Shown piece after piece: positions 1 to 30,757 of a DNA stretch of 30,757 bases. Location: the IMG/VR virus record IMGVR_UViG_3300047408_000089, positions 1 to 30,757 of that record; one strand, written 5' to 3'. The notes below the pieces were generated by a model. The model saw only the letters and a list, made by a program, of their open reading frames with translations, was not told the DNA's origin and did no database searches. Made by a program: the position numbers and the translations under genes. The stretch comes from a virus. Within the stretch, counting starts at the first letter, position 1; the number at the start of each line of letters is the position of its first letter.

Positions 1-380
1 TTGGGCACGCCGTAGATGTTGGTCTTGTCGCCTTCGATCCACATCCGCCGATAGATCTCCGTTTTCTTCGCCGACATGTCGAAGGCCGCGTTGGCGATCG
101 ATTTGTGAAACGCGCTCGACAGCATGGCGATCAGCGTCGGCTGATTCGGGTCCTTCAAGAGATAGGGCGACGCGCGAAACTCTTCGACGGGCATGTGTTT
201 TAAGGTCGTCCTGGGCCCGTTGGTCCGCGGCGTTGGAAACAGGAGTTCGCGTTTGGCTTTCTCGCTGACGCGGTTACAGACGAAGTATCGGCCGACCAAA
301 CAGGCCTCGAATCCGCCCGTCGACACTTTCAGGATTTCAGTTAGTTCACGTTGTGTTGTCGTATTCTGCTTTTTAGCCAT
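1..380 (-). CDS. Conserved phage protein of unknown function, N-terminal part (cut by left edge)
   Basis: The reading frame starts at ATG 380 on the minus strand and stays open to the window edge, giving 126 residues beginning MAKKQNTTTQRELTEILKVS. A strong Shine-Dalgarno (GGAGGG) lies about 9 nt upstream. The sequence resembles, from memory, an uncharacterised phage family found near recombination exonuclease genes, with an N-terminal GGFEACLVGR-like segment and a later YGVP segment. No catalytic motif is visible. It is the next gene after the exonuclease in the leftward early operon, separated by the period-5 tract. A role as recombination partner of the exonuclease is only inferred from position. 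The C-terminus is missing, so length cannot be judged. Confidence 0.8.
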   Translation of the reverse strand, partial: MAKKQNTTTQRELTEILKVSTGGFEACLVGRYFVCNRVSEKAKRELLFPTPRTNGPRTTLKHMPVEEFRASPYLLKDPNQPTLIAMLSSAFHKSIANAAFDMSAKKTEIYRRMWIEGDKTNIYGVP

Positions 381-712
381 GTGACGACTCCCTCCAGTGG
401 AGCCTGATTGTGGTAGGAGCCGGCGAGGCGTTGACCCGCCATGCCGGTTCCGACCGGGTCGCTGTTATTTGTGGGGCCGCGACCGTTTTCGCCCGTCCGA
501 AACCCAGACCTCACCACGCCACGCCACGCCATGCCGGACCCGGCCGTAACGCGCCAGATCGGGCCAGGCCATGCCCCGCCTGCCGAACCTCGACCGTTCG
601 CCTTGCCCAGCCTTGCCTCCCGCGAAAAAGCTCGCCTCGCCGGCCACACCTGCCCTAAGCCTTGCCATACCCAACCCAGTCGGACCCCGCCTGACCGCGA
701 CCCGTATCGGCG
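381..712. repeat. Noncoding gap with degenerate 5-bp periodic tract (about 505-695)
   Basis: This 332 bp gap separates the exonuclease from the next early gene. From 505 to 579 the plus strand splits into fifteen consecutive pentamers that all begin with C (for example CACGC CACGC CACGC CATGC). Further stretches to about 695 keep CNNGC-like pentamers with phase slips (CTTGC, CTCGC, CATAC, CCAAC). On the transcribed leftward strand this is a G-rich GGCNN pattern. A period of five does not fit codons, and the ORFs crossing it show only repetitive Arg/Trp/Gly-rich noise, so it is read as noncoding. The end nearest 380 holds the Shine-Dalgarno of the downstream gene. Confidence 0.75.
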
Positions 713-1609
713 TCAACGTTGTTCGCGTTCCAACCACCAGGCTTCGTGCGCCATCGGCAGCGCGGCGTAGCACGTCCGCCGCGGATACCCGACCCAGTCC
801 CCCGTCTTCACACTCGTGCGCCACGCCTCGAGCGCGTAGAGACACTTTTTCTCGGCGAGCACCATCGCGTCGGGCCCGAGCGCGATCACCGACAGCGCGT
901 ACGGCGGATAGGTTTCCTGGACGGCGTAGCGGAAGATCGCATCCTCGAATCCAGTGAGCGTCCGCAGGCCGCGGAGGTACCACGCCGCCTGCAGATCGAA
1001 GCCGGCCTGAAACATGGTCCGCGTCCAGGTCTCGGGATTCGCGCTCGCGCTGGTCGACTTGTAGTCATCGATGGCGCCGAGCCGCAGCCAGTCGAGGCGC
1101 GCGCGGCACCAGACGTTGGCGAGCGGATCGCCGGTGAGTTGCTCGAGCCAGACGAGCGTCTGCTCGGGCTTCCCGCTGGTGAACATGCCGGCGCCGCCGT
1201 CCTTGTGGCGATCGAGCTGCGCGCGGGCGGCGCCGACCATCGCTTGCACGTCGGCCCAGCGGGCCGCGAGCAGGGGGGTCTTCCCTTTCGCCCTGGCGGC
1301 CTCGCGCGCCGCCTTTGCCGCGTTCGTGCGCCAGTCCTTCGCGTCGATCACGGCAATGTTCTGCTGGCCCTCGAGGAGCAGCGCGTGCGCGGCGGTGCCG
1401 ATGTCGAAGTGCTCGGCGTCCTCATCGACGGCGGCGGGGTTCAGCCGCGGATGCGCGTAGGCGGCATGCGCGGCTGAATCGAAGCAGAGCATCTTCGCGA
1501 TCGAAGACGAGAGCGACGGCTCAGGACAGCAGTCGGCGTGGTAGAGAGCCGCCGGGAGGTCGTAGATCCCGGGCGTTGTGATCATCCCCGCCGTGGCGGT
1601 CGGCGTCAT
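713..1609 (-). CDS. RecE/RecB-type PD-(D/E)XK phage exonuclease (left copy)
   Basis: The 298-residue product carries the RecB-like nuclease signature. It has GTAAHALLL with the motif I His at about 75, RLDWL with Asp173, AIDDYK with Asp182 and Lys184, and a QxxxY motif at 207-211. Such proteins resect double-stranded DNA ends in phage recombination, usually with an annealing protein. ATG 1609 is chosen because it overlaps the upstream stop by ATGA; the frame is open further upstream but without plausible sequence. A second copy lies at the right edge with 13 differences over the last 157 residues by my count. It sits in the leftward early operon, followed by the period-5 tract. The exact substrate polarity cannot be told from sequence. 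Confidence 0.85.
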   Translation of the reverse strand: MTPTATAGMITTPGIYDLPAALYHADCCPEPSLSSSIAKMLCFDSAAHAAYAHPRLNPAAVDEDAEHFDIGTAAHALLLEGQQNIAVIDAKDWRTNAAKAAREAARAKGKTPLLAARWADVQAMVGAARAQLDRHKDGGAGMFTSGKPEQTLVWLEQLTGDPLANVWCRARLDWLRLGAIDDYKSTSASANPETWTRTMFQAGFDLQAAWYLRGLRTLTGFEDAIFRYAVQETYPPYALSVIALGPDAMVLAEKKCLYALEAWRTSVKTGDWVGYPRRTCYAALPMAHEAWWLEREQR

Positions 1610-1788
1610 GATTCGCCTCGAGGGGCTACATCGGCCGGGACGAGGCGCCAGCCGTGGCAGTTGACATCGCCGCACGTGCACGGCGCGACCGCGTACGGCT
1701 GGACAAACACGGGGACGCCGGTGGCCAGCAGCCACGCGTGAAAGCGATCGCGCGTCCACCAGTGGCGAGATCGGGCCTGGCGCGTCAT
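1606..1788 (-). CDS. Small Cys-motif protein (60 aa)
   Basis: This short product has a central hydrophobic and aromatic stretch and a CTCGDVNCHGW segment near residue 37, that is CxC-x4-CH, which could bind a metal. It overlaps both neighbours by ATGA (1606-1609 and 1785-1788), the main evidence that it is a true gene in the early operon. The family is not recognised and no function is proposed. A role as a small DNA- or protein-binding accessory factor would fit its place just before the exonuclease, but this is guesswork. Confidence 0.65.
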   Translation of the reverse strand: MTRQARSRHWWTRDRFHAWLLATGVPVFVQPYAVAPCTCGDVNCHGWRLVPADVAPRGES

Positions 1789-2063
1789 GCGTCACCTGCC
1801 GGCCGGCAGCGGCCGGGATAAATCGGGCCTCTGGCGGCGAGCCGGGCCCGAATCGCCGGGTAGTCCGGCTGCCAGTGTTCGGCGAGCGGGCGCGCGGCAA
1901 AGCCGGTGATGATCTCGACGCCGCATTCGACGCACTCCCACAGATCGGCGTCAAACAATTTGTACGGGGCACCGCTCTCGAGCAGCTCCTCGACCGTCAC
2001 GCTGTTCTGCTTCACGCGCATGAAGCGGCCGCAGCCACAGAGGACCTGTGAACTGGTCGGCAT
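1785..2063 (-). CDS. Small putative zinc-binding early protein (92 aa)
   Basis: The product has two cysteine pairs, CGCG near residues 9-12 and CVEC at about 44-47, arranged like a zinc ribbon, then a proline- and arginine-containing tail. It starts at ATG 2063 in a TGATG overlap with the upstream gene and ends in an ATGA overlap with the downstream one. No family is recognised. The tight coupling to the exonuclease operon suggests an early-phase function, possibly nucleic-acid binding, which is inference only. Confidence 0.65.
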   Translation of the reverse strand: MPTSSQVLCGCGRFMRVKQNSVTVEELLESGAPYKLFDADLWECVECGVEIITGFAARPLAEHWQPDYPAIRARLAARGPIYPGRCRPAGDA

Positions 2064-2341
2064 CAGACGTCGCCTCCGGCCTTCGTGAGGCCGCCTCGCG
2101 GGAGATCGATCGCGCGATTCCCCTCGAGGGCATCCGCGAGGACGGAAAACACGATCGGCGTCGCGCGGTCGCCGTCGACGAGTAACCCGTGCCCATCGAG
2201 CGCGGTGAGGATCTGCCGCGTCAGGGCCGCGAGGCGCTCCCCGCGGGCCTGCGCCCAGAGGTGATCGCGGCGTTCTTCCCGCGCGATCTGCTCGGCCACG
2301 GGGTCGCCGTACTCATAGACGCTCCTCGGCACATGCGTCAT
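2063..2341 (-). CDS. Hypothetical early protein (92 aa)
   Basis: The charged, mainly helical product begins MTHVPRSVYEYGDPVAEQIA and has an Arg/Glu-rich helix at roughly residues 18-45, then a predicted mixed segment with LADALEGN. No cysteine cluster, membrane segment or known catalytic motif is visible. ATG 2341 overlaps the upstream stop by ATGA, and the stop overlaps the next start by TGATG, so translation is probably coupled. The function is unknown. Confidence 0.6.
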   Translation of the reverse strand: MTHVPRSVYEYGDPVAEQIAREERRDHLWAQARGERLAALTRQILTALDGHGLLVDGDRATPIVFSVLADALEGNRAIDLPRGGLTKAGGDV

Positions 2342-2532
2342 GAGGGGATCCGCTCTGGATGCTGATTGGCCAGATGTTCCGCGACGCGCGCCCCCAGAAA
2401 CGTCGCGATCTCCTGGGGACGCTCGGCGTCGGTCGTCATCTGCCAGCGATAGGCACACCAGGTGCACTCGACGGTGACCGTCGTTCGGCCATCGTCCTGG
2501 CGCCGGTTGCGCATCGCCTCGGCAAACGTCAT
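2338..2532 (-). CDS. Small C2H2-like zinc protein (64 aa)
   Basis: The product contains CTWC near residues 23-26 followed by an AEHLANQH segment near residues 51-58. This gives a possible C2H2 metal site with an unusually long loop. The start at ATG 2532 overlaps the preceding XRE gene by ATGA. The rest is a short charged N-terminus. Such tiny zinc proteins are common in phage early operons but mostly uncharacterised. DNA binding is plausible but unproven. Confidence 0.6.
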   Translation of the reverse strand: MTFAEAMRNRRQDDGRTTVTVECTWCAYRWQMTTDAERPQEIATFLGARVAEHLANQHPERIPS

Positions 2533-2765
2533 CGAGCTCCCCCGTTGACTGACGCCGCGCGCGTCTTGCGCCGCGGCGGCCCGAATTGAATCGACAGCGG
2601 ATCGATCTTGAAGGCCTTCGCGAGTGCCAGGACGGTCTGGAATCTCGGCCGGGCGGATCGGTCGCGTTCCAGGCGCGAGATGGTGTGCTGCGGGATCCGG
2701 CTGCGCTGACACAGGTCGTCCTGCGTCCAGCCGCGCCGCGTGCGTAAGGTCCGCAGCGTCGTCAT
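2529..2765 (-). CDS. XRE-family helix-turn-helix regulator (78 aa)
   Basis: The protein is essentially one Cro/CI-type HTH domain. The segment RGWTQDDLCQRSRIPQHTIS with the following RLERDRSARP matches the helix 2, recognition-helix and helix 4 pattern of the XRE family at about residues 11-40. A basic tail follows. The start at ATG 2765 overlaps the previous small gene by ATGA. It is the second regulator in the early operon after the one at 3174-3413, and may time middle gene expression or assist the genetic switch. There is no protease or dimerisation domain, so it is Cro-like in size. Confidence 0.85.
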   Translation of the reverse strand: MTTLRTLRTRRGWTQDDLCQRSRIPQHTISRLERDRSARPRFQTVLALAKAFKIDPLSIQFGPPRRKTRAASVNGGAR

Positions 2766-2905
2766 CGGAGGCCGCCCCCTCGACGCGAGAACCGGCGTTG
2801 CCATTCCTCCGAGACCTGCAGATCGCTGATCACGTCCCGCTCGAAGCGCGCCGTTCGCCACGCGCGCCAGCGCCCGATCCACGTCCGCCACCAGGTCAGC
2901 GTCAT
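2762..2905 (-). CDS. Small basic tryptophan-rich protein (47 aa)
   Basis: This gene fills the gap between its neighbours exactly. ATG 2905 overlaps the upstream stop by ATGA and its TGA overlaps the next ATG the same way. The product starts MTLTWWRTWIGRWRAWRTAR and is rich in Trp and Arg, with a later acidic patch. The tryptophans and arginines could form an amphipathic or membrane-surface helix, or a nucleic-acid binder. No family is recognised. The fit between two coupled genes is the main support. Confidence 0.55.
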   Translation of the reverse strand: MTLTWWRTWIGRWRAWRTARFERDVISDLQVSEEWQRRFSRRGGGLR

Positions 2906-3177
2906 CGCGCCGCCCGCTTGGGACTGAAGGCGGATTGCTCGACGGGCTCGCCTTGCACGTAGCGCCAGACGAGCGTGCCGGAGAAGCAGTGCTTACCGAT
3001 CGGGTTCTTGACTTTGAACCGATCGAGCTCTCCGGCGGCCTGGGCGGCGGCAAAGCGAGAATTGCCCCACTGGAGAATCGCGCCCATATCGGCCGGCCCG
3101 AGTAGGAGACCGGCCTTGGCGCGCACGAGCGCGGCCTGTTGGGCCTCGTCATCGAGCCGCCAGGTCGTTTTGCTCAT
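2902..3177 (-). CDS. Putative winged-helix excisionase-like DNA-binding protein (91 aa)
   Basis: The middle of the protein (about residues 24-75) has the order helix-turn-helix (GPADMGAILQWGNSRFAAAQ) then a wing-like segment (FKVKNPIGKHCFSG). This resembles the MerR/excisionase layout used by phage Xis proteins, including a GELDRF-type turn after the recognition helix. It lies next to the lysogeny region, one gene from the divergent promoter, where excisionases and early control proteins are usual. The call is based on layout and position, not on a clear family match. A general early transcription factor is the alternative. Confidence 0.45.
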   Translation of the reverse strand: MSKTTWRLDDEAQQAALVRAKAGLLLGPADMGAILQWGNSRFAAAQAAGELDRFKVKNPIGKHCFSGTLVWRYVQGEPVEQSAFSPKRAAR

Positions 3178-3413
3178 GCCGTCTTCGCCCCAGTCGGCGC
3201 CGGCGAGGCGGGATCGTCATCCTCAATCGGGAACAACTCATCCGGGGTGACGTTGAGCGCCCGCGCGAGTCGCACGACGGTCGCGTAGTCCGTCGTGCGG
3301 ATGTCTCGCTTGCCGCTCTCGAGTAGCGAGATGAACGAATCGTCAACGCCGACGAGCTTCGCGAGCTCCAGTTGCGTTAGGCGAGCAATGCGACGAGCTG
3401 TGCGGAGTTCCAT
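3174..3413 (-). CDS. Cro/CI-like XRE regulator opening the early operon (79 aa)
   Basis: A single XRE domain fills residues 1-60: LTQLELAKLVGVDDSFISLL with ESGKRDIRTTDYATVVRLAR after it. A short acidic tail follows. ATG 3413 is used; the frame is open upstream, but there it crosses the operators and promoter. It is the first gene of the leftward operon, behind a near-consensus promoter at 3493-3521 with an operator-like site between -35 and -10. The small size and position at the head of the lytic-direction operon make it Cro-like. A CI-type repressor that is autoregulated is the other reading. The divergent XRE gene at 3659 would be its counterpart. Confidence 0.85.
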   Translation of the reverse strand: MELRTARRIARLTQLELAKLVGVDDSFISLLESGKRDIRTTDYATVVRLARALNVTPDELFPIEDDDPASPAPTGAKTA

Positions 3414-3415
3414 TT

Positions 3416-3506
3416 TGGCTAGCCGTTCGTTCCACTGAACCGCAGTCCCGGCGGCAGGTAAACACCTACCTGATGTGGTTAACCGTCTGCGCATTATGGT
3501 TAGCCG
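3416..3506. promoter_or_regulatory. Three operator-like sites, consensus TGGYTARCCG
   Basis: TGGCTAGCCG (3416-3425), TGGTTAACCG (3476-3485) and TGGTTAGCCG (3497-3506) share one core, and two of them are perfect 8-bp palindromes (GGCTAGCC, GGTTAACC). The upper two are 21 bp apart, two helical turns, and flank the -10 of the leftward promoter. The third abuts the regulator's start codon. This is the usual arrangement for an XRE repressor/Cro switch. Which of the XRE proteins binds is unknown. Confidence 0.75.
3456..3471. promoter_or_regulatory. Inverted repeat AGGTA-N6-TACCT in the leader
   Basis: AGGTA and TACCT are separated by six bases (AACACC), just downstream of the leftward transcription start. 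It has a different sequence from the three TGGYTARCCG sites, so it may bind a different regulator, or form a weak leader hairpin. Chance occurrence is possible given the short arms. Confidence 0.4.
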
Positions 3507-3521
3507 CTTGCCCGTTGTCAA
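3493..3521 (-). promoter_or_regulatory. Leftward sigma70-type promoter of the early operon
   Basis: On the minus strand TTGACA (3521-3516) is followed by a 17-nt spacer and CATAAT (3498-3493). This is a perfect -35 and a five-of-six -10 element at ideal spacing. Transcription would start near 3486, giving a leader of about 70 nt before ATG 3413. An operator-like sequence (3497-3506) lies within the spacer and overlaps the -10, so a bound regulator would block RNA polymerase. Confidence 0.8.
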
Positions 3522-3617
3522 GTGCCTATGCAATACTTCAACATCACTATTCGTGGTGGGTGCTCAATTTGGATAGACTATTGCTCGCTGCTGAAACTGG
3601 CCGAAAAGCCGCCCTAA

Positions 3618-3643
3618 CCCACGTTGACCAATATCAACGTGGG
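3618..3643 (+). promoter_or_regulatory. Perfect 10-bp inverted repeat before the rightward XRE gene
   Basis: CCCACGTTGA (3618-3627) and TCAACGTGGG (3634-3643) are exact reverse complements around a six-base loop. It ends 15 bases before ATG 3659. No T-run follows, so it is not a standard terminator. It could be an operator for the XRE protein or an RNA hairpin in the leader that affects ribosome access. Confidence 0.7.
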
Positions 3644-3658
3644 CTGAACAATGGGGCG

Positions 3659-3991
3659 ATGAATCCCGACCGTCTCGCCGACTTCGCCAGAGCCTTGGTA
3701 GAACAGCGGCTCAAACACCATCAGAAATATCCGACGCGCGCCGCCTTTGCGCGGGCGCTGGGGATTACGCGATCGACGTTACGCGCGCTGGAAGGGGGTC
3801 GCCAGAATCCGACGGACGAGACGCTCGAGAAGATCGCGAGAGTGCTCGGGACCACGGCGCATGCGTTGAAAGGCGAAGCACCGATCGCCGCGGACGATGA
3901 GCGGTTGCGTGACCTGGAAGAGGAAGACTTCGCCCACGCGCAGCGATTCCACCACGCCCCCGCCGCCGCCAAGATCGCCGCGCAGATCGGG
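3659..3991 (+). CDS. XRE-family regulator whose frame runs into the integrase region
   Basis: From ATG 3659 (GGGG a few bases upstream) the frame encodes an XRE domain: YPTRAAFARALGITRSTLRA with EGGRQNPTDETLEKIARVLG after it, about residues 22-65. An acidic linker with EEDFAHAQRFHHAP follows. Homology-like sequence fades near 3990, yet the frame stays open to 4420 as noise, so the natural stop is missing. From this point the integrase continues in the -1 frame. It lies divergent to the Cro-like gene, behind the hairpin, as expected for the lysogeny repressor. The end coordinate is where recognisable sequence ends, not a stop codon. Confidence 0.75.
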
Positions 3992-5031
3992 ACCGGGGCC
4001 TGCCTGTCGCCGCCGGCGTCGGGAAGATCCGCTGGGAAGACGCCGTCGATCTGCTGCGCGCGGACTACGCCAACAACGATCAGACGTCGTGGGTCAATCA
4101 AGAGCGCAGGATTCGGCTGCACCTGGCCCCCGTCTTCGACGGTCTGCGGCTCGCCGACATTCCCCCGGAGGCCTTCGCGCTGTATGCCACCGCCCGGCGC
4201 GAGGCGGGCGCCTCAGCCGCCAGCGTCAACCGCGAGCTCGCCATCGTGCGGCGGATGTTCGTGCTCGCCATGCAGGCGGGCAAGCTCCTGTATCGGCCGC
4301 ATATCCCCCATCTGCGCGAGCGGAACGCGCGGGCGGGGTTCTTCGAACGCGCGACCTTCGAGAGCGTGTACCAGCACCTGCCGGAGGCCCTGCAACCCGT
4401 CGTGTTGTTCGCGTACTTGACGGGGTGGCGCATCGACAGCGAGGTGCTGACGCGCGAATGGCGGCACGTCGATTTCGACGCCAACGAAATCCGGCTTGAT
4501 CCCGGGGAAACCAAAAACGGCGAACCGCGGGTCTTCCCGTTGACCAACGAGCTGCGCGCCCTGCTCCTCGAGCGCCAGACCGCCCGCGAGGCGGCGGCGG
4601 CCGCCGGCTACGTCTGTCCCTGGGTGTTCTTTCGATTGGTCGCGAAAGGCCGGGGCGGGCGGAAGTATCCGAAGAAGATCATCCGGTTCAATAAAGCCTG
4701 GGCGGCGGCGTGCACGGCCGCCGGTTGTCCGGGGCGAATCCCGCATGACTTCCGGCGCACGGCCGTGCGGAACATGGTGCGGAACGCCGTGCCTGAACGC
4801 GTCGCCATGCAGCTCGCCGGGCACCTGACGCGATCGGTGTTCGAGCGCTACAACATCGTGAGTCCCGGTGATCTCCTCGAGGCCAGAACGAAGCTGGACG
4901 GCCAGGTGGCGAACATGGCGAAACTAAAAGCGAAAGCCACACAACCAGCCACACAACGCCCTATTTCAGGGCATCCGCCCACTGAGACTCATGAAAATGC
5001 TAGCAAATTTGGAGGCGCCGCCCGGATTTGA
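3961..5031 (+). CDS. int: Tyrosine recombinase (integrase) lacking an own start codon
   Basis: The frame opens after a stop at 3910 and encodes the core-binding domain (DRDRGLPVAAGVGKIRWEDA onward) and a full catalytic domain. Visible catalytic features are Arg in TGWRIDSE, Lys in ETKNGEP, HDFRR (His codon 4744), GHLTR, and the nucleophile Tyr in ERYNIV (4849-4851). No ATG, GTG or TTG occurs in frame before GTG 4246, which lies inside the core-binding domain. The usual N-terminal arm-binding segment of 60-80 residues is therefore absent. Either a deletion fused it to the XRE gene out of frame, or a -1 shift makes an XRE-integrase protein. I see no canonical slippery heptamer. The stop lies inside the tRNA-Cys attachment core. 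Confidence 0.85.
   Translation, partial: RRRQDRRADRDRGLPVAAGVGKIRWEDAVDLLRADYANNDQTSWVNQERRIRLHLAPVFDGLRLADIPPEAFALYATARREAGASAASVNRELAIVRRMFVLAMQAGKLLYRPHIPHLRERNARAGFFERATFESVYQHLPEALQPVVLFAYLTGWRIDSEVLTREWRHVDFDANEIRLDPGETKNGEPRVFPLTNELRALLLERQTAREAAAAAGYVCPWVFFRLVAKGRGGRKYPKKIIRFNKAWAAACTAAGCPGRIPHDFRRTAVRNMVRNAVPERVAMQLAGHLTRSVFERYNIVSPGDLLEARTKLDGQVANMAKLKAKATQPATQRPISGHPPTETHENASKFGGAARI
4935..4956 (+). repeat. attP left-arm repeats (2 x AGCCACACAA)
   Basis: Identical 10-mers at 4935-4944 and 4947-4956, spaced 12 bp, lie within the integrase 3' end upstream of the tRNA core. The same motif recurs three times, in the same orientation, to the right of the core. The arrangement is that of integrase arm-type binding sites. 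Confidence 0.7.
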
Positions 5032-5053
5032 ACCGGGGGTGGAGGTTTTGCAG
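5010..5053 (-). other. attP core: 3' part of a tRNA-Cys (GCA) gene
   Basis: On the minus strand this reads from the anticodon loop (CTGCAAA) through the anticodon 3' stem, a T-arm (CCCGG-TTCAAAT-CCGGG), the acceptor 3' strand CGGCGCC, discriminator T and encoded CCA. The 5' half of a tRNA is absent; sequence further upstream does not form a D-arm or acceptor partner. Phages that integrate into tRNA genes carry exactly this 3' fragment so that the host gene is restored. The integrase stop codon lies inside it. Crossover would probably occur near the anticodon loop. Confidence 0.88.
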
Positions 5054-5076
5054 TCCTGCCAGTAATGCCGCAGACA

Positions 5077-5190
5077 AGTCACTTTTTAGCGGATTTGCTC
5101 AATGTTTTGCGCGATCAGGGAAATCAGGCGATTCTTGGAGTCACCACAAAAAACCGCGATTTTCCTAATAAAACCGCGAGTCACTTTTTT
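5077..5190 (+). repeat. Further direct repeats in the right attP arm
   Basis: AGTCAC occurs at 5077, 5139 and 5179; the outer two extend to AGTCACTTTTT. AAAACCGCGA occurs at 5150-5159 and 5170-5179, 20 bp apart. The stretch is AT-richer than the rest of the window. These may bind integrase, excisionase or a bending protein such as IHF. No ORF of note lies here. Confidence 0.55.
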
Positions 5191-5195
5191 ACTCC

Positions 5196-5228
5196 AGCCA
5201 CACAAAAAGCCACACGAAAGCCACACGG
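5196..5228 (+). repeat. attP right-arm repeats (3 x AGCCACAC)
   Basis: AGCCACACAA (5196-5205), AGCCACACGA (5208-5217) and AGCCACACGG (5219-5228) are spaced 12 and 11 bp, about one helical turn. With the two left copies they make a two-plus-three pattern around the core, as in lambda attP (P1, P2 and P'1 to P'3). Confidence 0.7.
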
Positions 5229-5251
5229 AACTCGGATAGAAGTATGCGCGG

Positions 5252-5446
5252 ATGACCAAGACCTACGTCGGCGACGGCGTGTACGTCCGGTGGGACCCGG
5301 AGTTCTGCTGGCTGGAACTGACGACCGAGAACGGGATCACCGTCACGAATCGAATCGTGTTGGAATTCGACGTCTACGTGGCGCTCGTGGCCTACGTGGA
5401 CGCCCTGCAGCGTCGGGCGCGTGACGCGCAGGAGCCACGCGAATGA
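5252..5446 (+). CDS. Small conserved phage protein (64 aa), function unknown
   Basis: The product MTKTYVGDGVYVRWDPEFCW and onward looks like a compact beta-rich domain (alternating strands to about residue 38) with a C-terminal helix (LVAYVDALQRRARDAQ). Similar short YVGDGVY-type proteins are, from memory, common in phages and plasmids but uncharacterised. It is one of two rightward genes lying between attP and the converging tail genes. The Shine-Dalgarno is weak. It may be expressed from the lysogen together with the lysogeny genes. Confidence 0.6.
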   Translation: MTKTYVGDGVYVRWDPEFCWLELTTENGITVTNRIVLEFDVYVALVAYVDALQRRARDAQEPRE

Positions 5447-5604
5447 CGCTCTGGGATCGGATCACCGACGACGAGCGCGAGCGGATGGTCGTCGTGGACG
5501 CACTGGCGGCCATCATTGTGCAGAAGATTCGAGAGGACGAGGCTACAGCGCGCGCGCCACGGCGCCGGCGGCCCCGAGCGGCGGCAAGCCGTACTCTTTC
5601 CTGA
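5443..5604 (+). CDS. Small hypothetical protein (53 aa) overlapping a convergent gene
   Basis: ATG 5443 overlaps the preceding stop by ATGA, the main support. The first 35 residues (MTLWDRITDDERERMVVVDA onward) look like ordinary protein with helices. The arginine- and proline-rich end lies in the 62 bp that overlap the 3' end of the convergent tail gene and may be fortuitous. Function unknown. Confidence 0.4.
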   Translation: MTLWDRITDDERERMVVVDALAAIIVQKIREDEATARAPRRRRPRAAASRTLS

Positions 5605-6181
5605 ACGCGTCCACGTGCTTGACGTAGCACTCGTCCCACGGCAGGCCGGCGACATAAAAATCGTACGCACAGCGCATGCTGTGCACCGCGATCATGCCGC
5701 CGTCTGGCGTGGCGCCACTCTCGGTGTAGGTCTCGTTACAGGCCGTCCCGAACGCCACGGAATACTCCTCGTTGTACGGCGGCGCGAGGCTCGTGAGGTC
5801 CTGACCGGCGTCGTCCGGTGTGACCTGCGCGAGCTCCGCGGTGGGCTTGCGCCAGCGCGGGATGAGCTCCGGATCCGGCCCCGAGGGGCCGCCGTTGAGC
5901 GGGATCGCGTTCCCTCCTGAATCCGTCGCGACGTCCCAGAAGGTGCCATCGAGCCGCCGCAGCAGCAGATCGACGGAATACCCAAGCGAGTTGTTGCCGG
6001 TGGTCTTCTCGAGTAGGCCGATCGTCGGATCGTGCAACGCGCAGACGTAGTACCCGGCCCGGCGCGTCAACAACCCTTTATCCTGCTCGACTTCCTCGGG
6101 GATGTCGCGGTGCTTGATGAGCCCCTCGTCCACGAGCTCGGCGTGCGCGCGGACCACTTCGTCGTAGTACGGAAAAGACAT
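5543..6181 (-). CDS. Unidentified tail-module protein (212 aa), last gene of the late operon
   Basis: ATG 6181 has a GGGAG about 10 nt upstream. The N-terminal 30 residues are helical (PYYDEVVRAHAELVDEGLIK). The centre has aromatic- and glycine-rich segments including YSVDLLLRRLDGTFWDVATD, and the end has DFYVAGLPWDECYVKHV. There is no signal peptide, transmembrane segment or familiar hydrolase motif. It lies at the distal end of the tail genes, where receptor-binding or lysis proteins are often encoded. As no endolysin was found elsewhere, a cell-wall or surface-acting role is possible but unsupported by motif. Confidence 0.65.
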   Translation of the reverse strand: MSFPYYDEVVRAHAELVDEGLIKHRDIPEEVEQDKGLLTRRAGYYVCALHDPTIGLLEKTTGNNSLGYSVDLLLRRLDGTFWDVATDSGGNAIPLNGGPSGPDPELIPRWRKPTAELAQVTPDDAGQDLTSLAPPYNEEYSVAFGTACNETYTESGATPDGGMIAVHSMRCAYDFYVAGLPWDECYVKHVDAFRKEYGLPPLGAAGAVARAL

Positions 6182-6198
6182 GATGCTGTGCTCCCTCT

Positions 6199-6465
6199 CT
6201 ATCCGCCGAACCGCTCCGTAAATTCGTCGTCCGAGATCACTTCGATCGGCCGGCCCGTGTAGCGGTTGGAAATCACCCACTCGGTGTCGTGCAGGACGTA
6301 GGCCTTGGTGTCCGTGATGACGCGCGGCAGGTCATCCCCCAGCTCGGGCATCACCACGGCGCCAATCGGGAGCGGGGCCCCGAGCACCGATTGCTCGGCG
6401 TAGACCTTGAGCGGGCGCTCGTTGTGCTGCGTTTGCTGGCCTTGCGGCGGAAACGGTTTGGCCAT
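6199..6465 (-). CDS. Hypothetical tail-region protein (88 aa)
   Basis: ATG 6465 (AGGA about 10 nt upstream) gives MAKPFPPQGQQTQHNERPLK, a polar Gln-rich lead, followed by a beta-rich half with VITDTKAYVLHDTEWVISNR. It lies between two tail-tip genes and is read in the same direction. The small size and beta character fit a minor tail or fibre-tip component. No family is recognised. Confidence 0.55.
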   Translation of the reverse strand: MAKPFPPQGQQTQHNERPLKVYAEQSVLGAPLPIGAVVMPELGDDLPRVITDTKAYVLHDTEWVISNRYTGRPIEVISDDEFTERFGG

Positions 6466-6481
6466 ACGGGTCGCGTCCTTC

Positions 6482-6991
6482 CTACAGAATCTGCACCACG
6501 GCCGAGAAGCGGAACGCGGCGCCGCTCGCCGCCGCAAACGGCGTATTGAAGCTATCGCGCTTAAGCCGCATATATGTATCCGCCGTCGGCTGTTCATAGA
6601 TGCCCCACCCATAGTCTGGGGCCACGTAGAAGTAGACGGGGCCGCTCTGCCCGGCCGCGATCGTGAAGGGCATCACGAGATTGAGCGAGCTGGGCGTGCC
6701 GCCGACGACACTGCCGCCGCCGATAAAGAGTTGGACCAGGGCCGTCTTCCCGATGAGCGCGTAACTGAATCGGGTCACGTTCCCGCTACTCACGGTCCAC
6801 GTGCCGCCTGTCGCGCCAAAATTCGCGGCGCTGAAGGGGATGTCGATCCACGTCCCCATCGCGGCGAGCAGGGCCGCGTCCATCGGATCGAGCAGCACGT
6901 TCTTGATGGCTTGCTTGTTCCAGATCGACCCGACGGTATTGCTCCCGTCGTCGTCGACGAGCGCGTTGTAATTCGTGCGGTCGATACTCAT
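6482..6991 (-). CDS. Putative tail tip/receptor-binding protein (169 aa)
   Basis: The N-terminus (MSIDRTNYNALVDDDGSNTV, then GSIWNK) reads like a conserved attachment segment. The rest is Gly/Ser/Thr-rich beta sequence (GGTWTVSSGNVTRFSYALIG onward) typical of a jelly-roll or other beta-sandwich. I recall similar proteins downstream of tail hubs in environmental phages. ATG 6991 overlaps the hub gene stop by ATGA. A surface-binding role at the tail tip is inferred from fold character and position. Confidence 0.6.
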   Translation of the reverse strand: MSIDRTNYNALVDDDGSNTVGSIWNKQAIKNVLLDPMDAALLAAMGTWIDIPFSAANFGATGGTWTVSSGNVTRFSYALIGKTALVQLFIGGGSVVGGTPSSLNLVMPFTIAAGQSGPVYFYVAPDYGWGIYEQPTADTYMRLKRDSFNTPFAAASGAAFRFSAVVQIL

Positions 6992-9900
6992 GCGCTCTCC
7001 AAGGTGCCCGCGAGTTGCCGGAGCAAGTCTTCGAACGAGAACCGCACCGTGCTCGCGGTCACGACGAACCGCGGCGCGAGGCCGGGGGCGATGTCGAACT
7101 GGTCAATGGCCACGTCCTGGATCACGAACGACCCGAGGATCGGCGGGGACGCGAGGTCGATCGTGACGGGTTTCCCGCTCTTCGTCTTCAGGTCGCGCGT
7201 GGCGTAGGTCACGGTTTGAATCGGCGCCTTATACATCGTCAGATGGGCATCGCAGATCGCCGTCAACGAGGGTTCCCCGCGGCGTTCATCCTGGACGAGG
7301 TATTCATAGATCCCGTCGCCGCCGTCGAGCCGCGCCATCGCCGCCTGGGCGGCCGCATCGTCGCGTTGAATCCAGATGTAGATCACGGTATCGACGGGCG
7401 CGAGGAGGGCGCCGCCGGGGACGGTGACGCCCGTCAGCATCGGGGCCGCCCATAGATGCTCCCCAAAGCGGACGGACGCGACCAATGCGCCGATCCCGCT
7501 GGCGGGAATGCCGGTCAAACTGTTCCCGGCGATCCCCGTATAGCGAATCACTTGGACGCCGACCGTCGCCCAGCCGCCGGTGGGGACAAAGGGCGCCGCG
7601 CTCGCGACCGGCATCGAGACGGCCCCGGCGTTGACCTGCCCATTGGGTTGGGTGAGCCCGGAGGTGTCGCCGGTCGGCACATTGGCCCCGAGCGTCGCAT
7701 CACTGAGCGTGTCGACGTAGCTCGTGCTGCTGTTATTGGCGAGCGTGGCCAGTAGCCGGAGTTGCGCCCCGTCGACGGCGGTGCGATACACCTTCCGGGC
7801 CGTCACGCCGGCCGGCCCGATCGCAATCTGACTGACGACGATCTGCGAGGGCCGCGTCGTGTTGGTGCTCGGGGGGGGCGCGCCAAGACTGCTATCCGGG
7901 GCCGCGTCGGTGATTCCCGTCGTGCTGTTGTCGGCGATCGTCGCCAGCAGGAGGAAGGCACTCCCATTGGCGCCCGTGCGGTACAGCTTCCGGCCCGTCA
8001 CCCCGGGCGGGCCAAGCGGGATCGTGACGAGCGTAAAGCACCGGACATAGGTGGGGAGGGGGGGCGGGGTCAGCGTCGAGAGCGCCCCGGTGGGGAGCGC
8101 ATCGTAGTGGTACGTCTGCGTCGGGCTACTGATCGACGTCACCATCAGATACGAGCCCGTGCCGTTCTTGCGCCGGAAAATATCGCGAATGACGCCGTCG
8201 AAGGGCCACCCCGCCGGGGACGTCGGCACGGTCAGGGGCACCACGCGCGGGCCCGCGTCGATCGTAATGGACGGCCCGGCCAGGGTGGTCATGCCGGCGA
8301 GATTGGGCCCGGTCCGGTACGTCAGGACATACTCGTAGGTGCCCGCCTCGAGGCCGGCCCCGTTGGAATAGTACGGGACCCCCGGGATCGGGCCCGGCAG
8401 ATCCGGCGCGGGCGTCGCGGTGCCGACGAGACTCGGGCCCGGCGTCGATTCCCCGGCCACCGTGAGAAACGTGACGCAATACCCATACACCCCCACCGCC
8501 AGGCCGACGAGTTGGAAGAAGTCCGGCCCGAAGGTGGGCGCGTCCGTCGGGGCGCCCATCGTGGCGAGCGGGCAGTCGGCGCGCGGCCCGGACACCGTCT
8601 CGCCGTTCGCGGTGATGAAGGTATAGCTATACCCGTACACGCCGGCCGTCAGCGCGCCCGCGCCGGCCGCCGCCGTCGGAGCCGGCGCATGGGCGGGCGT
8701 CACACTCGGCCCGACAAAGGTCCCGTCGCCGCCCAGCACACAGCCGGTGTAGGTCAGGATCTGGGTGAGCGCCGTCGCGTGGCCGCCGGCGGGGTTGAAC
8801 ATCGTCGCATCGGCGATCGGGATGAGGGATTCGCCGGGGAGCACCGCACTCAAGAGCGCCTCGCCGTGCCCGCGGCCGTAGACGCGGGTCCGGACTTGCG
8901 ACATCTCGACGCTGTCGGTCACGCGGGGATCGGCGAGAAAGCGGTGCGTGGCATCGATCGGATCGGGCGGGTCCGTGTGCTCCGTCTGAAACAGATGCAA
9001 TTCCCCATCGCTGAAATACCAGTAGCCACCAATGAGGTTCGTGACCTGGGTGAGGCACCGATTCATCCCCTCGGACCCATCGAAGAGGACGGTGACCGGC
9101 GGGAGGCCGGGTTGCACGAAGGCCGATCCGAACCCGGGGACGAACTGCGCGATCAGGGCTTGCGCGACAACCGTCGCCGAGACATTCATCCACTGCCCGA
9201 AGGGGCGGCGCCGATTGGCCCGGGCGGTGTCATCGGTCGCGGTGCAATGAAAGATTGGCGTATAGGCGCGGCCTTCGTAACTGAGATCGACCTGCGTCAC
9301 GGCCCCATTGAAGAGGAGGACCGGATCCTCGACCCCGATGCTGATCCGCACCTCCTGCGCGACGGTCGGGGCCGCGACCGCGAGGCCATCGGCGTAGTGC
9401 GCCGCAATGCGATCGGCGCTCAAATAGGGATAGACCGCGACCTCGTCGATCGTGCCGGTGAATGGAAAAGTGTTACTCCCGAGATGGCCGAGCTCGAGGA
9501 CGCCCGCGCCCGCCTGGAGCGGCCCCGCGGCGACCGGCGCGGTCCCAGCGACAACACCGTTCTTGTACAGCCAGAGCTGCCCGGCGCCGTTATACCAGCC
9601 GCCAACGAGATGGACCCAGTGGCCGACATCGGCCGACTCCACGGGGACGGTCACTTGGACGAACGTCGGGCCGATCACGAGCGCGAAGACCCACGAGGCA
9701 TAACTTTGATACAGCAGATAGCTGGTCGAGCCCGCCCCGCCGATGGTCTTCTCGAGGATGCCCCCTTGTTGACTCGCAAGATCGGTTTTCACCCAGGCCT
9801 CGACCGTGACCGCGGCCGTGAGGGCGAGCTCGGCCGCGGCGGCGACTTCCACCCGCGCCCCGACCACGCCGGGAAAGTGCATCGCGCGATCGCCGTCGCT

Positions 9901-10266
9901 CACGGCCCCCGGCTGATTGAGGGTGACCGCCCCGATCACGGTGCCCGTGTGCCCGTGGCCGGTCTGGTCGAACGCGGTCATCCCGACGTCCCCCAGGCGC
10001 CAGTAGGCGATCGGCGCATCGGCGAGCACGGCCCCGGTATAGGGCGACTGCGCCGGCCCTTCGATGGTGAAACTCGCACTATCCGGACTGTCGTTGATCG
10101 AGTCACGAATTGCGACGGACTTCACCCGCACCCGGCCGCGCACGTCGACGCCGTTGAGCAGGATCCGGCCTTGGGTGCGCCGGATGGTGACCAGCACCGG
10201 ATCGAGCGCGTTCAGCCGGAAGTTATTCAGCCGGCCGACATTCAGCAGGGCGTTGGGCGTCGGCAT
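6988..10266 (-). CDS. Large tail hub/tip protein with LamG domain and FN3-like repeats (1092 aa)
   Basis: Residues 1-75 are beta-rich and hub-like. About 84-300 form a LamG/concanavalin-type module (APIAYWRLGD at the start, a WVHLVGGWYNGAGQLWLYKN core, GTIDEVAVYP at the end). About 305-490 continue a hub region (FNGAVTQVDLSYEGRAY; YWYFSDGELHLFQTEH). From about 545 there are repeated units: three GVYGYxxTF-type segments, then two GVTxRKxYRT units each followed by LLATxxxNS. The C-terminal ~170 residues resemble a tail attachment end. It lies directly after the tape measure gene, the normal site of the Tal/hub protein. The LamG and repeats suggest glycan binding. A long antisense ORF here is an artefact of GC codon bias. 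Confidence 0.82.
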   Translation of the reverse strand: MPTPNALLNVGRLNNFRLNALDPVLVTIRRTQGRILLNGVDVRGRVRVKSVAIRDSINDSPDSASFTIEGPAQSPYTGAVLADAPIAYWRLGDVGMTAFDQTGHGHTGTVIGAVTLNQPGAVSDGDRAMHFPGVVGARVEVAAAAELALTAAVTVEAWVKTDLASQQGGILEKTIGGAGSTSYLLYQSYASWVFALVIGPTFVQVTVPVESADVGHWVHLVGGWYNGAGQLWLYKNGVVAGTAPVAAGPLQAGAGVLELGHLGSNTFPFTGTIDEVAVYPYLSADRIAAHYADGLAVAAPTVAQEVRISIGVEDPVLLFNGAVTQVDLSYEGRAYTPIFHCTATDDTARANRRRPFGQWMNVSATVVAQALIAQFVPGFGSAFVQPGLPPVTVLFDGSEGMNRCLTQVTNLIGGYWYFSDGELHLFQTEHTDPPDPIDATHRFLADPRVTDSVEMSQVRTRVYGRGHGEALLSAVLPGESLIPIADATMFNPAGGHATALTQILTYTGCVLGGDGTFVGPSVTPAHAPAPTAAAGAGALTAGVYGYSYTFITANGETVSGPRADCPLATMGAPTDAPTFGPDFFQLVGLAVGVYGYCVTFLTVAGESTPGPSLVGTATPAPDLPGPIPGVPYYSNGAGLEAGTYEYVLTYRTGPNLAGMTTLAGPSITIDAGPRVVPLTVPTSPAGWPFDGVIRDIFRRKNGTGSYLMVTSISSPTQTYHYDALPTGALSTLTPPPLPTYVRCFTLVTIPLGPPGVTGRKLYRTGANGSAFLLLATIADNSTTGITDAAPDSSLGAPPPSTNTTRPSQIVVSQIAIGPAGVTARKVYRTAVDGAQLRLLATLANNSSTSYVDTLSDATLGANVPTGDTSGLTQPNGQVNAGAVSMPVASAAPFVPTGGWATVGVQVIRYTGIAGNSLTGIPASGIGALVASVRFGEHLWAAPMLTGVTVPGGALLAPVDTVIYIWIQRDDAAAQAAMARLDGGDGIYEYLVQDERRGEPSLTAICDAHLTMYKAPIQTVTYATRDLKTKSGKPVTIDLASPPILGSFVIQDVAIDQFDIAPGLAPRFVVTASTVRFSFEDLLRQLAGTLESA

Positions 10267-10267
10267 G

Positions 10268-12916
10268 TTACCGGAGCGTGAGCTGCTGCGTGGACTTCAG
10301 CGACTTCATGATCTCGGCGGCAACCTGGCGGGCCACGTCGGCCGCGGTGCCGTTCACATAGATATGGTTCGTGACACTTGTCCCGCCAACGCCGCCGGGA
10401 ATGACGTCACTCCCCGCCGGCAGGTTGACGAGCTCCGGGCCCTTCTCGCCGACGATCGCCAGGCCGCCGCTGAAGTTCTGCACGCCGCCGGCAAACTGCG
10501 GAAACGACGATTTGCCCGAATAGAGATCGTCCCAATTTTTCGGCAGTTCACCATGCGGCCCAAGCGGGACGCGTGCGCCGGACTTCGAGAGGAGGTAATT
10601 CTGCCCAAAGGCGGTCTCCGTCGTCGAGCCCGGCAGCTTCACGCCGCCCTGCAGCGTCTCCATTTGATCCACGGCGGCTTTCACCGTGGCGATCGAGTCG
10701 GTCGCTTTCTTGGTGACATGGTCGAGGACTTCGTCGGCTTTGTATTCCACCTGGCTGGCCGCGAGATCGGCTGCGGCGTAGGTCAGCCGCGTGAAGTCGG
10801 CGATCTGCTGTGAGGTCGCGCCCGACTTCTGCATCGCCGCGACGTTCGCGTCGGCCACCTCGTAAATCTTCGCGATCTGATACGACGCCGCGTCGAGCGA
10901 GCTTTTCATCGCGTCGTCGTGCTGCTTCGCATACAACTGCTCGATCTGGCTGGCCGCCTTCTTTTCGGCGTCGATCCTCCCCTGGGTCTGGTCATTCTCC
11001 GCCTTGCTCAACCCGACGATGTTCGTCTCCTGCTGCTTGACGTGGCCTTCCTCGATCTTCTGAATCTCTTTGTACGCCTTGTCGTACGCCTTCACCATTT
11101 CGTCAAGCGCCTTCGCTTGCGCGGCCGACAGTTGGGGAAACGCCGCCGCGACCGTCGCAATCGAATTGCCCGCCTTCAGGTAGTACTCGGCCTGCTCGAC
11201 GATCTTCGGGTTGATCAGCGCGACGGTGTCGGCATAGGACTTCCCCGTTGAATTGAGTTCGGTCCACGCGGCGGCGTACTTATCCGCCGCGGCCTGGCCG
11301 TCCTGGTGCGCCTTCGTCAAGAGCTTTTGTTGCTCGGCGCTCAGGCCGGTCGCGACGGTGATGTCGGTGACCTTCGCGTGCAGGTCCTGCAAGTGCAGCG
11401 CGTAATCAAGGGTGGACTGGCTGATGCCCTGGAGGGTCGGGACGCCCTCCTGTTCCAGCTTGGTGAGCCGGTCCCAGGCCGCGTTGTAATTGTTCGCGGC
11501 CGTGGTCGCCGCGGCGACCACGCCGTTGAGTTCTCGGATCTTGTCGATGGATAACCCCGTCGCCTCGGCGACATTTTTTAGGGAGTACCCCATCGACAAG
11601 AGCCCTTTGGCGGCCTCCTCGGTCGCGTCGGCGTCCGACTTCCCGGCCTTAGCGGCGTCGTCCAGCAGCCGGTTGTAGACGTCCTGCGTGGCCGCTGCCG
11701 ATTCGGTCTTGAGGTCGAGATCGCCGACGAGTCCCGTCAGTCGGCCGAACCAGGCGCCGGCCGCCGGCAGCGCATTGATCGCCATGTCCGTGAGTTGGGC
11801 CACGCCGAGCTTCGTGGACTGATAGACCAAATCCATGTCGTGGGTAAACCCAGACGCCGACTGCCCGACGCGGTTCCAGGCCTCCTCCGTTTCGGCCTTC
11901 ATCAGGTTCATTTCCGCGCGGAAGGCCCGCGACGCATCGACATCGGCCGTGGACCACGTATCCCCGAGCTCCTGACTTTTGGCGTTGAGATCGGACAGCG
12001 GTTTGAGCAGTGTGGGCAACATCTCGCGGCCTTGCCGCCCGAACAAATCGAAGGCCACGGCGGACAGGTTCGTGGACGCCGCGTTCTGTCGCATCGCGTC
12101 ACTGATGGCCAGGATTTGCTGGTCGCCCTGGAGCCCTTGAATCGTTTGCAGGGACAGCCCGATCTTCTCGAGGCCTTTCGAGACGGCATCGCTGTTTTCT
12201 TCGAGCCGCTTTTGGAACATAAACAGCGAGTCACCGAACGCCCCGAAATCCCCGCCGGTCGCCACAATCGCGAACCGGAGGTCAGACATCGCTTCCACTG
12301 GGATATTGAACTGGCGCGACAGCTTGCCAATCTGGAGGCCGACTTCGTCGGCGTCGTGGGCCAGGGAGATCAACTCGCCCCCCAGCAGACTCGCCACGGT
12401 GACCACGCCGCCGATGGCGACGCCGGTCGGCCCGAGGGTTTCAGCGAACGCGAGCACGCCGGCCTTGGCGGTGCCGATGGGATTTTCAATCGCGGTCTTT
12501 AGATCGAACTTGGTCGCCCACTGACTGAACGCCGTGCCCGTGGCGTCGGCTCCGTCCTTCAGGCGCAACAGTTCTTCAGAGGCGCCGCGCGCCCGGTCGG
12601 CCAGGTTCTGCACTTGCGGCGGGACCGTCTCGCCGATCGCGGTCAATTTGTCGACCGCTTGCTGCGCAATCCCGCCCATCTTGAGCAGTTCATCGGTGGT
12701 GAGCATCGCGGCGCCGCCAATCTGTTCGATCGCCGTCGTCGCCATGATCGCCTGCTGCACGATCTTCTGTCCCGAGAGGGAATCGGCGATCTTATCGATC
12801 GCGACCGCCGTTTTCCCGGCGCCGGTTTCAAACCCCTTGAGCGACACTTCGGCTTGCTCGCAGGCCTTCGTGAAGGACGTGAAATCGGCGTTGAAAATGC
12901 CGGTCAGTTGGGCCAT
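10268..12916 (-). CDS. Tail tape measure protein (882 aa)
   Basis: The protein is long, helical and Ala/Gln/Lys-rich. A hydrophobic stretch at about residues 148-185 (LGPTGVAIGGVVTVASLLGG) could cross the membrane during DNA entry. It follows the tail chaperone pair, the conserved place for this gene. By the known rule of about 0.15 nm of tail per residue, the tail would be roughly 130 nm. The C-terminus has a glycine-rich segment (GGLAIVGEKGPELVNLPAGS) often found at the end of tape measures. ATG 12916 follows the chaperone stop by four bases. Confidence 0.92.
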   Translation of the reverse strand: MAQLTGIFNADFTSFTKACEQAEVSLKGFETGAGKTAVAIDKIADSLSGQKIVQQAIMATTAIEQIGGAAMLTTDELLKMGGIAQQAVDKLTAIGETVPPQVQNLADRARGASEELLRLKDGADATGTAFSQWATKFDLKTAIENPIGTAKAGVLAFAETLGPTGVAIGGVVTVASLLGGELISLAHDADEVGLQIGKLSRQFNIPVEAMSDLRFAIVATGGDFGAFGDSLFMFQKRLEENSDAVSKGLEKIGLSLQTIQGLQGDQQILAISDAMRQNAASTNLSAVAFDLFGRQGREMLPTLLKPLSDLNAKSQELGDTWSTADVDASRAFRAEMNLMKAETEEAWNRVGQSASGFTHDMDLVYQSTKLGVAQLTDMAINALPAAGAWFGRLTGLVGDLDLKTESAAATQDVYNRLLDDAAKAGKSDADATEEAAKGLLSMGYSLKNVAEATGLSIDKIRELNGVVAAATTAANNYNAAWDRLTKLEQEGVPTLQGISQSTLDYALHLQDLHAKVTDITVATGLSAEQQKLLTKAHQDGQAAADKYAAAWTELNSTGKSYADTVALINPKIVEQAEYYLKAGNSIATVAAAFPQLSAAQAKALDEMVKAYDKAYKEIQKIEEGHVKQQETNIVGLSKAENDQTQGRIDAEKKAASQIEQLYAKQHDDAMKSSLDAASYQIAKIYEVADANVAAMQKSGATSQQIADFTRLTYAAADLAASQVEYKADEVLDHVTKKATDSIATVKAAVDQMETLQGGVKLPGSTTETAFGQNYLLSKSGARVPLGPHGELPKNWDDLYSGKSSFPQFAGGVQNFSGGLAIVGEKGPELVNLPAGSDVIPGGVGGTSVTNHIYVNGTAADVARQVAAEIMKSLKSTQQLTLR

Positions 12917-12920
12917 GCGG

Positions 12921-13417
12921 TTACTCGCGCTCGCGTTGTTGCTCGGTCAACATCTCGACCAGGACCTCGTAATCGTCCTGGCTCAAGTCGCGGACCCACT
13001 CGACACGCCAGCCGCAGCGTAAGGCGATGGCGAGATCGCTGGCGATGTCTTCGCGCCATCCTGGCCGTTTTTTCGGGCCTCGCGGCGCGCGGTGATCCGC
13101 GCTTCGTGCGCGTCGAGGGCATTGTCGATTTCTTGGAAGGTGTCCATGTCGAGCTGATTCAGCGCGCTCTCGTCGAAGGGCTCGGGGCGCCCGTCGAACC
13201 CGAGAAACGACCAGCTCGTGATGTACGCCACCATCCGGGTTTTGCCGTATTGCTCGTAATCGATCCGCGCCCGCTCGCCGGCGCGGATGTCTTTGTAATA
13301 GCCCGCCTGGGCGTGGCGTTGCTCGCCCGCGTTGAGCTCGCGCTTGACCTCGATCCACTCCCCGTCTGAGAGCGTCAGCCGTTCGGTCTCCGGCTGCACG
13401 AAGCGACACCGCCCCAT
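12921..13417 (-). CDS. Tail assembly chaperone, frameshifted long form (gpGT-like, 165 aa)
   Basis: The short-form frame shifts by -1 at A AAA AAC and continues KKRPGWREDIASDLAIALRC to DDYEVLVEMLTEQQRERE, ending at 12921. The total is 165 residues (497 nt with one base read twice). The extension is well-formed helical protein without an in-frame start of its own. In lambda the T part binds the tail tube protein and joins it to the tape measure complex. The same role is inferred here. Confidence 0.88.
12983..13417 (-). CDS. Tail assembly chaperone, short form (gpG-like, 144 aa)
   Basis: ATG 13417 has a strong Shine-Dalgarno (GGGGAGG). The protein starts MGRCRFVQPETERLTLSDGE and is charged and helical, ending in a Ser/Pro/Ala-rich tail when read without frameshift. 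It lies between tail tube and tape measure. Like lambda gpG, it probably coats the tape measure protein during tail assembly and is absent from the virion. A -1 shift site at 13067-13073 makes the longer form. Confidence 0.88.
   Translation of the reverse strand: MGRCRFVQPETERLTLSDGEWIEVKRELNAGEQRHAQAGYYKDIRAGERARIDYEQYGKTRMVAYITSWSFLGFDGRPEPFDESALNQLDMDTFQEIDNALDAHEARITARREARKNGQDGAKTSPAISPSPYAAAGVSSGSAT
13067..13073 (-). promoter_or_regulatory. Programmed -1 ribosomal frameshift site A AAA AAC
   Basis: In the short-form frame the codons read cgA AAA AAC, an ideal X XXY YYZ heptamer. Slipping one base back gives AAA AAA CGG and leads directly into the long-form sequence. Tail chaperone pairs in siphoviruses commonly use such sites. 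Confidence 0.9.
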
Positions 13418-13430
13418 ACCTCGACCTCCC

Positions 13431-13709
13431 CTAGTGTTCCGGTGGCCCTAACTGCGCGATGAGGGACGACCCGCCGATCTGGATCGACTGCACGCCCCAC
13501 GCCCACATACCGTCACGGGCGCCGTCGCGCGGGGCCGTGAAGAGGAGCGGGCGCTGCCGCGCCATGAACGGCTCACACCGCTCGATCGTCGCGGAGAGCG
13601 TCCATTGCCCCTTGACGCGCACGATCGACCACGTCTTGAGCGTGACCGCCGCGCGATAGCCCCACAAGATCGACGCCGCGGTCCCATGGATCCGCAGCTG
13701 GTCGAACAT
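13431..13709 (-). CDS. Minor tail-region protein (92 aa)
   Basis: The product begins MFDQLRIHGTAASILWGYRA and looks beta-rich with several tryptophans (WGYRAAV, WSIVRVKGQWTLSA, WAWGVQSI). It lies between tail tube and chaperone genes, read in the same direction. No family is recognised. A tail accessory role is inferred from position. Confidence 0.65.
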   Translation of the reverse strand: MFDQLRIHGTAASILWGYRAAVTLKTWSIVRVKGQWTLSATIERCEPFMARQRPLLFTAPRDGARDGMWAWGVQSIQIGGSSLIAQLGPPEH

Positions 13710-13721
13710 GGCGCGGGCCGA

Positions 13722-14123
13722 TCAGGGGCCGACAGCCATCGTCCACGGCCCGCCGGCCTTGAACGTCGAGGTAATCTTCGGGGCGCCTTTGACCGAGCAG
13801 TCGATGTCGGCGTCGAGATAGGCGAGGCCAGACCACTTGAAGAGGGCCTCGGTGGTGTTGGGCGCGAGCTCGAGGAGCCCGGGCACGGGCGCCTTGGTCG
13901 CTTCAAAGATGGTGGTTTCGGCGCTGTTCCAGAACCCGCCGAGCGAGCCGCTGACGTCGGGGAGACCCGGCACATACACCAGGTTGTCGTCCCCGAAGCA
14001 CGTCACGTCTTCGTAGGTGTTCTTGAAACTGGCCTTCCAGGTGTTGAGGGAGATGACTTCGACCGGCGTGGTGCCCGCCGCGTCGTAACTCACCTTGCCG
14101 TACCGTCCCGTAAGAATCGCCAC
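13722..14123 (-). CDS. Major tail (tube) protein (133 aa)
   Basis: The start is GTG 14123 with AGGG about 9 nt upstream, giving (V)AILTGRYGKVSYDAAG. The small beta-rich protein contains ISLNTWKASFKNTYEDVTCF and DVSGSLGGFW, patterns shared by siphovirus tail tube proteins, and a C-terminal strand region. It lies between head-tail completion and chaperone genes, where tube genes belong. Copies would stack as hexamer rings around the tape measure protein. A longer upstream frame is rejected because it runs over the preceding gene. Confidence 0.78.
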   Translation of the reverse strand: MAILTGRYGKVSYDAAGTTPVEVISLNTWKASFKNTYEDVTCFGDDNLVYVPGLPDVSGSLGGFWNSAETTIFEATKAPVPGLLELAPNTTEALFKWSGLAYLDADIDCSVKGAPKITSTFKAGGPWTMAVGP

Positions 14124-14155
14124 GTGTCTACCCTGCTTTCTGTTCGATGTCCCCG

Positions 14156-14596
14156 TTACGCCCCAGGAATCGAGGCTTGCACGCGATAGTTGCCGCCGCG
14201 GTGTTGCCAGCGAATCGTGTCGTCCACTTCGTCCACTTCGGGATAACGAAAGCGCCCTTCTCGACACGTCCCCATGTGGACATAGCCGGGAATCGTGAGC
14301 GGTTGATCTTCGAGTAGTTGATCGATGCGATGCGCCGCGGCCTTGACGTCGGCGCCCGTCCGTTCGAGCGCGACCGCCTTGATCATGTAGACCACGTCCT
14401 CATAGCCGCGGCGGCCAAACACCGGTTCATCGTCAGCGGTCACGAGGGACACGATCACGAAGCGGGTCGCCTTCGCTTTCGCGACGCCGAAGTACACGCC
14501 GTCGGGCATCAGGCTCGCGAGCGTCGCATCCGCCAAGAGCACGCCGACCACGGCGTTGTCAATGGCACTCGAATCGGGCACGGTGATCGGGCTCAT
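14156..14596 (-). CDS. Tail terminator/completion-like protein (146 aa)
   Basis: The product (MSPITVPDSSAIDNAVVGVL onward) has an N-terminal helix with LLADATLASLMPDGVYFG, a strand with VIVSLVTADDEP, and HRIDQLLED. This order is like the DUF3168/gpU-type tail terminator group. ATG 14596 overlaps the gp10-like gene by ATGA. Such proteins cap the tail tube at the neck. Assignment rests on order and motif pattern. Confidence 0.7.
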   Translation of the reverse strand: MSPITVPDSSAIDNAVVGVLLADATLASLMPDGVYFGVAKAKATRFVIVSLVTADDEPVFGRRGYEDVVYMIKAVALERTGADVKAAAHRIDQLLEDQPLTIPGYVHMGTCREGRFRYPEVDEVDDTIRWQHRGGNYRVQASIPGA

Positions 14597-15030
14597 GGCT
14601 CCCCGGTGACCTCCAGGCCTTGCCGCTCGAGCAGGGCCCGCAGTTGTTCGTACATCTGCTTGCGGCGCTTCATCACGGTGCGGACAAACACGTGCTTGGG
14701 CGGCTGCGCGGTCGCGCCCCACATCGCGCCGGTGCTCTTCCCGCCCTTCCAATGCCGCGCCTGCGTCCCGTTCTCGAAAATCCAGGCATGGAACGCGGTG
14801 TTCTTGACCCGGGCGAGGGCCCCGAAGGGATTCGCCGTCACCTGTACGGACAGGCCCCGCGCCAGATTGCCCGAGTGCCGATGCGCGTCGTACTCCTCAC
14901 GGATCTCAGCCTCGGCCCCTTGCGCCGCCGCGGCGACATCCGCGCCGCCTTCGCCCGCGAGCTCGGCCGGTAAGGTCCGCAACGCCTCGCGCAATTCATC
15001 CAGGCCGGTGAACGTGAAGGTGTTGCTCAT
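14593..15030 (-). CDS. HK97 gp10-like head-tail protein (145 aa)
   Basis: From ATG 15030 the protein shows the family pattern. An N-terminal GLDELREALRTLPAEL is followed by a helix with AAAQGAEAEIREEYDAHRHSG, a basic GNLARGLSVQ strand, and FENGTQARHW. In the HK97 gp10/minor tail family the 'SGNLARG' and 'ENGT' segments are typical. It overlaps both neighbours by ATGA. It probably works at the neck or in completing the tail. Confidence 0.82.
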   Translation of the reverse strand: MSNTFTFTGLDELREALRTLPAELAGEGGADVAAAAQGAEAEIREEYDAHRHSGNLARGLSVQVTANPFGALARVKNTAFHAWIFENGTQARHWKGGKSTGAMWGATAQPPKHVFVRTVMKRRKQMYEQLRALLERQGLEVTGEP

Positions 15031-15383
15031 GCGACCACCTCCGCACACACGAGCTCGAGCGTCCGATGGTGTTCGTCGAGGTCCCGGACCGTGATCACGT
15101 TGAACACCCGCGCCGCCAGCGCGAGACGGACGGCGGTCGTGACGTCAGCCCGATACCGTCCGCGCGCCAGATGCGTCTGGGTCGCGATCACCGTGCCCGC
15201 TTCTCCCATCTCGCCGCCCCCGCCCCGTCGCCCGGGCGCCGCCGTCAGGCTGACCGACCAGGTCGGCGGATCGGCGTCCTGCCACGCCGGGGTATACCCG
15301 CCGTCGCCGTCTGGCGTGCCCGCAGCCGGGACCTGGACGGTCACCACGGTGCGATACGACCCGGCGCCTGGCGTGCCCTTCAT
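15027..15383 (-). CDS. Head-tail joining protein, SPP1 gp16-like (118 aa)
   Basis: The small beta-barrel-like protein has SYRTVVTVQVPAAGTPDGDG, WQDADPPTWSVSLTAA and a C-terminal VFNVITVRDLDEHHRTLELV. This strand order with a late 'DLDEHHRTLEL' is typical of the phage head-tail joining (stopper) family. It lies between connector gp6-like and gp10-like genes. It would close the portal channel and join the tail. Confidence 0.82.
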   Translation of the reverse strand: MKGTPGAGSYRTVVTVQVPAAGTPDGDGGYTPAWQDADPPTWSVSLTAAPGRRGGGGEMGEAGTVIATQTHLARGRYRADVTTAVRLALAARVFNVITVRDLDEHHRTLELVCAEVVA

Positions 15384-15706
15384 GCCATCGCCACGTCGTG
15401 ATAGGCGCGCAGGAGCTCGCGCACGAGGACACTTGGGCCGGCGTCGGTGTCGGGTCGCGGCGGCGGGTCGAGGTCATCCCCGCGGAACCGATCGAGCTCG
15501 CCCACTTGCACCAGGATCGCGGCGACGACGACGGGCGGGACGGTCGCCGGGGTCCAGGCCGCCACGATGGCCCTCGAGGCCGCCGTGACTGAGCACCAGT
15601 TCAGGATGTGCGCCTCGGCCTGATCCACAAGGAGTTGGGTATCGACGTCCTCATCGGTCGTCGTGATCCGCAATCGCTGCTTCGCCTGGTCGAGCGTGAC
15701 AAACAT
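15380..15706 (-). CDS. gp6-like head-tail connector (108 aa)
   Basis: The sequence MFVTLDQAKQRLRITTTDED with DVDTQLLVDQAEAHILNWCS matches the helical gp6-like adaptor family that docks under the portal. ATG 15706 is preferred; a GTG two codons earlier (15712) is possible. The C-terminal helix VLVRELLRAYHDVAMA also fits. The stop overlaps the next gene by ATGA. Confidence 0.85.
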   Translation of the reverse strand: MFVTLDQAKQRLRITTTDEDVDTQLLVDQAEAHILNWCSVTAASRAIVAAWTPATVPPVVVAAILVQVGELDRFRGDDLDPPPRPDTDAGPSVLVRELLRAYHDVAMA

Positions 15707-15715
15707 GGCCACGGA

Positions 15716-16315
15716 TCACCGCCGCCGGTTGTCGTCAAAGACTTGTTGCCAGTCGCGGCCGGCCGGGCCTTGCGGACCGGGGCCGCCGTCCTTCCCGTCT
15801 TTGCCATCGCGCCCGCGCTTGACCTTGAGCGTCCAGGCCTTCGAGCCGTCGCCCGGTTTCGTCGCGGTCGTCGTCTGGCAGTGCCACTCCGACCCGCTCC
15901 AGGTAACGCTGTCGCCGGGGTCGTACGTCTTCCCCTCGGTCCACACGCCGCGGTAGAGCGCGACCGGGAACGACGCCGTCCCGATTTCCTTGACGCGCGC
16001 ACCTTGGGCCGCCGTAATTACGAAGGACCGCTCGTCGCGTTGCGTGACACTGAGGTCCTCGAAGCCGAGGCCATCGATCCCGTGGTCGCCATCGCGGCCG
16101 GCGGGTCCTGGCGGGCCGGGCACGGGCGCCAGCGTCTCGAGCACGGCCACGCGTTCCCGCAAGGGGCCGACGGCGGTCGTCTGCGAGACGACCGCAGCGA
16201 GTTGGGTTTCGGCGACGGTCATCCGGTGCGCGAGCGGGCCGACCATGCGCGCGACATAGTCGCGAATGACGGGGGTCATCCCGTTGACGAGGGCCGCGAG
16301 GTCCTCGGGGGTCAT
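15716..16315 (-). CDS. Collagen-like protein with carbohydrate-binding-like module (199 aa)
   Basis: An N-terminal helix (residues 1-60) may trimerise. A collagen-type Gly-X-Y run follows (GPPGPAGRDGDHGIDGLG). A beta region then has GVWTEGKTYDPGDSVTWSGS and EWHCQ, typical of CBM5/12-like chitin- or glycan-binding folds. A second Gly-X-Y run (GRDGKDGKDGGPGPQGPAGR) ends the protein. It lies between portal and connector genes and overlaps the portal start region by ATGA. The likely role is a trimeric head or neck fibre that binds surfaces or glycans. Confidence 0.75.
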   Translation of the reverse strand: MTPEDLAALVNGMTPVIRDYVARMVGPLAHRMTVAETQLAAVVSQTTAVGPLRERVAVLETLAPVPGPPGPAGRDGDHGIDGLGFEDLSVTQRDERSFVITAAQGARVKEIGTASFPVALYRGVWTEGKTYDPGDSVTWSGSEWHCQTTTATKPGDGSKAWTLKVKRGRDGKDGKDGGPGPQGPAGRDWQQVFDDNRRR

Positions 16316-17691
16316 GCGGCCAGCGCCTTCGTGAGGAGGTCGGTCACCAGCATCGACAACTGTCCCGGCGGCAAGGCGGGCGCCGCCATCGGCGCCGGCT
16401 CCGGTGCGCTGAACGGATCCGCCGCGTCGCGCTGGGCGAGCGCCTTGAGGCTGAACATCTGCTGCTGCATGTACGGCGTATCGCCGCCCTCGACCGGGCC
16501 GAGGCCGAAGTACCGCAGGCGCGCTTCATCCGGCGACATCGCGCCGGCGCCGATCGCATCGGCCGCGGCTTTCGTCTTCGTCGCCGTGTCCATCCAAATC
16601 AGATCGTCGATGTCGAATTCGGTCCCATAGTCCGTCCCGGCCAGGCCGAGGCCGTCATCGAGCACGGTCTCAAAGTTGGTCGTCAACGCTTGGATGGCCT
16701 GCGAGTAATAGAGCTGCGTCATCGCGTCGAGTTGCACGCCCCGGGGGATTTCGGCCGCGCCGATCATCCAGGCCGGCACGTGAAAGACGCTGCAGATGTT
16801 CGCGGCCGTCCAGCCCAGTTGCGCGATCAGCTCGGCATCCACCGCGTTCATGGTTAATTGCGTGTATTTGATGTCGGCCGTGATGACGGCGACCTTGCCG
16901 GCGTTGGCGGCCCCGTTAAAGGCATTCCAGTCGGTCTTCGCTTGCGTGAGTTGTTCCTGGGTCATGCCGGCCGGCGCCGTGATCAACCCGCTCGGGCGCG
17001 CGCCGTTCGTGAAGAACGCGCCGGACTGTTGCTGAATCGCCAAGCCTTGCATCGCCGCCGACGCGCACGCATAGATCGGCGACATTCCGACCAGGGGATG
17101 GAATAAGCACACCATCCGGTCGTGGATGATCTCGGAGGCCGGCACAATGAAGGGGTCCGGGATGTCCACCAGCTCGCCGCTCAAGTTGTCCCGCTGCAGT
17201 CGGTAGTACACGCCGCCATCGGGCGCGATCAGCGTGGTCACGCGCATCGGGTCGAGCACATAGAGAGCGACGACGACGCCACGCGCATCGCGCTCTTTCA
17301 AGATGTAGGCGTTGCCCCACATCAATTTCGACGTGATCCACTGCTCGACGAATTTCGGCGTGGTCTGATACCGATTCGGCTTGCGGAGCACTGGGCTGAA
17401 CGCGGGCGAGCTCGCCTCTTCCCACACGCCATCGGCGTTCTCTTCGACCAGGCGCAACGTCAACTTGCCGATGTCCTGCGCGATGAGCGTGACGCACGCA
17501 AACACCGGCGCATACGCGACGACCTGGTCGCGGCGGGCCTCGACGTTGACTTGCCAGGCGCCGGTATACGGCTCGCGCACCACGAGGGGAAACCACCCGC
17601 CGCCACTCGTCGCGCCCGGGCTGTACGGCGCCGCGTAGGTCTTCGCCGTGACCTCGACGCGCCGGCCGAGCAGCGTGACGCCGAAGGTCAT
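16312..17691 (-). CDS. Portal protein (459 aa)
   Basis: The protein matches the HK97-type portal family in order and motifs. It has VFACVTLIAQDIGKLTLRLV near the N-terminus, KPNRYQTTPKFVEQWITSKL, WGNAYIL, VYYRLQRDN, HDRMVCLFHPLVGMSPIYAC, and VFHVPAWMIGAAEIPRGVQL later. The C-terminal ~60 residues are Pro/Ala-rich. Twelve copies would form the DNA channel at one capsid vertex and bind terminase. ATG 17691 overlaps the upstream stop by ATGA; the longer open frame overlaps the previous gene and is rejected. Confidence 0.93.
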   Translation of the reverse strand: MTFGVTLLGRRVEVTAKTYAAPYSPGATSGGGWFPLVVREPYTGAWQVNVEARRDQVVAYAPVFACVTLIAQDIGKLTLRLVEENADGVWEEASSPAFSPVLRKPNRYQTTPKFVEQWITSKLMWGNAYILKERDARGVVVALYVLDPMRVTTLIAPDGGVYYRLQRDNLSGELVDIPDPFIVPASEIIHDRMVCLFHPLVGMSPIYACASAAMQGLAIQQQSGAFFTNGARPSGLITAPAGMTQEQLTQAKTDWNAFNGAANAGKVAVITADIKYTQLTMNAVDAELIAQLGWTAANICSVFHVPAWMIGAAEIPRGVQLDAMTQLYYSQAIQALTTNFETVLDDGLGLAGTDYGTEFDIDDLIWMDTATKTKAAADAIGAGAMSPDEARLRYFGLGPVEGGDTPYMQQQMFSLKALAQRDAADPFSAPEPAPMAAPALPPGQLSMLVTDLLTKALAA

Positions 17692-18194
17692 CGCCGCCGG
17701 GCCGCGGTCACCGTGAAGGACTGTGGGGCCGAGAGGACGCCGCCCGCGCGCACCGCGACGGGGATCACGCCCGCGCCGGCCGCCGTCAGATCCGCCGTCG
17801 CCGAGGCCGAGGTCTCGGAGTCCACCGTCGTCGGCAGGTCGGCGCCATCCCACACGATGACGCTGTCAGGGCTGAAGCCGGTCCCAGCGACCACGACGGG
17901 GACACTCGCCGTCCCGGCCAGCGCGGTCGAGGGCGTCAGGGTCGTAATCGTGGGGGCCGCGGGCGGTGTGTCCGTCCAGCCCGCAATCGAGACGAAGCCG
18001 ATCCCGCGCAGCGTTTCCGCCAACGCGCGATCGGTCACGGCGTACGTCTCGCCTTCGAGATGGATGTTCTCGTTTTCCGTGTGGTAGACCCGTGCGGTCA
18101 CGTCCACCGAGTCCTCCGCCTGCGTGTCAGGCCGGAGCCGGTCATCGCCCGCGGCGCGGCCGTGGTGGCGTGTCCCGTGTGCCTCAGCGACCAT
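17688..18194 (-). CDS. Ig-like (IPT/TIG) domain protein, possible head decoration (168 aa)
   Basis: Residues ~1-75 hold a basic His/Arg lead and a short helical segment (TDRALAETLRGIGFVSIAGW). The rest is one IPT/TIG-type domain: PTITTLTPSTALAGTASVPV, then VVAGTGFSPDSVIVWDGADL. The pattern 'P-x-I-x-x-L-x-P' followed by 'GTGF' and 'V-x-W-x-G' is typical. Ig-like domains on phage particles often serve as surface decoration and weak glycan adhesion. It lies between capsid and portal genes, overlapping the portal start by ATGA and the preceding gene by 11 bp. Confidence 0.75.
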   Translation of the reverse strand: MVAEAHGTRHHGRAAGDDRLRPDTQAEDSVDVTARVYHTENENIHLEGETYAVTDRALAETLRGIGFVSIAGWTDTPPAAPTITTLTPSTALAGTASVPVVVAGTGFSPDSVIVWDGADLPTTVDSETSASATADLTAAGAGVIPVAVRAGGVLSAPQSFTVTAARRR

Positions 18195-18390
18195 GTGCTT
18201 TTCTCCCTGTCTCCCGCGGCGCCGGGGCGACGTGCCGCCGCGCAAAGCCGGCTTGCTCGAGCGTCTCGACCATCGACGCGTCGACGTCGATCGGGTCGCC
18301 GACCACGCGCCAGGTGCCATCGAAAAACCCGTCGCGGATCACGGCCATCGTGACCCGCGGCGGGATGGTTGACTCGTCCATCTGGTTCAT
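18184..18390 (-). CDS. Small head-region protein (68 aa)
   Basis: The product begins MNQMDESTIPPRVTMAVIRD and has an FFDGTWRVVGDPIDVDASMV strand-loop and a basic C-terminus. ATG 18390 overlaps the capsid stop by ATGA, and the 3' end overlaps the Ig-domain gene. The family is not recognised. A minor head component or head-completion factor is inferred from position. Confidence 0.6.
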   Translation of the reverse strand: MNQMDESTIPPRVTMAVIRDGFFDGTWRVVGDPIDVDASMVETLEQAGFARRHVAPAPRETGRKAHGR

Positions 18391-20279
18391 GCGGTGTAGG
18401 TCGCGACGGTGTATTGCACGCAGCCCGCGCGGGCCTTTTTCCAGTTGATGAACCGCTCGGCCCGCAACCCGACCAGGTTGTTTTGCCAGAACGACGTCAT
18501 GACCGTCGTCGCCAGGGCCGGATTGTCGGGCGCCGAGTCCATCTGGACCGACGCTTCTTGCGACACGTCGATCGTGACGCCGCCGTCATCCGCGTAGAGG
18601 ATGGCGTCCGGCTGCACGAGCGCGACGGTCGTGCCCATCGCCTGACTCGGAATGACCGTGATGCCGCCCATGACGGTCCCGCCGTTGAGACTCAGCGAGG
18701 GAAACAGCGGTTGCCCGAGGGCGTTGAGCGCGTTCGAGAGCGCTAGCGCATTCGTCGTCGACATCAGGAGCACGGCGCCGCCGATCGGAATCCCGGCGGC
18801 CGACATCGCCGCCGCGAGGGCTTGAATGTCGGTGCGCGCGTTGGCCGGCGTCGGGCCCGCGGTCGTGATCGGGGTGACGCCATTCGTCACCGAGCCCGGC
18901 GAGACGCCGGCCACGGGCGCCTTACTCGGATCGGTAAATTCGACGTCGAGGAAGGCCGCGATCCCGTTGATCATGTCCTGCCGGATGACCGCTTCCGCCG
19001 ACGGCGTCGATGTGCGCGCGAGCTCGAGCGTGATCACGATGATCCCGGCGCACTTCGTGATCGTCAGCGAGACCGATCCGAACTGCAGCTTCCCGACGGG
19101 CTTCGGCGCCCCTTGCCCGACCCATTGATACGTGCCGCCGCCGGTCTGGCTGGCGATCGTCACGTTGAAAGGCACCTGCCGGAACCCCGGCACTTTGCCC
19201 AGGATGGTCGCCGGCCGTAGAAGCGCGAGAAACTCATTCGAGAGCGGCATCAGCGGCGCCAACGGGCCAGCCCAGGTCGCGTCCGTCGTGGTGCCGGCCG
19301 CGACCGCCGCCTTGAACACGAGGCCGACTTCTGGCGTCGAGTCGTCCCACTGCTTGGCGTACTGTTCCGCCTGCATCAGGTTGCCCTTGCAGGCCGCGAG
19401 CCCCTGGACGAAGCGGACGAAACCGGTTCCCTTGGGGAGTTGCGATCGAACCTGGATGATCGGCACGCTGCTGCTGCGTAGGTCACTCCCCGCGCCCGCC
19501 GTGGTCGTCGGCGTCACGGCCGTCGCCCGCGTGACCATCGTCGCCTCGAGGGCGCGCAGGCGCACGAGATGCGCGTCGATGGCCTTGAGCTCGCTCGCGA
19601 GCCCGTCGTACTCCTCGGTCTGGGACTGGTCGAGGGTCGTGTCGTCCGACGCGGTCATGAGGGCCGTCATCCGCGCGTGCTTGGCGGCGCGGGTGTTCTC
19701 GAAGCCGGTGATCTGTTCGTGGGTGGTTTTATGTTCCATGGGACGCGCGCCCTTGTCGACGCGCACGATCGGGAGCGGGTCCCTGTCGCGGGACGGATGA
19801 CGGCCAGTCGCGGCCAGGTCGAGTGACTTGATGCTGTGAATCGTGGCCTCGGCGTTCGCCGGGATCGCGACGAGCGAGAGTTCGAGGACTTCGGTTTTCA
19901 GAAACCGGATCCCGCCGGTCGCCTTGTTGAAGCTGTCCTCGATCGAGCGAAACCCAATCGAGACGCCGGCGAGCAAGCCCGCCTTGACGGACTGCCAGGC
20001 TTCCTCGATGCGGTCGCGCACGACGCCGGGATCGGCGACCGTCGGCAGCGAGGCCGTAAAGGCCAGGCCCTCCGCGGTCGGCGGGCTGAACGTCACCGAT
20101 CCGACGGGTTTCTTGGGGTCGTGGTACAGCAGGAGCGGGAGGGACTTCGCGAAGGTGACCCCCAGCGGCTCGATCACGTCGCCCATGCGATCGGGCGTCG
20201 GCGTCGAGGCGATGCCGGTGATCGTCCGTTGCTCGGCGTCAACGGCTTTGATGGTGAGGAGCGAATACGCGCGGGTCAC
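18387..20279 (-). CDS. Fused HK97-type prohead protease and major capsid protein (630 aa)
   Basis: Residues 1-165 are a U35-type prohead protease: GIASTPTPDRMGDVIEPLGV, the His motif LLYHDPKKPVG, and the Ser-region motif LLAGVSIGFRS. Residues ~181-260 are a helical delta/scaffold segment starting MEHKTTHEQITGFENTRAAK. From ~270 the HK97-fold capsid protein follows (KGTGFVRFVQGLAACKGN, then WAGPLAPLMPLSNEFLALLR). Protease and capsid are usually separate genes. The start is GTG 20279. A possible internal start at ATG 19739 (AAGGG about 8 nt upstream) could give free capsid protein. Self-cleavage is expected in either case. Confidence 0.9.
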   Translation of the reverse strand: MTRAYSLLTIKAVDAEQRTITGIASTPTPDRMGDVIEPLGVTFAKSLPLLLYHDPKKPVGSVTFSPPTAEGLAFTASLPTVADPGVVRDRIEEAWQSVKAGLLAGVSIGFRSIEDSFNKATGGIRFLKTEVLELSLVAIPANAEATIHSIKSLDLAATGRHPSRDRDPLPIVRVDKGARPMEHKTTHEQITGFENTRAAKHARMTALMTASDDTTLDQSQTEEYDGLASELKAIDAHLVRLRALEATMVTRATAVTPTTTAGAGSDLRSSSVPIIQVRSQLPKGTGFVRFVQGLAACKGNLMQAEQYAKQWDDSTPEVGLVFKAAVAAGTTTDATWAGPLAPLMPLSNEFLALLRPATILGKVPGFRQVPFNVTIASQTGGGTYQWVGQGAPKPVGKLQFGSVSLTITKCAGIIVITLELARTSTPSAEAVIRQDMINGIAAFLDVEFTDPSKAPVAGVSPGSVTNGVTPITTAGPTPANARTDIQALAAAMSAAGIPIGGAVLLMSTTNALALSNALNALGQPLFPSLSLNGGTVMGGITVIPSQAMGTTVALVQPDAILYADDGGVTIDVSQEASVQMDSAPDNPALATTVMTSFWQNNLVGLRAERFINWKKARAGCVQYTVATYTA

Positions 20280-20305
20280 GCGCGCCTAGTGTCGGGGCGG
20301 GTGCC

Positions 20306-20515
20306 CTATTTGCGCCGGACGAAAGGCGGCTTCTCGCCGTAGTCGGCCACGAATTCGTTGACCGCCTCGCGCAGGATCCCCGACAGGCCGGTGCGATTGT
20401 CGCTCGCGACGCGTTGGATCTCGAGGCGTTGCGCGGGCGTCACGCGGACTTCAATGCGCGCGGTGGCCGCCACGTCCGCGAGCGGGGGCCGTCCCGTTCG
20501 GCGTTTCGCACTCAT
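20306..20515 (-). CDS. Ribbon-helix-helix-like DNA-binding protein (69 aa)
   Basis: After a basic lead (MSAKRRTGRPP) the sequence ARIEVRVTPAQRLEIQRVAS has the strand-helix of RHH proteins, followed by GLSGILREAVNEFVADY as second helix. Such proteins are dimeric regulators of about this size. ATG 20515 overlaps the alpha-CTD-like gene by ATGA, so the two are probably made together. A role in late gene control or its shut-off is possible. Confidence 0.7.
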   Translation of the reverse strand: MSAKRRTGRPPLADVAATARIEVRVTPAQRLEIQRVASDNRTGLSGILREAVNEFVADYGEKPPFVRRK

Positions 20516-20829
20516 AGTGGACCTTTCACCCGATCACAAAACCCCGGACAGTGCGGAAAATATGGACATGGCAACACGAGATCCAGTTCGCGAAGCGCCC
20601 GTTGGGTTTCCGCTAGCGATTTTCGACCGAAGCCAGGAATCTTCAAGAGATCCACGCATGTCGATTCGAGAAGCTGACCGATCGTCCGATCCGCTGTTCT
20701 TGGGCGCTTCGAGTCATTGATCCGTGCGACAAATTCATCAACATCGAGCTTACGGGTAAGGCAGTTGCGCGTTCTTGTAGGGAGACTCAGATCTTGAATC
20801 AACCGAATCCTTGGATCAGTCCCCCTCAT
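20512..20829 (-). CDS. Stand-alone RNA polymerase alpha-CTD-like protein with Cys-rich tail (105 aa)
   Basis: Residues 13-24 (DLSLPTRTRNCL) and 48-76 (RTIGQLLESTCVDLLKIPGF with GRKSLAETQ) align with the bacterial RNA polymerase alpha C-terminal domain. The positions equivalent to E. coli R265, N268, C269, G296, K298, S299 and E302, known for UP-element DNA contact, are R19, N22, C23, G68, K70, S71 and E74. About 18 extra residues separate the two halves. A tail with C88, H93, C94 and C98 may bind a metal. No alpha N-terminal domain is present. By eye its DNA looks less GC-rich than its neighbours, suggesting later acquisition. It overlaps TerL and the RHH gene by ATGA. Confidence 0.75.
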   Translation of the reverse strand: MRGTDPRIRLIQDLSLPTRTRNCLTRKLDVDEFVARINDSKRPRTADRTIGQLLESTCVDLLKIPGFGRKSLAETQRALRELDLVLPCPYFPHCPGFCDRVKGPL

Positions 20830-22367
20830 CCGAGCACCAGCATTGAATAGGTCGGCCGCTTCTCGGCCGCCATGTAATCCCGCCGATGCAACGCCATCAC
20901 GAGCGCGCTGGCCCCGTCGATCCGTTCCGTCGAGACTTTCTTCGAGAGCTTGAGATTCCCCGCCGGATCCGATTCCACCGCAATGTTCGAGATGTTCCAG
21001 CGGAGCACCGGGTGCCCGTCATGCCGCAGCGTCCGCGAGAGAATCGCCGCCTCGAGGGATTTCGTCGGGGCCGACAACGTCGCGTACCCTTGGCGAATCT
21101 CCACGAGCGCGAACCCGTCCTGTTCCTGGAGGCGCGTCACCAGATCCCTGGCATTCCACGGATCGAAGGCAATTTCCCGCACGTCGAATTCCGCCCCCCA
21201 GGCCCGCAGGGTCTGGCGGACATACTCATAATCGACCACGTTGCCGGGCGTCGCCACGAGCCAGCCCTCGCGGGCCCACTGGTCATACGGCACCCGGTCC
21301 CGGCGCACGCGCTCGGCCATGTTGTCCGCCGGCACGAAGAACTGCGCCAGGACGTCGAAGCCGGAGCCCTCGTCATCCGGAAACAGGGCGACGATCGCCG
21401 TGAGATCCCGCGTCGAGCTCAAGTCCATCCCGACGTAACAGCGGCGGCCGCGCAACCGCGCGCGGTCGAACGCCGGCACGGCGCACGCATCCCAGGCCGC
21501 CAGGGCGATCCAGCGGGCGGCTTGTTCCGTCCACTGGTTCAGGTACAGCCGGCGAAAGGTGTTCTCTTGCGCGGGGATTTCTTTGGCGCGCGCACACGCC
21601 ATCCGCATTTCTTCGAGGCTGCGGAAATCGCCCAGCGCCGGATTCGCCTTATGCCACACGCGTTCGTCGGTCCAGTCCGCGTCGATCGGCGCGTCGTACA
21701 ACAGGGGCAGGAACGTCGGATCGATCGCCGGAGACTCCTGGACTTTCCGCGCGTGCGTATAGAGCTCCCACAGAATCGAATGCCGGTCGTAGCCCGCGGT
21801 GGAAATCGCGAGTGTCATCGGGTGCCGCCGCGCCCCTTGGGACGTCGTCAACACGTCCCACAGTTCGCGGTTCGGGGCCGCGTGCAGCTCGTCGTAGATC
21901 ACCGCCGACGCATTGAAGCCGTGCTTTGAGTACGCCTCGGCCGAGATCGCGCGATAGAAACTCCCGCTGGCGCGATGCACGATCCGCTTCTGCGAATCCA
22001 CCAGTTCACACTGCGCCAGCAATTCAGGATCATTCCGGATCATTTGCGCCGCGACGTGGAACACGAGCGCCGCCTGGTCCTTGTCCGCCGCCGCGGAATA
22101 CACCTCGGCCCCCATCTCCCCATCGAACAACAGAAAGTACAGCGCCAGCGCCGCCGCCAGTTCGGTCTTCCCGTTCTTACGGGGCAGCATCAATAAACAC
22201 TGGCGATAGACGCGCCGGCCATCCAGGCCGGTCCGAAAGAGTCGCTCGAGCAGGCGGCGTTGCCACGGCCGCAGCGCAAACGGCTGCCCCGCAAACACGC
22301 CCTTGGTGTGCGTCAGGTTGTTGATCACCCGAATGGCGCGGTGCGCGTGCTGCAGGCGTCCTCTCAC
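20826..22367 (-). CDS. terL: Terminase large subunit (513 aa)
   Basis: The N-terminal ATPase has a deviant Walker A (LPRKNGKT, residues 61-68) and Walker B with catalytic acid (AVIYDELHA, Asp159-Glu160). The C-terminal nuclease has acidic strands YVGMDLSSTRDLTA, REIAFDPWNARDL and DGASALVMAL. This is the Terminase_1-type phage packaging motor, which cuts concatemers and pumps DNA through the portal. The start is GTG 22367, overlapping the small subunit stop by GTGA; the longer frame from 22385 is less likely. It lies directly after TerS. Confidence 0.95.
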   Translation of the reverse strand: MRGRLQHAHRAIRVINNLTHTKGVFAGQPFALRPWQRRLLERLFRTGLDGRRVYRQCLLMLPRKNGKTELAAALALYFLLFDGEMGAEVYSAAADKDQAALVFHVAAQMIRNDPELLAQCELVDSQKRIVHRASGSFYRAISAEAYSKHGFNASAVIYDELHAAPNRELWDVLTTSQGARRHPMTLAISTAGYDRHSILWELYTHARKVQESPAIDPTFLPLLYDAPIDADWTDERVWHKANPALGDFRSLEEMRMACARAKEIPAQENTFRRLYLNQWTEQAARWIALAAWDACAVPAFDRARLRGRRCYVGMDLSSTRDLTAIVALFPDDEGSGFDVLAQFFVPADNMAERVRRDRVPYDQWAREGWLVATPGNVVDYEYVRQTLRAWGAEFDVREIAFDPWNARDLVTRLQEQDGFALVEIRQGYATLSAPTKSLEAAILSRTLRHDGHPVLRWNISNIAVESDPAGNLKLSKKVSTERIDGASALVMALHRRDYMAAEKRPTYSMLVLG

Positions 22368-22786
22368 GCCAGGACACCCGCCCACTTACTCGCCGTCTCG
22401 CGCGGCGGGGTGGTCGCCATCCGGGACCGGCTCGCCGGCTCAAGCCCAAAGAGGGCGTAGAACGGCCGAAGCGAGGCCGCTAGGGCCCGTTCTCGGCCCG
22501 CGTCATAGTCCGGGCCCCCGCGGGCCTGCGCGTTCGCGGTGAAGCTCGCCTGGAGCTCGCAGAGCGTCCCAAACGCCAGCGCATCGGCCGGGGTCAACGT
22601 CCCCAGGCCGAGACAAACCGGCGCTAACCCGTCCCAGACCCGATCCGCAGCCGTCGACAATGCCGGCTTGACCACCGGGCCATCCGGCGCGGCGACCGCG
22701 GCACCCAGGCGCGTCTTACTCGGGTTCCCCCGTAAGGCGCGCAACGCGAGCGGTTCACGACGACGGCCACTATTGGCATTGCCCAT
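22364..22786 (-). CDS. terS: Terminase small subunit, P27-like (140 aa)
   Basis: The N-terminal MGNANSGRRREPLALRALRG then NPSKT is typical of P27-type small terminases. A helical centre (LTPADALAFGTLCELQASFT) and a C-terminal SRMATTPPRETASKW complete the family pattern. It recognises the packaging site and brings TerL to it. The upstream 90 bp hold strong dyads that could be that site. ATG 22786 follows a GGGG-containing leader. Confidence 0.85.
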   Translation of the reverse strand: MGNANSGRRREPLALRALRGNPSKTRLGAAVAAPDGPVVKPALSTAADRVWDGLAPVCLGLGTLTPADALAFGTLCELQASFTANAQARGGPDYDAGRERALAASLRPFYALFGLEPASRSRMATTPPRETASKWAGVLA

Positions 22787-22876
22787 GATGGTTAAGTTTT
22801 CCCCGAAAACGCGCGCGAACCTGCCAGGCGGTTACCTGGGGTCGCGCGCCCCCGGGTTCGATGTCCCCCCCGGGGT
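22787..22876 (-). promoter_or_regulatory. Dyad-rich intergenic region before terS (terminator or packaging site)
   Basis: Three dyads lie here. GTTTTC-CCC-GAAAAC is at 22796-22810. A long stem at 22811-22849 has outer arms GCGCGCG/CGCGCGC and inner arms CCAGG/CCTGG around CGGTTA. CCCCGGG/CCCGGGG span about 22850-22874. On the transcribed minus strand the long stem is followed by TTTT, so a Rho-independent terminator or attenuator is possible. The place before terS is also usual for cos or pac. No promoter was identified. Confidence 0.6.
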
Positions 22877-23701
22877 TTATGCACCTGAAGGACTTAGATG
22901 TATTCGACGTTGTGCCGATCGGACGAGCGCGACAAGCGCAGCTATTCGATTCCGTTCAGTGATTGGGGTGATCGCTGCGATTGATGGGTATCGCCCTTTC
23001 TTTGTGTACCGTGTGTGACAGCGGTCCGAACAGAAGACTTTATTCGGTCGAGTGGTGATGAACTGTGCGCCACAATCCGGACAGCAAGACTGCGCGGGTT
23101 CATGTGGCTGATAGCGACCGCGCAGGCGAGTACGAGTGCGAAGTCGGGCACACGCACGGCACCTCTGCGCCAGTGGGCGCTTCGCCGCGCCACATGCACA
23201 TACAGACTGGAGCTCGAGTTGTTGCGCGCGCATGAGTTCGCGCGCGAAAGACTGGGCCTGCTGACGAGTCGCCGCCAGGGCGCGGGCTTCCGCCGTCTGG
23301 GATTGCGCCGTCCGAAATCCACCCCAGCATTTCTTTGAACAAAATCGAAAAACCTCGGTTCGATGCCGAGGCCCTGCACTCCTTCGCCTGAATTCACCAC
23401 CGCACTGTTCGCAAATCCTCGTCGGGACGGTTCGCTGCTGCCGCTGTCGTTCGCAATCCAGACAATGTGTGGCCCCTGAGCTCTTCCAATGACCACACGC
23501 GCACGTCGTCTGCGTGGTTTGGTGTTGTTGCCAACAAGCCTTACACTGCTTTCCCGTTTTAGACTTCCACCCACCGCAGGCACAAGGTACCCGCACAGGA
23601 GCACGGCCGGCGGCGCTTGGTGGCTTTAAGCGCCCGTTTGGATAGCGAGGCCGGTCGGGTATCCGGTTCCGGCCGCCGGATCGACCCTTCACTCCGGACA
23701 T
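22877..23701 (-). CDS. Five-cluster zinc-binding protein (274 aa)
   Basis: Cys clusters follow at about residues 40-56, 67-83, 97-125, 168-184 and 207-228. Clusters 1, 2 and 4 have identical spacing CxC-x10-CxxC (for example CACGGWKSKTGKQCKAC). Clusters 3 and 5 are CxxC-xn-CxxxC with CEQCGGEF and CPDCGAQF. The order is A-A-B-A-B with a long helix between 3 and 4. The N-terminus MSGVKGRSGGRNR resembles leads found in phage packaging-region proteins. No HNH residues are visible in B clusters. DNA binding near the packaging site, or a homing-nuclease relative without its catalytic part, are possible. Confidence 0.7.
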   Translation of the reverse strand: MSGVKGRSGGRNRIPDRPRYPNGRLKPPSAAGRAPVRVPCACGGWKSKTGKQCKACWQQHQTTQTTCACGHWKSSGATHCLDCERQRQQRTVPTRICEQCGGEFRRRSAGPRHRTEVFRFCSKKCWGGFRTAQSQTAEARALAATRQQAQSFARELMRAQQLELQSVCACGAAKRPLAQRCRACARLRTRTRLRGRYQPHEPAQSCCPDCGAQFITTRPNKVFCSDRCHTRYTKKGRYPSIAAITPITERNRIAALVALVRSAQRRIHLSPSGA

Positions 23702-23710
23702 TGCAATCTC

Positions 23711-24043
23711 CTACTTCACTGATTGCAGGGCACTACCGCTACGAACTGGGATCACTTCTGCTTCGCTGGACTCCGGCAATAAGCCGGCGGTTTTGGCGAT
23801 GTCGAGCGTTTGCTGCGGACCGATGCCCGCTTGCCGCGCCGCAATCAGCATCATGCTGATCATGTTGTTCTGACTGGCCCGCCACCGCGTATAGCCACCG
23901 ACGGCGCCGATCGCGATTTGCACGCGCCGCAGGCGTTCCGGGTCTTTACCCCGATACGTCCCGAGAAATTCCGTGATTTCTTTCGCGCCGGCCAGGGCGG
24001 CGGCTTCAAGGGCTTCATGCAACGCTTCAGTCCGTTTACTCAT
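23711..24043 (-). CDS. Conserved phage protein, unknown function (110 aa)
   Basis: The helical protein starts MSKRTEALHEALEAAALAGA and contains GAVGGYTRWRASQNNMISMM followed by LIAARQAG. I recall similar short proteins with a GYTRxxASQNN segment beside HNH and terminase genes, uncharacterised. ATG 24043 overlaps the HNH gene by ATGA. A packaging-accessory role is inferred from neighbours. Confidence 0.65.
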   Translation of the reverse strand: MSKRTEALHEALEAAALAGAKEITEFLGTYRGKDPERLRRVQIAIGAVGGYTRWRASQNNMISMMLIAARQAGIGPQQTLDIAKTAGLLPESSEAEVIPVRSGSALQSVK

Positions 24044-24372
24044 CGTCTGCCTCCTTGGTGAAATCGCTGTCGTCCACGCATCGCTTCGGTCTGCGTTTTG
24101 GCATCGCTGCACGTCTGACATAACGCCTGCACATTGGACTCGATATCGAGGCCGCCTTCGGCCAAAGGCACCACGTGATCGCGAATGGTGGCGACGTCCA
24201 CATGACACCGCGCGCAGAAGGGTTGCTGTCGAAAGAGTTGATGCCGGAGTTGCTGCAGCCGACGCCCACGCACACGGGCGACAGGCTGCGCGTGACCCCA
24301 GGCGGGCCGGCGATGCTGCTGGCACCCAGCCTGCCCACAGGTGGCACAGGCACGGGGTGGGGCCATCGGCAT
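24040..24372 (-). CDS. HNH endonuclease (110 aa)
   Basis: The C-terminal half has a complete HNH/McrA-type motif: FCARC, then IRDHVVPLAEGGLDIESNVQ, then ALCQTCSDAK. His and Asn are present, and two CxxC pairs hold the structural zinc. An N-terminal CATCGQAGC adds another Cys group. ATG 24372 (TGATG overlap) is chosen over the upstream start. Small HNH proteins next to TerS/TerL are required for cos cleavage in several phages, so a packaging role is likely. A free-standing homing nuclease is the alternative. Confidence 0.88.
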   Translation of the reverse strand: MPMAPPRACATCGQAGCQQHRRPAWGHAQPVARVRGRRLQQLRHQLFRQQPFCARCHVDVATIRDHVVPLAEGGLDIESNVQALCQTCSDAKTQTEAMRGRQRFHQGGRR

Positions 24373-24590
24373 CAGTGTCGCCACCATTTCATAAACGCCT
24401 GATAGCAGTCGTCGCACACGATCGCCATGCCTTCTCCGTTCGGCGTGTCTTCGGGCGGCGCATCTCCGCGAACACCAAAGGTTTCGGCGGCTTCAGCCTG
24501 CGCGTCTTCGTCCGCGCGCGGACTCTCAAACGTGCCGCCGCACTGCGCGCACTGAAAAGGCCTCGGCATCGTGTCCTGTCCTTTCGTCAT
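24372..24590 (-). CDS. Small zinc-ribbon-like phage protein (72 aa)
   Basis: CAQC near residues 14-17 and CDDC near 59-62 flank a long acidic helix (ADEDAQAEAAETFGVRGD), giving a four-Cys zinc site. The ending AIVCDDCYQAFMKWW is a pattern common to short phage proteins of unknown function. It overlaps the RusA stop by ATGA and the HNH start by TGATG. Confidence 0.7.
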   Translation of the reverse strand: MTKGQDTMPRPFQCAQCGGTFESPRADEDAQAEAAETFGVRGDAPPEDTPNGEGMAIVCDDCYQAFMKWWRH

Positions 24591-25061
24591 CGCGCCAGCT
24601 CGAACAGCGGCTGATCGTGCACGAGCGGCACGACGCCCTCGGCCGGCTCGACCCGAATCAGCGCGTGCGGTGATTCGCCAGGCGCCGCGTAGCGCTTCAT
24701 CGCGATGAGATCCACGATCTGTGAGTCGTCATTGAACACGATCCGTGTGAGTGAGTCAGCAGCGCTCCTGACCAGCTTGTCAAAGGTCTGGCGCTTTAAC
24801 GTGTGCCAGAACACGCCGCGGGAGTGACTTCGGCCGCGGAAGATAGAACGCAATGGTGAGTCGCACGCCGCCCGTGCACAACTGCGCATCGTGGCTGAGA
24901 AGTTGGATCGCATGACTGGCGCCCTCGGCCACGAGCGTTTGCCACGATTTCAGATTCCGGTTCGTGTCGGTAATGACCGGGCGCGTCCAGCCGCGCGGCA
25001 CGAAGGCACGCTTACTGCCCATCTGCTGCGCCACGCCGATGACGCGGAATTCCAAGGTCAT
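24587..25061 (-). CDS. rusA: RusA-like Holliday junction resolvase, interrupted by a +1 frameshift
   Basis: From ATG 25061 the first frame runs MTLEFRVIGVAQQMGSKRAF to AHVKAPDL and stops at TGA (24782-24780). One base forward the frame continues DKLVRSAADSLTRIVFNDDS through IVDLIAMKRY to 24587. Joined, the protein is 157 residues. It has the RusA active-site acids in PDLDKL and NDD, matching the known D70, D72 and D91, and a basic residue after them. The break falls between the first two acids, at CTT TGA C, the RF2-type shift sequence. RusA resolves recombination intermediates before packaging. A sequencing indel in the TTT run is the plain alternative. Confidence 0.82.
24779..24785 (-). promoter_or_regulatory. 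Candidate +1 frameshift site CTTTGAC in rusA
   Basis: The codons read GAC CTT TGA C. Skipping one base gives CTT then GAC, restoring the resolvase motif. The heptamer equals the prfB (RF2) shift site. The Shine-Dalgarno-like AGGGGG found just upstream in prfB is not seen, which weakens the case. Confidence 0.5.
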
Positions 25062-25195
25062 GGGTGATCCCCGTGTTGCGTCTCTTCCAACACCCGTAAC
25101 GCGTGCGCCTCCTCGGCGAGTTTCTCGAGCGCGTCCGCGATCCGCGTCAAGAGCAGCAGGATCGTCCGCCACCGTTGCTGATCGGTATCGTTCAT
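25058..25195 (-). CDS. Small helical protein (45 aa)
   Basis: The product MNDTDQQRWRTILLLLTRIA then DALEKLAEEAHALRVLEETQ is one long amphipathic helix with heptad-like leucines, so a coiled coil is likely. It overlaps both neighbours by ATGA (25058-25061 and 25192-25195). The function is unknown. It precedes rusA and may be co-translated with it. Confidence 0.6.
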   Translation of the reverse strand: MNDTDQQRWRTILLLLTRIADALEKLAEEAHALRVLEETQHGDHP

Positions 25196-25293
25196 CGTCC
25201 GCCTCCACACCAGGCCGAGAGCAGGCACAGGCCCGCGAGCCCGATCCACGGCGTCACCGCGAGCCAGTGATCGACCCAGGACCGGCGCGTCAT
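25192..25293 (-). CDS. Tiny single-pass membrane protein (33 aa)
   Basis: The sequence MTRRSWVDHWLAVTPWIGLA then GLCLLSAWCGGGR has a basic N-terminus and one hydrophobic segment of about 18 residues. It overlaps both neighbours by ATGA. It could be a holin-like or membrane-modifying peptide, but size and single segment give no firm call. Confidence 0.5.
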   Translation of the reverse strand: MTRRSWVDHWLAVTPWIGLAGLCLLSAWCGGGR

Positions 25294-25772
25294 CGGCGCA
25301 CCAGCGACACCAACAGATCGCGAAATAACTCGGGGGTCTCGAGCCGCTGACGGCTCGAGAGCCGCTGACAGATACCCGTGCGGATGGCGCGACGCCGTTC
25401 CTCGGCCGCGCAGCACGTCCAGCCGCCCACCCAATCCGCCACCACCCAGCCGCCGGCCCGAGGTGGCGTGATCAACCCGAACGCCTGCCACGCCGACGAG
25501 GCCGCCGGATGCTCAAGCACGCCACCGAACTTCCTGACGGCCTCGAGCGCCGCGGCGAAGCATCCATCGTCGTCGCCCTTCACCCGACGCACGCGAACAG
25601 ACGGACCACCGAACCAGTAGCGACCCCATCGCGCACAAGGCGGATGCGCGATGACGGGATATGGCCCCGCGTAGGTCCGCGCGTCTCGGGCGCGGTCCCA
25701 GCACTCCACCCCGTCCACGTCCCGATACGGACCATCCGGCAGCACGAACAGCGCGGCGATCGCGGTCGTCAT
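25290..25772 (-). CDS. Conserved phage protein with HPPC motif (160 aa)
   Basis: The protein starts MTTAIAALFVLPDGPYRDVD and has DARTYAGPYPVIAHPPCARW near residues 30-50, FGGVLEHPAASSAWQAFGL near 95-115, and GGWVVADWVGGWTCCA. I recall this pattern as a frequent uncharacterised phage protein. PPC resembles motif IV of cytosine-5 methyltransferases, but no S-adenosylmethionine-binding FxGxG motif is seen, so methyltransferase activity is not claimed. It overlaps both neighbours by ATGA. Confidence 0.65.
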   Translation of the reverse strand: MTTAIAALFVLPDGPYRDVDGVECWDRARDARTYAGPYPVIAHPPCARWGRYWFGGPSVRVRRVKGDDDGCFAAALEAVRKFGGVLEHPAASSAWQAFGLITPPRAGGWVVADWVGGWTCCAAEERRRAIRTGICQRLSSRQRLETPELFRDLLVSLVRR

Positions 25773-25945
25773 CGCAGCACGTTCGGGATCGACACGACCC
25801 GCGTCAGCAGGTAGAGGATCACGAGGATCAACGCGAGCACTTGAATTGCGCGCGCCCACAGCGGCGGCATCGGGACGCTGTTCGTTAGGACCCACACCAG
25901 GAAGCCGATCAGCACGAGCACGACGACGAGCACGATCAGATCCAT
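25769..25945 (-). CDS. Two-helix small membrane protein, Thivi_2564-like (58 aa)
   Basis: Two hydrophobic segments, DLIVLVVVLVLIGFLVWVL and IQVLALILVILYLLT, flank a short NSVPMPPLWARA loop. The layout resembles, from memory, small bacterial membrane proteins named Thivi_2564 family. ATG 25945 has a strong AGGAGG site 8 nt upstream, unusual in this coupled operon, so it may be made in quantity. A holin or membrane-exclusion role is possible; no lysin lies beside it. Confidence 0.7.
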   Translation of the reverse strand: MDLIVLVVVLVLIGFLVWVLTNSVPMPPLWARAIQVLALILVILYLLTRVVSIPNVLR

Positions 25946-25957
25946 CGGTCATCCCTC

Positions 25958-26179
25958 CTATCGAGCGTCATGTGGGCTCTTGATTTCTCCAACAGAGGGC
26001 AGTCTCTTCATCAGGTCAGCGGTCATCGCTGTTTGCTGGCGCAGGGCTTCTGACAGATCGATGGCCACGTCCCTCAAGGCTTGCTCCTGGGAGACATCGT
26101 GAATCCGCACACGGGTGACTGCCGCGTGCAGGTACGGACAGAACACTGCGGCTTCCTGCACATCTCGCCAGGACTTCAT
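25958..26179 (-). CDS. Hypothetical early protein (73 aa)
   Basis: The helical product MKSWRDVQEAAVFCPYLHAA then VTRVRIHDVSQEQALRDVAI shows no metal cluster or membrane segment. It starts in an ATGA overlap with the upstream zinc protein. The function is unknown. Confidence 0.6.
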   Translation of the reverse strand: MKSWRDVQEAAVFCPYLHAAVTRVRIHDVSQEQALRDVAIDLSEALRQQTAMTADLMKRLPSVGEIKSPHDAR

Positions 26180-26442
26180 TTGTCATCATCCCCAGTCGCG
26201 CGCGTGCGCCAGTCCAGCGGGAGCAGTTGCCGCACCGGCACGAAGCCCGGGACCGGCGGCGGCGGCATCGGTGCGACGAGCGGCGGCAGCTCGGGCGCCG
26301 GCCCTTCGCACGCCACACACCGGACCACCGACCGCGCCACGCGATCGATCGTGATCAGCAGCATCGGCTCGGCCTGGACGATCGCCGCGCCGCAGCGGCC
26401 ACACTTCATCGCCATCGCCGCCCGGCGCCAGGTGCGGCTCAT
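26176..26442 (-). CDS. Small zinc-ribbon protein with proline-rich tail (88 aa)
   Basis: MKCGRCGAAI near residue 12 and VVRCVACEGP near 40-48 give a four-Cys ribbon. A Pro-rich stretch (PPLVAPMPPPPVPG) and a charged end follow. Overlaps of ATGA at both sides support it. Two-CxxC ribbons in replication operons are often DNA-binding, but no family is recognised. Confidence 0.65.
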   Translation of the reverse strand: MSRTWRRAAMAMKCGRCGAAIVQAEPMLLITIDRVARSVVRCVACEGPAPELPPLVAPMPPPPVPGFVPVRQLLPLDWRTRATGDDDK

Positions 26443-26666
26443 GCGGTCTTCCTCCGGGGGCGCTTGGTCGCCTGCGCGATTCGCGCCGCATATTCCTCAC
26501 CACTCTCGGCCTTGGCGCGCTTGATCGCCGGCAGGAGCTGCTGCCGCACGGCCCGCGGCACCATGCCCGCCAGGAGATCCAGACCGTCTTGATACGTCAC
26601 GACGATCCAGTACGCCGTCTGGCGGCGCGCGCGCAGGGCCTCGGCGCGCGTGCGGGTCACCGTCAC
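26439..26666 (-). CDS. Small basic helical protein (75 aa)
   Basis: The start is GTG 26666, overlapping the upstream stop by GTGA; the longer open frame lies over the previous gene and is rejected. The product has RAEALRARRQTAYWIVVTYQ then LAGMVPRAVRQQLLPAIKRA and a Lys/Arg-rich end, which could bind nucleic acid. The family is unknown. Confidence 0.6.
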   Translation of the reverse strand: MTVTRTRAEALRARRQTAYWIVVTYQDGLDLLAGMVPRAVRQQLLPAIKRAKAESGEEYAARIAQATKRPRRKTA

Positions 26667-27121
26667 GCACCGACCTCGTCGTAGTCCTCGACGTACGCCA
26701 CGCGCGCCTCCAGTGGCAACCCCTCGACGTTGGCCCGCGCCACGTCCTCGCCGGTCGTGCGAAACCACTGCCCCGCCGCACAGTCGCAGATCGCCAGGTC
26801 GGAGCATTCGCCCGAGTGATAGTCGATCCGGATGAGGCCCTTGTCACCACAGCGCGTGCACCCTGCCGGTCGACGCGGCCCCTGACTGTGTGTGGCGGCC
26901 GCAAACCATTCGGCCGTCGTGGGAAAGAACCCGGAGGATCGCCGTTGAAGGACCGCGGCGCCATCTCGAATCACGCCGAGCGGCAGCCGACACAAGGCGC
27001 GCCAGTAGACACGCGGCGTATGGTGATCGAGCCCGCGGGGCTGGAAGGCGCGGACCATGTCTCGAAACACGTCGAGAAATTCCGCCGGCACCGCGGCGTG
27101 CATCTCTTCGTTCGTTTTCAT
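26663..27121 (-). CDS. Putative replication-associated zinc protein (152 aa)
   Basis: ATG 27121 is used; the frame is open to 27562, but that part crosses the origin-like region and reads as low-complexity noise. The N-terminal 90 residues are helical (VPAEFLDVFRDMVRAFQPRG; VYWRALCRLPLGVIRDGAAV) with GFFPTTAEWFAAA, a pattern recalling helicase-loader or primosome proteins that follow phage initiators. C-terminal CTRCGDKG and CSDLAICDC give a zinc site. It lies directly after the initiator-like gene. The loader idea is inferred from order and pattern. Confidence 0.6.
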   Translation of the reverse strand: MKTNEEMHAAVPAEFLDVFRDMVRAFQPRGLDHHTPRVYWRALCRLPLGVIRDGAAVLQRRSSGFFPTTAEWFAAATHSQGPRRPAGCTRCGDKGLIRIDYHSGECSDLAICDCAAGQWFRTTGEDVARANVEGLPLEARVAYVEDYDEVGA

Positions 27122-27377
27122 GGTGTTTTCGAGAGGCAACAGGAGGGCCGCAGCTCCGTCGTCGCACCAGCGATCAGTCGGTACGACGTACGTACGGCCC
27201 CTCTTGTTTTCCTCATAACGCAGACGTCCCTGAAAGCAGCACAATTTGTGGCCGGGATCTTGGTACGGGTACGGGTACGGGATCGCGGGCGCGCGCGCGC
27301 ACAGGATCGACGGATTCCGCGCGGAGTCCGCGCGGATTCTGTTTGGAATCCACGAGCACAGCAAACGCTGTACCCGG
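27122..27377. other. Noncoding origin-like region with tandem palindromes and iteron-like repeats
   Basis: Between initiator-like and loader-like genes lie: two perfect palindromes TCCGCGCGGA at 27316-27325 and 27327-27336, 11 bp apart; GGTACG repeated three times at 27262-27279; an alternating GC run at about 27286-27299; and a GTAC-rich spot near 27180-27196. No convincing gene was found. Such repeats next to an initiator fit an origin of replication or an initiator operator. Confidence 0.55.
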
Positions 27378-27728
27378 TCAGCCGTGCCCGTTCCGTTGCT
27401 TGCGTAACCGATCCTCCTTGCGCTTTTTCTTGATCTCACTCGCCGAGGGGTTGTACTCGTTGAAGTCGTGAATCTTGAAGCCGCCGGCCACCTTTTCGAA
27501 CAGGTCCGCCTTCGCAAGCGCGCCAGCGATGGAAAGCGGGTGCTCGGCGTGGCCGAAGCCAAGGATCACGTCCTCGGGGAGAAAGCCGTCGGTCAGATGT
27601 TTGTTAGTCCATAGCAAACTCAGGGTGTAGAAGCCCAACGCGATCACGGGGCCGTTCTTCCCAATCGCGCGCCCGGCCAGGAAGATCTTCCGGTGGTCGA
27701 TCAACGCGTCGTCGAGTTTCGACCACAC
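27378..27728 (-). CDS. Replication-initiator-like HTH protein (116 aa)
   Basis: GTG 27728 gives (V)WSKLDDALIDHRKIFLAG. The segment GPVIALGFYTLSLLWTNKHL then TDGFLPEDVI with HPLSIAGALAKADLFEKVAG has the helix pattern of the winged-helix domain found at the N-terminus of phage replication organisers. The basic tail (EIKKKRKEDRLRKQRNG) may bind DNA. The initiator usually binds repeats at or near its own gene, and tandem palindromes lie just downstream. Confidence 0.65.
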   Translation of the reverse strand: MWSKLDDALIDHRKIFLAGRAIGKNGPVIALGFYTLSLLWTNKHLTDGFLPEDVILGFGHAEHPLSIAGALAKADLFEKVAGGFKIHDFNEYNPSASEIKKKRKEDRLRKQRNGHG

Positions 27729-27735
27729 GACCCGG

Positions 27736-27897
27736 TTACCCGACTTTCGTGATGGCCGCGGGGCCCCGGGTCTTCGCCTTGGCGGCCTTCAGCGTTTCCA
27801 TCTCCTCGAGGAGTTCCTCGCGAGCCTGGACTAGCGCGTCGATCTTCGCGTTCAAGCGTTGAAGGAGTTGATCGGCGAACGTCGCGCGTTTCGTCAT
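27736..27897 (-). CDS. Small coiled-coil protein (53 aa)
   Basis: ATG 27897 overlaps the ATPase stop by ATGA. The product MTKRATFADQLLQRLNAKID then ALVQAREELLEEMETLKAAK is one heptad-like coiled coil with a basic end. It is a coupled gene between ATPase and initiator-like genes. An oligomerising accessory factor is inferred. Confidence 0.65.
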   Translation of the reverse strand: MTKRATFADQLLQRLNAKIDALVQAREELLEEMETLKAAKAKTRGPAAITKVG

Positions 27898-28877
27898 GAG
27901 TTCGGCCTCCACTGAATGTCATCGCCGGCGACAGGGCCGGCGCCCGGGTTCGGTTTGCTCGGGCCGAGCGCCTTCAGCCGCGCGTCATACGCGGCGCGGA
28001 GCGTCTGGAGCTCGTCGGCCGGCATCGTGCGCTTGGCCGCGTTGAGTTGCTTGCCGACGGCCTGCAGCGCGGCCTTCGTGCTGGCCTCGTGAATGCGCGC
28101 CAGCCAGTCGATCGGCGGCGCCGCGGCCGCGCCCCCCTTCGCCCAGGCCGCCAGGCGCGCGCCTGAGGCCTCCGTGATCGGTTCGTCGAGCGGGAACAAC
28201 GCGCGGTGCTGCTGCTGCAGCTTGATCGGTTGCGGCACGCCGGGCCGGTCGGCCATGAGGAGAAACGACGCCGTCAGTTCGTACGGCAAGTTCTTCTCAC
28301 AGATCGGAATCCACCCGTGGAGCCCGGTGAGGGACTGCTTCTCGCGGATCTCCATCTTGCCGTCGGCGCCGCGGACCATCTCGATCTTCGGCTCGGCCCT
28401 GAAGCAGAGGATCAGGTGCGCGCGGACTTGCAGGAGGCGCTGCACCATCTGCTTGTGCGCGGTCTTCGGCTTGATCCACGCGGCCATCTTGCAGCTCTCG
28501 CGCTTCTTGTAGTCGTCGCCGGCCATGCGCTGGAGCTCGTCCTCCTGCCAGTCGAGGATCCCGTCTTCGCCGGCCCACTCGTGGCTCATGCTGTCGACGA
28601 CGATCACCGAGTACTTCGCCTCGTCGGCGGCGTGGATAGCGTCCGCGTAGGCGCTCGGCCGAAAGGGGGGCTTGAGGTCGCCGTGATCGAAGCGGAAGGC
28701 GTCGGCGTAGTGCTTCGCGCGGGAGGCTTCGGTGTCGATCACCGCGAAGGGGCGATCGCCGGCGATCCCTTTCGCGAGGCGGAAGGCCGAGTAGGTTTTC
28801 CCTGAACCGCTGGCGCCGGAGAGCCCGACGAGCAGGCCAACGTCTTCGCGCACGGCGGGGCGGAAGGTGAACGCCAT
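27894..28877 (-). CDS. Sak4-like RecA-fold ATPase / AAA_24 (327 aa)
   Basis: Walker A is GASGSGKT at residues 21-28, and Walker B is VIVVDS at about 91-96. The N-terminal 215 residues match the phage AAA_24 nucleotide-binding group that includes Sak4 single-strand annealing proteins (YADAFRFDHGDLKPPFRPSA; HLILCFRAEPKIE). A C-terminal 100-residue helical region follows. Sak4 proteins promote single-strand annealing, usually aided by an SSB. With the exonuclease it would form a recombination system. No SSB gene was recognised in the window. Confidence 0.82.
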   Translation of the reverse strand: MAFTFRPAVREDVGLLVGLSGASGSGKTYSAFRLAKGIAGDRPFAVIDTEASRAKHYADAFRFDHGDLKPPFRPSAYADAIHAADEAKYSVIVVDSMSHEWAGEDGILDWQEDELQRMAGDDYKKRESCKMAAWIKPKTAHKQMVQRLLQVRAHLILCFRAEPKIEMVRGADGKMEIREKQSLTGLHGWIPICEKNLPYELTASFLLMADRPGVPQPIKLQQQHRALFPLDEPITEASGARLAAWAKGGAAAAPPIDWLARIHEASTKAALQAVGKQLNAAKRTMPADELQTLRAAYDARLKALGPSKPNPGAGPVAGDDIQWRPNS

Positions 28878-28880
28878 TCC

Positions 28881-29354
28881 TCAGCCTTCCTGTCCAGGTT
28901 CACGCGCAGCGTGACCAGACCCACTCCAGCAAATATCCGTTGCCATCAACGGTTGCGTGAGAGGGGCGAGGGGTGGGGCCGTTCGAGAAAAGTCCTCGAG
29001 CTCGAATGGTCCATTTGCCCACCAGGCCGCGTACCGAGCTTGGTATTCGCGGACACTGATCACACGGGACGACGAACCGAACTCGGCGAACCCGATCTGG
29101 CCGTCCACTCGCTTTTCGACATGCCACACAGTGAAGTGCTGCGGCAGCGCGGCTAGGTCCTTCAGCATCCAATGCTGGCCCTGGTTGATCGTCTCGCCCT
29201 CGCGCTTGAACTCCTGCACGAGAAACCGGTGGGTGTCCCGATCGTGGGCCACCGCATCAATGTCAGAGAACGAACTCCCGCGTTTCCCAATGCCCCGCAA
29301 GACCGTGTCGAAATAGTTCGAAATACTCCCCGGATGAAAGCGCAGTTGCGTCAT
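28881..29354 (-). CDS. PD-(D/E)XK-like nuclease (157 aa)
   Basis: The N-terminal half shows a restriction-like motif: [20 protein letters not shown] then KREGE, that is Asp near residue 32 and Glu-x-Lys at about 48-50. [13 protein letters not shown] follows, like the helix after the active site. The rest is beta-rich. It lies between methyltransferase and Sak4-like genes. Trimming of DNA ends or junction processing is inferred; a partner of the adjacent methyltransferase is possible. Confidence 0.65.
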
Positions 29355-30268
29355 GCCGGTCTCCGAGCGAGAGACACAAGGAATCCGAACGATCGGAAGG
29401 CGTCATGAAACGCCGCGATGTCATCGCCGATATAGAGCACGGCTTGACCTTGCAACGGAGCAGCGGCCTCTTTTTTGGGATGCCAGAACCGCACGCGGCC
29501 CGTGGGAAAACAAATCGCTGATGCGACGTCGGCGAGGGCGCGAAACCATTGCGTCTCTGTCGCGTTGTTGACGAGCACGACGGCGGCGGGGACAGTTCCC
29601 GCGGTCACGCTCTCAGCGAGTTTCTCGCAGAACTGCGTGACGAGCGGCTGCGCGTACGGAGGGTTCATCCAGACGCGCCCGTCCCAACGTTGATCAAGCC
29701 CGCTCGCTTGCTCGGTAAAAATCTGCCCGGCCTTGACGACGGCATTCGCAGCGTCGTTGGACGCCGGATCAAGATCGATTTCGCCCAGCACGATACGGGC
29801 GGCTTCGATGTATTCCGCCGGCGTGTACCACTCCTGTTCGCCCGTGTTCTCGCCGACGTGTGCACCCTGCTCGAGTTCGAGGATCTTCACGTAGCGGGCA
29901 ACGGCTTGTTCGAACGTCGCCTCGAACGCACCGGGTGCGCTCAGTCTCTTGCGCCACCGATGAACAATGATTCGCCCAGGAAGCCCATTACGACCAGCAG
30001 CCACCGTTTCAGGTCGGTAACGCTGGGTTTCTCCGCGCGTGCGCCGTTCGCTTGCACCGGGGCCCTGGGAATCCCACCACGACACAAACTCGGCTTGTGC
30101 TTCGAGCTTCGTGCGGATTGCGACCCGCAATTTACTGGCATCCTTGGCGCGGGCGTAGTGCTTTTCGGCGACTTCCGCGACGGCAATTTGCTGAAGCCCC
30201 TTCTGTGGGCTGTAGCGCGTGAGCGGTTCGCGTCGGCTTGGCGCCAGCGATCGAGAGGAGGTCTTCAT
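29351..30268 (-). CDS. Phage DNA N6-adenine methyltransferase (305 aa)
   Basis: Residues ~146-300 form a phage Dam-type domain: [32 protein letters not shown], the catalytic NPPY at 202-205, [14 protein letters not shown] and [15 protein letters not shown]. The N-terminal 140 residues are helical and basic with VHRWRKRL, probably DNA-binding. ATG 30268 overlaps the exonuclease stop by ATGA. It likely protects phage DNA against restriction or marks it for replication control. The target sequence cannot be read from the gene. Confidence 0.88.
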
Positions 30269-30757
30269 CGCTGCTCGCGCTCCAGCCACCAAGCTTCATG
30301 CGCCATCGGCAGGGAGGCATAGCACGTCCGCCGCGGATACCCGACCCAGTCCCCCGTCTTGCGGCTCGCGCGCCACACCTCGAGCGCGTAGAGGCACTTC
30401 TTCTCGGCGAGGACCATCGCGTCGGGCCCGAGCGCGATCACCGACAACGCATACGGCGGATAGGTTTCCTGGACGGCGTACCGGAAGATCGCATCGTCGA
30501 GCCCGGTCAAGGTCCGCAGGCCGCGCAGGTACCACGCCGCCTGCAGATCGAAGCCGGCCTGAAACATGGTCCGCGTCCAGGTGTCCGGGTTCGCGCCGGC
30601 GCTCGTGGTTTTGAAATCGTCAATGGCGCCGGGCCGCAGCCAGTCGAGGCGCGCGCGGCACCAGACGGTGGCGAGCGGATCGCCGGTGAGCTGCTCGAGC
30701 CAGACGAGCGTTTGTTCTGGCTTCCCGTTCGTGAACATGCCGGCGCCGCCGTCCTTG
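30265..30757 (-). CDS. RecE/RecB-type exonuclease, second copy (C-terminal part, cut by right edge)
   Basis: The visible 163 residues carry [16 protein letters not shown] (Asp and the DxK motif) and the LQAAWYLRG motif. They are about 92% identical to the left copy over 157 residues (13 differences by my count). The last 27 bases match 1179-1205 exactly, and the match runs to the edge. Unlike the left copy, the stop overlaps the methyltransferase start by ATGA. The N-terminus lies outside the window. Confidence 0.85.

Follow-up and report, generated by a model that had tools for sequence, protein, structure and literature searches.

The DNA analysed here, hereafter the window, is a 30,757-base virus record in IMG/VR and contains genes for capsid, prohead protease and terminase. 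A 493-base stretch of an exonuclease gene is found at both contig ends (713-1205 and 30265-30757), with 89.7% identity between the copies; the gene is exonuclease VIII-like (phrog_412/DUF3799) and its neighbours differ between the two positions.

On the minus strand, positions 3174-3413 encode XRE(-), a divergent, small, Cro/CI-like XRE regulator of 79 aa (HTH_3 E=1.5e-10, on 3177-3416), homologues of which occur in all four relatives searched. A third small XRE/HTH gene is present at 2532-2819, also on the minus strand (HTH_31 E=3.3e-13), and the region 2096-2919 is 92% identical in the related record G036. On the plus strand, a second regulator, XRE(+), occupies 3659-3985. It is recognised by its HTH_3 match (E=2.3e-10; 2.9e-10 on the longer P0001) and by alignment to its relatives, and it lacks the C-terminal tail, which comprises about 47 aa in the related locus L003. 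Fifteen bases before XRE(+) lies a perfect 10-base inverted repeat with a 6-base spacer (3618-3643), found only once in the window even when three mismatches are allowed, which is likely the operator of XRE(+). Downstream, positions 3988-5031 of the plus strand encode the remnant of a tyrosine integrase, with core-binding and catalytic domains, but with neither an arm-binding (AB) domain nor a start codon. The stop codon of this frame falls inside the attP core (5009-5053), so that the core or its edge supplies the codons for the C-terminal FGGAARI; the L003 integrase ends likewise.

Reading frames at the junction

Direct reading of the frames shows that XRE(+) starts at ATG 3659 and remains open to 4420, with no stop codon before the integrase DNA. 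The integrase frame, one base off, is open from 3913 to its stop codon at 5029-5031 and is preceded by stops at 3898 and 3910. Its first ATG, GTG or TTG is the GTG at 4246-4248, midway through the core-binding domain, so that the integrase does not qualify as a translatable gene. GC content by codon position switches frame at about 3960-4020. Nucleotide homology with L002, the nearest integrase relative, extends over 3985-5247 (84% over 1265 bases) and has an abrupt left end at 3985, no homology being detected between L002 and the window over 3172-3984; homology with L003 begins at 3991. These starts, together with the GC switch, place the junction between XRE(+) and the integrase at about 3983-3990. 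Beyond it, the XRE frame runs on over integrase DNA for 435 bases (3986-4420). This run-on carries no signal in itself, since the equivalent frame, open for 143 codons in the window, is open for 21, 138, 57, 57 and 34 codons in L002-L006.

The initial annotation, in which an XRE regulator without a stop codon was seen to run into an offset integrase frame and to fade where the integrase begins, was thus right: the frames, the HTH_3 and Phage_integrase matches and the codon-position GC pattern all agree with it. The same is true of its observations that the integrase has no start codon before the middle of the core-binding domain and that the arm-binding part is missing, as the AB domain present in L002 and L003 is absent upstream of 3985 in the window. 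Weak, scattered matches were all that appeared among those listed when the L002 and L003 AB domains were compared with the window by tblastn, the best having an E of 0.009 on the other strand (8494-8411); relocation of the AB domain elsewhere in the window was consequently rejected. Replacement of the tyrosine integrase by a serine integrase was also rejected, a search of the window having given no Resolvase family match.

What remains of the integrase is well preserved. The catalytic domain is matched by Phage_integrase (PF00589, E=7e-16, 58.9 bits for a cut-off of 27.1) and, as the initial annotation supposed, looks intact: in the alignment, the conserved residues R, K, HxxR, H and Y are retained. 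The core-binding domain aligns over its whole length with those of L002-L006 and the phrog_1 integrase match (E=6.8e-35) starts from residue 10, while none of the Pfam SAM-like models reached 0.001 against the window.

Relatives and the attachment site

Integrase relatives were collected from viral contigs (20) and from a genome scan (79 further loci), giving 99 loci (L002-L100). The two nearest, L002 (90% amino acid identity) and L003 (76%), encode complete enzymes with an AB domain, of 381 aa from a TTG start at 3851 and of 390 aa from a GTG start at 3848, respectively; in both, about 50 N-terminal residues precede the part in common with the window. Sixty-nine of the 99 loci, those in which the match begins within the first 80 query residues, could be used to look for a start codon, whether or not an AB domain was recognisable. 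Of these, 59 have such a codon in frame and 35 aa or more upstream, three run off the contig end and seven have none (L026, L034, L051, L052, L063, L074 and L096). From three-frame reading, these seven integrases appear broken or truncated, which would mean that an integrase deprived of its head is no rarity in this family. L026 (at 3933) is, after the window, a second case in which integrase homology begins at the boundary between AB and core-binding domains and there is no usable start; it differs in that the upstream frame is unrelated and ends at a stop codon, and in that the contig belongs to a bacterial MAG.

XRE(+) aligns with its counterparts in G002 (the record of L003), G038 and G037 up to 'APAAAKIAAQ', with a shared motif around 'IAADDERLRDL...AHAQRFHHAPAAAKIAAQ', and the three regulators extend 47 or more residues past the end of the window match. 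Identity to these closest relatives is 32-33%, so that none of them is the parent allele of the window's XRE(+). A single-sequence scan of the viral contigs gave no XRE(+) relative, the alignment A1 matched the contig of L003 alone and the L003 XRE query matched only itself. The phage collection gave, as best match, the regulator of a Thermoanaerobacterium phage (E=7e-4, with 46% of the query covered), and a weak match was obtained in 3 of the 27 bacterial genomes holding integrase relatives.

In G002 and G038, the order of the module reads XRE(-), XRE(+), two small genes and integrase, all separate and complete, the G038 integrase being of a different sort. In G037 (L201), the order is XRE(-), XRE(+), integrase, and the stop codon of XRE(+) overlaps the integrase ATG at 5195-5198, which suggests that, in this relative, the two genes are translationally coupled.

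Over its 45 bases, the attP core is identical to part of L033; it also corresponds to the 3' half of tRNA-Cys(gca), whole genes for which were found in 4 of the 12 loci scanned (L023, L024, L033 and L035). In L033, copies of the core are seen at 5109, after the integrase, and at 7105, at an intact tRNA-Cys, with a second integrase-like piece at 6032; these possibly correspond to tandem elements. The window contains five copies of AGCCACAC for 0.66 expected, all on the plus strand beside the attP core: a pair to the left (4935-4954) and a triplet to the right (5196-5226). All five stand at the same offsets from the core in L002 (-78, -66, +183, +195 and +206). In L003, a single exact copy stands at -78 and AGCCACCC variants are arranged in a repeat with equal spacing, and AGCCACAC is absent from 200 bases before to 330 bases after the core in L004-L007, L023 and L024. 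Judging by this layout, the repeats are putative arm-type sites. Since the attP core and these sites are untouched, the DNA targets of the lost AB domain would still be in place. The relatives also give a clear attP anatomy for this integrase family, with a tRNA-Cys core and two plus three arm-type repeats. As attP is flanked on both sides by phage genes, the record would represent phage-form DNA rather than a prophage end. Copies of the XRE operator in the attP arms were considered and rejected: the inverted repeat is absent from attP and half-sites with one mismatch, although more numerous in the window than expected (18 vs 7.4), do not occur within 4880-5260.

Origin and age of the junction

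Most probably, the lysogeny module of a temperate tailed phage has undergone a real and recent deletion that joined XRE(+) and the integrase out of frame. The initial annotation had offered such a deletion as one of two possibilities, and it is supported by relatives in which the genes are separate, complete and in the same order. An in-order deletion would have removed the end of XRE(+), any small genes after it, and the start and AB domain of the integrase. The remnants would then be joined out of frame and XRE(+) would gain a foreign tail of about 140 residues. With no start codon or recognised frameshift signal serving the remnant, functional integrase would no longer be made, and the phage would fail to integrate in spite of an intact attP core and arm sites. 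It would then grow lytically or rely on the integrase of a relative. What should fail, strictly speaking, is integration; the loss of lysogeny itself may follow from it. Measured on L003 (about 2991 to 3995), the missing stretch is about 1.0 kb, a length that is taken from L003 and may be wrong, as identity to the closest XRE(+) relatives does not exceed 32-33%. Instead of a simple deletion, the event may have been the swap of a module, faulty at its right end, since immunity regions are mosaic here and no nucleotide homology was detected between the window and L002 over 3172-3984.

The age of the loss was approached by polarising substitutions with L003. The branch leading to the window shows 12 nonsynonymous and 44 synonymous changes, and that leading to the intact L002 shows 18 and 43 (Fisher p=0.40; ambiguous changes, 7 and 11), whereas about 72% of changes would be nonsynonymous in a neutral gene (fraction 0.72). 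Some window-specific changes (G to D, G to A) affect positions conserved in L002-L006 and favour relaxation a little, which the overall total does not. An old pseudogene was rejected on this basis. Relaxed selection is not seen on the remnant and the loss looks recent, the intact remnant and the intact sites both pointing to a young event. It should, however, be noted that the lack of relaxed selection is equally expected if the remnant still gives a functional product.

Other observations bear on the phage group and its host. G036 (L198/L199) has a terminase 99% identical to that of the window, and the two records show 91-94% nucleotide identity over 12596-20508 and 20830-22819. G036, a record that may be a fragment, has neither a Phage_integrase nor a Resolvase match and carries other small genes where the lysogeny module would sit. 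With such a close relative having no integrase match, the lysogeny module appears labile in this group. The nearest relatives of the integrase in the genome scan are mostly in Acidobacteria MAGs, so that the host is probably an uncultured acidobacterium.

Alternatively, the contig may join or collapse strain variants of a mixed phage population, the real phages having separate and complete genes. Such an assembly artefact is unlikely, although several observations lend it some weight. The source is an IMG/VR virus record, the 89.7% identical contig ends suggest either that strains were mixed in the assembly or that the stretch is truly duplicated, and a degenerate 26-base pattern found no second copy of the junction in viral_contigs. 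However, the junction links two genes of one module in the order and orientation seen in relatives, which a random chimera would not favour, and a clean join within two coding frames would require a shared k-mer.

The second possibility raised by the initial annotation was that a -1 shift yields an XRE-integrase hybrid in which the XRE domain replaces the AB domain; a small contig error would place the two parts in frame. In such a recombinase, a single HTH would both bind the operator and steer integration, coupling immunity and integration in one protein. The XRE frame is indeed open through the junction, that of the integrase is also open upstream of the junction, and the remnant is under normal constraint. 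No slippery X_XXY_YYZ heptamer is found in the XRE frame over 3900-4420, a scan that argues against a programmed -1 frameshift and says nothing against a single-tRNA slip or an assembly error. Programmed frameshifting was rejected on this ground and because the genes are separate in relatives. Moreover, no XRE part is directly joined to an integrase among the relatives examined, and attP retains the tandem AGCCACAC sites of the AB-bearing L002 while lacking the inverted repeat found beside XRE(+). The hybrid, unsupported in its -1 shift form, is thus very improbable.

Least probable of all is a short, Cre/Xer-like recombinase reduced to core-binding and catalytic domains and translated from a near-cognate codon, such as the in-frame CTG at 4000 or ATC at 4027, because no convincing ribosome-binding site is seen by eye before either codon and the putative arm sites show the conservation of those used by an enzyme that depends on an AB domain, even though simple tyrosine recombinases exist in some phages (PMC8138268).

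The deletion, by comparison, is decay of an ordinary and known kind for which no new mechanism is necessary. The window would represent a temperate phage at an early stage of losing integration, its enzyme decapitated and its DNA targets untouched.

Comparison with known systems

According to PMC8138268, the AB domain is an acquired regulatory domain of mobile-element integrases, and simple tyrosine recombinases are found in 27 phages vs 410 phages with an AB domain. In lambda Int, this domain is described as binding the arm sites (PMC4880445). The window resembles the AB-domain phage integrases of these two sources in its core-binding and catalytic domains, its attP core with flanking arm-type sites and its tRNA attachment. 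It differs in that its copy has lost the AB domain and the start codon, both of which are present in L002 and L003.

Losses in the lysogeny module are documented in mycobacteriophages. As reported in PMC3203893, TM4 derives from a temperate parent by loss of about 3.5 kb including the integrase and attP, and the segment missing from D29 carries, in L5, the repressor. As in these two cases, an otherwise normal phage would have lost DNA in or near its lysogeny module, as seen against intact temperate relatives. However, whereas attP was lost from TM4, the window keeps attP and the arm sites together with two thirds of the integrase; and whereas D29 lost the repressor-bearing segment, the regulator of the window is truncated and fused.

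Follow-up and report, generated by a model that had tools for sequence, protein, structure and literature searches.

A recently acquired, stand-alone alpha-CTD-family gene between terL and an RHH-like gene of a phage: a candidate for interference with host promoter recognition

A 105-residue protein of the RNA polymerase alpha-CTD family is encoded by a recently acquired accessory insertion between the terminase large-subunit gene (terL) and a small RHH-like gene of a virus genome. Judging from its sequence, the most likely role of this protein, to which we assign a probability of about 0.4, would be to occupy alpha-CTD DNA sites, and thereby to blunt host transcription or to shift promoter competition. 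The window, i.e., the whole stretch of 30,757 bases that was analyzed (IMG/VR virus record IMGVR_UViG_3300047408_000089), is from a soil phage; it carries an integrase gene and thus probably represents a temperate tailed phage. The features on which the analysis rests are the following.

16312..17853, minus strand: portal protein (phrog_2271)
18387..20279, minus strand: fused head-maturation protease and major capsid protein (PF04586, PF05065, phrog_617)
20306..20515, minus strand: small RHH-like protein (blastp to the ORF after terL in relatives)
20512..20515, minus strand: ATGA overlap of 4 bp, alpha-CTD stop and RHH start
20512..20829, minus strand: 105-aa stand-alone alpha-CTD-family protein (PF03118 40.6 bits, VIA Z 10-11, GC3 0.50)
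20536..20568, minus strand: Cys/His tail C88-x5-C94-x3-C98 with H93 (CPYFPHCPGFC)
20695..20748, minus strand: 18-residue insertion between helices 1 and 2 (residues 28-45, by alignment)
20826..20829, minus strand: ATGA overlap of 4 bp, terL stop and alpha-CTD start
20826..22385, minus strand: terminase large subunit, terL (phrog_9, E 2.7e-169; PF20441, PF03354)
22364..22786, minus strand: terminase small subunit, terS (phrog_83)

An earlier note on this DNA had described the gene at 20512-20829, with a product of 105 residues and no N-terminal assembly domain, all of which is correct. The ORF runs from 20829 to 20512 on the minus strand; read on the plus strand, the same interval meets a stop already at codon 2. 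The location within packaging and capsid genes is borne out by the matches for terS, terL, capsid/protease and portal, and the coupling to the RHH gene is tighter than had been described, as ATGA overlaps join the gene to both terL and RHH. The label RHH derives from inspection of the sequence at 20306..20515, for which no family match exceeded its cut-off. Elsewhere in the window, a Cys-rich, HNH-endonuclease-like ORF (22877-23701; phrog_15471) is found upstream of terS, and an exonuclease VIII-like gene occurs twice, at 713-1205 and 30265-30757, the two copies being 90% identical and in the same orientation. The right copy is cut by the end of the window, and the pair reflects either paralogues or an assembly-end effect.

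The sequence places the protein in the alpha-CTD family. It matches the Pfam model RNA_pol_A_CTD (PF03118) with 40.6 bits and an E-value of 2.2e-10, the curated cut-off being 23.8 bits; the insertion divides the domain, which is why its second half matches best. Its sequence matches in the PDB are RNA polymerase alpha almost throughout. The best NCBIfam rpoA model, however, scores 31.2 bits against a cut-off of 302, far below the level of full-length RpoA, as expected for a protein without an alpha-NTD. The seven residues claimed as UP-element contacts are all there (R19=R265, N22=N268, C23=C269, G68=G296, K70=K298, S71=S299 and E74=E302, in window and E. coli numbering). Since these residues are near-universal in alpha-CTDs, they confirm membership and provide no independent evidence beyond it. 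Three other positions differ from E. coli, namely E261, E286 and R317, which align with S15, C58 and P89, respectively, while D259 is kept as D13; in E. coli, these positions face sigma or CRP. Within the viral alpha-CTD set, position 261 is E or D in 60 of 71 sequences; counts at positions 296-302 of that set are biased, as the search patterns demanded those motifs. The net charge of the window protein is +6, and the mean for viral and bacterial alpha-CTD domains is near 0, a comparison of a whole protein with domains.

The predicted fold agrees with this assignment. An AlphaFold2 model generated from, and dependent on, a 54-row alignment of viral alpha-CTDs has a mean pLDDT of 74, with residues 51-90 at 83-91; the prediction from the single sequence was uninformative (pLDDT 45). 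Alpha-CTDs were the top Foldseek matches of the model, and the best rows of a VIA-align comparison superpose it on solved alpha-CTDs with Z 10-11 and an rmsd of 1.1-1.8 A over 61-67 residues. That is, the geometry predicted is that of an alpha-CTD, and not that of a generic helix-hairpin-helix protein, the outcome that the earlier note had set as its refutation. The offsets at the two ends of this superposition (residue 4 to 250, and 88 to 316) correspond to an insertion of 18 residues, and the alignments give the same length, as had been claimed. In the model the inserted segment forms a helix (residues 29-37) followed by a loop, with pLDDT 59-64. Between helices 1 and 2, bacterial sequences have no inserted residue (22 of 22 examined), whereas eight other non-identical viral copies carry 8-16 extra residues at the same place; the uninterrupted spacing, which the window protein lacks, is usual rather than strictly defining, as other viral PF03118 members have insertions too. 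The C-x5-C-x3-C tail, with a His before the second Cys, is as described earlier (C88, H93, C94, C98). It is not folded in the model, where metals are not represented and pLDDT drops below 50 from residue 94 on; a zinc site in the tail is possible but unsupported.

We compared the window with 80 terL relatives from IMG/VR. Homologues had been expected between terL and capsid genes, but none of the 80 encodes a relative of the window protein; the gene is therefore a private insertion and no conserved component of the packaging module. In the closest relatives, the RHH gene starts no more than 3 bases ahead of the terL stop and no more than about 20 bases beyond it. One of them (L009), whose flanks are 91-94% identical to the window, has terL abutting RHH, and in several others, L013 and L021 among them, an ATGA overlap joins terL directly to RHH. 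It follows that the alpha-CTD gene was inserted at this stop/start junction. A small RHH-like gene is conserved directly after terL in those relatives with a recognizable RHH; blastp gave no RHH match in 49 of the 80, most of which still carry a short ORF (55-75 residues) in that position. Base composition also sets the gene apart, with a GC content of 0.52 versus 0.656 for the window and a third-position GC (GC3) of 0.50 versus 0.83-0.88 in its neighbors, a deficit (-0.38) larger than that of any other viral alpha-CTD ORF examined.

Absence from the same junction in close relatives and deviant base composition are both characteristic of a moron. A promoter or terminator of its own would be a further mark, but a scan for sigma-70-type promoters gave no match near the gene, and the one terminator-like match compares with a chance expectation of 0.9 +/- 0.9; we thus refer to an accessory insertion and do not claim a moron in the strict sense. 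A chimeric assembly was rejected, as both junctions form exact ATGA overlaps. Recent capture from an acidobacterial host is also unsupported, in that the matches in 297 acidobacterial genomes are nearly all rpoA, at 31-48% identity. Relatives of terL were found in only two MAGs, at 50-56% identity.

Searches of IMG/VR, GTDB genomes, phages and plasmids revealed no close homologue of the window protein, and no relative emerged when viral and genome contigs were scanned for its exact peptides. In the phage and plasmid collections, tblastn matches were mostly bacterial rpoA at about 30% identity; one of the matches, MT839982, is a bacterial rpoA fragment, and another, the human gut phage contig MT835636, encodes a sigma-4/alpha-CTD fusion. 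Detached alpha-CTD domains are nonetheless recurrent in viral contigs. Three profile scans of these contigs gave 30, 90 and 83 loci, partly overlapping, in which the nearest domains share about 36-42% identity with the window protein. The set of viral alpha-CTD-like proteins is thus broad, and the window protein is an orphan in it. Sigma-70 region 4, searched for with one RpoD region-4 sequence of E. coli as the only query, is fused to or near the domain in 12 of 73 alpha-CTD loci versus 0 of 80 terL loci (Fisher p 8e-5, in a test that ignores relatedness and differences between phage groups). The Pfam domain Sigma70_r4 is present in fusions at L085, L103, L112, L114, L171 and L083, and as a separate ORF of the same loci at L107, L127, L167 and L174. 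This association links the wider viral set with promoter recognition. Among the ORFs of the window, no sigma-4-like match was found.

Other arrangements were seen in this set. Copies follow DNA polymerase genes at L127, L129 and L136, and one lies in a virion gene cluster (L169). A single ORF, L165:4920-5531, combines an alpha-CTD (PF03118, 6e-15) with GroES/Cpn10 (PF00166, 2.6e-7), the portal gene being one ORF away. At L107:4215-5787, two alpha-CTD ORFs stand in tandem, the first with a weak Sigma70_r4 match, and are followed by the separate Sigma70_r4 ORF. HTH_17, sigma region 4 and alpha-CTD are joined in one chain at L083, L112 and L114, one of which is from MT835636. Two genomes of bacteria from the same phylum as an acidobacterial MAG encode proteins of 167-169 aa, stop to stop, in which a different N-terminal part precedes the alpha-CTD (L206:4593-5099 and L207:4550-5050).

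What might such a protein do? A free alpha-CTD fold would bind DNA through the same face as the domain of the polymerase, but outside the polymerase. Because the gene is ATGA-coupled to terL and has no promoter-like site nearby, we expect it to be expressed with the late genes; the protein would then appear alongside TerL and RHH at a late stage of the lytic cycle, and would occupy A/T-rich upstream promoter DNA on host templates. Either alpha-CTD-dependent host transcription would be blunted, or competition would be shifted to phage promoters that work without UP elements. We favor interference with host promoter recognition because the DNA contacts are kept while the sigma and activator contacts E261, E286 and R317 are changed, the pattern expected if the polymerase and activator side had been released. 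The decoy idea of the earlier note would agree with this pattern of retained and lost residues. The basic overall charge and the lack of UP-like tracts above chance in the phage's own genome also speak for interference, as does the fact that other phages attack the same contact. The alternative offered in that note, guidance of polymerase to phage late promoters, found no support as far as UP elements are concerned. UP-like tracts in the window do not exceed those in shuffled sequence, which argues against UP-type late promoters, and the window has neither a sigma-70-like promoter match near the gene nor a sigma-4 partner. Thus, of that interpretation, the stand-alone alpha-CTD family stands, by sequence and predicted fold, while late-promoter guidance and homologues between terL and capsid genes are not supported. 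Interference has its own difficulties. The isolated alpha-CTD binds DNA weakly, so competition would call for strong expression or for some additional contact, which the insertion and the tail, both of low confidence in the model, could supply. A late gene position is odd for a takeover factor, the sigma region 4 beside relatives favors a co-activator, and the context of the Cpn10 fusion is not obviously transcriptional.

The main rival is a co-activator or adaptor, i.e., a free alpha-CTD that docks on host polymerase, sigma region 4 or RHH and helps recruit polymerase to phage promoters. We consider this rather improbable, albeit the strongest of the alternatives. The excess of Sigma70_r4 at viral alpha-CTD loci over terL loci speaks for it, as do the acidic residue at 261 in most viral copies, the retention of D259 and the coupling of the gene to a DNA-binding-type RHH gene; in the window protein itself, however, residue 261 is a serine, the window has no sigma-4-like ORF, no UP-like tract or promoter-like site is near, and the RHH gene of relatives occurs without an alpha-CTD. 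Somewhat less probable still is a plain DNA-binding module that plays no part at promoters and serves, e.g., packaging, replication or the handling of the nucleoid. Such a module would suit a site between terL and head genes, the viral alpha-CTDs that adjoin DNA polymerase or helicase genes, and the Cpn10 fusion one ORF from a portal gene. Yet the insertion is recent and relatives package without it, and the residues kept are those that contact promoter DNA. Least probable, in our judgment, is that the gene is a passenger, a recently transferred fragment with no present benefit to the phage. The GC3 deficit, the single instance and the lack of a close relative would be natural for a passenger, but the frame is intact, both ATGA junctions are exact, and the contacts persist at only 36-42% identity to the nearest relatives.

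If interference with host promoter recognition is correct, a phage-made copy would be a strategy of mimicry, where known phage actions (e.g., T4 Alt/ModA, Rac) modify or remove the host domain, and one could then test whether a free alpha-CTD changes promoter use in the cell. The wider set points to recurrent, barely annotated viral alpha-CTD and sigma-4/alpha-CTD proteins, and these detached domains, some joined to a sigma piece, suggest a little-studied way to interfere with or redirect transcription. More speculatively, phages may keep a pool of detached promoter-recognition modules (alpha-CTD and sigma region 4; single, tandem or fused) that move as small genes, and the window protein might be a fresh capture that alters promoter choice by mimicry, not by polymerase modification; we regard this broader idea as tentative.

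Among known systems, the host alpha-CTD (E. coli RpoA ~250-317; PDB 1lb2, 3n97, 7khc) shares with the window protein the fold, the seven UP contacts and the L/P/G/S/L/E core, but not the 18-residue insertion, the Cys tail, the changes at E261, E286 and R317, or the absence of alpha-NTD and linker. The same contact between alpha-CTD and UP element is a target of T4 Alt/ModA, which ADP-ribosylate R265 (PMC2988021), and of Rac-encoding, phiKMV-like phages, which cause a cleavage that detaches the alpha-CTD (PMC7552054). The T4 work also shows that transcription is not always depressed when R265 function is lost (PMC2988021), a point against interference. These enzymes act on the alpha of the host, which they modify or cause to be cleaved, and are not domain mimics. 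Separate alpha-CTD-like proteins are likewise encoded by Bacillus phage vB_BmeM-Goe8 (gp005, 'RNA polymerase subunit alpha'), Microbacterium phage Atraxi (gp24, 'DNA binding protein') and Ruegeria phage vB_RpoS-V16 (gp23, 'HTH-domain containing protein'), all found with other viral alpha-CTDs as query rather than with the window protein. Unlike the window gene, these lie outside a packaging operon in the regions read, and they have no recorded function; the open-licence full-text literature yielded no paper on phage-encoded alpha-CTD proteins and no description of their function. Small IMG/VR proteins (the L127/L136 group, L129, L146, L152 and L169) have 8-16 extra residues at the same place and are about 28-38% identical to the window protein, but without the C-x5-C-x3-C tail. 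The sigma-4/alpha-CTD fusions (L103, L112, L114, L171, L083, L085) contain the same detached domain together with Sigma70_r4 and other HTH domains, whereas the window protein is alpha-CTD only. Already known are the alpha-CTD domain and phage copies of it, held in databases under vague names; new in the window gene are a product that is alpha-CTD only, the longest insertion seen, the Cys tail, and the coupled position between terL and RHH.
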